Notes under the pieces: generated by a model | Databases searched by the model: none | The model's input: the letters and a program-made list of their open reading frames with translations, nothing else | Told to the model about the DNA's origin: nothing | From: Agarophyton chilense | Lineage: Eukaryota > Rhodophyta > Florideophyceae > Gracilariales > Gracilariaceae | Assembly (NCBI GenBank): GCA_030374765.1 | Contig: JARGXX010000004.1 | Location: forward strand, 682,001 to 746,000 | Length of the DNA stretch: 64,000 bases | Reading direction: 5' to 3' | Shown here: positions 1 to 64,000 of the stretch, one piece after another | Position numbering within the stretch: position 1 is the stretch's first letter | Layout: the number at the start of each line of letters is the position of its first letter | Program-made: the position numbers and the translations under genes

Positions 1-477
1 CGAAAGCAACAGCGAGAAGAAATATCGAGCTATAGCACTTATGCCAATTGTACCAAACTTTGCGAGCAGATGCATAGGGTGGCTGAACGTTTTGGTGCTG
101 CTGCTGTCTGCAGTCTGGAAACGCATCTTGAAACCGGTCTGAACGACCTTAACAAGGGCAACTACCCTTCCAACCCTGCATGTCCCATTCCCATTCGAGA
201 TACTCAACTGGAAGAGGTGATGACAGGAGTGCCAGATATCCCTCATCATGCGGATACAAAGAAGGATCATGGCATTGAGAACCCAAAAAGGGGATTGGAC
301 AAATCCCGAAAGCGTAACAAGTCGTTTCTCGAGCGGAACCGAAAGAGACAAAAGCCTAATTGCTCTGGGTTCCATATCGATCGGACGCAAGATGTTCTTC
401 AGCGTCAAACTATAGAGTCTGCAGTACAGCTGGCCGTCAATATCGTTGATAAGCCTGATGTTTACAGCAGAAAGTAG
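1..477 (+). CDS. C-terminal end of an unidentified protein, possibly MULE/FAR1-like transposase-derived
   Basis: The reading frame is open from the first base of the window and ends at a TAG at 475-477, so the N-terminus lies outside. About 158 residues are visible. The first 30 (RKQQREEISSYSTYANCTKL and following) resemble the linker after the SWIM zinc finger in FAR1/MULE-derived proteins, where an RY-x-x-L-x-R-x helix is usual. The middle is basic (GLDKSRKRNKSFLERNRKRQKPN) and could act as a nuclear localisation signal. No catalytic motif is inside the window, so the family call is an inference. The next 6 kb is dominated by retroelement remnants, which fits a mobile-element origin. It could also be the tail of an ordinary nuclear gene. 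Confidence 0.35.
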   Translation, partial: RKQQREEISSYSTYANCTKLCEQMHRVAERFGAAAVCSLETHLETGLNDLNKGNYPSNPACPIPIRDTQLEEVMTGVPDIPHHADTKKDHGIENPKRGLDKSRKRNKSFLERNRKRQKPNCSGFHIDRTQDVLQRQTIESAVQLAVNIVDKPDVYSRK

Positions 478-696
478 GTGAAATGGAGTATGAGTTGGTT
501 GAAAGTAAGTAAAAGGTATTTTTCTTGAACGCATACCTTTCAGAACTGTGAAACTTAATGATACCAGATGGCATATGACATTTGTATTGAATTTTGGTAT
601 TGAAATACATATCCATGCTTGGTTTGAAATGAAACAGCCAAAAACGGTTATCTCGCTGATCGCTTCTTGACTTTTGATGCGAAGCATAGCCCTGAG

Positions 697-835
697 GATG
701 CTCCCAGTTGGTCGAAGCCGTTTACTGTAGCACCTGAAAATGCTCCCAGCTTGTGGAAACCGTTTACCGCAGCACCTGAAGATGCTTCCAGCTTGTAGCA
801 AATGAAGATGCTCCCAGCTTGTGGAAGGCGTCTAC
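697..835. repeat. Degenerate direct repeats with GATGCTCCCAGCTTG core
   Basis: Four imperfect copies of a GATGCTCCCAGCTTGTGGAA-type unit start near 697, 738, 781 and 807. Copies 1-3 are spaced about 42 bp and the last about 26 bp. The second half of the unit (CCGTTTACYGYAGCACCTGAA) is kept only in the first two. They lie between the partial ORF at the window start and the truncated retroelement. No coding role is visible. Confidence 0.6.
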
Positions 836-1139
836 ACGACTGTACAGCCAGTGATGAGTGATGCCAAAAAGCGCGCGCATGTTTCGAGTTGCGCTAGAGC
901 TGAAGCTTTGAAATGGTGTCACAGTGCACAATGAGCACCATTGACTACGCTTGCGCGTAACGCTTGCGTGCGTAATACGAATATGCATTTGCTGAATGTC
1001 CCAATAAGCGTACCTGGACGTAAGGATCCAGTAGGATCCAGTCTACTTGGCATGTTTTTATTTGATACTAAGTATCTTACAGTGGATGGTGAGTACAGTG
1101 AGGATCACCCCCGTTTTTTGTAAGGATCTGGGGGTGTTT
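836..1139. other. Spacer without a recognisable gene
   Basis: Only short chance ORFs are present. Near the right edge CACCCCC (about 1107) and GGGGGTG (about 1130) form a short inverted pair just outside the truncated retroelement. This may be an insertion or deletion junction, but I see no target-site duplication. Confidence 0.4.
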
Positions 1140-2034
1140 TCACACATACCACACAGTACGTATATTCTCCATAAGCCGTCCGGTGCCTGTATCAAGGACT
1201 GTCAGGCGACGGGTGACTAGATCCATGTCCGAGCTGATGTCCGCACAAACTTTATAGTTTCTCTTCTGCATTTTCGTTATAAAGTTATCCGGTTTCGACG
1301 AACAATTGTAAAGTCTACAGGGACGTTTGAGTTCACAGGCAAACTGTACTCGCTTTCCAACAAACGGTTTTAAACCGCTCGACGGAAGATGATGAGTCCT
1401 CATCAAAACCTTGGGTATCCAAGCGCAGGAACAAGAAGAAGAGTACTCCCTGGTCGGCTCTACGCGATGGAATAGGGCCGACCTTCTAGAGGTTCTCTCA
1501 CTTAGTTTTCCGAATGAGGCGGGTCGTTCTCCCTTGTGCCGTGGCTTCCAACATGCCTATTAGCCTGTGGTGCTTCAGTGTTGCAAATTACAGGAGCTCC
1601 AGATTGACGTCCAGGATGTTAGCTAAGCCATGCTTTCACCTTCCACTAGGTACCAGCCGGCACTCGGGTGCTATTCTCCATTGAGAGAGTCTCGTAATTC
1701 GTGAGGACACGAACTAAATCCTTTACAAGAAGGGTACATTCTGAAGATAGATGATGACGGCCATAGCACAGATAGAATATTAACGCTTCACGGCGTGCTG
1801 CCGACATAGGTGGTGATCCATACGCTTTTCGCATGTCCACCCATCCAGGTTTTCCCATTCTCGATCCCTTCCTCCGAGGGAATCATATACGCTCGTGATA
1901 CTGGGCGTCTGCCCTCCAGAGCCATAAGATCTTCTTTCTCTTGGGATTCTGAGTAAGGTAGTTCCTCTGTGGGCACCGATGAGTGCCAATAATCCAGAAA
2001 GTGAAGAGCATCGTGTTGCGATTGGATATCGTGT

Positions 2035-3084
2035 CTAACAAACGATGACTCCCGGGAGTCCACTGGAGATTACAGGTGAAAGAACTTTCGAGTAGACTTC
2101 GCGTCTTTGTTTGCGTCTTTCCTCTGCTTTGGATGCACCAAGCGTTGTGGTGTTCCGCGTAACTCCGCAAGCTCTTACCGCGTCACTTTCAGCTTGCGCA
2201 AACTGAACTAACTCCAGAAATGGGGTTCTTTCGTGCTGATGCGGGATCGAGCCAATCGATGAACAAGGTAATCTTATTCTCCGTTGAGTGAACGTTTCCA
2301 CAGCGCGTGGCCATTTTGTTAAGCGTCGAGCTGTACTCTGCTTCTCCCTCACCAGGTTCTGGGTCACATCATGAAGATCCAGGATAGCCTGTTGGATTGC
2401 GGTCGATGTCGCATAGCTTCGCAGTAAGTACTGCACTGCCTCCACCCATGATTTTACACCTTCTTCGTCAGCTGTCAGGGATCGGCAAACGGAGCGATAT
2501 TGCTTGGACACAAAACACGTTAAGAAACGTGGTAATGAAACCCAAGCTTGAGGTTCACTCATTTCTATGGTGTCCGCCTTGGCAACGAAACGAGTAAGGA
2601 ACTCGATAACGAGAATGGGCGCTTTGCCATCAAAGACGAGATCATTCAGTCCAATCTTCAACCGCTTAATGTGGTCCTTAACCTCTGCGGTTTTGCGACC
2701 CGATCGCTTCTTTCCTGCTCTCATTAGGCGATAATACTTGTAGTCCAGAACCTTCCGATACAACGGATTAGTACAAGGAAGTGGCCTGAGACGCTTGTAC
2801 TTAGGACCTTTCTTCCTTAATAGCCAAGAAGACTTACTCCTCTTCCTAGACCGGGAACTACGATGATGATCATCACTAGAATCGTCAGTGGAGGTATTCG
2901 ACGAGTCAGACTCGTCAGCACTGGAGTCCCCATCCTCCGATCCTGATGAATCATCACTGGTGTCCAGTTTGGACTTTCGCTTCTTGCGACGTCTTGAATT
3001 AGATTTCTTCGAACGTTCTTCCCTAAAGGGGATTTCATTTTCATCTCTCACGACTTGGGTAGCAGTAGTCTGCGCATTCACCAC
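2035..3084 (-). pseudogene. gag capsid-like fragment
   Basis: 349-residue ORF. It begins with an acidic Ser/Asp-rich and basic linker (RKKRKSKLDTSDDSSGSEDG) and continues into the retrotransposon gag fold. Blocks shared with the plus copy are VKDHIKRLKIGLNDLVFDGK, WVEAVQYLLRSYATSTAIQQ and FLELVQFAQAESDAVRACG. The stretch after LVREKQSTARRLTK diverges from the other copy over about 40 residues and then realigns, which suggests two compensating frameshifts. The Ser/Asp linker also matches the SSSSASDSSDSS linker of the plus copy. Confidence 0.7.
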
Positions 3085-3126
3085 TGCCTCCAGGCATTAC
3101 AAAGGAGGATTAACTAGAGTGAGGAT

Positions 3127-3663
3127 TTACTCCACGTCAACGGTCAGGCCCGGCAAAGCCTTCGGAGCATTACTATGACTTTCCATTACTTGGTTCAAAT
3201 CCTCTCGCAGGGAACTCACAACCGCGGACGTCGGGTCCCTTTCTTCTCGACGAGCGAGTACGCCTTGTTCTCGGCGCAAGCGCTCAACATCTTCGGTAAC
3301 GACTGTTATCTGCGATTCCAATCCAATGATTCGCTCACGATAGGTGTTTGACTCAGATTTGAAATGAAGCACCTGAGCGCGTAAATCATTTTCTCCAGCA
3401 GGGATTACGACCTGTTGGTCTCTAGCTTCATTATGGGAACCATCTGAATACGTGGCTGGTTCAATAGCCAACTCCACGGGCGTGGGTACATCCGAAAGAT
3501 CTCTTCTATCAGTTACCGAACGAGAGCGTGTCATAGCCTGACCGAATAGTCGCTCTCCGGCTTCTGTAGATGAGGCGGGTCTCGGTCGTGGACGTGGGTC
3601 TGAAGGACCCGTGGCACCAATAAGAGACTGGGTCTTCTTTTTCGGCATTCCGAACAAATTCAA
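3127..3663 (-). pseudogene. gag N-terminal fragment
   Basis: 178-residue ORF with a basic Pro/Arg-rich start (DPRPRPRPASSTEAGERL) followed by a predicted coiled coil (SESNTYRERIIGLESQITVV and onward, then EDVERLRREQ). Near its end SSLREDLNQVMESH aligns with HVLRADVNSILESH in the plus-strand gag, which supports the assignment. The frame stops at 3127 and the capsid-like part resumes in another frame by 3084. Confidence 0.6.
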
Positions 3664-4671
3664 TGTTCGGAGACGAAATAATTGAGGTCTTCAATTGAAT
3701 ACGACAGCGTAGTTAAATATAGAACTGCGCAATAGCCGGAGGTGTTTGGAAACCGCTCACGAGATAGTGTTCCACTCGAATTAAATATCGGTATCGATTC
3801 CACGTTCCAGGTGCGAAATATATGAAGTGGCCAACCACATTGTTTCTAAGTCGGGAGACCACTTGTGGTATCCGCTCTAAAGGAGAGAGCAGGCACCTGC
3901 GACAGTGTTTGGGACTGCCGAATGGGTGCTTGAGGCTAAGGAGAAGATGCGGTAGAGCACAACACTAGCGAGCTATAATGGGGGTTGGAAGGCCCCACTT
4001 GCCAATGAGGGTGGTTGGTCCTATGGAACGGATAACTACTTGTTGTAGCTCGTCCGGATCTCCGGTTAAGGAATCCTGGACAAGAAACAAGTCAGTTGTG
4101 AACCCGTTTTTGTCTACTTTACTTCGGAGTCGGCGCTCCTCTCTGTCCCATCTACACTGTGCACAGGGGTGAGCGCCGCACATAATAATATCTAGATAAA
4201 AAATTGGTTAGCCAATAAACCCCTCTACAGTACGGGATAACTAGCTCTAAATGGGCTTCCGTCTACAAAGGGCAGATTTCGTTGTCATGTGGCTATCCAC
4301 TATATGCGCCGTTGCCCATCCGGTATTTTTCTACAAAAGGTCGTATCGGATACGGCGTGGCAGACCGAGTTCCCACGTGTAACATACCACCTCGCTGTCT
4401 ATCTGCGGGATTCCGCTTCATAGCTTCATATCAGCTGTTGCACTCACCTATGAGTATCGTCGTACTTAGACGAAAAATATTCCATCGGCATTCCGACAGT
4501 AGTAGAATACTACACAAGATTCTAAGAGCAAGCCTTGCTACTCTTCACTAAATATGTCCTTTCACGTCAGGCGACGACCATGCCGCTGCAAATCATCAGC
4601 CATCGACTACGCCATTCCCCTTGCGCCATCCCGCGCCCCCGCAGTTCTTTATCTGCTGCAATTACATCAAG
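3664..4671. other. Leader or flank of the minus-strand element; no gene recognised
   Basis: Expected to hold the 5' leader or LTR of the truncated minus-strand element. I could not match it by eye to any other part of the window, so no LTR is assigned. A 72-codon minus-strand ORF (3965-4183, start MCGAHPCAQCRWDREERRLR) has a CX4CX2C-like start but no recognisable family. Confidence 0.3.
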
Positions 4672-5118
4672 ATGGTGGACGCTCCGATTAAGGAAGCTCC
4701 TGCTTGAGAACTTTCCATAGCGAACGATGCAGAATCCACTGGTGCCAAGGCCGACCCGCCTCCCGGTAAGCCTGCATCCACAACTTCAAAACCGAAACCG
4801 AATCGGTTTGTCATGAACAAGGTGGACAAGGTGTGGATCATTTTGAAACTGATAGCACTTGAATTCTCGCTGCAGAAGATGAAAACCCTTGACGCGACAT
4901 GCGCTCGAGTAGCAAGCGATGCCCAGATGCGTCAAATTACGGACTCTGCCATCGTCGAAAAGAAAAGAAAGCACGGAATAAGCTGGAGGAGAGGTTACAT
5001 AGCACGCATCAGTTCCGAAAACTTCCTCCATGTAGCAAACAGCATCAGCGAGTTGGTCAAGGAGATGGTTGTAGAATTCATGGGTGAAGGGGACGGTGAC
5101 CTTGATGGTGTCGTATAG
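4672..5118 (+). pseudogene. Unidentified ORF with an early in-frame stop
   Basis: From ATG at 4672 the frame reads 11 codons, meets TGA at 4705-4707, then stays open to a TAG at 5116-5118. The body has a Pro/Lys-rich linker (PPPGKPASTTSKPKPNRF) followed by a helical, charged stretch ending in an acidic tail (EFMGEGDGDLDGVV). The family is not recognised. Its place between two retroelement copies suggests a decayed mobile-element ORF. Without the first 11 codons it could also start at the Met at 4813. Confidence 0.3.
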
Positions 5119-5354
5119 TGGCAGAAGGTCTGACCTTTGATGTTGTCAATATACTACACTGACCCTGTAGGTGATGGATGCAAGGGATCATCGGCCATGC
5201 GGCTCTGGGCGAGCTACCATCTAGTTGTTGTCAGCCACGTGTAGTGTTGACATGTACCTTCTGGTTGAGTAATTGTAAGTACTTGTAATTGTAATTATAT
5301 TTATTTCAGTACAGTAGTGGAGTGGCCACCTGGCACTGTAGCCAGTGCTGGCCA

Positions 5355-5379
5355 GGTCTCTGACACTAGGTCAGAGACC
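5355..5379. repeat. Perfect 10-bp inverted repeat with 5-base loop
   Basis: GGTCTCTGAC (5355-5364) and GTCAGAGACC (5370-5379) flank ACTAG. Further short GC-rich complementary words surround it (GGCACTGTAGCCAGTGC before, GTGCCTTGCTGGCAC after), so the region can fold extensively. It lies about 325 bp before the gag start of the plus-strand retroelement and could be part of the LTR or leader RNA. Confidence 0.6.
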
Positions 5380-5703
5380 GTGCCTTGCTGGCACCTCCCG
5401 GGTGATCTGGAGAGGGCAGTCCACTGCATATAGGGAACTGCACCTCCCCCATCCTAATCTGATAAAGATAGGCACGACTTGGGTCACGACTATACCTTTT
5501 AATTCATCGTTTCTCAACTACCACACAGGCTTTCCCGCGACTCGACGCCTACCATCGTTCACCTACACGGTATAGGCTAGTTGCCCCGCCGTTTACCCCT
5601 GCGGGTTTTCACGTTGCCCTTTTACCATCGAGGTTTATTACGTCTACCTTCTAAGGTTGAGCGTCACCACGCACCCGAGACAAGACAGTAGCATACCCCA
5701 GAG

Positions 5704-7653
5704 GTGATTGTACGACAGATGGGTCGATTGCGAACACGCGATTCGACACCCCCAGCAAGTGGAGCAGGACCGGCGTCTGCCGCCGCCCAGATGCTCTCCC
5801 CTGCTAGGGATGTCACTCTCCATCCCAGCTTTGCAGCTGTGGAAGAGCAACTTAGCTCTATGCGGGAAGCTCAAGTCATCCTTGCACAGGAGTTCGATTC
5901 CCTTCGCAAAAAGGTAAATGACACTGCTACGCAGGATTTTTCTGAGGACCTCCATGTCCTCCGTGCGGATGTGAACTCGATTCTAGAGTCCCATGGTGGA
6001 CCCTCGGCCTCCGTCAAGGACGTCGCGGACAAGTTCTCGCGCGTCCGAAGCCGTCTCGAGACGTTGGAACAAACCCTGGCGTCGGAGGATGATCCGGCCG
6101 AGCCGGTTGTAGTATCCTACAAGGGAAATAAGGAAGAGAATCGCCGCTCTCGAAAGAAGCGAAGAAACACGGATCCCGAACCGTCAGACTCCTCATCCTC
6201 GGCGTCCGACTCTTCCGATTCATCGGTGGGAGTTGCTCGCCGCGAGCGTTCCTCACGCTCAAAGCGGTCAACAACCACCCATGGTGTGATCCGCGCCCGC
6301 ACGAAGGGAAGGAAGCACACAGGTTTGAAGGAGCTGAAACCAACCATTTCGCTCTTTAAGAAGCTCTTATCATAACGGTACTACCGTTTGGAGGACTCCT
6401 CTTTGGATCGTACACCCCGTGGTACGGGAAGAGTGAAGGACTGCATTAAGCGAATGCAGCTCTCACTACGAAACCAGTTGTTTTCTGGAGAAGACCCAAT
6501 ATTGGTGTTGGATTTCTTGGCACGCTTTTTCGCGAAAGCTGACATCCTTGGAATGAACGAGGGAGAGGCCTATATTGCCTTACCGTACTTCTTACGTGGG
6601 CTTGCAGAAGACCAGTATCACTCTGTCAGAGGTTCATCACGTGCCTTCGAAGGAGGAGTTACATGCTGGCCCGAAGCAGTTCAGTACCTCTTAAGGTCGT
6701 ATGCTACTAGCTCCGCCATTCAGCAGGCTATACTAGCCCTGCGGGACACTCGCCAACGTCCAGGCGAGTCAAAAACCGATTATTCGTCGCGCCTTAACAA
6801 GGCCCTCCACCGCTGTGGCAATGTTTACCCCACTGAAGAGCGTTGTACCATGTTTTTCGATGGTTTGGACCCGGCGATCCGGACTCTTGTTGCTCGACGT
6901 CGAGAAGATAGACCCAAAGCCACGTACTTGGAACTAGTGCAGTTCGCTCGCGCAGAAGGTGAAGCCCTGCGCGCCTGCACTCCTGGATCCAGGCTTAGAT
7001 TCGCAAAAGCGTTGATGTTACAACCGGGTACCCCGTCAGCTTCGATGATCGACGAACAGGCCTCTCGAAGGGATTATAATAACGTGCAGCTAGCCCATAG
7101 CGACGTTCATTCCATCCCGAAAACGAAGTTACCCTCAATTTTGGACGAGTCACCATATGTGATTGAAGATGACACGCTACTCTATGCGGATAATGGTCAC
7201 GTCCGTGCGCCACGCGTCCCACATGAGAGTGGTAATGTCCGCTTTTCCCGTCCTGTTTGGAGAGATACCCGCCCAGCGGTGAAGTTCGCTGAGCCTCGCC
7301 ACCCAACACCGGCTTCTGGTCTGATTTGTCACCTTTGCTACAAACCAGGCCATACTTCTCCACAATTTGTGTTGTCTCTCCGAGAATGGGCACAAGTCGT
7401 AGTCAATTACGAGGCCCTATCCCAGGAGGACAAAGCAGCTGTTCCAATTGCATCGTATATCCGTGCTCGAACGGATGTTCCACGACACGTGTCGCCTCCC
7501 CGAGCTCGGGTGGTACCAGCACAGGATTCCCGTGTCACCGACGTGGTCGGTCACCCCACCGCTTCTGCGGTACCTTCTGGACCTGATGCCCAGGCGTTGC
7601 CCGTTCAACGCCCTGAGCAGCCGCCTTCGGCGGAGCAGGCCCAGAAAAACTAA
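5704..7653 (+). pseudogene. gag polyprotein, interrupted by one stop
   Basis: One reading frame from ATG 5704 to TAA 7651-7653, broken by a TAA at 6373-6375. The N-terminal part has a coiled coil (VEEQLSSMREAQVILAQEF), an acidic Ser-rich stretch and a basic stretch (RRERSSRSKRS). The part after 6388 is the capsid-like retrotransposon gag domain (EAVQYLLRSYATSSAIQQAI, LNKALHRCGN, MFFDGLDPAIRTLVARRRED, YLELVQFARAEGEALRACTP). A zinc knuckle follows near 7330 (CHLCYKPGHTSPQF), where the last Cys of CX2CX4HX4C is Phe. The tail is Pro/Ala-rich. An earlier Met at 5719 is also possible as start. Confidence 0.85.
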
Positions 7654-7655
7654 AT

Positions 7656-9608
7656 GTGGGAGTCTCCTCTCAAGGAGGGGCGCCCTCAGAGTCGAGGTCG
7701 ATGGCGCCCGAGGCGTCCAAGCCTTGCTCTCCGGTCAAAATTTTTTCAAGGAAGGAAGCCGTCAATGATGTGAACTCGGAACACTTTAGTGTTCTGCGTC
7801 GTCCGTGGAAACGTGCCTTCCATAACCGGTTCCCGGATAAAGTTCTGGTGATGGCCAAGAGAAACTACAAGGTCTATGTTGACCTTGGCCTTTCACCCCA
7901 GTTTATGGTGCGACACCTTACCGTCTTAGACACCGGTTCCGGTCCGAACTTTTTCGTGGAGGAAGTGTTACCGCCTGCTTTGCAGTCTAGGATCCGCCGC
8001 GACCACGTCCCGGAGGTCGCGGACGCGAACAACAAACCGTTGGATACGGTGGGGTTCATAGAACTGGTAGTGCGCGTTGGCACTCGCGTGATGAAACTCG
8101 ACTTCGTCGTATGTCGGAAATTAGCCGCCCCAGTCATCTTGGGTTGTGACTTTTGCGACCGCTTCGTCGAAGCGATCTTCCCCCGCCAACGGCGTGTCGA
8201 GATGGAGGATGGATCGTCCACTCCGATCGTTCGTCGTCCGCATAGGCGTGCCACGAAGAAGAATGTCCCGCTACCGGCAGCACAAGAACCTGGACCGGAT
8301 AACCGTGAATCTAGTAAGGTCCGCGTCGCAGCGTCGTTGTGCGTCCTGCCTGAGTCCCAAATGATGGTGAAAGTAACCTCGCGTCAACACTGACTCCGGG
8401 TCTTGCAACCATTGTCGTCACTGTATGACAGGCACAGCCTCGCAATTGCAAATGGAATCGTTCATGTGGAGCCAAACCAACCGTTTCACGTGCTGATCGC
8501 CAATCTAGGGACTGTACCCCAGTATCTGGTGAAGAACCAATTGATAGGGTCCGTCATGCCGCACCCCATCGCTATGGTGCCGACAAAGCTGACTGCAGCT
8601 GACGTTCTCGGACTCGTTCACTCTAAGGAAGGGGACAGCCCGGAACCCGTTTTATCACCGGTACCCGGGGTTCAACCTGTAACATCAGGTACGCAGCCCG
8701 TTTCAACGAGTGGTGACCGCCCCGATCCAGTCCAAGAACTCGAGGATCTGGACCTCAGCCACGTCCCGGAGTCACACCGCCATCGATTGCAAGAACTCTT
8801 GAGGGAGTTCACCACTATGTGGGACAGCTCCCTTGGTGAGATTGCCACTACGGAACACCAGATTGATTTGCTACCGGACACCCGACCCATCTCTCAGCAC
8901 CCATACCGTGTCGGACCCGCCGCACGCGAAGAGGAAAAGGCACAAGTGGATAAAATGCTTCGAGTAGGAGTCATTGAACCGGCTCAGTCGCCGTGGGATT
9001 CTTCAGTAGTACTGGCTCCAAAGCAAAATGGTTCCTGGAGGTTTTGCGTCGACTACCGTCGGTTGAATGCCGTCACGGTCAAGGACGTGTATCCAATCCC
9101 AATAATGGACGAGTACATTGACTCGCTAGGCACCGCCACCGTCTTTACAACCCTGGACGCCAATTGGGGACACTGGAAAGTTCCGGTAAGGAAGCAAGGC
9201 CAGGATAAAACCGCTTTCGCTTGTCATTCTGGTCTCTACCGTTGCAAACGGATGCCTTTTGGTTTTACCAACGCCCCCGCTACTTTCCAGCGAGCCATTG
9301 ACATCCTATTGGTCCGCTTCAAATGGCGTACCTGCCTGGTCTACCTGGATGACGTAATTGTCTTCTCAGGTAATCTGGACAAACATCTCACTCATGTGAG
9401 AGATATCATGACCACGCTTCGAGATGCGGGTGTCACTCTCAAGTTGAAGAAATGGGACTTCTTCACGAATACAGTGAAGTATCTCGGCCATGTTATCCGT
9501 CAAGGGCTAAAGAACCGCGGACGCAAACCGAGCTTAGTTCCTTTCTGGGACTCGCGAACGTCTACCGACGATTTATTCCGCACTTTGCGGACAAGGCTGC
9601 ACCGTTAA
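7656..9608 (+). pseudogene. pol part 1: aspartic protease and reverse transcriptase
   Basis: This frame opens two bases after the gag stop, in another phase, as expected if pol was made by frameshifting or reinitiation. The protease active site is LDTGSG with the Asp codon at 7929; VILGCDF near 8140 is the second protease block. A TGA at 8391-8393 splits the frame, which continues in phase to 9608. Reverse-transcriptase blocks are RVGVIEPAQSPWDSSVVLAP, WRFCVDYRRLNAVT, FTTLDANWGHWKVPV, RCKRMPFGFTNAPATFQRA and the catalytic YLDD at 9342-9353. After about 9520 the product is out of phase; the thumb region continues in the next frame. Confidence 0.88.
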
Positions 9609-10042
9609 ACGCGCTTTTGCGGAAAGGCTAACCACCAAAACTGGACCCCTTAACCCCCGTTGAAACGGAATCTTTCAACTCTCTTAAGGATTCTGTCGTC
9701 TCCGCCCCAATTCTCTCGTTGCCCAAGTCTGGAATGCCCTTCACCGTAGATACGGATGCCAGCGACTACCAAGTAGGTTGTGCACTGTTTCAAACTGAAC
9801 TCAATGGGGAAAGACGACCCGTAGCATACTGGTCCCGATCTCTAAACGTCCACGAGAAGAATTATTCCGTCTCGAAGAAGGAATGCCTTGAAGTAGTGTG
9901 GGCATTACAAACGTTGCGTCCCTATCTCATGGGTAATCATTTCACCGTTTTTACGGACCACACCTCGCTTCGATGGCTACTCTCCATCCCGGAGCCTTTC
10001 AGACCGCTTGATGCGTTGGCGTCTCCGTGTAGCGGAATTTGA
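9500..10042 (+). pseudogene. pol part 2: end of reverse transcriptase and RNase H
   Basis: After a frameshift near 9510-9535 the coding sense continues in frame 2 (FLGLANVYRRFIPHFADKAA), passes a TAA near 9630, and enters RNase H. Visible blocks are FTVDTDASDYQVGCALFQ (first catalytic Asp), RRPVAYWSRSLNVHEKNYSV, KECLEVVWALQTLRPYL and FTVFTDHTSLRWLL. A second frameshift near 10010 moves the sense to frame 3. Confidence 0.8.
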
Positions 10043-12620
10043 CTTTGACGTGCAGTACCGAAAAGGATCGTGTAACACCCAAGCCGATGCTCTTTCTCGC
10101 CTGGTCACTAATGGTGAAGTACTACCGATCAAAGACGAGGAAATACCCTGCTTTGCAGTGAATGGCGTCGACGCTACCATCGAAGACGAGGAACGAGACA
10201 CGCACTCTTCAGATTCCGGTTCCGAATTGGACGACTTTCTTGTCTCGGAAAAATCCGAGAAACCCTTACCAGGGAACTTCGTGCCTATCACTCCAGAGGA
10301 GATGATACGGGAGCAATACGCTGACCCGTTCTGCGTGAAGGTCCGCGCTCAACTCAATGGAGGAAATACTCTCCCCTTTCAGGTGAATGACGCCGGATAC
10401 CTTGTACGGACCGTCGGATCGCACCCAAAAATCGCGGTACCACATAACCTCCAGTCGAGAGTATTGCGGATGTCGCACTACTCCAAACTGAGTGGCCACG
10501 TCGGGGGACGGAAACTTTACCTCACCCTACGCCGTAACTTCTACTGGCCTGCCATGGCAGTGGACTGCTACGCAACGGTGCGGTTTTGTACCGATTGCGC
10601 TCGGAACCGTGTCAAGCTCCGCCGTCACGCGACGAAGTTGAAGCTGTTTCTAGCCCGCACTCCATTGGAGTTTGTGGCAATCGATATACTCGGTCCCTTC
10701 CTTACCACTAAGCGAAATTACAAGTTCTTACTCGTAATTACGGATCGCTTCTCCAAGCTGGTCCGGACCGTACCGTTACGGAAGATCTCCACTATGAGCG
10801 TGGCTCAAGCCTTCGTCCTACACTGGGTCTTCGTCTACGGTCCACCGGTCAACCCCCTCTCCGATAACGGGAGATAGTTCGCCTCTCGTTTCTTCGAGGA
10901 TGTATGTCGCATCTTGGACATTAAGAAACTGTTCACGACCACTTACCACCCCCAAACTAATGGGCAGGCCGAACGGTTCAACCGGACATTACTTGCGACA
11001 CTCCGTTCATACGTTGCAGACCACCCCAAAAATTGGGACTTGTTCACTGATGCGCTCACCTTTGCGTACAATACGCAGGTGCACAGGAACACTGGATTAA
11101 CGCCCTTCGAGTTGGTACTGTCCCGTGCCCCCCCGCCCGTGGCGCTGGAACCACAGACCACGCTGGATACCTTTCCGTAACCGACTGCTTACCGCGAAGC
11201 GTGGAAAACTTGGTTCACGAAGCTCGTTCCCGCCGCAAGGCTTTCAATGGGCCGAGCCCAGGCCGCTTACAAGCGTGATTTTGATACCAAAGCCCCTCGC
11301 TCGCCGCCACGTCTCGACCCCGACGGTTATGTATTCATCCGCAAGGAGTATTGGAACCTAGAGAAGGAGAAACGCCAGAAGCTGTCATCCGTTGCCGACG
11401 GCCCCTTTCGGGTTATTTCGGTGGCTCCCGATACTGTCGTTGTTGACCTCGCTGGTAATCACGAACGCATCTCCCGCGATCGCGTGATATCGGCTCCTCT
11501 GCCGTTAACATCCCAACCTACTGGTGTTACTGCTCCCGTTGAAACGGATTAATCGACCCCCTTACCCCAGGTCCACCCGTGTCCCTACTCCTTACCACAC
11601 CCATCTCGGGGTTTGTCTGACCTTTCGCTACCCGCGGCGCCCGACCCGCAAGGAATCGTGTCGCGCATTCGTCGCTCCCCTTCGGTCCACCTGACAGACA
11701 ACAACCCCGGTGCATCGTCTAAGGAGGGGGAGGCGCCCGACAGCCGTCGTAATCCGATCGATACCGTCGCTGGAAACGCCGCACCGTCGCGGGTCATTCT
11801 TCGCCCATTAAAGGTGCCTGATACCGACGTCCTGCACGACTCGACGCAGCCGCTATCCAAGCCTCAGAACGCAGCTGCGGATAACGCCACCAACACTCGC
11901 CGAGGTGTCACCACACGTGCAACACGGAATGCAAATGCGCTGGACGCACCGCAGCCTGATACAGTACGAGTGGACGACGCACCGCCAAGTACCCCGCACA
12001 GGGAGGCGGATACATCCACGGCGCCGACGCCGGACAACCAGCCATTGGAACCCTTACGTGACTACACGGAACTTCGCCGTGGGACAGAGAGGTGCGACAA
12101 TGCGCCACCGCCCCAGCGAATCTCACCGCCGAAGCGAGCTTCACCACGCCGAGTAGCGGAACGACCACCCAGGTTACCCACCGGTGTGGGCCCTCCAACC
12201 GGAGTGGGAAACGCCGAAACAAACCAGACACTTTGGAAAGATGAACCGCCGAAGTCTGGTCGACATTCCACTCCGTCGAGGACTGCCTCGCGCGCTACAC
12301 GGTCCGACCGGAGCGAAGCCGCCCAACGCGTGATCAATTCGGTAGCCTCTGGCTCAGGACGGGTACCACCCGGAAATAGCGACACCGTCATACGGGATGG
12401 CCGGGTAGTGTACCGGAAAGAGTTCGTGGTCGGACGCATTCTGGAGCACTCTTACCACCCAGAGAGGTATATCCAATACTTGGTCCGTTGGTACGGGTAC
12501 GGCCCCGAATGGGATTCAGACGAACCGATAGAGCACATACCCCGGTCGAAGGTGGTACAGTATCATCGTCGTACTGTCACGGCTTTGCCGGCTACCATAG
12601 ACCGAGCCCAAGTGGGATAA
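10008..12620 (+). pseudogene. pol part 3: RNase H end, integrase and chromodomain
   Basis: One frame with stops at 10875 (TAG), 11178 (TAA) and 11550 (TAA). It starts with the RNase H tail (YRKGSCNTQADALSRL). It continues with the integrase zinc domain (H and H near 10480-10500, CTDC near 10588) and the core: first Asp in AIDILGPF near 10679, second in LSDNG near 10857, Glu in QTNGQAERFNR near 10960. A GPF/Y-like block (ADGPFRVISV) sits near 11400. A Pro/Arg-rich linker leads to a C-terminal chromodomain (about 12415-12570: FVVGRILEHSYHPERYIQYL, VRWYGYGPEWDSDEP). Chromodomains bind methylated histone tails and target integration to heterochromatin in related elements. Confidence 0.88.
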
Positions 12621-14000
12621 AAAGACACCCGATGGGGATAAAGGAACAGAAGGTCTGGATAAGGACCCTTGGAAGAAGGAGAAGATGCACAGAAGGTCTG
12701 GAGAAGGATTCTCAGAAGAAGTGGAAGAGAAGAAAGAAAACAAATACGTCACAGACGGAAGCAGTTTACTTTTTTCGAAGTTGCTGCACACACTACCGCA
12801 CAGCGGGATATACTAACCAAGATCACCAGGAATTAGTTGGAAGAACCCGGATTACCGTGCGCGCCAGCCGAATCGCTAGCGGAGTTACTTCCGCATGAAG
12901 GACAATGCCCTTCAAGGGGGTTTCTTCGCAGGACTTAGAGAGTTCGCTCGCTTGAGGACTAGCTTGGTCTATGACAAGCTATACCGCTATTGCGTGCCGA
13001 CGGCCGGTTAGGACCGGAAGTGCACACTGGTGGAACACGTGGACTGCACGGATGACGACGCTCGAGTGCGAGGCGTGGCACACGTGGCCTGGATTCTACC
13101 TAATGGTTCGTATTATTTAGTAATTTTCAGTATTTATTTAGCTACGCTATCGCTTTTTAGTGTCTATTTTTCGGGCGCGCGCCCACTGTCAGGGGCCGCG
13201 CGCTACACTACTTAGGAGGTTGAGCGCTGCTCCCCAGTAAACACCCTCTTGGGAGATCCCAAGGAGGGAGTCTTGGCTCTGAACTTTTTGTCTTGGGCGT
13301 GTCTTCACCGCATACTGCGTGAGCGCCCGTTGCACGTTAGTTCATCCACCCCTCTGTCGACCAGAGTGCTACCACAACCGTGGGTTCATATTTAATCGCC
13401 GACACTTGTCGTAGTCTCGCCCCTGTATAGGGTTTCGCACCCGTTTTCCTCTTGTTCTCCTTTTCGGCTCTGGTGAGTGGTTGCCCCACTCACCCCGCTC
13501 GTCCACCTCATACGAGTATTTCCTCGCTCTTTTTCCGACAATCGCCATGGTACCGCTCCGCCTAGGATTGGTCACAACCCGGACTGTACCGTGCTCACCT
13601 AAACACTCTAAGTATATCCCGCCGGATTGGCCTCGGTTTTACACCCGACTTCGTCGTGCCTTTCCAGACTGGCTCTGTTTCTGTGCTCCGCTGAGAAGCG
13701 TCTACTCCGCCTGAGACGTGTCTCTCAAGAGAGGAATATCCCGAACATCTTCGTGGTCTCTCCGCTCCAAGCGATGTCCTACACGACTCACCCGCCGACT
13801 ACTAATTAGCTGGGGCCTGCAATGCGGCCGCATCACCCAAAGATGACTCAGAATGACGTTAGAGCCGGGCGCGATGCGGGCCGTGCTAGAATTTAAGTGA
13901 AGTAAAGATGTTAATCCTTATTCTCAATTCTGCTCCGACTCCAAGTCGGATCGGTTCATGTGCGCGTCGATCTTAGCCGCATACTTTTCCCTTCATTGCA
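12621..14000. other. 3' flank of the retroelement, possible diverged LTR
   Basis: No coding region is supported. A purine-rich tract at 12714-12740 could be a polypurine tract. The palindrome GGGCGCGCGCCC is at 13173-13184. An imperfect stem CCCTCTTGGGA-GA-TCCCAAGGAGGG lies near 13240-13265. I compared this stretch with 4700-5700 by eye and saw only weak resemblance around an AT-rich patch (5260-5310 against 13100-13145), not a convincing LTR pair. Confidence 0.35.
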
Positions 14001-14029
14001 AGGCGTATCTGCATTTGCGGAATTGCTAG

Positions 14030-14810
14030 TTGCATAACATGGCAGCGGTAGTGTAGGCGATGGGGAAAAGCTCTTTTATCCTTTTGTTCAGATATCCGAT
14101 GCTTCATTCGTTCACCATTCGTTGCTTGCGGATGTAGAGGTTTTTCAGAACTCGATGCATCAAATCTGTACTTTCACTGCGTTTGTACGGAACAGCAAAC
14201 GCCCTATCTACCGCAAATCCCATGTCTGCCATCCCGTGCTGGCCATTCTATAGAACCCGAAAGCCGTTTTTATACACCTCCGAGTTTGTATAGAAGTTGC
14301 TGTCGCTCTGGGCGCCTTTGTTTGAAATCTCCAGAAGAATAAAGTGACCAAAGAAGTCACAAAACACCACAATCGCCCATGCATGTGCCTTTTTGTAACC
14401 GTCGTACTCTCGCTCCTGTTTTCCCTTACTATTAGGTGTTCGGCGCTTGCTTTTGTTCCCATCCACGAAAAGCACGCACTTGGGGAAGTTTACGATCAAA
14501 CTTTTCATACCCGCTCGCTCTGTTTCTGATGACCATTCAATAATTCAGGGAGTGGCTCTGCACAGTGTAAAAGAAACAGCGTACAAAACGTGACGAACGT
14601 AGTTTGATACCGTCCCCGTTGATAAGTTGTATCTATTTACAACACGCTTGACGCCCAGACCGCCTTCGTTGCTCTTACTAAGTAGATCCAAGACCATAAA
14701 AAGCATCTATATACTACTTAACTTGCGTGTACGTGAAAAAAGCAGAACAGAGCAAGTTTGTTCGTTTCTAAAATCTATGAAGGCAGCAACTATGGATAAA
14801 GCCATATCAT
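14030..14810 (-). pseudogene. Decayed PIF/Harbinger-type (DDE_Tnp_4) transposase
   Basis: Read on the minus strand from about 14805 downwards. A helix-turn-helix-like block is GGLGVKRVVNRYNLSTGTVS. It is followed after a stop by CVLFVDGNKSKRR (first catalytic Asp), YDGYKKAHAWAIVVFCDFFG, GAQSDSNFY (second Asp) and, after another stop, VDRAFAVPYKR and KQRMVNE, where the Glu before SIGYLNKRIKELFP fits the third catalytic residue. Order and spacing match the DDE superfamily 4 / Harbinger type. At least four in-frame stops interrupt it, so it is inactive. No terminal inverted repeats could be assigned with certainty. Confidence 0.62.
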
Positions 14811-14827
14811 CTAGTGCTTAAAACGCT

Positions 14828-15166
14828 TCACAAATCATGTGAATCGTTTTTAAACAGCATAATATCAGGCTCTACATCAAAAATATTGTACATAAGATGC
14901 TGAGGGATACATCCTGTATTAATTGCCTTTACCCCGCACAAGGATTTATTGTTTCCTAGACCTACTGTTGTGCTTTGGCTACTGCTGTAATCTATCACGT
15001 TCATGTCGTTTGCGAGAAAAACGCTTTTTTGAACGAGAGTTTGCGTGTGCACGGTTCTTTGTTGAATTTGCTCAAACTTGCACAAAGCAAGAATGATACT
15101 ATCCATATCCGCGAGTATGTGCAACTGAATGCGCCTGACTGTTTTACGGAAAGAAGATGACATCAA
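14828..15166 (-). CDS. ORF upstream of the Harbinger-type remnant, unidentified
   Basis: 112-residue ORF directly upstream, in transcription order, of the transposase remnant. It begins MMSSSFRKTVRRIQLHILAD and contains CKFEQIQQRTVHTQTLVQKS. No family is recognised. It may be the N-terminal part or a companion ORF of the same element; the end is 18 bp before the first Met of the remnant. It could also be a chance ORF. Confidence 0.25.
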   Translation of the reverse strand: MMSSSFRKTVRRIQLHILADMDSIILALCKFEQIQQRTVHTQTLVQKSVFLANDMNVIDYSSSQSTTVGLGNNKSLCGVKAINTGCIPQHLMYNIFDVEPDIMLFKNDSHDL

Positions 15167-15231
15167 GTGTAACCTCGGGGTCTACGTGTTATATGTGACA
15201 CAAAGAGTTGAATGTTTGCCCCTATCGGCGA

Positions 15232-15262
15232 ATTAACAATTGCGCAGAAACGAATTGTTAAT
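15232..15262. repeat. Perfect 10-bp inverted repeat ATTAACAATT / AATTGTTAAT
   Basis: Arms are at 15232-15241 and 15253-15262 with an 11-base loop (GCGCAGAAACG). It lies beyond the end of the Harbinger-related ORF and could be part of the element's terminus or a local hairpin. Confidence 0.6.
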
Positions 15263-15318
15263 CTGCAAAGAAGAAATGCTTATGTAAAAACGGCTTTTAC
15301 CTTTGCTTCCATTTTAGT

Positions 15319-15365
15319 AACACCCCGCTCCACCCTCAAATATTTAGTTCAAGCTGAGGGGTGTT
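15319..15365. repeat. Inverted repeat AACACCCC / GGGGTGTT
   Basis: Arms are at 15319-15326 and 15358-15365. CCCTCA (about 15333) and TGAGG (about 15355) add inner pairing. The distance to the transposase remnant is about 500 bp. It may be an element end, but there is no partner on the other side of the remnant that I can see. Confidence 0.45.
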
Positions 15366-15790
15366 GATTCAAGACCTCTCAGTTTTAATTCGAAAGGAAG
15401 ACCGAGCTCGGACCATCGAAGAGGGCAATGACCACAGCACAGCCATCCCATTCCTTTCCAGTCGAACGCCATCCAATCGGAAAAACATATGATATTAGTT
15501 CTGCGTACTTGTCCACGTCACCCACCATGACGCATTGTAAGCAATGTCCGCCATTACAGTACGACGCGCAGCCCATGCCCGTCGACGGGCGCCCCTATTT
15601 AAAGCAGCACGTTCGATTGCCCACCGCTGCAACCCACAAGTTATTCTACTCATCGTGAAGCTACAGCGTCGATCTTAGGTTCGCGCGCTGAAAGGTAAAG
15701 GTAAGGAAGAACATTTTCTTGCGTGTTCACTTGATCCATCTGTCTTAGCCATCTTTTCTAACCTTCTCACCACCTGCGTTCATCAGCAAT

Positions 15791-15868
15791 ATGAGGGACA
15801 AATGGAAGAAGAAGCGCATGAGGCGACTGAAGCGAAAGAGGAGAAGGATGAGGGCTCGTTCTAAGTAA
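15791..15868 (+). CDS. RPL41: 60S ribosomal protein eL41
   Basis: A 25-codon ORF, MRDKWKKKRMRRLKRKRRRM followed by RARSK, ends with TAA at 15866-15868. eL41 is one of the smallest eukaryotic proteins: 25 residues, almost all Lys/Arg, with Trp at position 5 and the conserved KKKRMRRLKRKRR core. All of this is present; Asp at position 3 replaces the usual Ala. It is a structural component of the large ribosomal subunit at the subunit interface. The ATG is preceded by ATCAGCAAT. GTAAGG near 15702 followed by pyrimidine-rich AG sites suggests a 5' UTR intron, common in ribosomal-protein genes, but this is not proven. The gene lies 366 bp from the stop of the convergent codanin-like gene. Confidence 0.9.
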   Translation: MRDKWKKKRMRRLKRKRRRMRARSK

Positions 15869-16234
15869 GCTGGAGATCACTTGCCTCCATCTACGCTGCC
15901 ATACACTGGTCATCCTTTGGAACTTTCTCTCTACTCGCTATTCCCTGTCCTTTCGCTAGCGGGCGGCAACGCGGTTGGTGCTTTCATACCTTGATCGTAT
16001 CCCCTGTCCGTCTCTCTGCCGGTGTTCTGGGACATGGATGGTTTCACAAGAGAATGTTAGGCGTCGTTGTATGGTGCGTGTGTAGAGGCGAGACGGAACG
16101 GAAACCATCGTCGTATATCTTCTTAGACGCAATTTGTTTCCCAAAACCGATCAGCCACCCACGTCGGAAATGTCTCTCGTAAAATCTCTTGAACTTGTGT
16201 GAAAAACACATGGGTCAGTGCATGTTCCTCCGAC

Positions 16235-18835
16235 CTACTCTTTTGCATTCGCCACATCTGAATCTCCTCTGACCACCTTCTCAGCGCTGCCGAGTGATTG
16301 GTTTACCATGTTCGGTCGTAATCTGCAGCCAAGTTGATGTCCGCACACATGAGCCGCCACCGCACGCACTGTGACGGGCACATCAGAATACAGTATCTTC
16401 GCAACTCGTAAATACTTCCTTCTCGCGTCTTCCTCACTTTCAGGGCGAGATGTAATGACAATCTGTATCAACTCTAGCAATCTCGAGTCGAGGCGAGACA
16501 AGAACTCCTTTCGAAATTGTTCTTGCGTGGGCTGCGGGTTCTCCTCTTCCTGTCCTTCCTGATCCATTATCCCACGCGTTTTCAACACAGTACGGTTGCG
16601 AAACGGAGAAGGTGTGGTTATGGACCCTGTCATCCGAGGAGTGATTCTTCGAGACGCTGTCTTCTGCAAGTTTGTGTCACTACACTCTGCCAGATTCTTG
16701 CGAAAGCATGCAAGTGACCTGCAACATTCCTGCACCAGTCTCATGTTCCCGATCGCTGACCACTCACCTGCATCGCAATGCAGCACATAGCTCTCATCGA
16801 TTCCCTGATTCTCTTGCAGGTTTGAATATCTTTCGCCAATCTCATCACATGTCAACAAATCGTTCTTTAAAAACTGAACGAATGGCATCTGAACCTCAGT
16901 GCTTCGATCGCTGACGTGAAGCTTTCTCATCGCAGAAAGCCCATCTTGAAACCAAACGCTCGACTCCGCCACTGGATCGACTGCGGCGAATTTCAGTAGC
17001 ACCTCTGCGACTGCGGCTGCTGCTATTACTGCTGTTGTTTGGTTTGATGAAACTGCGCTTGTGATCACCTCATCGATGTTGAAAAAACTCTTCCAAAAGG
17101 CTGACAAATGCCAAGCCCGCCATTGTAGTGCGTTTGATCCTAGACCTGGTGTTTCTTCAGTTGAGATAGACTTGGTATGATTCTGAAGTTTTTTCCTTGA
17201 GGGGCTAGCTTTCTCAGGCTTCCCTGCTTCTTCCTTTCGTTTTCTCTCTCTAGGCTGTTCCTTATTGTTATGCAAGTGAGGCTTGTCTGTTCGCGGGGTT
17301 TCAGAATAAGAAATATCCTCTTTCCCCGGTCTCTTTTTCTCTGGCACTGAAGTATCATGTACAGACAGCGAACTAGATATTGCGAATGGCGAATGTGACC
17401 AATTCACAGCATGCATCATAACAGCGAGAAAGCGAGCGTACAAACGAGCCTCAAGCACAACATCACAAAACTCATGATTTGAATTGACGCTAGATGCTTT
17501 GCTCAAAGCTTGCCAGACGCGCGCAAGAAACCGAGGCCATAGAGCTGCGCTCAAACGAGCAGAGTCTATTCCAGTCAAGAATCGAGCAAAGAATTTATGA
17601 GCTGGGATATCACCAAATGCTGCAAGCACGCACTGTGGAACGCGGTGGAGAATGACGCCCGTGTCTTTGGCGGCATGGGGCGATTTTGATTGAGCCTGAA
17701 TTCTTTTGTCGAGGAGACGAATGTGGCTCGACTGCTGTTGGGCGTTGATGGTGTGGGTGCTTAGAAGATTGACAAATCTTGACGCGAATATATCAGTGTT
17801 GCAAGGGTGGAGAGAAGTTATAAGACCAACGGCTTTTCCCTCATCGAATGAGCCGGCTGCTTCCTTTTTATGTCCGCAATATGTGCGTAGCATGTCCAAG
17901 AGAGCATCCCAAGCTCCTTCCAAATTAGTTTTGAGACGGTGTGTTACGGGCTTTGCGTCATTAGCCTCTTCTCTCAAAAGACGAAAAGATAAATGTGATG
18001 GATGAGGCGGTAGCCAAGTACGTGCGCATGGTTGCGGAAACTCGGATGCTTTAGTGGATAGATTAAGAGCCCGTTGTATCGGTATGGGGAACGTATGCAA
18101 AATGTCAGAAAGCTGACGAAACACTGCTTGGCAATACATCGAACGTGTAGCCTTGGATGTGCGATGAACGGGAGGAGAAGCATTATGGTCGGCGGAGTTA
18201 GATGAAGGGGAATGTGAAAGGTAATATAGAGCTTGCAGCGCTTCCAAGAAGAGTGCAGGCTCGTTGACAACTGCTCGAATGTGAGTAGCATGAATGATTG
18301 CTTGGTTTTGTAGGTCGTCCGACCACGCGCCATCTAACTGTTGTTCTGGCCTTCCGGGCGAGCTCTGTTTCTCGCTAATCGCTTTGTATTGGCGAAAGTG
18401 CAAGGAAGAATGGTGTTCCGAAGCTGTGGGGTTGAAATCAGTCGTTCTCGCAGGAGATTGGGCGGTTTGTGTTTCAGATGGGGTTGAAGCTTTCTGCAGC
18501 GTTCTTAAAAACGGGCTTTCAATTCGTGGCGAATGAGTCATGAAGGACAGTGATAACTTCGTGCTTTCGTCATGATGGGCATTATGTGGGGATGGTAAAT
18601 GAGTTTGGTCTTCATCTGACTCTTCACGAAAGCCGTTGTTTTGAGCTGTGGGTTCGTTTGCCAGAGCAATCGGGCGCAGTCGGCGTTTTGGTCTGCGGCG
18701 TTGCGGCGGGGTCACAAGTTTTGACGGGGATGGGGCGTCTTGTTCGCTGAGGCTTGAGTGTATCCCGGATGCGAACTCGGAAAGGAATTTCCTGGCAACG
18801 ACGCTTCGTTCGACGGAGGCATCGCGCCCACTCAT
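16235..18835 (-). CDS. Codanin-1-like protein (tentative)
   Basis: 866-residue intronless ORF. The N-terminal 160 residues are low-complexity with a basic patch (PPQRRRPKRRLRP). The rest is helical, broken by a Lys/Glu-rich linker (EQPRERKRKEEAGKPEKASP). Blocks fitting the codanin-1 C-terminal region are EARLYARFLAVMMHAVNW, FNIDEVITSAVSSNQTTAVI with the following helices, VQMPFVQFLKNDLLTCDEIG and SRRITPRMTGS. The last aligns with an RKITP motif at the same place in animal codanin. Animal codanin-1 binds the histone chaperone Asf1 and restrains histone H3-H4 delivery. The match rests on short blocks and hydrophobic pattern. The alternative is an unnamed helical-repeat protein. It is transcribed away from the membrane-protein gene at 19079. 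Confidence 0.45.
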   Translation of the reverse strand: MSGRDASVERSVVARKFLSEFASGIHSSLSEQDAPSPSKLVTPPQRRRPKRRLRPIALANEPTAQNNGFREESDEDQTHLPSPHNAHHDESTKLSLSFMTHSPRIESPFLRTLQKASTPSETQTAQSPARTTDFNPTASEHHSSLHFRQYKAISEKQSSPGRPEQQLDGAWSDDLQNQAIIHATHIRAVVNEPALFLEALQALYYLSHSPSSNSADHNASPPVHRTSKATRSMYCQAVFRQLSDILHTFPIPIQRALNLSTKASEFPQPCARTWLPPHPSHLSFRLLREEANDAKPVTHRLKTNLEGAWDALLDMLRTYCGHKKEAAGSFDEGKAVGLITSLHPCNTDIFASRFVNLLSTHTINAQQQSSHIRLLDKRIQAQSKSPHAAKDTGVILHRVPQCVLAAFGDIPAHKFFARFLTGIDSARLSAALWPRFLARVWQALSKASSVNSNHEFCDVVLEARLYARFLAVMMHAVNWSHSPFAISSSLSVHDTSVPEKKRPGKEDISYSETPRTDKPHLHNNKEQPRERKRKEEAGKPEKASPSRKKLQNHTKSISTEETPGLGSNALQWRAWHLSAFWKSFFNIDEVITSAVSSNQTTAVIAAAAVAEVLLKFAAVDPVAESSVWFQDGLSAMRKLHVSDRSTEVQMPFVQFLKNDLLTCDEIGERYSNLQENQGIDESYVLHCDAGEWSAIGNMRLVQECCRSLACFRKNLAECSDTNLQKTASRRITPRMTGSITTPSPFRNRTVLKTRGIMDQEGQEEENPQPTQEQFRKEFLSRLDSRLLELIQIVITSRPESEEDARRKYLRVAKILYSDVPVTVRAVAAHVCGHQLGCRLRPNMVNQSLGSAEKVVRGDSDVANAKE

Positions 18836-19078
18836 ATTGTATGCAGCAGCTCACAAAGATGTTCGCAAAGATGCGCTCCGAGTGGCAAAATTGGACAACA
18901 TGAGCAAGTCGTACACTGGTGTCGAAGAAGGGAGAAAACGGCTACAGATTTCAATGTGGCAGCGAACACGTCAGATGTCAAAAGAGCGCCAAAAGCGAAT
19001 GCAAATGTACGAACACATCCCCATGTGGGCGTTGATCCTCTTCAGCCGTTAGCAGCCATAAGGTTTGGGCGCGTCGCG
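18836..19078. promoter_or_regulatory. Divergent intergenic region
   Basis: 243 bp separate the start codons of the codanin-like gene (minus) and the membrane-protein gene (plus), so this space must hold both promoters or a shared one. I see no TATA-like box or repeated motif. Confidence 0.4.
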
Positions 19079-20095
19079 ATGAACTTTTTGTTCTCTCCGT
19101 CGCAGCGAAATGCGGGCATTCGGACGTTTGTGGCGCCTTTCACTGCGCCAGCCTTCACAATCTTTGGCGTACGAGTCTCGCGCGACCACATTCTACGTCT
19201 GTCAGCCATTCTGACGCTTCGTACGCTGCTATCCATCGTCGATCTTCCGCTGGAAGAGACTGCCTCTGCTTATTTGGCTTCCCTTCTTTCGTCCATCACT
19301 AATGTAACTGTTTTTCTGGCACTCACATCTAACTATTTCCATTTCGAGGGGCTCATAGGGCGCATTGGTTCCTTTATTTTCCCTTCTTCGAGAAAACCCT
19401 CTGCGTTCGTCACCATCTACTCAAAAGTGGTGTTTGTGCTTGGGCCAGTTGTTTCTTGGCTTGAGACGGCTGTGATCACTTATGAGATTATGAGAATTGC
19501 GCGTCGATGGGAGACTCGGATGCAGCGTGCACAGGCTCAAGCTTCTACAATCCCGAGACGTCTTTTGCTAGCATTGGCGTTTTTTTGCCTTGTGTGTACT
19601 GCCGCCATAGCCACTTTCTTAGGCATGTGTCATGCCAAGTATGCCGCGGGTGCAGTCACAGCTTGTTTGTCGCTACTGTCATATTCCTTTTTCAACGACG
19701 ATGCTAATATTGTGGAAGCCTCTCTACTGTGTTTGTACACATGTTCCATACTTGTATTCGGGTGGTTAGAATCACAAAGCTTATCTGATGAAGCCAGAGC
19801 CACTCTACTTATTATTACTGTATTGCTTGTTAGCGTGTCAATGTCAAGAGCTACGCGGCTGTTGCGACTGATGATGATTGGGTTTGAAGCGCTTTGTGAA
19901 GAGGAACAGGCAGGAACCAAATGGGGGCAAGGGTCGGTACGACGGGTGTTTGGCGTGCTTACCATCATAGCGTTGACTTTCCGGACGCTGGTTTGGAGTG
20001 AGGATGTGCACCAGGGTGAATATTTGCCGTTGTTGTGCCGAAGTGTGCAGGTAGTTGCCGTGGTGTTTTTGTATATATTGTATTCGCAGCAGTGA
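19079..20095 (+). CDS. Multipass membrane protein, unidentified
   Basis: 338 residues from the ATG at 19079. The frame is open upstream to 18758, but that part overlaps the 5' end of the divergent gene and is polar and non-conserved in look, so the downstream start is preferred. About eight hydrophobic segments are visible, for example LLLALAFFCLVCTAAIATFL, YAAGAVTACLSLLSYSF, ASLLCLYTCSILVFGW and ATLLIITVLLVSVSMS. A short loop with RRWETRMQRAQAQ separates the fourth and fifth. The block GPVVSWLETAVITYEIM recalls the yeast ER membrane protein Ice2 in position and hydrophobic pattern, but the evidence is weak. It probably resides in an endomembrane; no function is assigned. Confidence 0.65.
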   Translation: MNFLFSPSQRNAGIRTFVAPFTAPAFTIFGVRVSRDHILRLSAILTLRTLLSIVDLPLEETASAYLASLLSSITNVTVFLALTSNYFHFEGLIGRIGSFIFPSSRKPSAFVTIYSKVVFVLGPVVSWLETAVITYEIMRIARRWETRMQRAQAQASTIPRRLLLALAFFCLVCTAAIATFLGMCHAKYAAGAVTACLSLLSYSFFNDDANIVEASLLCLYTCSILVFGWLESQSLSDEARATLLIITVLLVSVSMSRATRLLRLMMIGFEALCEEEQAGTKWGQGSVRRVFGVLTIIALTFRTLVWSEDVHQGEYLPLLCRSVQVVAVVFLYILYSQQ

Positions 20096-20645
20096 TTAAT
20101 GGACATCAAACGCCGTGCCGAAGCGCCTGTCTGAAAGTTTCAGGGTGAACACAGGTTAGGACTATTCCGCTGGTTAAATGTGTGCAATTCGGTAGCAGCA
20201 GAAGCAATTTGCGGAGAGATTATTAACGTAGGTTCCCAAGCGCCGCCCTTTTCCCCAAACCGTCACTGTGTACAATAAGAGTATTCGGCATGCTCGTCAG
20301 GCATAGCGGCGGTAATTCTATGCATCAGGCGTGTATTGCCCCATCATGGAAGGAGCCGATTTGAAGGGATTCGAACGAAAGAGCTGCGTTTGTTGTGCAC
20401 GCTGCTGCGCATGGTCAAGCGCTTGCCCAAGAGATGCCATTGTGACCCTTCGCGTTCTCTTCTAGTTCACAATCTCAACAAATGGCTGCGCCACGTGTGG
20501 AAGAGCGGTTTTGTTGTACGACCTCGCATTCTGTCCACGAAAGCGGAGTTATCGCAACAAACAATGTGGCGCTTTCTTCCACCTCACCCCCCCTCCCCTC
20601 CCACCTTTAATCGCCTCTATCTATCCATCCACCATTCTGCCCACT

Positions 20646-21431
20646 ATGCTTGCCAGGTTACGAAAGGTCTACTTGTCTGCACCGGGCCCGCAACTGCCTT
20701 CTGACCCACTAGAAGCACTCAAGCTTCTAATCGAACCCCAAGCTCGAAACGAAGCCACCTCCAAGTTTCTTACCGACACCACCTTGAAGCGGTACCTCGT
20801 CGCCCGAAATGACGATCCATCCAAGGCCTTCAAACAGATTTCCGACACTCTTTCGTGGAGACTATCATACCATCCGCAAAGCCTGTACCTAACGCATAAA
20901 CAATCTTTGCACCATGAAGCGCAATCCGGAAAGATGTACATTTTGCCAACCCCCGATTGTCACGGTAGAGCCATCATTCTTATGAGACCCGGACTTGAAA
21001 ATTCTACGAATGGAGCAGCAAATATTCGACATCTTGTATATACTCTGGAACGAGCTTCGACTCTATCTGAACAACGTGGTGATGGCAAATTCATCGTCAT
21101 AGTTGATTACTTCACAGGAAAAATTTCCGCGTCAACCTGTCCTTCTTTGTCGACCATGAAGGAAACCACTCACATTTTGCAGACACATTATCCTGAGCGG
21201 TTGGGCGGAATGTTGTTTTACGAGGCTCCTTCATTCTTTCTTGGTTTGTTCAAGATGATTCGGCCCTTTATTGACCCGGTGACGAGGGATAAGTTGCGCT
21301 TCGTGAAGAGAGGAGAAAGTGTTGAAGCGCCGTTTTTGGATTGGGATGCAATCCCTCTCAAGTACGGTGGACGCTTACATTATCAGTTTGATGTCGAAAA
21401 GTATTTTGAATGTGAACAAGAATCGCAGTAA
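20646..21431 (+). CDS. Sec14-like CRAL-TRIO lipid-transfer protein
   Basis: 261 residues from the ATG at 20646 (CACTATGCTTGCC). The frame is open further upstream, but that portion is Pro/Ser-rich and probably untranslated. The N-terminal CRAL-TRIO-N helices contain FLTDTTLKRYLVARNDDPSK and ISDTLSWR, giving the usual L-R-F-L-R-A-R-like pattern. The lipid-binding domain shows HGRAIILMRPGLEN, GKFIVIVDYFTGK, THYPERLGGMLFYEAPSFFL and MIRPFIDPVTRDKLRFV, all at family-typical spacing. These proteins bind and exchange phosphatidylinositol and other lipids between membranes. At 261 residues it is a compact, single-domain member with no GOLD or other C-terminal module. The ligand cannot be predicted. 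Confidence 0.88.
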   Translation: MLARLRKVYLSAPGPQLPSDPLEALKLLIEPQARNEATSKFLTDTTLKRYLVARNDDPSKAFKQISDTLSWRLSYHPQSLYLTHKQSLHHEAQSGKMYILPTPDCHGRAIILMRPGLENSTNGAANIRHLVYTLERASTLSEQRGDGKFIVIVDYFTGKISASTCPSLSTMKETTHILQTHYPERLGGMLFYEAPSFFLGLFKMIRPFIDPVTRDKLRFVKRGESVEAPFLDWDAIPLKYGGRLHYQFDVEKYFECEQESQ

Positions 21432-22299
21432 ATCGTACATGTGTACAAGATGATCTCTGTCTCTGTATCGTAGCGCACTTCAACTAATGAACCTCTGTGT
21501 CGTGACGCCAAGTGTCTTTAAAGTTTGCCATCAACCTCCCTTCCAATGTAACCATTCCAGTCATTCTTCTTACACCAATGGATCCGTAATTGATTCCGGA
21601 CTAGGTGCTGCCCCACGGGTGACGAGGTACATCTCTTGCGTCAAGGTCACAGGTGCGCCTTTTTCTTCGCTCGACAAGACGCAGCAACCGACGCAAACTA
21701 CAAACATAAACATCCATTTCAAGCACGGCGGCGAATCATGGTACCCCGAATTCATTTCTGCAAAAGAAATGGGCTTGCTTTGGGCGTTTCGTGTTGAAAA
21801 AAAACAAGCATTGTGATTAAGGTGGTGTTTCTTCTGGCGAGAGGCATACCTCTCCCGTTGACCTGTATTTTTGTACTTGTTGGACATTCCTGTTCGCATG
21901 CCTTCCCGCACACGAAACTTCATGGTCCATTCTGCTTCACGTCATCGAAAATGTGGATGGTGGTAAGCTGCAGTGCAGAGACTCGGCTCTATGATGCCAC
22001 ACGAAACATCCACCGTAACCGTACTGCAGACGAAAACTCCTGGAAACAATGGTGGCGCAAAAGACCGCCTCATGTTTTTGCACCTTGCTAACTGGGTGAA
22101 GATGTTTCTTGAGTAGCGAGCGGCTGAAGAAGGCATTATAATGCGGCTATCAGCATGCCGAGCGTCGCGGACCCCGCCGGCCGAGCCGCGCTTGTAGTGA
22201 GCGCGTGGAGCGTCCGTCGGGGAACTCTTCGCCGTTATGTCAAGTTCTCGCACCCGTCCATCCCTCTCACTTATGGCATCTAAACATGTCTAATGTACC
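21432..22299. other. Spacer; one weak minus-strand ORF
   Basis: No convincing gene. The minus-strand ORF at 21570-21923 contains one hydrophobic stretch (KWMFMFVVCVGCCVL) preceded by a Met and could encode a small single-pass protein, but codon pattern and conservation cannot be judged. 22140-22250 is GC-rich without a tRNA-like fold. Confidence 0.3.
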
Positions 22300-22300
22300 A

Positions 22301-22425
22301 GTGCGTTTCAAAAACATATCCCTTTACAAAAACTGCGCCAAAAAGGCATTTCACGTACTGTAGAGCACATTTCACAACAAATAAAAACCACTAAGTCAAT
22401 AACACTGTTTCAAAAGTATATCCTT
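22301..22425. repeat. Left terminal inverted repeat with internal direct repeat of the Tc1-like element
   Basis: Outer copy GTTTCAAAAACATATCCC near 22304 and inner copy GTTTCAAAAGTATATCC near 22407. Both are probable transposase-binding sites, as in the IR/DR subclass of Tc1 elements. Confidence 0.75.
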
Positions 22426-22446
22426 TATACAATCATTCGCTCAATT

Positions 22447-23442
22447 ATGGCTCGTGGCGCACCTCTGACACGCTCTGAACAGCTCGAAATCATGGAATTA
22501 GTAGGTCAGGGTATGATTCCAGCAGATATAGCCCGAAAACTCAAGCGCAGCCCAAAAACAATCAGCAACTTCATCAAAAACCCCGCTACATACGGAACAA
22601 AGCGTTCAACCGGCCGTCCTACGGCACTATCCCCGGCCGATAAGCGCGGAATTAAGCGAGAACTATGTCGCAACACTTCATCTTGCGGGAAAATTGTCAA
22701 AAACCTAAATTTGCCTCTATCAAGATCTACAATATGGCGTGAAGTCAACCGTCAAAATTTGTTCAAGTACACAAAAATGAGGAAAACTTTTTTTTTAAAA
22801 GATAATCACAAGAAAAGTCGAGTTGAATGGTGTGCTCAAAAGGCTTATTGGAAAACTGAATGGAATAATGTTATCTTTTCCGACGAAAAAAAGTTTAACC
22901 TTGATGGTCCAGATTGCTATAAATTTTATTGGCATGATCTACGAAAAGAAAAGAAGGAATTTGTGACTAGGCATTCAGGAGGCGCATCAGTAATGGTTTG
23001 GGCTGGAATCTCCACTAAAGGAGCAACTGATATGGCTTTTGTTGAAACTACAATGAACTCTGAGAAGTATGCTGAGGTTCTAGAAAACTATCTTTTACCT
23101 TTTTCATACTGTATGCATGGAGAAGAATTCATTTTTCAGCAAGATAATGCACCTGTGCATAAGTCTAATTTTATGAAACAGTGGTTCAATAGTCTAAATA
23201 TGTCGGTTATGGAATGGCCTGCGCGCTCTCCTGACCTCAACCCTATCGAAAACATTTGGGGAATGTTGGCCCGAATGGTTTATGGGCAAGGAAGGCAATT
23301 TGATACAGTTTTTGATCTGAAAAATTGTATCAAAGATTGTTGGGAAAAGATTGACTGTAATGCCATCAATCCTTTTATAGAATCAATGCCAAAGCGTTGT
23401 ATAAGTGTTATACAGGCTAAAGGAGCAAAAATAAACTACTGA
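22447..23442 (+). CDS. Tc1/mariner transposase
   Basis: 331 residues, full length for the family. The N-terminus has paired helix-turn-helix domains: LTRSEQLEIMELVGQGMIPA then DIARKLKRSPKTISNFIK, and a second around SRSTIWREVNR, with a GRP hinge (STGRPTALS). The DDE catalytic core is complete: VIFSDEKKFNL (Asp 1), FQQDNAPVHKS (Asp 2), SPDLNPIENIWGML (Glu). The final spacing fits the Tc1-like DD34E group. It performs cut-and-paste transposition at TA. The reading frame crosses a T10 run near 22788, which is a weak point for frame stability but is still open. The gene is more AT-rich than its neighbours, consistent with recent arrival. Confidence 0.92.
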   Translation: MARGAPLTRSEQLEIMELVGQGMIPADIARKLKRSPKTISNFIKNPATYGTKRSTGRPTALSPADKRGIKRELCRNTSSCGKIVKNLNLPLSRSTIWREVNRQNLFKYTKMRKTFFLKDNHKKSRVEWCAQKAYWKTEWNNVIFSDEKKFNLDGPDCYKFYWHDLRKEKKEFVTRHSGGASVMVWAGISTKGATDMAFVETTMNSEKYAEVLENYLLPFSYCMHGEEFIFQQDNAPVHKSNFMKQWFNSLNMSVMEWPARSPDLNPIENIWGMLARMVYGQGRQFDTVFDLKNCIKDCWEKIDCNAINPFIESMPKRCISVIQAKGAKINY

Positions 23443-23473
23443 ACTCGCGTTAGAATAAAAAGGATGCAATAAA

Positions 23474-23600
23474 GGTTATGATTTTGAAACAGTTTTTTTA
23501 CTTGAAAATTTTTTCACACTGATTTTGTTAGTTTTACTGTAGCCAAAACGTCGATTTTTGGAAAATTTGCGCGAGGGATATGATTTTGAAACAGACTTTA
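23474..23600. repeat. Right terminal inverted repeat with internal direct repeat of the Tc1-like element
   Basis: Inner copy GGTTATGATTTTGAAACAG (23474-23492) and outer copy GGGATATGATTTTGAAACAG (about 23576-23595) are the reverse complements of the left-end words. Confidence 0.75.
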
Positions 23601-23779
23601 CGTTTGGAGGGTATGCTCGCAATAGGCGGATATCTTCTTTTTAATTAAACCAATGATTGATCTTCGGTCAATGTACAGTAGGAAATAATCAATCGCAAGC
23701 AATCGCAAGCAACTGTTTGGAATGCTCAAAAGACACCATGACGGAATTCATTCTGACGAAATACAGCAGGAAAAAGTAG

Positions 23780-26700
23780 TCAATCACAAGTACGACCCTG
23801 GTGGACACCTGCCAGTCCTGATCTCTCTGTCTCCACGGTATCCTTAACTCCGTTTCGATATAAGCGCAAGTTGGTCATGACTGCCGCGGTACACCTTACA
23901 ATGAATTCATCGAGAGGAACATCAGAAATGTCATATCCAAATGGATCTGACAACTCAGAGGCCCATACTTCAATCCCGTGTACTCCGTATGTGATTACAC
24001 CAACCCACAAAACCGTCAACCAACCACTTGATTCGATCAATGTCAGCGGCAATAAAACCAACCATATCACCAAAAGAATTCTCAAATGTTGAACGTATCC
24101 AAACGGAAGAGGCACTCGTATGATCGTGCTACACTCGAAGGCCGCCTCTTTCATCATGTGCAAATATTTCAGTATAATTTCTACTTCTTGTGTTGCTGCA
24201 GGATACAACACATTGCTCTCGTTAGAATACATTCTCTCTCCGTTTGCCACATAGTTGTGAACAACATCCACACAGTAGTTTGCTTTTGCTTGTGTTGACA
24301 AAACTTTTTGCGTATCTGCATCACCTAATACATGTTCAAGTTCGTCTCGGCAATCCGTCCCACGTAATTCGCTCTTCAGAGCAATTGGGAAAGCGACTAA
24401 ATGTGCCGCAATTCGCTCTATATCTTCAGAATGCCAGAACTCTGGTGTGTAACTTTCAAAAATTCGATTGCTCACAAGATGCAGACTCAAAAAGACACCC
24501 TTTTGCCAAATTTGGATAGCTCTCGCATACCTTCCATGGCTATCTAAGAGACGAAAACCGAGCAGCAAGAAAAGAGCAAATCCGATGTATCCCGCAACAG
24601 AACTGTCAAGGGCGATGCGGGAACAGAACCATGGCTTGCAAGATTCGTTAAACTTTCCTTCGAACGGAAAATATTTCGCAACCAACCGTGCTAGAGCGAT
24701 GGAAATTGCTGTCCATAACGTCATGTAAACCATGGTTGGAGGAGATATAGCATTGGAAGCCAGTTTCAACTTCCCCATCACTGAAGGGCGAAGACTACCT
24801 GAACTTGGTGTTGCAGGCGATAGCGTTCTCCGCGTTTTCCAAAACGGCTTCACGTCAGACCATTGACTGAGCCCACGTCCGTCGCACTTGTAATACTTTC
24901 CGATGAAGAGGATATCTGAAACTATCTTATGGGCAAATGTGTCTAGATCAAAATCATTCATATCTGACCCAAAGGGATGTTGAATCTCTGCTGCAATGGT
25001 GTACATTCTGAAGACGAACAATGATGTTAGTCATTCCTCGTGTCGCACTTCCGCAAAAAATGTAAACACCAGGCACTTACCCCAGAACACCGAATCCTAT
25101 GATGAAGACCCATAGAATAGTGAACCAGCCTGCAAACGAGAGATTGAATAAAGTTAGCAAATCACGTACAGGATCATTTGAGTAAACGTACATTCTTAAC
25201 CTACCAGAAATCTCTATCAAAGCGAATGGCAAAATCAAGAACCATATACCAAGAAGCGCATTCAAAAGTGATAAGAATCCAGGGGCTACAGGAAAAGAAG
25301 ATAGAAAATCAGACTGCTGTATAGCCTTCTCTAATAACTCCATCTCATCTTCCATTGCAAAAAACCGTGACCCGTATGGTATCATCATTGACGCATACTC
25401 CGGCCTATCGGCGGCTGTGATTTGATATGTTTTGATCACTTCGACGCAGTATCGGGACATACTTTCAGCACAATGAACACGAGCAAGGTCTTCACGAGAG
25501 AGAAGTCCTTTGACTTCTCGAGTGTCCCGAGAGTTCCTCAACTCACTTTTTAAAATAAGTGGGATTGCTGCGATGTGAGCAATTACACGATCGTGGTCCC
25601 CTTTGTGAATCGATCCGCTCTCAAACAAAGTGAGGAAGTGTACTGCAAGTGAGCGGCAGGAAGAGTGAAGCATACTAGCCCATACATTGCCCGCCTCCTT
25701 GTATCGGGTGAAAGCCGCATTCACGTAGAATCCAAGAAGAAGAAAAGCTATATCATTTGGCAAAACAAAACAAATGGTCAGAATCGGGCATAAGCTCAAT
25801 TACGTCAATACACTCGACATCAGCTTGGGTTGCGAAAACAGAAGGCTCAAACATACCTGCAAATGAAACATAAGTACTCACGGGCTTATCAAGACTAAGT
25901 TGCGAAAACCACCATTTTGACATTTCAGATCGATTTCTAGACACAAACGATATCACAGTTGCTAGACTTGTATAACAAGTTATTAAAGTCAGAGTCGTCC
26001 ATGGCACGGAATGGAGCAAATGGGAGTATAAGTTGGCAGGCGTTCTCAATTCCTCAAGTCTATCAAAATGCGATAGTGGATCACATCCAAACAGTTGGGA
26101 GGGCTTCTCGAGGCGCGGGAGGGAATAACGATTTCCCACATGTCCATTTCGAAGTGAGACTCCCAATTCGGCGTCGGAATCCGGAGGAGATGGTTTAATG
26201 TACAGTTGACAGTCCCAACCGGCGCTGTTAACACCATCTAAAACAAACGTGGCTGCTTGAAGACACATATGCTCTACGGGTATGTCAATGTCGTCGTTTC
26301 CATACGGATCGACGAGTTTGATAGAAATTTCTTCGAGAGCAAGCACACCGTAGGATATAATAGGAGCCAAAAGGAGTGTAAAGAATCCTGTGGTAGGCGT
26401 CATTGCAAATGGAAGCAACACAAGCCAGATTATTGTGAAAAAGCTTTGATGGTCAGTGTAACTCTTAACCACGGGAAAGCGCTTGACCGTGAATGCTTTC
26501 TGAAGAAGCTCCCTTATAGTAGCCGTCCTGTTTAGCATCAAGAGTACCATTCTTCCTCGACATTGAGGATCCCCAATGGAACAAACTTCCGAGCTTTTCT
26601 TGTCTTGTAGTATGATATATGTTTCGATCGTTTGAAGTAAGTGAGAAAGAGGATCTCTTTTGTTTTTCAGTTCTTTCTTGTCTGCATTCGAAAGCAACCC

Positions 26701-29700
26701 ATCTGAATCTCCCATCACATTTTCACCTTCGCTCAAAAGCTGCCTCCGAAACGATAGAGGTACTTGCACAATGTGCGCTACAATTCGTTCCTTGTCGTTG
26801 TTATGAAACGTCCCCTCCCCAAATGTTTGACAAAGCTCTATCGCAAGCGTTCTCAAATTCATCTTCAAGTCAAAGATGAGCCTAACGCCGTCTTCATACC
26901 TTCCTATCGCGTCAGAAGCACGGAACGATAAAATCAGGAACAATGCAAATCCAACATTTCTCAATACCCCGAGATCGACATCAATCGGACTACACCATCC
27001 ATGGCATCCAGTTCTTCTAGCATTAGTCCACCAAAAAGATAGCGTATATGATACCAATACAGATACTAAGTTCCATAATATAACCAGGACCATGTCCCTG
27101 GTTCTGAGCGATGGAACGCGCTGAAGAAGTTGAGATATAGATGACAAGAGTGAAGGGGCTTCATCAAACTGCCTTGACTTCAACCACTTCCAAAGCGAAA
27201 ACTGGCTGTGGTTCCTTGACTCGGCTTCATTGAGAATTTGCATCTTATCTTCTCTCGGTTTGAACAACTCTCGTGAATAATCCGATTCATGAACATGGTC
27301 AATGGTTCCGCATTGATTGTTTTGGTATATTTCGTACAGAGAATGTTTAATCTCCTGACAAAAGGTGTCTAAAGGAATATCGTGTTCATCGGAACCAAAA
27401 GGATCGGAAATCTCCTTACCAATCTCGAGCAGTTTCATGACCGAAAACCCGATTGGAATGATATAAAAGAAAACTAAAACCCCATTGAATTTGACGAGTA
27501 ATAGTGGTAAAAGTGCTAACCAGAAGATAGTGAAAACCTCGAGATGCATCGTTAGTGACGACGAAATAGGGAAGCTATGTATTGCCACACACTCTTGAAC
27601 TGCGATTCCAATATCCCTCAAAGCATATGCGACTGCTTGCTCACTATTTTTTAGCGGAGAACCTGGAAGGGCACAGATTTGGATATTGCCGCAGTCAAGA
27701 CTGTTAATGTAGCCGTAAATGACATCCATGGCGTGCTCGAAAAGATTATCGGCTTCATCAAACGCTGCGACATCGTTCTTAGACAGAATTTCGTGCAACT
27801 CTGAGGTATCTCTAGAGTCCCGAAGCACCTGCTTTGCGGTGTACGGCAACGCCGCCAAATAAGAAAAGAGACGCTCACGATCTCTTGCATGCCATGCATG
27901 AAGATTGCAAACAATGGAAAAGAAAAGTGCGGCTTGCTCAATCCTAGGTTTCACACTGCTCTGCCACAATTCAATTCCTCTCGAATATCGCTTGTAGGCA
28001 TCATTCAACCAAAAACCAAGAATAAGGAATAATCCAAGACTCAAATACGCATCAGTTGAACTGCTGAAAGGGAGGTCGATGCACCACCACCGACAGGAGC
28101 TATTATCATTTGATCTGGTATACATCCAAACGTAGGATACAACGAGAGCGGTCCAAAGTAACAAGATAAGGAGAGATAATGAGAAAGTCCTTGAGCTACG
28201 ACCGCTCTGAGCAAGTGAAAACAATGCTCCGGTGTTCGAGCGCTGACCTTTGCTCCGATCAGTAATGTTTGTAAAAGTTGAAATGTTTTGGCTTGGTTGT
28301 TCAAGCCACAGTGGAGTATCGTGGTGTGGATCGATTGTTGAAAGGTAATCAAGTTTCTCTGAGGAAAAAACTTTGATCAATCGAAGAGAAGTCTCCGCGG
28401 CCATTTGATTGAGTTTGATGTCCTGCATGTCGTATCCAAACGGATCATTAAGAGCTTGCGCAATGCTGAAGAGCATAGCGATGCTGTAAGAAATAAGAAC
28501 TGTCCATAACACAGTATACCTGACCAAAGGAGGGATGTTAGGTTTATGAAAGTCGTATTCGAAAAAGAGGTTCGGAAATGAGTACTTACCACCCGCTCGT
28601 TGCAACAATGGTGAGAGGAAGAAAAAACATCCAGATGTAAAGGAAAACTTCCAAATGATTGACGTATCCAGCTGATGGTTTGAATTTAGATATTGTTAAT
28701 AGAACGCCAGAGTGAGCGTCAATGGAATCAACATTATTCATGATCAAATGGCGGGTGGAGAGACCAGCTGGGCTTTTCTGCATTGCAGTAGAAGCGAACG
28801 AGATGGGTGCATCATCCTGTGCGGCACTGAAATACGTACGGACAATTCTGGTGCAATGGAAGGGCATAATCTGGGCTTTAAGGAGATCACGAATATCTTC
28901 AGGACAAAGAATTCCCTCGAGCTGCTGATGCTCTCTTTCTCCCCTCAAATGCATCTTCAAAGCGATTGGAAGAGCAACAAGATGGGCTGCAATGCGCTCT
29001 ATATCACCTGAATGCCATGAGCCAGTCGGAAACGCTTGGCGAAGATCCCTGATGACGTATCGTAGATGGGCAGACATGTGGGACCAATTAAGTTGTGCCT
29101 GCCAATATCGATTACTAGCTTCTCGGATAAAGAAACCGAGAAGGGTAAAAAGAGCCCATCCAACACCATATGAAACGGAAGGAGAAACCGCGAGATGCGA
29201 TGTCCAAAACTTTTTTGAAGAAGACATGGCATTAGTATAGACTAGAGAGAAAGAAGCGACTGTTACGATTAAACTCCAAATTACTTGAAGAAGAAGAATG
29301 GTTTTCGGAGCCGTGTTCCAAAGCAGATCCAGAAAACAGAAGTCAGAAGAGTTTGGTTCGGGGGGTGCTGAACCAAGTTTTCGGGTTTCTGCAGATTCTT
29401 CAAGACGAAGGGCGAGGGACCTAAAAGAAAAGGAATGATAAGAAGCGGCTGTGGCTGATATGAGTGGCGCTTCCTCATCAGGAGCGTGAAACGTAGACAT
29501 GGACTCCATGGGTGTGGAGGATGTACAAGGCGTTAAAAATCTGTTGGGAGCTGCAATAAAGATGTGATGGGCAGTCGCAGTGGGCGGGTGCATGCGGGCT
29601 CTCCTACCGAGCCTACACCTCGCTGCAGTTGTGAGGCAGAAAAGTGTAGCTGAAGGACAGCGAAGCTTTGCTCTTGATGGTTGTGGGTCTAAAGTTGCCA

Positions 29701-29701
29701 C
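23780..29701 (-). CDS. Single gene encoding five tandem bestrophin-like channel units
   Basis: Minus-strand gene in five exons: 29701-28590, 28519-25857, 25747-25205, 25129-25081, 25007-23780. Introns (70, 109, 75, 73 bp) begin GTAAGT, GTATGT, GTAGGT, GTAAGT and end in AG; splicing leaves one frame of 1,864 codons, or 1,800 if translation starts at 29509. Each of five units of about 350 residues has a TM2 neck block (unit 5: GFALFLLLGF, then GRY), a helix with RIAAHLVAxPIALK-like sequence, a hydrophobic LPLTLIExSGWLTVLW-like segment, and a bestrophin DPFG-like motif (NDPFGYDMQDI, SDPFGSDEHDI, VDPYGNDDIDI, QHPFGSDMNDF, SDPFGYDISDV). Bestrophins are anion/bicarbonate channels and homopentamers; five fused units suggest a single-chain pentamer. 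The N-terminus is Arg/Ser/Ala-rich (transit-like), or from 29509 has DEEAPLI, a dileucine-like sorting signal. The membrane is undetermined. Confidence 0.85.
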
Positions 29702-31007
29702 TCGTCCTCAGGGTACAAGGCTTACACTCCAATCAGAATACTACATTTCCTTACGAAAGGAAGGAAGGTTAATTTTCTTCCCACCGATTTGTCTCTTTGT
29801 CAGCACAAACCCAGCGCTAGAAAACGAGCACAAGACGAGTAAAATTCATTTCCGAGCTGCAAAAGTACAAAGACACTTGCAAATCGGGATTATCTTACCC
29901 TCAAGACCTCTAATGTCTATAAGAACGATGGCCTCATATGAGTCCAAATTTTATTTCTTTGTACTTTTGCAATGAATACGATCTACAAGCTCTGCACAAC
30001 TGTAACATATTTTTGAACCCTCTGCCTTTGTTGGCATCTACCTTCGAAGTATGCCGCACTAGATGATTAAACGAGGTATTAACGTTTGACGTGTTTTCTA
30101 GGGTCGCGTGAGGCTTAAAACATTTACTTATTGATATACTTGCGCCTACTTCAGTTTGCTACACCAAAAATATATCGTTTTAAAGAAGAAGTTTAAAGCT
30201 ATCGTTGACCAGGTCTCTGAGCCCTTTCGCCAATGATAAGGATGAATAGTTTTTATTTCTGTTGAAGACTCAAAAGCATCTATATTTGAAAATTTAAATC
30301 CTGTGTAAATTTCAGTTACTTTTTAACAGAAAATTTGGCCTCATATGGGGTCAAGTTGGTTTCATGGTAGTGCCAATTCTTTGGACACATCCACACACGG
30401 TTTATCCGACATGTGCTCTAGAGTATGCTGCGATTTTGCAAATGCGCTCAGCGGGCCGCATACGCCTTGCTGGCGCTATTGAATGACCAGGCGCAGTCCT
30501 TTGTCATGGAGATCAGGACGGAAGATGTCTTGAATAAGGAGGAATACTGTCTCTCTGGCTCCGAAATCTAAGAAGAAGAGGCCAGAGAGGGGGACGAACT
30601 TGGGCCTTGCTCTCGCCGCTGACTTCCTTCTGCTTCAAGCGCTCTGCTGCGCTGCGAGCACGCGTGCGTCGCCCACAGCTTCTCACCCCTGAGTTGCAGC
30701 ACGATCCGACGATATCTCATAGGAGGTCACTGCTGTAAGCTTTTGGAATAGTTGGTACAGGGAAGCTCTCGGTTAGCTAGGGAGGTGAACTATTTTACAG
30801 TACCAATCTGCTGCCAGGCTCTTCGAGCCCGGCTATCGGGGCATAATCTGAAATCCACACGTGTCGAGCTCTGATATCGGGGCACAATCTCACTTGCGCA
30901 CACAAGAGGTGTTTGGGAAGGTCTACCTACCATTCATCCCTCTTACGAATACGAATAATATTAGTACCGTTGTATAGTGACTTCTTCCCCCGACCCCATA
31001 CCCACTT
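29702..31007. other. Intergenic spacer without recognisable gene
   Basis: No supported coding region. It holds the 5' flanks of both the bestrophin gene and the epimerase gene, which are divergent. A short direct repeat TGGCCTCATATG-G-GTC occurs near 29930 and 30337. No tRNA or element ends were seen. Confidence 0.4.
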
Positions 31008-32174
31008 GTGCTCATCTTTCCGGTGCCCTACGCCCTGCGATCTTCGCCGCAGCCACCGTGCTCAGCATCTACGGGGAAATCCGGCATGCGTCATCCGGAC
31101 CAATACCAAATTCCGCCTAGAACAACCCACCTTGAAGGCCGAACGAGGAACGGAGACTATGTGAAGACTATCCACCTTCGCTCAGAAAGTGGAGCTGAGG
31201 CCTCTATTCTAACAAGGGGTGCGCGTCTTTTAGATCTGCGCTTTTCAAAGGGTCCTAACCGCCTCATAACATACAACGATTTATCTGGTGTTGAACATGA
31301 CTGCGCTTTTGTCAATGTCGTGATTGGGCGAATCGCCAATCGCACGCGAGGTGGAAAGCTGCTCCGACATCCCGAAATTGATTCCCAGGCTCATCTAGAG
31401 TTAAATGACCAAGGACGCCATCACATTCATGGCGGATCCAACTCTTGGGATAAAAGGCTATTCTGTGTGCAAAGGAAAACTGAAAACATGGTTGAATTGA
31501 CCATGTTGTCACCCGATGGGGACCAAGGATATCCAGGGGGCCTTGAACTAACTGTTCGATATGAGCTTGTTGGTGACGTGCGTCTTAATGTAACGCTGAG
31601 CACGAAAAACGTGGGTAGCGAGCCAACGCTTTGTAACTTAACGTTGCACCCTTACTTCGATCTCAGCGGAGAAGGTGGTGTGGTTGAAGGTTCTGTACTT
31701 TCTTATCGCATGAAAGCCAGTCGTTGTGAACAATATCTCGTTCTTGATGACGATAACGTTCCAAATGGTGTCATCGCTTCAGTGCAAGGTACGCGTTTTG
31801 ACTTCACTAAAGATCGGCCAATACATGATGGATCAATAGAGATGAAGGGGTATGATAACTTCTGGATCGTGCGAAAAAGTCCAGAAAACAAGGATCAAGG
31901 ATTGCAGTCTATGGTCACTTTCCTTCATCCAGGGCAAACCCCTGGTAAGGGAGTTAAGATGGAAATACTTAGCGACCAGCATGGATTTCAGTTTTACACA
32001 GCGAACGGTTTTGACGGATCCGGAAATGAGAAGTTTGCCAAGCATGGAAGTATTGCGGTTGAACCTAGTGACTTCATTGATGCTGCAAATCACGACAACT
32101 TTCCTTGTATAGCACTTGGGCCGAGTGAGACGAAAACGCAGTGCATGTCATACGAATTAAGCATATTGGAGTGA
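31008..32174 (+). CDS. Aldose 1-epimerase (galactose mutarotase family)
   Basis: Intronless, 388 residues from ATG 31008, or 362 from ATG 31086, which also fits the conserved domain. It interconverts alpha and beta anomers of aldoses such as galactose and glucose. Family blocks in order are VVIGRIANRTRGGKL (substrate-binding Asn-Arg), HHIHGGSNSWDKRLF (first catalytic His in the HGG region), LTLHPYFDLSG (second His of HxYF), YDNFWIV, LSDQHGFQFYTAN and IAVEPSDFIDAANHDNFP (the catalytic Glu near the C-terminus). Length agrees with GalM-type enzymes. The extra N-terminal part from the first Met (MLIFPVPYALRSSPQPPCSA) might be a targeting sequence or untranslated. It has no sugar-metabolism neighbours. 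Confidence 0.9.
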   Translation: MLIFPVPYALRSSPQPPCSASTGKSGMRHPDQYQIPPRTTHLEGRTRNGDYVKTIHLRSESGAEASILTRGARLLDLRFSKGPNRLITYNDLSGVEHDCAFVNVVIGRIANRTRGGKLLRHPEIDSQAHLELNDQGRHHIHGGSNSWDKRLFCVQRKTENMVELTMLSPDGDQGYPGGLELTVRYELVGDVRLNVTLSTKNVGSEPTLCNLTLHPYFDLSGEGGVVEGSVLSYRMKASRCEQYLVLDDDNVPNGVIASVQGTRFDFTKDRPIHDGSIEMKGYDNFWIVRKSPENKDQGLQSMVTFLHPGQTPGKGVKMEILSDQHGFQFYTANGFDGSGNEKFAKHGSIAVEPSDFIDAANHDNFPCIALGPSETKTQCMSYELSILE

Positions 32175-32436
32175 CCAGTTATTTGGGGGGCATGCCTCTT
32201 ATGAAGATAGAAGCATTATTGGAAGCACATATTCCTTGAGTTGTACAGCCGAACATTGCGAAAAACGAATGCACAATAATCCCAACCTTGTGACACTGGC
32301 CTCGTCGCGAGCACTGGACTTAAATGCTCTGTTGCATACATTAGCCATAGTCTACGGCACTGGATACTGCTGCGATCCACCCCGCCTGTTCAAGAAAATT
32401 AAGCATATACGATCTCAACACCAGAAGTGTTCACTT

Positions 32437-33830
32437 TCGTGACAATGAAGTTGAAGATGAAGATGAAGAGGCATAGTCAGCTGGACAGGCCCTCGCAGCT
32501 CTTCGTCAAAGGGTAGAAAAAGATGATCCTAAAGGATTGGCTGCTTTTGGAGATATGTTGGTTTCGTTCAGAGAGCAGTCGCCTTCAGTTATGGCGCATG
32601 CATTACGTCTCCATTTGCGTGCATGCGAACTTGGGTCTCACTTGAGCGCCACTCAGCTGACAGACATGAGGGATGTTCTAGCTTTGGAGGCGCTACCAGT
32701 TAATTCCAGTGGTATACACGCAAGTCAAGTTTCTCTCCTTGCCAGCTGCCAGGGCTCCACGAGGGTGTTGCACAATTACGGCGTTTTACTTCTCCTAGGC
32801 GGATCTGGGATCAATCAGAATACCCGCAAGGCTGTTCATTTATTTTGTATCCGCTGCAGAAATAGGCCATGAACGTGCGATTGTAAACCTGTCCATTCTC
32901 ATCGAAGAGGACGTATCCTGTGACGGCATGAATCTGTCTTATATCGTAAAATAATTTGAACAGGCTCATTGGGATGGAAACGAGATTCAGACTGACATTC
33001 CGGGTGCTATTGCTCTATTTGAAACGGGGATTGAAGCGGGAAGCACATTCGCCTTGAGACGCCCAGTCATTCTCATGGGCAGATGAGTTGGCGAGATCCC
33101 GGCGGACTTTTCTCGAGCTGTGCAATTATATGAAAGGGCTGTCGGGGACGGGGATTCAATTGCAGCTAGGCTTCTCGCCCGGATTCTCGCTGATGGGGCA
33201 GATGATGTGCAGAGAACGCTCCTCGAGCTGCGGAGCTGTTCAGAACCGCTGTTTAAAACGAAAGCATTTCAGCTAGATCTAGACTACCGCAATTGGTCAT
33301 TGAAGGAGCTGGCGGGGTGGAACACAATCCATCAGAAGCAATGATATCACATGAAGGGGCTGTGGAAGAAGCGAATGATGCAACTAGTATGATGGTATTA
33401 GGACTAGTTGAAGGAGGAGATTGAGTTGTAAGGAATTCAGAACGGGGGATGAACCTTCTGGAGAGAGCTGTTGCTTGGATTGATTTAGATGCTACCTTAG
33501 TATATGGATAACAACTGTCCACCGGCACAGAAGACACATATCGAAACCCCAGCAGAGCCTAACGCCTGTTTGAGAAAGCAAGTCACATTGGTTCAATCGA
33601 TGCACTTGTGTGCCTTGCGTATTTGTTATTCTTCGGTGTAGACTACGTTTGAAAGAATGGGTAACGGTCTGTTTCTCTTCTTGAAAGAGCTGTCGCAGCA
33701 GGCAAGTATGAGGCTTTGATATTTCTTGCATCCATACTCAGTAACGGAGCAGGTGGAGTTGGTGCTGACCGTTGCAGCGCCGTAGTTGTTTACCAAAAAT
33801 CTATCCAAGTAGGAAAAAGAGGCCCATGAC
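32437..33830 (+). pseudogene. Sel1-repeat protein pseudogene
   Basis: Pieces of Sel1-like tandem helical repeats follow each other on the plus strand but in changing frames with many stops. Examples are LHNYGVLLLLGGSGINQNTR with AVHLF, then in another frame SAAEIGHERAIVNLSILIEE, FSRAVQLYERAVGDGDSIAA with RLLARILADG, SMMVLGLVEGGD, NLLERAVAWIDLDATLVYG and RLFEKASHIGSIDALVCLAY. Each keeps the Sel1 pattern A-x-x-x-Y/L-x-x-A-A-x-x-G-x-x-x-A-x-x-x-L. At least six stops and two or more frameshifts are present. An acidic start (DNEVEDEDEEA) precedes a stop at about 32476. Sel1 proteins are scaffolds, for example in ER quality control. No intact copy is in the window. Confidence 0.7.
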
Positions 33831-35014
33831 TGATAGAACTCGGTGTGCTATGTATCTACTTTGCAAAGGAGCCGAGGGTCTCCCAAGAGATGCCTTTGAG
33901 CATATAAGCTTTTCCAAAGAGCTGCTGTAAATCGATATGTGCAATTTGGCAGTTCTGCTTGTGTGAGTGGTGTCGATGGAATTGCATGGGAAGATTGAGA
34001 TAAATAATTTGGTAATTTCCAAGACATATTTACCGTTCAGCTGTGCGAAGAGGCTGTCAAAAAGAATATTCACGCTGTCTTGCCGTGCAGGCTTCTTTTT
34101 TGAGAATAGGGTGGCTTGATGCCCCCAAAGGATACGCAGAGGGCGGCGAAATTTTTGTGCGAAAGAGCGTAGATTGGAGAAGATGAGCCGATGCATACAT
34201 ATTGGTACCGACTAGTAGTACTTTCACCGAAATAGGCAATGATGCGTACTTGGATGGAATCACAGCTGTCCGGGCTTGTGACACCTTGATTGCTGGTGAA
34301 AAGGTGTGACTTGACACTTTATAGTGAGTGAAGTGCTGTGTTCGGGACTCCAATGCCAGCCTTTTCGAGGTTTCAAGGGTGGTTGCATGGGCGGTATGCC
34401 AGAGAGCCAGGTTGTGCTGAAAGGCAGTGACTCTAAGTTTGGTGAAATACGCCAGCGTTCTCATACATGGATGGGGTTGGAGGGAGTTTGAAGAAAGCCG
34501 TCGAGAACCATTCAGGTGTACCGTGGAGCTATTGAAGAGGACAAGTGTATGTTGGCGATGACAAATGCTGTGCGTCTGCTGTGTATGTGTACACCAGCAG
34601 TATTGGCAGTTGGGAGTTGATCCGGATAGGCGAAGGCGATTCAATTACTACAAAACGGCAATCGATATCGAAAACAGTGTGCCGGCAATTTCTCGTGCTC
34701 ACTGCCTACCTACCTCGTGGACGAAGTGAATAGCGAAAGCGCTGAAATGATTACATAAAGGCACTACTCGTGAGCGCAGAGGAATTGCGGAGTTGAGAAA
34801 TTGCACAGAGAGATACGAAGGTAGATGTAAACAAGCAAAGGCAGTGTCTGAAAGAAGAATTTTTACCAAATAGAAAAGCTGTGCTGAATTGCATGGTATG
34901 CTCACGTTAGCGCGCAACAAGGGTGCTTTGTTTCTGCGTCATGTGCATGATAAAAGTTGATGTAGCAAGTTGGAAAGCACGACGAGTGCAGTGCTAATTT
35001 GCATGTGGATAAGT
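33831..35014. other. Spacer, perhaps further decayed Sel1-type sequence
   Basis: No intact gene. Short stretches on the plus strand still look like eroded helical-repeat coding sequence, but no motif is firm. Minus-strand ORFs here (33801-34196, 34057-34644) have no recognisable content and look like shadows. Confidence 0.3.
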
Positions 35015-35893
35015 TTACGGGTGTGATTCGACAGAGTGTGGGCGCGCTTGAAAACGCAGGGCTTCGGACAAGAGATGAAGCATGTACTCAAGACCGTGAA
35101 GATATCCAATGTCTGGAGCGCCGTTCGAATGGACAGTATGAGAAAAGTCAATCATTCGCACGTCCACACGCGGATAATGTTGAGCGCTCTTCGCTCCTTC
35201 ATATATGACAAGCAAGGAAGAAGAGTAGAAAAAAAACCGTTTCTGAGCGCGAAAGTTTTGACAAATATGGCGTAATGCATTCAAGGTGTGTTGAGCGCTG
35301 AGTGCGTCAAAGCAGAAGTTGTCGGAAAAAAACCAGATGAGTTCCGGTAACAGATGATTCTGCTCAAGCGCTCTGCCGTACGCCTTGTCGCGCGTCTCGA
35401 AGCGACCGCGGTCACAAGTGGGGGAAGTGGTTCGTTTGAAGGAGCGAGTTCCGACAAAACGAACGGCACAGGTGGCGGTTGTGGTGGCATTTGCGGAGAG
35501 AATTTGTGAGACACGTTTGCGTTGCGACGCATCATCGTCGTAGTGACGAAAGCCAATTTTGACGTCCATGACGCAGGGCTTGACGAAGGGGGAGTTGAGG
35601 TCCTCGAGTTGCAGCCAGCGGGCGGCGGTAGTGGAGGTGGTGGACGGGGTGCAATGCACGCCGTGGAACATGGGGGTGACGGCGCGCAGCCAATGCAGGT
35701 GAGGCGGGAAGTGGGGCGCGTGGATGGTGCGGTAAAAGGCATGTTCCTTGGGCGACCACGGTTTGAGGATGCGACCGGGCGTGGGCGACTGTCTGATGAG
35801 CTGGTGGCCGGCAACCTGTATGGCGTAGTGGCTCCCCGGCGGCGCGTCCATGTTGGTTTGGTGGGCGGCGACGTCGGTGCGGCGGCGGAGCAT
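35015..35893 (-). CDS. IPMK: Inositol polyphosphate multikinase (IPK family)
   Basis: 292 residues, intronless. The inositol-phosphate kinase signature PxxxDxKxG is present as PCVMDVKIG (residues 106-114). SSSLL followed by VIYEG is at 224-233, the metal-binding IDF (VDVRMIDFSH) at 243-252, and the C-terminal DIGYLHGLEYMLHLL at 261-275. Together these identify the IP3/IP4 kinase fold. Length near 290 fits the multikinase (Ipk2/IPMK) branch, not the larger IP6 kinases. The enzyme phosphorylates Ins(1,4,5)P3 towards InsP5 and acts in nucleus and cytosol in other eukaryotes. The start is the first Met; Met15 (MDAPPGSHYAIQVAGHQ) is an alternative. It is divergent to the PWWP gene, with a repeat-rich spacer between them. 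Confidence 0.88.
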   Translation of the reverse strand: MLRRRTDVAAHQTNMDAPPGSHYAIQVAGHQLIRQSPTPGRILKPWSPKEHAFYRTIHAPHFPPHLHWLRAVTPMFHGVHCTPSTTSTTAARWLQLEDLNSPFVKPCVMDVKIGFRHYDDDASQRKRVSQILSANATTTATCAVRFVGTRSFKRTTSPTCDRGRFETRDKAYGRALEQNHLLPELIWFFSDNFCFDALSAQHTLNALRHICQNFRAQKRFFFYSSSLLVIYEGAKSAQHYPRVDVRMIDFSHTVHSNGAPDIGYLHGLEYMLHLLSEALRFQARPHSVESHP

Positions 35894-35914
35894 GGCGAGT
35901 CAACTCTGCCCAAG

Positions 35915-35990
35915 GCCACGGCCACGGCAAAAGCCACGGCCACGGCCACGGCAAAAGCCACGGCCACGGCCACGGCCACGGCCGGCAGCC
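35915..35990. repeat. GCCACG hexanucleotide tandem repeat
   Basis: Imperfect (GCCACG)n runs interrupted by GCAAAA, giving higher-order blocks of 2, 3 and 4 hexamers. It begins about 20 bp upstream of the kinase start codon, so it lies in its 5' UTR or promoter. Confidence 0.75.
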
Positions 35991-36132
35991 ACGGCCGGCG
36001 GCGCGGCCGTCTGCAGCCGCCGGCAACGCCCACCACCGCTCGCGCAACGCAACGTCCGCGCGTCATCCTCTAATCTCCATCCGCCACACGGCGCACGCAC
36101 CTCGTCTCGTCCATCTCATTCACAACCACGGC

Positions 36133-36222
36133 GCCACGCGTCCACGGCGTGCCACGCGTCCACGGCGTGCCACGCGTCCACGGCGTGTCACGCGTCCACG
36201 GTGGGGTACGCGTCCACGAGAA
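36133..36222. repeat. 18-bp tandem repeat carrying ACGCGT
   Basis: Unit GCCACGCGTCCACGGCGT occurs three times exactly (36133, 36151, 36169), once with changes (36187) and once partly (to about 36222). Every unit keeps ACGCGTCCACG. ACGCGT is the core of the fungal MluI cell-cycle box. The array sits between the divergent kinase and PWWP genes. Confidence 0.8.
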
Positions 36223-36395
36223 CACGTCGCCACGCGTGCGCCGCGCCGCCGTCGCAGCGTTGAGTCGCCACGTGGCCAACAGCGCAAACAACCCCTGAAC
36301 GTCGTCCATCGCACACAGCACCAATCTAGCAGGTAACCCTTCGGTACACAGATTATTTCGTCCTTTACAATCTGCCGCCGTGGTGAAAGCGCGCG

Positions 36396-36414
36396 CCCCC
36401 CCCCCCCCCCCCCC
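36396..36414. repeat. C19 homopolymer tract
   Basis: Nineteen C residues flanked on both sides by GCGCGC, 246 bp before the PWWP-gene start codon. The G-rich complement could form a quadruplex. Confidence 0.9.
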
Positions 36415-36490
36415 GCGCGCTCGTGCTGCGCCGCCGCCGCACGCTTCTCGCGCCCCCTCCGCCCGCCGCCGCCTTCTCCCTTCCTTCTCG

Positions 36491-36535
36491 TTCCCTTGTT
36501 CCCTTGTTCCCTTGTTCCCTTGTTCCCTTGTTCCC
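36491..36535. repeat. TTCCCTTG 8-bp tandem repeat
   Basis: Five exact copies of TTCCCTTG plus TTCCC in the pyrimidine-rich upstream region of the PWWP gene. A likely microsatellite; it may lie in the 5' UTR. Confidence 0.85.
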
Positions 36536-36659
36536 ACTTTTTTGCGCCCTCTCCTCTCTCCTCTATCGTCTGGCGCATATTATCTTGGGAGGGGGGGGTG
36601 TTCTTAGTAACTCACATCGAGTGTGTACCCGCAATATTCACGTATCGTGCCGTCACAAT

Positions 36660-37236
36660 ATGCGTTCCAAACATAAAAAGCAGCCGCCTTCCACGCGCAC
36701 GCCGCCGCCCGAGCAGCCGCTGCCGTTCCAGCTTGGCGACCTTGTGCTCTGTCGCTACTCCACCTATCCGTACTGGCCGGCCACCGTGGACGAGACACAC
36801 CAGAAGGAGCGTCACGGCCAGCATGTCTGTCTTCATGAGACGCGCTCCCGTCACCACACCCTAGCCTTTTGGTGTACTTTCTCCAACGAGGACACCGGTG
36901 GTTGGGTTCGTGCCGATCGCATGGTTCTTTTCCATCCCAGTCTTCTCCACTACGTACGCGTTCGTCGAAATCATCGATGGCATTATGCTCAACAAACCGC
37001 CATTCAAGCTGCACTCAAGGCATTTAACACCATTCACGCCGGATCCACACCCCCGCCCGAGCCGCATCCACCCACGGACATGCGCAAGCGCGCTCGCCAA
37101 TCAAACGAAAACGACCTTCTCAGCGATGAAGAAGAGCCGGAGGAAAACGACCCTGTCAAATCCAAAAGCCCCAAAAACCACCACCACCACCACAACAACA
37201 ACAACAAAAACAACAACAAAAACAAAAACAAAAACA

Positions 37237-37276
<40 letters not shown>

Positions 37277-38894
37277 TCCCATGGATCTTGGCAGTGACAG
37301 TTCAGACGTGGAGCGTGCCAACCGCAAAAACTCCACAACACGCCCCCGTCGCGCCTCCACCGCCGCCAGCACTCCCCGCGCCGCTGCCGCCGCCGTGCCC
37401 AAGTCCACCCGAAACAAGCGCAAGTCCACAACCCCGCGCGCTCAGACCCCTCGCAAGCGCCTCAAGACCCCCGAGGACCATCTGGAACACCAACTGCTCA
37501 ACCCCACCGAGTCCACACAAGTTGCCGCCCTCAAGCGCACCACTGTTGAAATGCAAGCAACTCTCGAGAAACTCTCCTCAAGCTTGCGTCGAAAGGAAAA
37601 AGCTTTGTCCGACTTGCGTTCCAATGGAAATGTTGTCACCTTTGCCCCGGTCAGCCATAATACTGTGCCCCTCGAGTCCATGCCAAAACCTTTCAGTGGC
37701 CCATTGCTTTCCTCCGATGAGTTTGAGCATCGAGTCAACGCCATGAGACGTTTATTCGACAAGTTGGATCAAGCAGCCAAGATCGCACATGACAAACACC
37801 AGCACCTATCGGCGGAGCAGGAAAAAATCCGCCACCACTATGCTTCTTTGCTCGACGCTGTTTCAGACGCACAGGGCCAGGTCGTCACACATCAAAAGCA
37901 ACTGGCCAACTTGCTGCGTGATGTCCTCACAAGTCAAGTCGCAGTCGTAGACCTTCGCAAGCACCAGGCTGGTAATCTCATCAAGACCATGAGCAAGATG
38001 TGCAAGGATATGCCCAACGTGTTCGCCTATTGCAATGCGCTTTATCGTGGCTGGAAGAGGCAAGTGGTGGACTATGTACACGGCAACCCCACTGTAGCGG
38101 ACGATGAAAACCAACAAGATGCTGCACACACCCAACGCATGGAAAACGGCTCTCCGAAACGTGAAAACGCCCCTTCTCGAAACGGCGCCGCGGAAACGAA
38201 TGATGCTGTACTTGCCGCAAAGCACGAAAAAGGTAAAGGCCATGTCGACAGCCCTGTCTCGAGAGATTCGAAAACAGAGCATACCGCGGACGCGGACAGC
38301 GCTGCGAACAGGAAGGAACGCAGCGAGAAGAGCGATGCTACACACTCGCCGAAGAAAAACGTGAAGGAAGAACAAGAGTCTGCCGCAGAAAAGAGCAAAG
38401 CCGAGCACATGCCGGAGGAGTCGGCGAAAAACGTATCTCGGGGGGGCAAAGTTTTGAAGCAAGAGAAAGAGATACAGATAGAAACCTGGACAGGCAACGA
38501 GCCTGAATCGTCGAAGCTTGCGTCGAAACAACCTCAAGGTGGCATTGCGGAAAAGAAGCCCGTTCAGTTCCTCACCTCCAAGACTACAACCAAGTCTGAA
38601 GAAAGTGGGGCCTCTACAGGGAAGCAGCCTCGAGGAGATGACGAGAAAAAGCTCACGAAAAACGTGGAAACGAAGGTGGAAGACATAGCCGTAAAGCAGG
38701 AGGACGTGGAGATGGATGGGGATGAGAAAGATGGTGAAGATTCCGTGCCCGAGGGGACAATAAAGGCTGTCGACTGCAAACTCGAGAAGGGCGGCACCGA
38801 TGGTGCAAAGACGGAGGCGAAGGATGGTGAAGCACAAACCGCTAATCTGAAGAAGGTTGGCGTGAAAGACGAGGGTGTCATGGACGACACTTGA
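36660..38894 (+). CDS. PWWP-domain protein with LEDGF-like (TND/IBD) helical domain
   Basis: 744 residues from ATG 36660; the frame is open upstream through simple repeats, not used. An N-terminal PWWP domain (about residues 20-110: FQLGDLVLCRYSTYPYWPAT, with PYWP in place of PWWP) reads methylated histone H3 and DNA. A basic/acidic linker follows with NNNNKNNNKNKNKNN and about 14 Asp, then AT-hook-like basic stretches. Around residues 395-480 a helical region (EQEKIRHHYASLLDAVSDAQ, DLRKHQAGNLIKTMSKMCKD, YCNALYRGWKRQVVD) resembles the TFIIS N-terminal/LEDGF integrase-binding fold. The last 260 residues are a disordered Lys/Glu tail. PWWP followed by IBD/TND is the LEDGF/HDGFL2 architecture, tethering partner proteins to transcribed chromatin. 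The TND call is by pattern only; probable nuclear chromatin adaptor. Confidence 0.72.
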
Positions 38895-41800
38895 ACCCGG
38901 GCGGGAGGGGTTTGCTCAAGCGCGTGCCGGATCAGGACATAATGAGTCGATGAGCAGATCATCGGTTGTGAACATAACCATGTCTGCAATGTAAAGCACA
39001 TATTTTCGCATGTTGAGTCTGGCTACAGGTTATTTCTACAGTATGCCTTCGCAACGGGGTTTTGATCCGGGTATTACGTGTCAACGTGTAGAAATAACGC
39101 GTGGTCAGTTCGTCCATCATTTGTTGTAACCCTCTCTCTCTCTAGCTAGCTACCTTCGTAGAATATCTGCCCTTCGCATTATATTTCTTTAAACTGCTCA
39201 CCAATGTACAAAAGCTCTTTTCTCAATGTCAGGCCGCCTCGACGATTTCTTATTCGTTGCTCTGGAAACTATGACTACCCTAAGCATAAAAAGAGGATTA
39301 ATGGCAGTGGGAATTCAACTAACCAATACGTAACCAGCTCGCTCAAAAAGAGCCCAAGTCACAATCGTCCACCAGCATCTCGCTTTTTGCCATTCTTCGG
39401 TTCAACTGAGGAGTGGCTTTCATACAGTATCAGTTTGAAAGACTTTTGGCGTCTGAAATTTCAAAGCATGATGTTGGACAGCAGACGTATTCAACATCCT
39501 TTCTCAAACGTGTCTTTTAGTGTTATACGCAAGTAATCGTTTCCAACCGAGTCTCATCTGTCTCCACACCACTAAAAACGCTCCCATTTCAATCAAGGGA
39601 GAGAGGACTTGTCAGGAAAACAACGAAAAATGTTGGGTACAGGATACACAAATATCTTGGAAAACGTTTAGAACTTTCCAGTCTTGTTTGGCACATAACA
39701 TTGTTCTCCCCGCAGTTCAAAACATCATATGCATTTTTACTGGCGGAAGCAAAATTTATTCATATCACTGGGACTTTGTACACGTTTTCAGGGCATGGTC
39801 TTGTTTTTATGGAGAAGGAATGTCAACGTCATCGGAGAAAACCAAACATATCACTTGTTAACAATTTGATGCACAGCATTCGATGCTATGAAGTCATATG
39901 AAGTCAAATGTAGATTTCTCATCGAAAAAGTAAGAAATTCGCACATTGGAAACGTGAGTTTGGGTCGTTTTCTGGAAAGAATGTCTACATGGAAAGTCGC
40001 GAGAGTCAAATGGCTTCGCTTCCTGCTGCTTGATGGCGACGGTCCGGCCCTTGCTGAGAAAGAAAATGACGTGTCATGTTGAGGCAGAAAGATGGTCCTC
40101 TTTTAAGGACGCAGACGTCTCTTGTCTCATGGCTCATGGATTATGCAATGGAAACTAACGACATGTGACGCGTTCAAAAGATAAACCATGGGCTGAAGGT
40201 CAAGCTTGTTGGTATGAGATATCTAAGATGTTCTCGATTGCTTAAACATTGCGTTGTAGATGAGCATTGTCTTCCATTCATCGTTTCTTCACTTACACCT
40301 TGTCAAGCACCCATCGCACAGCTCGCAGGCGGAAACCCGCATGAGAATAAGGCTCTCTACACATACCAAATAGTTCAGCACAAGAAAGCAAGGCAGCAAT
40401 CTTTTTGATCCAGCCAAAAATATCATCGGCAGGAACGAAGAAAAAGAGAGGCCCACTTCAAACCGTTCTCCAACCTCAAAGTAAATATACAAGTCTTAAT
40501 CTCGAAGGAACACCCTACGAAAGCTTCTCAATTGCTTGAACTGGAGGTTCGACTATAAAGCAAAAGTTGGGGAACCAACTGTAGTATCGTTTTGCATCGA
40601 TCGATTTGTGGTTTGATGCTTCTGTGTAATTCAGGCGAGAGCCTCTTAGCGACACGCCGCCAAGACTCGACAGTTGGATTGATAGTGAGGATGAAAAGAA
40701 ATTTTTCGCTGTGCTGAAGGTGGTTGTTTCAAAAATGTAGTCGGTTTGAATGGGATGAAATCGGTACGATGAGACGCGGAGATTACAAAATTGGAAATCT
40801 GGAACTTTCTTCAAGAAGAGTAAGCGTTGTTTTGTTCAGGAAACGTAGTCCTGTGACAAAATCGGCAAGAACGCAGGAAGGTTTGTGGTCATGAAACATA
40901 TGCACATGGCGCCATTCGTTCCATCATATATTGTAAGGAACCATGAAAAGCTGAGGGACGGAAATATGGCGCGCGAGAGTCCAAAAAACGCGAGATTAAG
41001 TAAAGACATGGACAAGAGCAAAACCTAGCTGCTGCTTGGACACGTGGTGAGATAGAGCTGTTGGCAAGATGCCGTTCGTTGTTGTATTCGGGGGGGCAGG
41101 GGAGTCGGAGACAAGTAAGTTACTTGGCGAGGGAAAAGAAACAAGGAAAGAAAGTGGGTTAAGTTACCCTTCGTACACTTCGGAGGCGAATTGGTTTCCC
41201 TCGTTGCCTTGCTGCCTTGCTGGAAAGGGTTGGTTTGAAAAGTGGAACTGATGAGCTGGAAATATTTCCATGAGGTTCAGGTGAGTTGAACAGTACGCCT
41301 TGGAAAAGGAGATAAAAAAAGAACGGAACTGAGGCAGAGTTAGCTAAGAAGTGAGGAAGCGCGAAATGTGGAAAGATTGTCTGGCAGATGAGGTGCAGCT
41401 GAGGTTGTGGTTGGAGGGAACGGTGACATGATAAAAGAAGACATGGCATCATGTGGCGTGTTCTATATCTGTGCATGGTAGGCCAAAGATATGGAAACTC
41501 ATAGCAACAGGGTTTTGGCGAAGTGGCACGGTAAGGATGAATCACAATGAGGTGTAGGGGCGCAGGAACAAGCTCGCCTCTAACGCGAGCGGCGGAGATT
41601 GGGTATGTCCCATGTGGCGGAGGACATACGAACTAACGTTAGCATGCACAACATGGATAGAGTGAGAGATTCGGCGCGAGGTGGTCGGTGACGGCGGAAG
41701 GAGTTGCAAAATATGAGCTGCCCACCAGAAGTATGGCGAAGCAGAAATATCTGCCAAGATTTGGATAAGGTGTCCCCAGAGGCGACGGCGACTGTGTGCA

Positions 41801-42818
41801 GAGCAAGGTGCAGAGGAAGATGCCGTGGGCCGCCACATGCTAGAGATGAACGCGAGGGAATGGGTGGAGGAACATGCTTATAGTGTCAGAAGTAGACACG
41901 AAATATTGGGTGGGACGGATTGGGAGGGCGAAGATGGGTCGGAGATAGGCCAGACCCATGTGTAGCAAAGCGGGGAATGAAGTATCTAAGCAGCAGCGGT
42001 AAGCAGGGAGGCACTAGAGATAGTGGGCGGCAACCGAGCGGGCGCGAGAAGCTCTCTTACTGTAGAAGGGGGGGGGGGGAGTAGACTCACGCGAGCAGCA
42101 AGATGGGGCGGCGACGGGGCGACAGAGGGAGGCGCACGGCAGAGCGACGCGACGTGGCAGATGGTGCACAGCGCAACGATAGTGCTCCGTGGCTTAGCAG
42201 CGAACGTCTGCGGCAAACGCGGGACGACGAAGGGCAGCTAATAGGCGCATACGGCACTCTCGGCACTCTCGGCACTCACACGCGCGACACGAAAACCTCA
42301 CACGGGCAGAGCGAGATGCACAGCCACGACATGAAGTGGCGGTGTGCGCTGAGGGGGGCGCACGAGTGGGCGGGCGGTGTAATTGTCAAACATATGCGCG
42401 TCCATATATATTTATTCATGGATCGTACGGGTTGTGACGGCGTTCTGGCACGTGCCGTCACGGTGTGACGCGGAGTGTGCACCCCACGGCGGCGCTCGTT
42501 GAATTCAGACGCGCGTTGCTGCGTCACCCCGAGTCACTCCGAGTCACTCCGGCCGCCGTCACTCCTTTCGGCGGCCGTCGTTACCCGCCGCCCCGTCACA
42601 GCTTGCTGCGTCACGCCTCTCCCCGCCCCCCCCCACACCCCCCGGCCGCTGTCATTGTGCGCGCTGCCCACCGCGATTGGATCACCTCGCTCGCTGTTGC
42701 CGCGCTCGCTGTTGCCGCGCTCGCTGCTGTTGCTACACCGCTCATTGCGCCTATCGACGCGCGTCGCCCACGAGGCCACGTCCGCTTGTACACTTCCCCT
42801 CTAGCCAGTGGCCATACC

Positions 42819-42819
<1 letters not shown>
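38895..42819. other. Long spacer with no confidently recognised gene
   Basis: About 3.9 kb. Minus-strand ORF 40515-40814 (99 residues, MKKVPDFQFCNLRVSSYRFH at the start) and plus-strand ORF 41069-41251 have no recognised family. The latter starts MPFVVVFGGAGESET followed at once by a GTAAGT, so it might be a first coding exon, but I could not find a convincing second exon. 42240-42560 has short GC-rich tandem words (GGCACTCTC, GAGTCACTCC). No tRNA or element ends were seen. Confidence 0.35.

Positions 42820-42853
<34 letters not shown>
42820..42853. repeat. C34 homopolymer tract
   Basis: Thirty-four consecutive C residues, 240 bp upstream of the zinc-finger gene start. This is the longest homopolymer in the window. 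Its exact length may be affected by sequencing error. Confidence 0.9.
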
Positions 42854-42854
<1 letters not shown>

Positions 42855-42971
42855 CTCCCCCACCCCTTCCATGCACCCCTTTCGGCAACTCACCGTCCCT
42901 CCAATCTAGTCTCCACTCCATCCCTTAAAAAGTCCCGCGCCCACGCCCCGCTCCCTACTCCTCCCCTGTCC

Positions 42972-43001
42972 TCCGTTCCGTTCCGTTCCGTTCCGTTCCG
43001 T
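42972..43001. repeat. GTTCC pentanucleotide repeat
   Basis: About five to six copies of CCGTT/GTTCC followed by TTTTCTTCCG in the pyrimidine-rich leader of the zinc-finger gene, about 90 bp before its ATG. Confidence 0.8.
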
Positions 43002-43092
43002 TTTCTTCCGTCCCCACCCTCCCGTCCTCCCTCACTCCCTGACTCTTTCCTTCCCTCCCATCCGCCTACGTCTTTTCTCCAGTCCGCCCACC

Positions 43093-44046
43093 ATGGACTT
43101 GTTCTCCGTCAAACCCGAAATAACTACCTCTTCATCGCCGCAATACATCGACCCGGAAGCAGCACTCCACGACGCCATCGCCTCCTTCATGCATCTCACA
43201 GATAAAATGGAGCACATTCTCCCGCCAGATCTCAACCTCAGTACCATTCAACAGTCCTCTTCCTCTGCCGACGAGCTCTTCACTCCCGCCATCACTCCCG
43301 CCATCACCCCCGCCATCACTCCTGTCGCCACCCCGGACACCACACCCGCCTCGTCCCTGCCGCCGTCCTTCCAGTATTCTGTCCCTCCGCTTAGCGTCAG
43401 CCCCCCGACGCAGCCACTCACGCCGCCGTACCATGCACCCTACCCCGATTCGTCCTCCACGTGCATTGCTACCATCAACAACGCCCTGCAGGCCGCCATA
43501 ACAGCCCAGTCTTGCGCCACGCCTTCGGAATGTCAAACGCCCACGTGTTCCCCGTGCACCGTGCGCAATTTGTCGCCGCTCAGTTCTGTACGCAAGCGAA
43601 AGACCACGCGAAAACCCAAGACGTACTCAAAACCAGTTGCGAGTCGATTCTGTCATATCTGCTCGCGAATGCCTAGAAAAGGACAGGGAAGCGCCACATG
43701 CCGTCGCATGCGCGAGGGCTACTGCAGGAAGATCGTGTGTGAGCAATGCATTCGCGAACAGGGTTGGGACTACGATTCCATCGCGCAGAATCCAGACCAT
43801 TGGCTTTGTCCGCATTGTGCTGACATCTGCCCCGCTCGTTCGCAGTGTCACATTTACAACCGCATCAATGCCAGACGAAAGAAGGTTGGGCAGAAACGAT
43901 CCTCCAACTCGATTGCCACCGCTCTGGCGAGCACGGATGGTCTCATGCGTCCGTATGCATCCATGTTGGAGCCGACTGCCGTGCACATGATCCAGCCGCC
44001 GCCCAATTTTCGACTCAACCTGTCCCCCAACTACTCTCAGCCTTAA
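43093..44046 (+). CDS. CDCA7-type (zf-4CXXC_R1) zinc-finger protein
   Basis: 317 residues, intronless. The start ATG at 43093 lies in a good context (CCCACCATGGAC). The N-terminal 180 residues are Ser/Pro/Thr-rich and probably disordered, with a TPAI tandem repeat (near residues 75-95). A basic patch (RKRKTTRKPKTYSK) precedes the Cys-rich domain (about 190-265). Visible pieces are FCHICSRMPRKGQGSATCRR, GYCRKIVCEQCIREQGWDYD, HWLCPHCADICPARSQCHIY, with ten Cys in CxxC pairs. This order and the W-x-CPxC-x-x-I-C block match the CDCA7 family zinc finger. In animals CDCA7 binds hemimethylated or nucleosomal DNA and partners the HELLS/DDM1 remodeller in maintaining DNA methylation. Residues of the CRQK-type block differ here, so it may be the related class found in plants rather than a strict CDCA7 orthologue. 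Confidence 0.78.
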   Translation: MDLFSVKPEITTSSSPQYIDPEAALHDAIASFMHLTDKMEHILPPDLNLSTIQQSSSSADELFTPAITPAITPAITPVATPDTTPASSLPPSFQYSVPPLSVSPPTQPLTPPYHAPYPDSSSTCIATINNALQAAITAQSCATPSECQTPTCSPCTVRNLSPLSSVRKRKTTRKPKTYSKPVASRFCHICSRMPRKGQGSATCRRMREGYCRKIVCEQCIREQGWDYDSIAQNPDHWLCPHCADICPARSQCHIYNRINARRKKVGQKRSSNSIATALASTDGLMRPYASMLEPTAVHMIQPPPNFRLNLSPNYSQP

Positions 44047-44158
44047 ATCGCTCTCAACTCACATATACGGACTACCTCTATCTTTTTCCCCCCATGTTAC
44101 TTTACATAGTCATTTGTTAAAGCTTAAATCGCTCGCTTGTATATAGATTTGTCTCTTG

Positions 44159-44164
44159 AATAAA
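44159..44164 (+). terminator. AATAAA polyadenylation-type signal
   Basis: Canonical hexamer 113 bp after the stop codon of the CDCA7-type gene, in an AT-rich stretch. Use as a signal is inferred. Confidence 0.45.
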
Positions 44165-47100
44165 TTGTTTGGTCACGAGTGCAAAATGATTTGCCTTGTA
44201 CTCGCTGCTCTTTCAATAACCAGAAGTATCAACGAAATGCAAGTGTGCTTTAAAAGGAGCGAACGTTGTTATGAAGAAACCATGAAACTAAGTTTGGACG
44301 AGAAATCAAGAATTGGGCAACGTCTACAGGGGTAAACCATCACCGTACAGGCTGAAAACAGTCTAATCACATCGGTAGCAAGCGCTAGCGACGGAAAAAG
44401 ACAAAGGAAGCGGTGGAAAAAAGCGAGGTGCGTCCGGCAACCGGCGAAGGGTGGCGATGCATCACTATGCATGCACAAGCGCCTTGAAAAAGAAACGCAC
44501 AGCAATGCGGGGCAGCATGCAATGACAGCAAGCGAGCAGCGCGCAATGCGGGGGGAGGGGGGCGTCAACCAGACATCTGGCCAGCTAGAGCAGCGTGGCT
44601 TCCAAAATAACCTTCCGCATGCGGCTGCGCTTGCCAGCAGCAGCATCGCGCGCTTTGCAGCCAGCACTCTCCGTGTGCTCGACGTGCGTGCACAAATGGA
44701 ACGTGTCCAACCACAGTTCCTTCCGTCACGCAATGTCAGCACTGCACGCTGCCAGCACGTGCATGTGCACTGCGTGCGCCGTGCACGCGCCCTTGATCCC
44801 TGTAGCCCCTCCCCCCACGCCCACCCACACCCCCCTCGTCCAGCTCCCAACATCTATGTACGCCTTGCCACAGCTCTAGAACATATCTGCAATGTACTGT
44901 GCTCCACCTCGTGGGGAGACCCGTTGGCACTAGATATTTTCGTGGGGGGCCTCTCCTTTGTCAGCTTGCCAACATTTGAGCTCGCAGAACAATGCCGTAA
45001 CCCTGGCACACGCCAACATGCGCGAAACTGAGAAAAATATCTTCGACAGTTATACGTTTGTTTCTTGCACCGGAACCGTTTTCAAAACTCTCAGCTTATG
45101 TAGCATTTGTTGAGAGGCGGAATAATGCCTCTCTCTAGCGGTATCCATCAACCTCCTGCTAAGAAGCTTCAACCTTTCATTGCCATGAGGCCTACATATG
45201 TTTGATAGCGTTTCACTGCAAACTTCGCGAGATAAACTCGAGCAACAGCTTTGGTTTCTGCACTTCTTGTGCAGCTGCGAGTAATCGCCCAACATTGAGT
45301 ATCGCCAAATTGACCAAGCACTTGCTTCAGTGAATTGAGATATTCTACTGCGTACACTACAGGGACTCTCCCTGCTGTCTCAGACGACTCTAGAGAGAAC
45401 AGTCAAAGTTTGAGTCATACTCTCTTGATGCCCTGATGTGGTCGTGTTCTATAGAGAGTGTGGCGAGAGATGTAAACTGTTCAATTGAGGCCCGAAATTT
45501 TCTTTTTCATTAGTCTGAAACCCATGGCAATATGATGGAGATACGCTTTTCGTCTAAGAGCGCTGACATCGAAGGTACAACGGTGATAGCGACCGGTCTC
45601 GGCACATGAACAACACGTTCTGGTTTGGAGGCGGGCTGGTGGGGGTTGGTTGTGTAAACCACAACTAAGATTACATAAGGATTACAGAGATGTGAGGGGT
45701 ACTCAAACTTCAAAACTGTTTTCGTGTCTATTTTGAGCAGGTGTGACTGTCAGTTCTCGTTTTTATGAAAGGAAAACATGTACAAAGATATGCTGCGAAC
45801 CTGATGAATAGTTCGGGAATACGTATGTGACTACTCTGCCGGGCAGCAAAGAATCTCATATTTCGTGACGAGAGGTTACTGTACACAGGCACGAAATGGC
45901 GCTATCGTGGCGTTAGCTCTCAACATCGCATGAGGTATCCAGAGGAGGGGGGTGGGAAGAAGGCGCCATTTATTTTAAGAGAAGTAACAATGTGATGAAA
46001 CTTCTTGACAACGAAGACAGGGCAGAGAAAAGCTGTGTGACGCGTGATGATGAAGACGAAAAGGCTTCCGGATGCGTGTGCACATAGAAGTACTTTTCTT
46101 GCGATATGTGATTTCTAATCTGGTGTCGATATATTGTACAAGACTATTTGACACATGCTGATTACAGGTGGGGATCATCCCGAACCTTTGTTCGAAAAGG
46201 CTCATCCTCGCTCATGTGCAGACAACGAGTGCACACACACGATAGACGTCAAAAAGGAGGGGAGGATTTCACGTACGCGCGTAGGTTATTATCTTATTTG
46301 ATGTGATGAATAATCTGGTGGCCATGGTGAAAACTGTGCACTCTGCCCCATTCCAGGATGGGAGAGAGAATGCGATACGAGCCACTGAGTGATGGGGGCT
46401 TACATAAATGAGTGTGACAAAATAGCCAAGCGAATAATGAAATCGTTTACGTGATACGGAAAAATTATAACCGGGACCAAAGTGATTCGCCAGACAGTTT
46501 TGCGGGTTGAAGTGAGGCGGGGATTGTCTGGGACAGTGGAGGAAAGTACATTGCGTGTGTCGGCAGGGTGCGTGGTTGCTGAAGGGTATTGTACGGAGCG
46601 CACTGAGGCCATTGCATGATACTAGTAGTGAAAAACACAGCGCCGCACGAAGACACAGACTGATTGATGGGGGGGGGGGGGGCATCAAGACTGAGAGGTA
46701 ACATATCGCTTTCGGATCCTGAAAGAGACGGAACGGTGTTTGCCAAAAGTTAGAGGTGCGAACGTACTCTCACACATCATACACTTGGTGTGATGTATCG
46801 GTGGAGATGGTGCGCAACGTACCTGTAAAGTAGGAGGGAAGAAGACTATAGACGAGCAACGTGGTGCGTTGTGAAACGAGGCTTGGCAGAGGACAGGCTT
46901 TTATTTTCTTTCTGTGGCGGTGAACGCTGATAACGGAAGGCGAATACGTGGAGTTCGAGGCGGACGAAGTACGTAGAGCAGCGTCAGGGTAAACCGTTCC
47001 GGGGGGGGGTTTGACGTACATTTGAACGTGTGACGCATTTGTGTGGTACGAAACCGGCGCTGACACAAACAAGAGTGTAATTCGGAAAGAGCGCCACGCG

Positions 47101-47647
47101 AGTTGGCGATGGGAGATGACAATTGCGAGGAAGTGTTTGTAGTTTGTAATTTGGGTGCGAGGTGCGTACCAAATTTTGGTGGAATCCCGCTCGGCTCGCG
47201 CTTTGCTAACGGTACCGTTGGTGCCGTTGGTACTGTTGCATGAAGCAATGCGGCCACCAAGGTGCCGTAACGCCCAACAACTTGGGATCAGCTCAAGAAT
47301 CCAACAATCCAAAACGCAACGTGTACCGGATACTTACAGCATCACGTCTGGTTGGTTGCTGTAAAGTGGTACCGGTACCTGGTGCCGGTAACTGGTGCCA
47401 CACAGCGTGTGGTCTCAAATTGCGTTCACGCGCCGTGGCGGTTCGTCACCAGCGGTCGGTTTGTTTCACGACGCACCGTGAAACACCGCATTCTGTCTGC
47501 GGCCGTAGGCGCACATTCCATCCGTCCCACGCGCCGCTCCCCTGTCTTCACAGTCGTCTTCCTCGATTTGCTTTCCTCCTACACCCACAGCCCCGGAAAC
47601 GGTTGCTGGTATACACTCTGACGAATTGTACCCCTCGGGTTTCTTTC
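44165..47647. other. Spacer of about 3.5 kb with no recognised gene
   Basis: Several 60-190-codon ORFs occur on both strands (for example 44269-44853 minus, 44471-45031 plus, 46770-47312 minus), but none has a domain, a family motif or a credible composition. A G14 tract is at 46669-46682 and G9 near 46999. 47205-47405 contains clustered GGTACC-related words, including GGTACCGGTACC. The last few hundred bases must contain the chlH promoter. Confidence 0.4.
46669..46682. repeat. G14 homopolymer tract
   Basis: Fourteen G residues between TTGAT and CATC; no assigned gene is near enough to suggest a role. Confidence 0.9.
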
Positions 47648-50600
47648 ATGAGCGCCGCCTTTGTCGCCCCGCTTCCCCTACTAGTCAGTCCTCACAATGC
47701 CGCGTCCGTGCAAAGACGTCCACCGGCCGTATCCGTGCGTTATCGCACCACCAGTGTTCTCCCCGCCCCGAGTGCAGCTTCTCGGGCGGCTTCTTCCACA
47801 ACACCGCCGAGGGCGTCCACGTCTCTCGCTCGAATTGTCTTGATTGCTGGCTTTGAAACTTTCAACCTCAGCACGTACAACCTGGCCAGTGCCGAACTTC
47901 GCCCACTTGATGTCGTGTTGCACGTTTTCACTGAACGTGATATCGAATCCCAAAGCGATGATCTTCAACGAGCGTTGCGTGATACCGACGTGGCGTTTTG
48001 TAGTCTTCTGTTCGACTATGACCAAGTAGAATGGCTCAACAAGCGTCTTGAACAAGCTCCACTTGTGTTTGTATTTGAGAGTGCGCTAGAGCTCATGTCA
48101 CAGACAAGAGTTGGCTCATTTCATATGAGCAACGCATCCAGCAAGTCCTCCTCCTCCGGAGGTATGCCAACTGCAGTAAAGATCATTCTGAAAAAGCTTG
48201 GCATAGTTGGACGTGAAGAAGACAAACTTGCTGGTTATCTTGCTTTGTTGAAGAATGGACCAAAGTTCCTGAAATTCCTACCGGGTAAGAGAGTGCGCGA
48301 CCTGAGAAACTGGCTTTCGGTGTACGCCTATTGGAACGCTGGTGGCGTGGATAACATTGTCTCTATGTGCAAATATATTGTCCAGCACGTGTTGGAGAAA
48401 CAATTGCCTTCCGAGCAGCAGTCCATCCCGCAAGTGACACAAATTCCTAATGTGGGGTTGCTGCACCCTGATTACGATGGCTTCTTCGAACACCCGGCAC
48501 AATATCTTCAGTGGCATCAGAACCGCTTTCCTAAACGTAAACAACTGCCACGCGTTGCTGTCTTGCTTTATCGAAAACATGTCGTCTCGCGATTAGATTA
48601 CATCCCCAGGCTCTTACGGTACATGGAAGAAGATGGCGTCGTGCCGGTTCCAATATTCATCACTGGCGTCGAGGCTCATATCGTCGTGCGCGACTTTCTC
48701 ACGTCTCGGCACAAGGAAGAAGCACGGTCCAGAGGGGACCGCATGTACGGTAGTTACCGACAGGGGAAAACGTGTCTTGTCGATGCCGTGGTGTCCACAA
48801 TTGGGTTTCCACTGGTAGGAGGGCCTGCAGGCTCAATGGCTGGCGCGCGAAACGCCGAAGTTGGAAAGAAAATCCTGCAGCAGATGAACGTCCCGTACGT
48901 AATTGCTGCCCCTCTCCTCATTCAGGATCTGCGGACATGGCATGAAAAAGGTGTTGCGGGGCTGCAGTCTGTCGTCCTGTACAGTCTTCCTGAACTTGAT
49001 GGCGCGATTGACACCGTGTGCATTGGCGGCCTGGTTGGAAACCGAATTTATCTAGTCAAAGATCGCGTTAAACGTCTGACAGGGCGGCTAAAGAAGTGGA
49101 TCTCCTTGCAAAAAAAACGGAACCATGAGAAGCGCGTAGCAATTATTGTGTACGGTTTTCCGCCGTCAGTGGGTGCCACTGGCACTGCGGCGTTGTTGAA
49201 TGTGCCCAAATCCGTTTTGAACATATTGCGACGACTGAACGAAGAAGGGTATGATGTTGGTGATGGACATACAAAGTCTCCCGAAGAGATACTCAGGCTT
49301 GTAAAAGAGAACGATCAAGTGCTGGAAGGAGGCAGTCTCTGCGGAAAGTCTGCCCGAGAGATGCTCGAAAGCACGACGAAGGTAGAATCATCGGATCTTC
49401 GCAGGTGGATCGGCTTCCGGAATACCAGGCGTATCGAATCCGCGTGGAATGGCGAACTTGGGTCCTCGAATAACATCAAGACTACCGAGAATAAACATCT
49501 ATTGGGAGGCGTGAGCTTTGGAAATATATGGATAGGTGTTCAGCCACCGCTAGGCATAGTCGGAGATCCCATGAGGATGATGTTTGACAGAGATCTCACT
49601 CCGCACCCCCAATATGCGGCATTCTACAGATGGCTTGAAGAAGGCTTGTGCGCGGATGCCATGATCCACGTGGGTACCCATGGTACCTACGAATGGTTGC
49701 CAGGAAACGCGTTGGGTAATACGAAGGAAAACTGGTCTGACCTTTTCGTCGGTAACATTCCAAACTTGTACGTTTATGCTGCGAATAACCCAAGCGAGGG
49801 GTCTCTAGCAAAGAGACGTGGATACGCTACGATTGTGTCGCACAACGTACCGCCATACGGCCGAGCGGCGCTTTACGGACAGCTCGAAGAAATGAAGAAT
49901 CTCGTGTGGGAGTTCAATGAAACGAAGCAAATGGGAAACCCGGATGAGAAGCTGACGGAGATTCGCAAGATGATGGAAGAAAAACTTGTCACATCCGGGC
50001 TCAACGTTGATCTAGGTGTTGACAACGCACAAGACATCGATGACATGGAGTTCATCGGGAAAATTTCTTTGTATCTGAAGACTCTGGAGTCTCGACTGTT
50101 TTCTTCTGGGCTGCACGTGTTTGGTCAGAAACCTTCGCACGACGAGGCCGTGGGTTACGTGGAGGCGATCGTAGGCGACGACTCAGAGGGCGTTGAAGAG
50201 AAGGATCGACTCCCCCTGGCGCGTGCGATTGTGGCTTCCAAGATGGGAGAGCCGTCCCCCGGGGATTGCGAAAGTTGGACGTCGTTTGATGTGACCAAAT
50301 ACGCTGAGCTAAGCTGCTACGAGAAGGCGACGGAGGTGTTGCCGAGGCTGTTGGAAACCGAGCGCGAGCTGGAGGGTATCGTTCGCGGGCTCAATGGTGA
50401 GTACATCGAAGCTGTGCCCGGAGGTGATTTGTTGCGTGATGGCGCAGGCGTTTTGCCGACGGGGGCAAACATTCACGCGCTGGACCCGTACAGGTTACCG
50501 TCTCCTGCCGCTTTTGAGACCGGGCGGGCGATCAGTGAGCGCACAATTCGGGTTCACAGGGAAGCCAACAACGGTGAGTACCCTGAGACGGTGGCAGTTC

Positions 50601-51733
50601 CTCTTTGGGGTCTGGACAACATCAAAACAAAAGGCGAGTCTGTTGGAATAGCATTGGGATTCATCGGAGCCAGGCCTGTGTTGGACGGAACCGGGCGGGT
50701 TGTGCGCTTTGAGCTGGTGGACATTGACGAGCTGGGTCGACCGAGAATAGACGTGTTGCTGAACCTGAGCGGAATTTTCAGGGATTCGTTCGAACACGTC
50801 GTATATCTGCTGGACGACGTATGCCGCAGAGCTGCGGACGCGGATGAGCCTGTGGAAGTGAACTTCATTCGCAAACACGCGCAGAGCATGTCGGAGGGGG
50901 CGGAGGATGTGGACGGGGGTGCGCGCATTTTCTCAAACCCGCCGGGCGACTACGGCTCCATGGTGAACGAACAGGTGGCAGATTCGACGTGGGAAAGCGG
51001 GGATGAGCTGGCGGAAACGTTCGTGAAGCGCAACTCATACATATACGGGCGGACGGTGAACGGCAAATGCGACTCGCACACGCTGCGAAAGATGCTGTCC
51101 ACCACGTCGCGGGTCGTACAACAAATTGACAGCGTGGAGTACGGGCTGAGCGACATTCAGGAGTACTATGCGAACACTGGGGCATTGGTTCGGGCGGCGC
51201 GCAAGGAGAGCAAGAATGAAAAGGTGAGCGCGACGATTGTGGAGTCGTTTGGGTGCGCGCGCGACGGAGGCAAAGGACGCGATCCGAAGGAGTTGGAGCA
51301 GGTGTTGCGCATGGAGGTGCGAACAAGACTGCTGAATCCGCAATGGGCTGACAAGATGCTGCAGAACGGGGCCGGGGGGGCGTTTGAAGTGTCGAGCCGA
51401 ATGACGGCGCTGATCGGGTGGGGCGGGACGGTGGGGTACGGGGACGATTTTGTGTTTGAGCAGGCGACGGAGAGATATGTGCTGGATGAGGAAAACCGCA
51501 GGCGGATGAAGCAGAGTTCGGCGGAGGCGTATAGAAACTTGTTGTCAAGGTTGCTGGAAGCGGCGGGTCGGGGGATTTGGAGCAATGCGGACGAGGAGCT
51601 GCTGCGGAGAATCCGAGAGGAGCTGGAGGACGTGGATAGCGAGATCGAGGGCGTGGGAGCGCGAGGGGACGGGAGAGGGGGGGAAGGCACGTCCGAAGGC
51701 GCGTCCGAAGGCACGGTGGGAGCGCAAGGATGA
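47648..51733 (+). CDS. chlH: Magnesium chelatase subunit H, plastid-targeted
   Basis: 1,361 residues, intronless. It is the porphyrin-binding subunit of Mg-chelatase, which with ChlI and ChlD inserts Mg2+ into protoporphyrin IX, the first step committed to chlorophyll. The start is at 47648; the frame is open further upstream, but MSAAFVAPLP gives a typical red-lineage transit peptide with an early Phe, followed by a Ser/Ala/Arg-rich stretch. The mature part begins near ARIVLIAGFETFN. Diagnostic blocks are HFDYDQVEWL-like N-terminal domain sequence, SFGNIWIGVQPPLGIVGDPM, MIHVGTHGTYEWLPGNALGN (from residue 672), NLYVYAANNPSEGSLAKRRG and VSHNVPPYGRAALYGQ. Length agrees with ChlH (about 1,330-1,400). 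The C-terminus ends in a Gly/Glu-rich low-complexity tail. It converges with the SNF4-type gene, stops only 50 bp apart. Confidence 0.95.
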   Translation: MSAAFVAPLPLLVSPHNAASVQRRPPAVSVRYRTTSVLPAPSAASRAASSTTPPRASTSLARIVLIAGFETFNLSTYNLASAELRPLDVVLHVFTERDIESQSDDLQRALRDTDVAFCSLLFDYDQVEWLNKRLEQAPLVFVFESALELMSQTRVGSFHMSNASSKSSSSGGMPTAVKIILKKLGIVGREEDKLAGYLALLKNGPKFLKFLPGKRVRDLRNWLSVYAYWNAGGVDNIVSMCKYIVQHVLEKQLPSEQQSIPQVTQIPNVGLLHPDYDGFFEHPAQYLQWHQNRFPKRKQLPRVAVLLYRKHVVSRLDYIPRLLRYMEEDGVVPVPIFITGVEAHIVVRDFLTSRHKEEARSRGDRMYGSYRQGKTCLVDAVVSTIGFPLVGGPAGSMAGARNAEVGKKILQQMNVPYVIAAPLLIQDLRTWHEKGVAGLQSVVLYSLPELDGAIDTVCIGGLVGNRIYLVKDRVKRLTGRLKKWISLQKKRNHEKRVAIIVYGFPPSVGATGTAALLNVPKSVLNILRRLNEEGYDVGDGHTKSPEEILRLVKENDQVLEGGSLCGKSAREMLESTTKVESSDLRRWIGFRNTRRIESAWNGELGSSNNIKTTENKHLLGGVSFGNIWIGVQPPLGIVGDPMRMMFDRDLTPHPQYAAFYRWLEEGLCADAMIHVGTHGTYEWLPGNALGNTKENWSDLFVGNIPNLYVYAANNPSEGSLAKRRGYATIVSHNVPPYGRAALYGQLEEMKNLVWEFNETKQMGNPDEKLTEIRKMMEEKLVTSGLNVDLGVDNAQDIDDMEFIGKISLYLKTLESRLFSSGLHVFGQKPSHDEAVGYVEAIVGDDSEGVEEKDRLPLARAIVASKMGEPSPGDCESWTSFDVTKYAELSCYEKATEVLPRLLETERELEGIVRGLNGEYIEAVPGGDLLRDGAGVLPTGANIHALDPYRLPSPAAFETGRAISERTIRVHREANNGEYPETVAVPLWGLDNIKTKGESVGIALGFIGARPVLDGTGRVVRFELVDIDELGRPRIDVLLNLSGIFRDSFEHVVYLLDDVCRRAADADEPVEVNFIRKHAQSMSEGAEDVDGGARIFSNPPGDYGSMVNEQVADSTWESGDELAETFVKRNSYIYGRTVNGKCDSHTLRKMLSTTSRVVQQIDSVEYGLSDIQEYYANTGALVRAARKESKNEKVSATIVESFGCARDGGKGRDPKELEQVLRMEVRTRLLNPQWADKMLQNGAGGAFEVSSRMTALIGWGGTVGYGDDFVFEQATERYVLDEENRRRMKQSSAEAYRNLLSRLLEAAGRGIWSNADEELLRRIREELEDVDSEIEGVGARGDGRGGEGTSEGASEGTVGAQG

Positions 51734-51783
51734 CTTTTTTAACTTTATTTTATATAAACAAGCAAGAAGAGGTGTTTTTTCTG

Positions 51784-51959
51784 TCAGTAGTGCGCGAGGA
51801 AGAAGCGTAGCAGGTGGCGCAGACCGACAACGCCTTCGACGCGTCGCTGATTGACGACGAAGACGCGACGACATCCGGTGCGCAATTGCGCCACAACATG
51901 CTGCAAGGGATCGTCGCGCGAGCACACGCGCACCTCACGCATGAGCGCGGCCACGGAGG

Positions 51960-52009
<50 letters not shown>

Positions 52010-52967
52010 GGTTGTTGCTGTGGTTGTTGCGGCGGATGTTGCTGTTGCTGATGCTGATGCTGTTGCGACGGGGGCGACGGAGACGACGACTGCGTCGGCG
52101 GCGATGCGTGCGGGGCGGCATCAACGGCGGCGCGCACGATGGCGGCGCCGACAAGCTCGGCGTCCAGCACGCCGCACAAGGCGGCGCGCTCGTCGACGAC
52201 GGGCAGCGAGTCAAGGCGATGCGTCAGCATAAGCGCGGCGGCATCTGCCAACGGCATGCGCACATGGGCGCTAACAACGGCGCCAAAACGACCGAGTCGC
52301 AGCGCACGCAACGAAGACTGCAGAAAGGGCGCGGCTCGGAAGCGCGGCTGCAACTCGGCCAACAGTCGCTCTGCAAACAGACAATGCAACGGCTCTGCGC
52401 GATGCATGACGGCCAGCGGCGGCGCGGCGCAGCGCGCCAACAATCGCGCCGCGCTCAGCTGCGACGCGTCGGCTGACACGCGCACCAGCGGTTGCAACAG
52501 TTGCGGCGCGGCGCGTAGCAGCTCACGTAGCGGCGCTTGTAACAAAGATGGTTGGGCGGCCGCAACCAACGCACCGTCCAGCGTGAGCACGCCGCGCAGC
52601 GCGCCGTCGAGTAGCACGGCGGCGGCGCGCACATCTGCGGCGCGGAAAAAGGGGGCGTAGGGGGGAGCGGTGGCGGCGGTGAGCGAGGGTGGGTGTGGGG
52701 CGAGGAGGAAGGCAGAGCAAGGAAGGAAGCAAGCAAGGAAGCAAGGAAGGGTGACGTACCGTTGTCGCGAAGCGAACGAAGGGCACTGAGCGCGGAGACG
52801 CGCGCGTCGACGATGAGCACGCGCGACTGCGACGGCACCAGGCGGTGAACGGCGTGCGCGGCGAGATGGCGCTGTAGCTGGGCGCGCGCCTCCGCCAGCG
52901 GCGCGCGGTGCGCGTTGTCGGCGGCGGCGGCGGCATCTACGCGCGCGTCTACGTCGCCGCGCGGCTG

Positions 52968-53001
<34 letters not shown>

Positions 53002-53093
53002 GGGTCTCGAGGGTGCGGCGGCGCGACGGCGGCGACGACGGCGGCGTCGGCGGCGTCCACGTCCATCACGTCGTCGCCCGCGCCGCTGGCCAT
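51784..53093 (-). CDS. SNF1/AMPK gamma-type regulatory subunit with four CBS motifs
   Basis: Two exons: 53093-52760 and 52634-51784; the 125-bp intron starts GTACGT and ends CGCAG. Spliced product 394 residues. Gamma subunits bind AMP/ADP/ATP and regulate the SNF1/AMPK kinase. Exon 1 holds a low-complexity start (MASGAGDDVMDVDAADAAVV), then VHRLVPSQSRVLIVDARVSA. Across the splice, LRDN joins VRAAAVLLDGALRGVLTLDG, the typical CBS1 end. CBS2, CBS3 (HVRMPLADAAALMLTHRLDS with LPVVDE, CGVLDAELVG) and CBS4 (VRVCSRDDPLQHVVAQLRTG, CRRVFVVNQRRVEGVVGLRH) follow. A 40-residue Gln/Pro/His insert before CBS4 is encoded by a CTG/CAG microsatellite. Splicing is needed: the unspliced frame changes mid-CBS1. 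The upstream 190 bp contain many TTCGCGC-type repeats. Confidence 0.85.
51961..52020. repeat. CTG/CAG trinucleotide repeat (polyGln coding)
   Basis: About sixteen near-perfect CTG units on the plus strand, i.e. CAG on the coding minus strand, give a run of about 17 Gln in the linker before CBS4 of the gamma-type subunit. Confidence 0.9.
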
Positions 53094-53111
53094 GCTGCCT
53101 GCCGCGCTCCC

Positions 53112-53243
53112 GACGCGAAGCGAAAGCGCGAAGCGAAAGCGCGAAGCGCAAGCGCGAAGCGCAAGCGCGAAGAAACGAAAGCGCGAAGAAACGAAAGCGC
53201 GAAGAAACGAAAGCGCGAAGAAACGAAAGCGCGAAGCGAAAGT
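53112..53243. repeat. GCGCGAAG-based tandem repeats upstream of the gamma-subunit gene
   Basis: Interleaved 13-bp (AGCGCGAAGCGAA/CA) and 16-bp (GCGCGAAGAAACGAAA) units, about nine GCGCGAA words in 130 bp. They lie directly before the ATG of the minus-strand gene and after the LSM14 stop, so they form its 5' UTR or promoter. On the gene strand the word is TTCGCGC. Confidence 0.8.
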
Positions 53244-53282
53244 CAAGGGAGCAGGTGAGGCGCGCTGCGCGCTCGAGCAATT

Positions 53283-54081
53283 TTAACACTGCGGCTGCTG
53301 CTGCTGCTGCTGCTGCTGCGGCGGCGGCGGCGGCGGTCTGCGCGCGCGCGCGCGGCCACGACGCGCGCCGCCGCGCGACCGCGCACGCGCGCCACGCCGC
53401 GCACTAGCCACGGCGGCGTCTCCAAACGTCTCCACGTCGGTACGGCGTCTCTGCGCGGCGTTGCGCTCGCCCCTCATTTCCTTTTCCGGCACGAGGTCGT
53501 CAAAGAAGCTTTTCTGCCGGTCGTACAGCGGCGCGACGCGGCCCGTGTGCGCCGGTCGTTCCAGCCGGTCGTTGCAGCCCTCAAAGTCGTAGTCCTCGTC
53601 CGGCACAATCGGTGCGCCGCCTCCGCCTCCGCCTCCTCCGCCTCCTCCGCCTGCACGGGCCACTCGTCGGCGCGCGCGCGTGCGACCGCGCGACGCGCCG
53701 CCTCTTCGGACGCGCGCGCGCGCGTCGCCGTCGCGCTCGTCGCGCGGCGGCGGCAGCGACGCCTTCGGGGCGCGCTGCGGTGGCTGCGGTGGTGACGGCG
53801 GCGGCGGCGGCGGCGGCGGCGCGAGGGAGGCTTCGCTGGACAGGCGTGGGGCGTGCGACGCGCGTGGCGGGGCGCGCGAGGGACGGAGCGTGGGGGGCGG
53901 GCCCCACGCGCGAGGCGTCGGTCCGCGCGGTTGCGGCGGCGGCGGCGGCGCGGCGGGCGGCGCAGTGGTTGCCGACGCAGCTGCGGCTGTAGTTGTTGGT
54001 GCAGCTGCGGCTGCGCGGCGCGCTTGCGGGGCCGCCGCAGCGGCCGCCACCGCCGCCTTTACCGGGCGCAGCGAAGGCGGA

Positions 54082-54117
<36 letters not shown>

Positions 54118-54428
54118 TGCAGGAACTGTAGATCGCTGATGTCGGCGCCGTGGAACACAATGTACGAAAACACGCGGTCGGAAGGGCGCACGGGGCCGGC
54201 GGGGCGCGGTCGCCCCTCGGTGCCGAACGAGCGCACGTCCTTGAGCGCCACGGTCGACGCGTTGGTATCGATGGTGTACAGCGTGCCCACATAGCGGATG
54301 GCCGACTTGGAGATGAGCGAGATACGCGAGCCCACGTACGGCAGACGCGCCGGCGCGGCCGTCGTCGGCGTCGACGTTGTTGCTGCCGGCTGCTGTTGCT
54401 GCTGTTGCTGCTGCTGCTGCGTGGCCAT
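53283..54428 (-). CDS. LSM14: LSM14/Scd6/RAP55-type mRNA-silencing protein
   Basis: 381 residues from the Met at 54428; the open frame extends to 54584, but the upstream part lacks conservation. A short polyGln start leads to the LSm14 domain (about 29-104): [60 protein letters not shown] polyPro run (about 105-118) and a long Pro/Ala/Arg-rich disordered region follow. Near the C-terminus are the FDF-type motif (DYDFEG, 279-284), the FFD box (SFFDDL, 307-312), the TFG box (RRTDVETFG, 328-336) and an RGG-like Arg-rich stretch, ending in polyPro/polyGln. This is the full family architecture. These proteins bind the DEAD-box helicase DDX6/Dhh1 and decapping factors, repress translation and help form P-bodies. 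The gene is divergent to phosphofructokinase. Confidence 0.93.
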
Positions 54429-55058
54429 GACGACGGCGGGCGGGGGAGAAGCGCGGTGGGGCGGAAGGGCGGCGCCACCAACAAGACGCAGCGGAGCGCG
54501 CGCGTCAACGAGCGTCGGCCGCGCAACACAGCCAGCCAAAGCGCAACGCGCCAGTCGACGACGCGCGCGCACACACACACACACACACAGTCAAGTCTCC
54601 ACGTGGTCGCATGGCATGCGTGTCCACGTGGTCACGTCGCATGCGTGTCACAAAACAGAAAAGCAAAATCGAGTCACACGGTTGGGTGGGTGTGACGCCG
54701 TGTGACGCCGTGTGACGCCGTGTGACGCCGTGCACGCCGTCGCGCTCGCTCACGCGCCGCGCAGGCAAAAACAACCGCACCACAACGCCACACACGCACA
54801 AACGACACACACGCACAACCACGCCGTTGACGCGCTCACGCCCCCATCTATCTACACGCTATCTCTCGTTCCCGCCCGCTTCACTGTGTGTGTGTCTCTC
54901 TCACACCACAGCAACGGCTGCTGTGCTGACCGCATTTCCGCTGCGCCTCCTCCGCTGCGCCTCCTCCGCTGCGCCTCCTCCGCTGCGCCTTCTGTGTCTT
55001 CTTCTTGCTATTCCCCCGTCGTCACCCCCTCCCCCAAAACCTCCTCCCCCGCTTAGCC
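54429..55058. promoter_or_regulatory. Repeat-rich divergent promoter between LSM14 and phosphofructokinase genes
   Basis: 630 bp separate the two start codons. Visible elements are a (CA)n tract (54571-54589), two 25-bp direct repeats each with the palindrome CCACGTGG and GCATGCGTGTC (from 54599 and 54624), four exact 10-bp TGTGACGCCG units (54691-54730), and about 3.6 copies of CCGCTGCGCCTCCT (near 54948-55000) in the PFK leader. CACGTG is a G-box/E-box and TGACG a bZIP half-site in plants. Use in this organism is inferred. Confidence 0.6.
54691..54730. repeat. Four tandem 10-bp TGTGACGCCG units
   Basis: Exact tandem repeat with one helical turn per unit, followed by a degenerate TGCACGCCG. 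It lies about midway between the divergent LSM14 and PFK start codons. Confidence 0.9.
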
Positions 55059-56848
55059 ATGTCGCGCCCCCCTACGGCCGCCGCACCCATCGTGCGCACC
55101 CGCACCCTAGACTCCGTCGTCATCGACCCCGACGACCCGCTGCAGTCCCGCCAGGACCTGCCCAAGGTCATCAAACACGCCCGCGTCTCGTACGACCATG
55201 CAAGCACCCCCATCTCCTCCCCGCGTCTGCAGCGCTTCTCCAAGATCGTCTTCCCGCGCCCCTGTCGCGGTCTGCAGCCCGTCCGCATCTCCGACTGGAC
55301 TCCCGTCGGCTCCTTCCCCTCTCCGCTGCAAAACAACCCCTCCCAGCTCAATCTGGGTCTCAGCTTTGTGGGCTCGCGCGAGACCATTCTCGTTGACATC
55401 ATCTCCGATGCTGAGAACACCACCATGAGTCGCGAGTTTGTGCGCGCCGGACCGCGCAGTGAGCTTGCCTTTCACCCTGCCAACCAGGCACGCCCGTGTA
55501 TCGTCACCTGCGGCGGACTGTGTCCGGGACTCAATTCCGTCATCCGCGAGCTCGTCATCACCCTCAAAAACATGTACCGCGTCCCGCGCGTTGACGGCAT
55601 CCCCTTCGGCTACCGCGGCTTTTACAGCACTCACCTCACCATCACCGAGCTCACCGAACAGCGCGTCATGGACATCCACCACGAGGGCGGCTCCATCATC
55701 GGCTCGTCGCGCGGCGGTCATGACACCAAGCGCATCTGCGACAGCATCATCGCCATGGGCTACAACCAGATCTTCATCATTGGCGGCGACGGCACCCACC
55801 GCGGCGCCGTCAAAATCTTCGAAGAGCTCAAGAAGCGTCGCGCCATGGTCAGCGTCGTCGGCATCCCCAAGACCATCGACAACGACATTGCGCTCATCGA
55901 CAAGAGTTTTGGCTTTGACACCGCCGTCGAGGAGGCACAGCGCAGCATCAAGTGCGCCAAGATCGAGGCCAAGAGCGCCATCAACGGCATCGGCCTCGTC
56001 AAGTTGATGGGGCGCCACTCAGGTCAGATCGCCATGTTCGCCACTCTTGCCTCTCGCGACGTCGACTGCTGCCTCATCCCGGAGGTGCGCTTCGAGCTGG
56101 ACGGCAAATCCGGCCTTTTCCAGTACATTGAGGACAGGCTGCGCGCCAAGGCGCACATGGTCATTGTGGTGGCCGAGGGCGCCGGCGTCGACCTCATTGA
56201 GCGCGAAATGCCCTCCACCGGCGTCGACGCCTCCGGCAACAAGAAGCTGTCCGACGTTGGGCTGTGGCTCAAGCGCAGAATCGACAGCGACTTCAAGAAC
56301 AGAGGGCGCGAGATTAACATCAAGCTCATCGACCCCACGTACGAGATTCGCAGCGTGCCCGCAAATGCCAGCGACAACTTGCACTGCAGTCTGCTGGCGC
56401 AATCAGCCGTGCACGGCGCTATGCACGGCTTTTCAGGCTTTTCGGTCGGTCTCATCAACACGCACTTTGTTCTGATACCCATGGAGGAAATATGTCGCCG
56501 AGGGCGCACCAAAGGTATGTTTGCACTACGCGCAACAAGCACGCGAGCTTTTGTTTTGCATCATGAATCACTGACACCACAACAACAACAACAACAACAA
56601 CACTTGTTTGGTTTTCACTTTTTGCAGTTGACGTGAAGAGCCGAATGTGGCACCGCGTGATTGCCTCCACAATGCAACCGAGCCTGTCTGGACAGTTGCC
56701 GCAGTCGCAAAGCTTGATCGAAGCACTGGACGGTTCTTTGAGGATGGGCAATTCGAAAGAACCGCTCATAGTGGGCAACAATCAACAGCCTACCGTGACT
56801 GAGCCTGGAGACGATTCAGACGAAAGCGACGACCCGCTCGGGTTCTGA
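55059..56848 (+). CDS. PFK: 6-phosphofructokinase, plant-type (ATP-dependent predicted)
   Basis: Two exons, 55059-56514 and 56628-56848; the intron is 113 bp, starts GTATGT, ends TTTTTGCAG and contains a CAA microsatellite. The spliced product has 558 residues. It phosphorylates fructose 6-phosphate to the 1,6-bisphosphate in glycolysis. Motifs: TCGGLCPGLNSVIREL (phosphate donor site), GGDGTHRGA (242-250), PKTIDND (270-276, catalytic Asp), MGRHSGQIA (317-325), PEVRFELDG. Gly at the third position after GGD-type start (GGDGT, not GGDDS) predicts ATP rather than pyrophosphate as donor, while PKTIDND in place of PGTIDND is usual in plant ATP-PFKs of group III. Exon 2 restores KVDVKSRMWHRVIASTMQPS, a family-typical end, and a polar acidic tail. 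The 80-residue N-terminus is Pro/Arg-rich; it may be regulatory or a weak plastid transit peptide. Confidence 0.92.
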
Positions 56849-57045
56849 AGCGACTGGTGGTGCGATGAACATGGACGTTTGCATCACCACGATGTGGTTG
56901 CTTGACGGCAGTTGCTCTTTATTTGTTTTTTTCCGCGGGTAACCGCGACTGTCGTTTTTGGGGAAGAGAGCGCCAGGTTGGCGGCATTCGAGAGCTCCGA
57001 CAAAGATGTGCTGTTGCAAACTGGCTGTAACTTTTGTATTGTTAT

Positions 57046-57048
<3 letters not shown>

Positions 57049-57079
<31 letters not shown>
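57049..57079. repeat. (GA)n microsatellite
   Basis: About fifteen GA units between PFK and the deacylase gene. Confidence 0.9.
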
Positions 57080-57084
<5 letters not shown>

Positions 57085-57152
57085 TTCAAAAGGCACGGCG
57101 GCGACATGCATTTCCATGCACCGCCGAATCATTCGCAATGTACCTCTGGCGG

Positions 57153-57169
57153 CCCCCCCCCCCCCCCCC
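57153..57169. repeat. C17 homopolymer tract
   Basis: Seventeen C residues after CTGGCGG, 216 bp before the deacylase start codon, on the sense strand. Confidence 0.9.
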
Positions 57170-57384
57170 GTCGCGCGCTGTGCGCCGCTCGCCCTTGCAG
57201 CGGCGCAGTCACGCGGCGCGTGTGCGTGACGCGCGCCACCAGACGGCGAGCAGCATCCAAATTGCGCCCCATGCGCATGCTCCCCGCCTCGTCCGCACCC
57301 TTCGCACCTCTGTCCCAACCCCCACCCTCCTCCTTCCCCTCCACCCCTTTACCCCCCCTTATCCCATCCCCCCCCGCCATCGCC

Positions 57385-57870
57385 ATGCGGCTCGTCGTCC
57401 AAAAAGTTTCGCAGGCCGCCGTCACCTCGTCCGTTGAGGCCCAGCCCACCGTCACAGCCTCCATCCACGCAGGGCTCTGCGTCCTTGTCGGCTTCGAACG
57501 AGATGACACAGACCAAGACGTCGAAGCCGCCGTCAACCAGCTCCTCAAGCTGCGCCTCTTCCCCGACCCCTCATCTCAAACCAAAAACGCCCTCAATATC
57601 GTGCAGGCCACAGCCGATCTCCTTCTTGTGTCACAATTCACCCTCAACGCCGCCCTCAAAAGTGGCCGCCCGAGCTACCATCGCGCCATGCCGCCGCAAC
57701 ACGCTGCCTCAATGTTCGATCGCCTCATCGAGCGCTGTCGCCCCGTTGAGCACGCCGGCGGCCTGGTCCGAAACGGTGTATTCGGCTCTTGGATGCAGCT
57801 GCAGTTGGTCAACGAAGGCCCGTACACAATATGTCTCACAGCAACAAACGGAAAGTGCCAAGCATGGTAG
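57385..57870 (+). CDS. DTD1: D-aminoacyl-tRNA deacylase (DTD)
   Basis: 161 residues from ATG 57385 (CGCCATGCGG). The frame is open further upstream, but that sequence is low complexity and the family always begins at this M-R-x-V-x-Q-x-V block. The dimeric enzyme hydrolyses D-amino acids, and glycine mischarged on tRNA-Ala, from tRNA as translation proofreading. Motifs are MRLVVQKVSQAAVT (1-14), LLLVSQFTL (79-87, the SQxT active-site motif), KSGRPSYHRAM (92-102) and NEGPYTICL (143-151), the cross-subunit Gly-cisPro motif; the family usually has NDGPVT, so Tyr replaces Val here. No targeting peptide is evident, so it is probably cytosolic. Confidence 0.94.
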   Translation: MRLVVQKVSQAAVTSSVEAQPTVTASIHAGLCVLVGFERDDTDQDVEAAVNQLLKLRLFPDPSSQTKNALNIVQATADLLLVSQFTLNAALKSGRPSYHRAMPPQHAASMFDRLIERCRPVEHAGGLVRNGVFGSWMQLQLVNEGPYTICLTATNGKCQAW

Positions 57871-59435
57871 ACACCCCCCAACCTCCCTCTTCTTTCGTGC
57901 CGCCACAATTCACCTCTCCAACCACCTCTGTGCACGGCCAAAGCCGCAGTCGCGCCACTCGCCCGCGCGCTTCTTTTCTTACCGCCATCTTTGTTGTCAG
58001 AATCGCCGCCCATCTAACCCCTACTCCTTCTTCTGCTCCTGTCTGTGATGCATACCTGGCTCCCCAAGTCCTGAGAGACTGGCGCAACAGTGAAACCAAC
58101 CGACTAACGTCATGTGAACTATATACGGTCGCCCATGGTTTTTGAACGCTGGTAAAGCACATCGCGGCGCCAAGCGACAGACGACTACAAAGCTACGGGG
58201 ATTCTGTCTTCCTAAGCCACCAATCGATGAGCAAATGAAGCTTGTTTTTAGCTGCTTTCTTTGGGTATCGCCATTGTCGTAAGGCACGCACCGGTTCCGC
58301 CTATTTGTCTCCTTGAGTGCTCATTTGCCTTTACAAGCAACGAATGGTAGGTAACCACTTCGTATAGGAACCAGCAAACCAAACAAAAAGCCTACACCTT
58401 GTGATTGCCACACGACTCTGTTTTAGGTCAGATGAGTTGTTAACTTGTGACATTGATTGTCTTTTCCACGGCAAGCTTTTCTCCAGTTAAACAACACATT
58501 ACAGCAGATCAGTTATATTGTGAAGAGGTTTATTGCACTGCAGTTGACCTATCTTTTCCCGGGGCGGAATGCTCTTCTTCTCTTTCAGGGCGGCGATACA
58601 CCATTCGTCTTCAGTAGGAGAAGCTGATTTCTGAAAAGCTTTTCCCTCTGTAAACCTGGCCAACAACTTGTTAAGCCATTTCTGCACTATGCCTGACGCT
58701 TTATTTTGATGAGCTCTTCTCGCTAGAGGAAACTCTTGCTTCTGAATAGCCCCCCAATTTCCTTCGCGCCAAATTGAAGGAAAGCTCTGTCTTAACAAAG
58801 GTCTCCTTTCGGAGAGAGAACAACAACAACAACTGTGACCACCGTCTCATTTCTGTAAATAAGTGGCTACGTCATTCTGCTTGCGGTTGCAACAAATCAT
58901 GCTGTGTAGCGTTTGTTTGTGGTCACTCTCTGTCATCTACCCAGCAAAGCAAGTTATGCTTCAACGTGCTCGCCATCGCTCTAGCTTTTGCCCCGCACTC
59001 GCCCCGCCTCTTTCCTTTTCTAGATAGGAGGCAACCGGGTGTACGGCGGCTATGTGACCAGTGCAGAATCGACTTGGCCTTGCCTTGCTGTTTTCTCAGT
59101 TGGCACAAGCGTGCAGGGTTGGAAACGCCAGTTTTTATCTTGCACAAGCCCATCCTCTACTAGTACACGCCGTTTTTTGCGCTCAAAAGCGCTCCTCCTT
59201 CCAATTCGTGGGGTCTTACAAGTTTCTGATTCAAGGAATTAGGCATAGGTTTGGGTTGGGGAACGGGGCGACGCGACGCGCTGGGTCTTCGGTCGGAACT
59301 CGCCCGAGCGTGTACAACAATGTGCGATTACTAGATTGTGGCCGATGACTAAGAAGCTATGAAAGGCTGTGCTTCGTTTTCGAACTTTGGAATCTGATGC
59401 ATCAAAAGATTGTAGAAATCTGCCTAACGATGGGC
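57871..59435. other. Spacer with one unidentified minus-strand ORF
   Basis: Contains a 99-codon minus-strand ORF (58499-58798: WREGNWGAIQKQEFPLARRA near its start, IAALKEKKSIPP near the end). It has plausible protein-like composition but no recognised family; it could be a remnant of a mobile-element protein. Nothing else is supported. Confidence 0.35.
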
Positions 59436-60875
59436 TCACTTGCGCTTCTTTCGAGCTGGACTCTTCGGAGACAAGCTGCTTCTTGAGCCCGGACTGCTCG
59501 AAAAACGGCTGTTGTTTGAGCTCGGGCTGCCCCTCGAGCTTGAGCTGCTTTCGCCAACCGGAAGGCCTGCTTCTCTCATCTGCCTGCGTTGCTCCCTTAT
59601 CCGAGCTTCTGCTTTTTGTCTCCTCTCCTTCTCTTCCCGCTCTCTCTTTTCCGCCGCTTGTCTCCTCTCCTTCTCTTCCCGCTTTTCCTTTTCCGCCGCT
59701 TGTCTCCTCTCCTTCTCTTCCCGCTTTTCCTTTTCCGCCGCTTGTCTCCTCTCCTTCTCTTCCCGCTTTTCCTTTTCCGCCGCTTGTCTCCTCTCCTTCT
59801 CTTCCCGCTCTCTCTTTTCCGCCGCTTGTCTCCTCTCCTTCTCTTCCCGCTCTCTCTTTTCCGCCGCTTGTCTCCTCTCCTTCTCCTCCCGCTTTTCCTT
59901 TTCCGCTTCCTCTCGTCTCATGCGTTCCTGCCTGCCTTCCCTGTGATGCCATTGATCCGGTTTGCCAGGGTTGATGCAATCCTTTGCCTTAAGTACTCCA
60001 ATGGGCCCAAGATCAACTTCGTCATCGCCTCGAAGAGGTTTCTCCATCCCCCTATACTTCCCATTGCGAAGATTTCCCTCGTGTACAGCTGGGTGAGGGT
60101 TCTTGGCGCGAGCCCGGTTTCTTATCACAATGTACTTGTCAATTTCTTTTTGTTCATAAAGTTCTCGTTTTTCTTCCATATCTCTGCGTTCATCCGAGCT
60201 CGTGTTTTCCACTACAACTTGTGGCTTATGACCAACAGGAAACGTTATCACCTGGCTAGTGGGTGATAAACGCTTACGGGCTTCGTCTGAGAGACGTTCG
60301 CCAATTGCAAGGTCGGCCCGTACCACGGAGTACCTTGGATGTCCACGGGCAGGGGTTGCAGTTTCCTCAGAAGCCCCGCTTTGAGGCGAAGCATTACTAG
60401 ATGATGGCTGACGGGACCTGAGGTGCCGTTGGGTTGGAATCGCGATGGTAGCTTCTAAGGTCGCGACACGGTTACTAGTAGGGTTGTTCAGTTCTACTTC
60501 TTTGAAACGATACAAAAGGTTCTTTGCCTGTTCCTTGTTCCTGTCGCGCTCCGACATACCGCGCCAGTTCAGAAGGCCGTCCACCAAGTCGTACTCACCG
60601 TATTTAAACCGGTCAATGTCAAAGAACTCCTCCGCTGTGGCTGGTAGAAGATGTAGGGCTCCCAGTTGTCGACGATCTAGTACTGTTGCGGGAGACTGTT
60701 CTTCCTGTTCTTCAAAGAGCGACTGCGGAGTGCTCGGCAGAGACGAGTTCTCATTTACTGCAGGCAATGGAGAGGGTGGGGGTGATGCTGGTTGCCGTGT
60801 TACCGCAGGCATCGAACTTTCTTCTGAAGACGACATCGGTTGCGAGGGAAAAGCAGACTCCGCAAGACCGTACAT
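59436..60875 (-). CDS. Protein with seven 14-residue charged repeats, unidentified
   Basis: 479 residues. The N-terminal 70 residues are Ser/Pro/Glu-rich. A moderately conserved-looking segment follows (FFDIDRFKYGEYDLVDGLLN, WRGMSERDRNKEQAKNLLYR). A second segment around KRELYEQKEIDKYIVIRNRA precedes seven tandem 14-residue units alternating EKEKREEKERRQAA (A) and EKREREEKERRQAA (B) in order A B B A A A B, certain to form one long charged helix (about 100 residues, single alpha-helix or coiled coil). The C-terminus is Ser-rich and ends SPKSPARKKRK, a likely nuclear signal. No domain is recognised. The start may be Met1 or MSSSEES; GTAAGT near 60922 (minus) hints at a 5' UTR intron. Confidence 0.6.
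   Translation of the reverse strand: MYGLAESAFPSQPMSSSEESSMPAVTRQPASPPPSPLPAVNENSSLPSTPQSLFEEQEEQSPATVLDRRQLGALHLLPATAEEFFDIDRFKYGEYDLVDGLLNWRGMSERDRNKEQAKNLLYRFKEVELNNPTSNRVATLEATIAIPTQRHLRSRQPSSSNASPQSGASEETATPARGHPRYSVVRADLAIGERLSDEARKRLSPTSQVITFPVGHKPQVVVENTSSDERRDMEEKRELYEQKEIDKYIVIRNRARAKNPHPAVHEGNLRNGKYRGMEKPLRGDDEVDLGPIGVLKAKDCINPGKPDQWHHREGRQERMRREEAEKEKREEKERRQAAEKREREEKERRQAAEKREREEKERRQAAEKEKREEKERRQAAEKEKREEKERRQAAEKEKREEKERRQAAEKREREEKERRQKAEARIREQRRQMREAGLPVGESSSSSRGSPSSNNSRFSSSPGSRSSLSPKSPARKKRK
59630..59925. repeat. 42-bp coding minisatellite, about seven units
   Basis: Units are almost identical at DNA level (GCTTGTCTCCTCTCCTTCTC occurs in each on the plus strand), differing mainly by TTTTCCTTTTC against TCTCTCTTTTC. 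This points to recent expansion or gene conversion. Confidence 0.88.
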
Positions 60876-61234
60876 GTAGCGCTTCCCTGAAGCGAGGCTT
60901 GCAACTTACCCAGTGGATAGTAGCCACTGTACGCTCCGCAAATCTGGGAAGATGACAAGGGGATCAGTCTCAAGTCAGCAATTAGCATTCGTCAGCATCT
61001 GCACATGAGTCAGGGTTTTTGCATCATCTCCACCGGTTGTATCAGAATAATTCACGTTTTTATTCCTCAACGTATCGCGTGCCGGCTGCCGGCTTCCTGC
61101 ACGATAGCAATGGGTTCTTGTCACAACAAGACAATGCCATTTCCGTTTTCCTGATTTCTCCCCTTTTGCGAACGTATTCCAGCTTTATTGACACTGTTGA
61201 AGAGAAGTTGTTTTCCATGCTTTTCTGGCAAGAA
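60876..61234. other. Spacer, nothing recognised
   Basis: Upstream region of the repeat protein and downstream region of the next minus-strand ORF. A minus-strand GTAAGT near 60922 is the only notable element. Confidence 0.35.
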
Positions 61235-61729
61235 TCACGATAGAGTCGAATGACCCTTCTGCATTGCGAGCTGATTCACATTGAACAATATCGCCAACGG
61301 TAAAAGGGTTGGAAAGGGAGAATGCCGCCACGATCTATTGGCGACACGGCGTGCTGCATGCAGAGTGCTTGTCGCAGTGCACCGCTCTGCCGATGATCTA
61401 CATAGGGTACGACTGAGATTTTGAAAGAAAGGATAGAATTCATTGATCTCGTTAGTGAAATGCTTTAGCAAACTTCTAGCTACATGCACGAATGTACGAA
61501 TGGTAACACTTCTCGACCGTGACTCGGGAACGAAACACAATTTAGACTTTTCAGGTTGTACCCTTCTTGGCCGCGTTCTGGAGGAAGCCTTGCGGGTGTT
61601 GGGGTTTTTTTGGCCCTCTTCGGCAGGGAAAGATATCTCGAACGGATCTTCAGACGCTTTGAAATCTGGAGCGATAAGAAGTAATAAGACGAAGAAGATG
61701 AGGATGAGAGGCTTTGTACGAATAATCAA
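61235..61729 (-). CDS. Small secreted or lumenal protein, hypothetical
   Basis: 164 residues. MIIRTKPLILIFFVLLLLIA followed by PDFKASEDPFE is a classic ER signal peptide (basic n-region, Leu/Ile-rich core, Ala/Ser at the probable cleavage site). The rest is basic and Arg/Ser-rich without a recognised domain; Cys residues are few (four). It lies 120 bp downstream of another minus-strand ORF. A plus-strand ORF of similar length overlaps it, but lacks any such feature. Confidence 0.45.
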   Translation of the reverse strand: MIIRTKPLILIFFVLLLLIAPDFKASEDPFEISFPAEEGQKNPNTRKASSRTRPRRVQPEKSKLCFVPESRSRSVTIRTFVHVARSLLKHFTNEINEFYPFFQNLSRTLCRSSAERCTATSTLHAARRVANRSWRHSPFPTLLPLAILFNVNQLAMQKGHSTLS

Positions 61730-61849
61730 ACCTTCTGGCGGGCGACGTCACGCCTGACGTTGTCTTGTGCGTCTTTGGCCCTTGTCCTCCTCCGAATTTC
61801 TCACCCGTTTCCGACTCGCATGCTCCGAACTTCCCCCACCACCCATTTC

Positions 61850-62551
61850 TTAAACCAAAATTTCCCTAGCTTCCTCCATACACACCGAAAGGGTTTCATC
61901 TAGTTGGGAGAGTGCGTGACGGGTTTTGTTTACCCGACGTTGCAGCTTCCTCGCCAGACATACACTGCAGCACCTCTCAGTGTTCGCACAGCATGTGCCA
62001 GGATTCAAATACGCACTTGATATGACATCATCAAGTGACAATGAACACGGCTCGAGCGATCTCACCAGATCTGCCGCTAAGGTTTCTGCTCTTCTCATGT
62101 GAGACGACAGAGCAAGCGCTTCCTTACATAAAGCCTGAAAACTGAGGCGGCGAATGAGCCGAAACAGACCTTCATCGTTACTTAGGTTTTCACTCCAAGC
62201 AAACCTTGTCCCGTCGCAAGGGCGAACCGCGCCACCGCGCTCAATACTCACAAACCAGGAGATGATCTCCGACAACTCGCGAGTATCATTCTTGAATCTC
62301 CTGTTTGGGGCGGAAACACAGAATCTTGTGCTGCTTTTGATGGCCATAATCACGGATAACATAAGGATGCGCATCGTGAGAAAGAGGTTCAAGGCGTATC
62401 CTAATCCCTCCATCGCGTTTATTAGGTGGTCTTGGTGGGAGAGAGAGTATTCGGGACCCAAGGAGGAAGAGGTGGGGAAGCGGTGGGCGGCAGGACGTTG
62501 ATAAAGGGTAGCGCAGACTAGGAAGTCTCGTTGTAGAGTGGGTTTGAGCAC
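61850..62551 (-). CDS. Hypothetical protein
   Basis: 233 residues, or about 187 if translation starts at the internal MEGLGYALNLFLTMRILMLS, which would give a hydrophobic N-terminal segment (signal anchor). The remainder is helical with a Cys cluster (GTCCANTERCCSVCLARKLQ) and a charged C-terminal helix ending in MEEAREILV. No family is recognised. Confidence 0.42.
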   Translation of the reverse strand: MLKPTLQRDFLVCATLYQRPAAHRFPTSSSLGPEYSLSHQDHLINAMEGLGYALNLFLTMRILMLSVIMAIKSSTRFCVSAPNRRFKNDTRELSEIISWFVSIERGGAVRPCDGTRFAWSENLSNDEGLFRLIRRLSFQALCKEALALSSHMRRAETLAADLVRSLEPCSLSLDDVISSAYLNPGTCCANTERCCSVCLARKLQRRVNKTRHALSQLDETLSVCMEEAREILV

Positions 62552-63405
62552 GACTTCTTATAGCAGTGAACGCGGGAGAGCCGCAGTGTGCAGTTTCGTA
62601 TATCTCTCCACTCCGGCTTTTAAATGCCTCTGTGCTGTTGATCGATAATATCATATTGACGAAGGCTTCGCAACCAGAAATCATGAAGGCGTAAAACTGA
62701 ATGTCAATTCGTGTTTGGTGTCAGTGAAATCTTGCTGATATTGAAAGCTACTGCGGTTCACGCGGTGAATCATATTCGTACTGTACGTTGTCTTGCATTC
62801 GAGAGAGGGAGAGGAGAACCGACAGCATCATTCGAGACAGTAGTGCACTCGCTGATCAATGCGTAAATGGACGTCGAAAAACAGTTCAAACGTCGCTCCA
62901 CAGATTATTTGGCAGCGAAGACAACCAAGCTGCTAGAAATGGCGAAGCATACGAATGAATCTGTGTAATTGAAGAAAGACGAGAAACGCAATTGCCGTGA
63001 TTTAGACGTGGGGGTTCATGATTATTGAATTGAAATCGCTGTCACTCGAAGCCAATAACGCTTCTCTATTCTACAATGTCAGACACTGATCTTTCCCAAT
63101 ATAATGCTTGCCGTTCTCTCCCATTAGATCAGAGTTTACAATGGAAAACTTGTGACAACCACTAGGCTATAAAAGTGTCCGGCCAGACACCAGAGGAACG
63201 TGGACAGCTGTATTTGTAGTGAGCTCCCACAAAACTATTCCGCAGTAAAGAACAGTTCATTCAGAAAGCCAACAATGAGACAGCTAGCATCCCAAGATTA
63301 CCAACGTGAGTGACTATCAGTATGGCTCTTGATGTCAAGGAGAGCTCACAGAACAAAGTTGCCAGACGATGTTTGTTGGCAACAGTGACTTCGTCTCCTC
63401 CCCAG
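62552..63405. other. Spacer, nothing recognised
   Basis: No supported coding region, repeat or RNA gene. AT-rich with scattered short ORFs. Confidence 0.35.
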
Positions 63406-63552
63406 ATGCCAAAAACGGTGAGTCGGCCGTTCCGCCTCCTCAACGCCCCAACCAAGCTTGATCCCTTCCACCGTATTCGGCGTCTGTGGGAACACCAATC
63501 TCAAGATCTTCGCAAGCTTGCTCTAGAAGCAGATGAGGTGAAACGAATTTAA
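63406..63552 (+). CDS. Very small ORF of 48 codons, possible gene or terminal exon
   Basis: MPKTVSRPFRLLNAPTKLDP then FHRIRRLWEHQSQDLRKLAL, ending EADEVKRI. It has an amphipathic, basic composition like small mitochondrial or ribosome-associated proteins, and the ATG directly follows a pyrimidine-rich CTCCTCCCCAG. A GTGAGT at 63306 upstream could be the donor of a 5' UTR intron. No family is recognised; a chance ORF is possible. Confidence 0.3.
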   Translation: MPKTVSRPFRLLNAPTKLDPFHRIRRLWEHQSQDLRKLALEADEVKRI

Positions 63553-64000
63553 CTTCTACCTCCGATGCAATGCACATGCTGTCCCGTATGCATCTATCGG
63601 CTAGGTTCCACAATTGCTCTGAGCGATTCTGTCACCAAGATGAAGCGGCCCGAAACTTCCCTCGTACGCTAAGGAACGAACACTTGGGGCACAGCAAAGA
63701 TTCACTGAAGTGAAATGCTATGTTTTCGAAAAGCATTTCTGCACGAAAGATACTTCAATTAGCGCTCGATACGATCGTTGTTCCCAGTGTTTTAGGAATA
63801 ATTGTTGGTCTCAATTGACTTTGGACATAACAACGATCAAGACCGCGAGCAGTTTCCGGAACCATATTTGAACCAGTAAGCGAACCCAATCACAAACCAG
63901 AACAATATCCCAATCACGTCTGTAAGCCCAACACGGTGAAAACCTGCACGAGCCACGAGCTTAATCCATTGTCGATTTAAAACCAAAACCACACATCATG
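63553..64000. other. Window end, nothing recognised
   Basis: No coding region or repeat is supported in the final 448 bases. Confidence 0.35.

Follow-up and report, generated by a model that had tools for sequence, protein, structure and literature searches.

Bestrophins are textbook homopentamers, and the locus described here, which lies in a window of 64,000 nucleotides from the red alga Agarophyton chilense (GenBank assembly GCA_030374765.1, contig JARGXX010000004.1, forward-strand positions 682,001 to 746,000), raises the question of whether one gene can supply all five subunits of such a channel in a single polypeptide. A first-pass annotation of the window had proposed that four introns with GT and AG borders join five exons in one frame. 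This was borne out by the spliced model, in which five exons on the minus strand form a single open reading frame of 1,828 codons followed by a stop codon and GT...AG borders flank all four introns. A GTG start at 29701, as in that annotation, would give 1,864 codons, and the earliest ATG in frame lies at 29593. The exons and introns, in window coordinates and in the order of transcription, are as follows:

28590..29593, minus strand: exon 1, the N-terminal tail and unit 1 up to about three quarters of its length, beginning at the ATG
28520..28589, minus strand: intron 1 (70 nt), with a frame break at the identical unit position in four of four paralogs
25857..28519, minus strand: exon 2, the end of unit 1, the whole of units 2 and 3, and the start of unit 4
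25748..25856, minus strand: intron 2 (109 nt), with a frame break at the identical position in three of four paralogs; paralog L026 lacks this intron
25205..25747, minus strand: exon 3, the middle part of unit 4
25130..25204, minus strand: intron 3 (75 nt), with a frame break at the identical position in four of four paralogs
25081..25129, minus strand: exon 4 (49 nt), the GW block of unit 4
25008..25080, minus strand: intron 4 (73 nt), at the identical place in three of four paralogs
23780..25007, minus strand: exon 5, the last part of unit 4, the whole of unit 5, and the stop codon

In paralog L029, the short exon preceding intron 4 was not separately detected. Exon 2 runs for 887 codons without a stop, taking in the last part of unit 1, both following units and the start of unit 4, and on the strength of this exon and of the paralogs, separate genes or a smaller number of units were rejected. 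The five bestrophin units are distributed along the frame as follows:

28249..29311, minus strand: unit 1, residues 95-425, with intron 1 inside; neck W/T/F; PF25539 at 117.3 bits
27196..28200, minus strand: unit 2, residues 442-776; neck L/L/F; PF25539 at 104.8 bits
26107..27123, minus strand: unit 3, residues 801-1139; neck F/L/F; DPYG; PF25539 at 100.2 bits
24788..26046, minus strand: unit 4, residues 1160-1493, with introns 2-4 inside; neck F/L/F; HPFG; PF25539 at 131.7 bits
23786..24754, minus strand: unit 5, residues 1505-1827; neck F/L/F; PF25539 at 138.1 bits

Scanned singly, all five units matched PF25539 (Bestrophin_2), the bacterial/fungal-type bestrophin family, with E-values of 1.9e-28 to 5.5e-40 and scores of 100.2-138.1 bits against a curated cut-off of 27 bits; the five matches are far beyond chance. 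The domain count is thus five, and any other number had been named beforehand as evidence against the proposal. The family expected at that stage was PF01062, which was not the accession that matched: hmmscan, whose filters drop weak matches, returned no PF01062 match to E 0.1, a PF01062 profile search of the genome returned neither a match nor a positive control, and PF01062 was replaced by PF25539 as the family assignment. DPFG-type motifs, predicted to recur five times at a spacing of about 343-366 residues, were located at residues 360, 707, 1072 (DPYG), 1430 (HPFG), and 1774, with spacings of 347, 365, 358, and 344 residues. The neck block predicted ahead of each of them was likewise found five times, at residues 152, 502, 865, 1227, and 1569. 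All five units differ from one another, unlike one-unit chains of identical copies.

The neck layers, which we assume to be those of KpBest I62, I66, and F70, read W-L-F-F-F, T-L-L-L-L, and F-F-F-F-F, respectively, across units 1-5. When 104 units were aligned, a hydrophobic three-layer neck was found: the F70 layer was phenylalanine in 96 of the 101 units having a residue in that column, the I62 layer was hydrophobic or aromatic in all aligned units, and the I66 layer was partly polar, with threonine or serine in 2 of 13 units at position 1 and 11 of 21 at position 4. Position 1 carried a neck tryptophan in all 13 sequences having a residue there. Judged from this alignment, the tryptophan appears to be invariant in unit 1 only, and the resulting asymmetry of the neck may have a functional role. 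Inspection of the N-termini by eye for targeting signals gave no clear answer.

The order and number of the five units were kept in paralogs and relatives, even among paralogs whose exon 2 identity falls to approximately 34%. The gene is under purifying selection, and constraint is similar across all five unit positions. In all 53 homologous proteins obtained from the searches, the units kept their order and numbered at most five, in a count that dropped extra matches below 25 bits overlapping a partial unit 1 (P0042, P0045, and P0048). In annotations of related species, P0003 and P0004 are single proteins of 1,821 and 1,859 residues. P0007 and P0008 each hold all five units in a single predicted protein. 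In two homologs a four-unit form may exist, because P0022 and P0023 show units 2-5 only in the sequence piece examined and P0022 has a methionine start at unit 2. Eleven proteins of 397-462 aa (P0026-P0036) were considered as single-unit relatives and rejected; since their first residues fall on or close to the site of intron 4 within unit 4, they are probably exon-5 pieces. With 7,989-7,997 candidates scored per search, no true single-unit relatives outside the genome were recovered, except possibly P0037. The number five goes back to a single ancestor; its conservation therefore represents one historical event that was kept and not many independent ones.

An assembled transcript of a relative, P0006, covers units 1 to 4; as annotated, its protein of 1,439 aa ends inside unit 4 at a frame shift, the shifted frame runs through the rest of unit 4, and no unit 5 is seen in this transcript. 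P0037, a transcript-derived protein of 321 aa labelled as a complete open reading frame, consists of unit 5 alone and may derive from an incomplete transcript or from one of its own. The transcript records concerned are GEZJ01002761.1 and GFKZ01002204.1; a literature search for transcript accessions found none in papers. For the Agarophyton chilense gene itself, a full-length cDNA is presumed.

AlphaFold predictions gave a pTM of 0.73 for the two-unit chain of exon 2 and 0.78 for a three-unit chain, values that indicate unit packing and not ring closure. The bestrophin fold was found in the units compared, and their similarity to conducting bestrophins was high according to Foldseek and VIA, both of which are silent on the ring because only single chains were compared.

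In our view, and with a probability of roughly 0.77, this gene specifies a bestrophin pentamer whose five units are linked in a single chain. Together the five units would form a pseudo-fivefold ring with one pore at its centre, closed within one chain and with one chain per channel, so that the polypeptide, and not assembly, would set both the subunit number of five and the cyclic order 1-2-3-4-5. By homology, anions (chloride, bicarbonate, or similar) would be conducted through the hydrophobic neck across a membrane. The covalent pentamer of fixed order and stoichiometry put forward in the first-pass annotation is supported by the five units in one frame and by their conserved order and number, and it suits the data better than any rival.

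The spliced model was computed from DNA alone, and adjacent separate bestrophin genes or transcripts, or a pseudogene array, might have been read as one. P0037 and the annotated end of P0006 within unit 4 would fit such an artefact; however, the uninterrupted exon 2, the single proteins P0003, P0004, P0007, and P0008, the shifted frame of P0006, and purifying selection make it very improbable. It is unlikely that the protein, though built of five bestrophin units, has lost conduction and serves as a scaffold or sensor, a reading that keeps the same ring and changes only its function. The units share only about 20-24% identity with KpBest, and the position 1 tryptophan is consistent with lost conduction, but the nearly constant F70 layer and the high fold similarity to conducting bestrophins speak against it.

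Two further explanations accept the five-unit product and dispute its architecture. The units could be made together as a polyprotein and cut apart, the pieces then forming a heteropentamer of equal stoichiometry. Inter-unit linkers are indeed of variable length (32-44 residues here, 23-120 in relatives), and five distinct positions needed in equal amounts would likewise be kept. However, a non-systematic look noticed no cleavage motif in the linkers, the conserved block that follows unit 1, hdtPxWLE in the consensus for position 1, does not point to a free end, and once the chain was cut, keeping the units in order would serve no obvious purpose, which leaves this reading unlikely. Alternatively, the five units might not all belong to one ring, with neighbouring chains swapping units or several chains building a larger assembly. 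Artificial concatemers can exchange units between chains, and swapping is compatible with the present data; it would, however, leave unexplained the exact match between unit number and pentamer, kept in the diverged paralogs, and the two- and three-unit chains were predicted as single bodies. We regard it as unlikely.

The single-chain pentamer differs from the known bestrophins in its covalent organization. KpBest is a homopentamer, and the bacterial PF25539 structure entries 4wd7, 5x87, and 6iv0-6ivw have five chains each with one unit per chain, whereas five different units share one chain here. The plant thylakoid channel VCCN1 (PDB 7ek1-7ek3) and algal BST1-3, which were left out of the unit tree, also have one unit per chain. 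Bestrhodopsin (PDB 7pl9, five chains) fuses rhodopsin domains to one bestrophin and forms its channel from five chains, whereas the present protein fuses bestrophins together. No multi-unit bestrophin appeared among the matches listed from open-licence PubMed Central, as seen in titles and the starts of abstracts. To our knowledge, there is no other natural five-unit single-chain channel, and none was among the matches listed in a non-exhaustive literature search.

A parallel is provided by four-domain voltage-gated Na+ and Ca2+ channels, in which all pore-lining units lie in one chain, in fixed order and each diverged; the one-chain logic is shared, but the fold is unrelated and the symmetry fourfold instead of fivefold. 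The red algal protein is probably a naturally evolved, obligate single-chain pentameric channel, ancient and diversified as a red algal gene family, whose units hold fixed and different roles around an asymmetric pore. If so, a bestrophin-class channel can escape symmetry and keep five subunits distinct over deep divergence, a fivefold parallel to four-domain channel evolution. The gene would also offer a natural design for concatenated pentamers, and mutation of single units would make the gating role of each subunit testable, which is impossible in homopentamers.

The five-unit bestrophin gene occupies the minus strand of the window and was resolved as follows:

29593-23780, minus strand: five-unit gene, five exons and four GT-AG introns

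The introns measure 70, 109, 75, and 73 nt, all GT-AG, and splicing leaves a single frame of 1,828 codons plus stop. The encoded protein is made of five units of ~320-340 residues apiece, with neck-type motifs at residues 152, 502, 865, 1227, and 1569 and DPFG-type motifs at residues 360, 707, 1072, 1430, and 1774. When the protein was cut into five pieces that were scored one by one (cut-off, 27 bits), all five units matched Pfam PF25539 (Bestrophin_2) at 100.2 to 138.1 bits. Exon 2 by itself comprises 887 codons that encode the last part of unit 1, the whole of units 2 and 3, and the start of unit 4. Since each of the five units matches PF25539 and exon 2 reaches from unit 1 into unit 4, the first-pass annotation was right in observing five bestrophin units in one frame (five motif sets, five domain matches); the Pfam accession that matched is PF25539 instead of the PF01062 that it had proposed. 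Introns 1 (28589, unit 1) and 3 (25204, unit 4) were found at near-equal unit positions, four bases apart by hand count, and this placement may be a relic of how the units were duplicated.

A six-frame search of the surrounding genome assembly (79.8 Mb, 135 contigs) with PF25539 revealed at least 30 matches grouped into at least seven loci, five of them five-unit and two single-unit; match and locus counts of the genome searches are lower bounds. Using exon 5 as the query recovered the identical seven loci.

Loci from the PF25539 six-frame search, by contig
C4, 591-597 kb: five-unit locus
C4, 706-711 kb: five-unit locus, the window gene
C4, 1719-1725 kb: five-unit locus
C16, 268-273 kb: five-unit locus
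C75, 231-237 kb: five-unit locus
C13: two single-unit loci, PF25539 matches in two pieces each

When frame breaks were compared by their position in the unit, breaks at the intron 1 and intron 3 positions were observed in all four five-unit paralogs (L026-L029), at the intron 2 position in three (not L026), and at the intron 4 position in three, L029 being without a separately detected short exon before intron 4. As these breaks fall at the same unit positions as the introns of the window gene, the five-unit gene is ancestral to the gene family in the Agarophyton chilense genome. The paralogs form a diversified family, with exon 2 identities of 34-61% among themselves and with the window gene. 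Among paralogs, exon 2 gave pN values of 0.26-0.50 and pS values of 0.73-0.79 (saturated) over ten pairs, and this exon is under purifying selection. The single-unit bestrophin genes L031 (C13, ~847 kb) and L030 (C13, ~1038 kb) have different frame breaks.

The first homolog search, covering proteins of roughly 1,000-3,200 residues only, found 25 homologs, including proteins from Gracilariopsis chorda (1,821 aa, annotated 'hypothetical protein') and Gracilaria domingensis (1,859 aa, annotated 'Bestrophin/UPF0187'); two more searches brought the total to 53. The Agarophyton chilense database protein P0001 is 100% identical over 91% of the window protein. Profiles for each position were trained on six proteins. 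P0001-P0040 and the window protein contain 122 units that cover more than 200 profile positions, and every one of them scored best with its own-position profile, by at least 128 bits; 30 of the 122 were training units, and five came from P0001, the same gene as the window's. All 148 adjacent unit pairs in the 53 homologs and the window protein followed the order n to n+1. Positions 1-2-3-4-5 were present in 24 of these 54 proteins, unit 1 often being partial, and only six of the 54 (window counted) had at least 240 profile positions covered in every one of the five units. The remaining 30 were of the types 1234 (11), 2345 (2), 45 (12), 5 (2), 3 (2), and 23 (1). By our own count, 22 of these start or stop at or near the positions of intron 1, 2, or 4, which gives them the appearance of exon fragments from genomic contigs. 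P0022, with its initial methionine at unit 2, may represent a four-unit form.

A quick tree of 73 rows was built from 70 units of 16 of the first 26 proteins, the two single-unit genes, spliced by hand, and a fragment of KpBest, a bacterial bestrophin of known structure. Each of positions 1-5 formed one clade (SH-aLRT 99 or 100). Outside the five-position clades (support 92) fell the single-unit rows, with L031 the nearest row outside the five-unit family (SH-aLRT 92); according to a program warning, the joining of L030 and KpBest, both of them long branches, may be false. In six proteins, identity was 24-28% between positions and 41-46% within positions, near-equal for all five. The low between-position identity and the higher, even within-position identity show that the units diverged early, ahead of the paralog and species splits, and that none has been relaxed since. 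Identity of the positions to L031 was 27-31%, hardly unlike that between positions. Because all five positions go back to one ancestor, the constant number five is one preserved event, not repeated evolution towards five.

Evidence from the relatives for one transcript is mixed. The EukProt homolog P0006, whose name carries accession GEZJ01002761.1, in a format that we take to denote an assembled transcript, covers the first three units and the greater part of unit 4; it crosses the sites of introns 1, 2, and 3 and stops 25 residues past GWFTI. Read in another frame, its tail can encode 23 of the 24 residues of the expected unit 4 end in homolog P0004 (23/24 for P0005, 22/24 for P0003), compared to 12 or fewer in 500 shuffles of the tail against P0004; the transcript therefore seems to go on to the unit 4 end, and an error of assembly or splicing may account for the frame difference. 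The P0006 transcript showed no unit 5. Homolog P0037 (GFKZ01002204.1, 321 aa, labelled complete ORF) consists of unit 5 only and counts against a single transcript, although it may be a partial one. Homologs P0007 and P0008 each hold all five units in a single predicted protein.

Known structures of this type of bestrophin show pentamers whose hydrophobic neck is narrow, and the structure entries contain five chains each. In the KpBest alignment, units 1-5 carry W-L-F-F-F in the I62 column, T-L-L-L-L in the I66 column, and F-F-F-F-F in the F70 column. Across 104 aligned units (window and P0002-P0025), tryptophan in the I62 layer was found in 13/13 position-1 units having a residue there and in none at positions 2-5; leucine was found in 23/23 at position 2, only 1/25 at position 3, and 2/21 at position 4. 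With tryptophan confined to position 1 and leucine typical of position 2, a ring, should it form, would have a neck that is asymmetric in a conserved manner. One chain would then form one pore, putatively an anion channel. Bestrophins have four membrane helices per unit, which would give 20 per chain; this even helix number would place each unit's end on the same side as the next unit's start, with inter-unit linkers probably on the cytosolic side. Two or more cysteines in the loop between the first and second membrane helices were present in 23/25 units at position 3, 18/20 at position 5, 9/24 at position 2, 0/14 at position 1, and 0/21 at position 4, and in units 2, 3, and 5 of the window protein; disulfides are possibly limited to some of the five units. 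Comparison of N-terminal tails by eye found no clear shared targeting signal.

The five-unit protein resembles known bestrophins in the fold and sequence of its units but departs from their defining one unit per chain. Excerpts of the literature mention a rhodopsin-bestrophin fusion (PMC11453091, a review), state that BST1-3-type orthologs are absent from red algae (PMC11142338), and report VCCN1 homologues for red algae (PMC4890181). Among the papers listed by searches of an open-licence PubMed Central library, none dealt with a multi-unit bestrophin, and no paper in that library combines 'bestrophin' with 'Gracilaria'. The five-unit bestrophin gene is real and conserved, and was already in databases, unremarked. 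The most likely reading (probability about 0.77), and the one that the first-pass annotation proposed, is that a single chain builds one pentameric channel; this reading is directly testable.

Near the five-unit gene are genes for a CRAL/TRIO domain protein (20511-21431, plus strand) and an aldose 1-epimerase (31008-32174, plus strand), with no functional link to it evident. A Tc3/mariner-type transposase frame with DDE_3 and HTH domains (22447-23442, plus strand) ends ~340 bases from the stop codon of the five-unit gene. Retrotransposon parts lie within 6388-9608 (plus strand), comprising a gag-like frame (6388-7653) and a reverse transcriptase frame (8403-9608). A CobN/magnesium-chelatase large subunit is encoded by an unbroken frame of 1,497 codons (47240-51733, plus strand), and an LSM14-type gene (53283-54584) lies inside a GC-rich stretch (52001-56000) of 66-72% GC, compared to 42-62% in other 2-kb windows.
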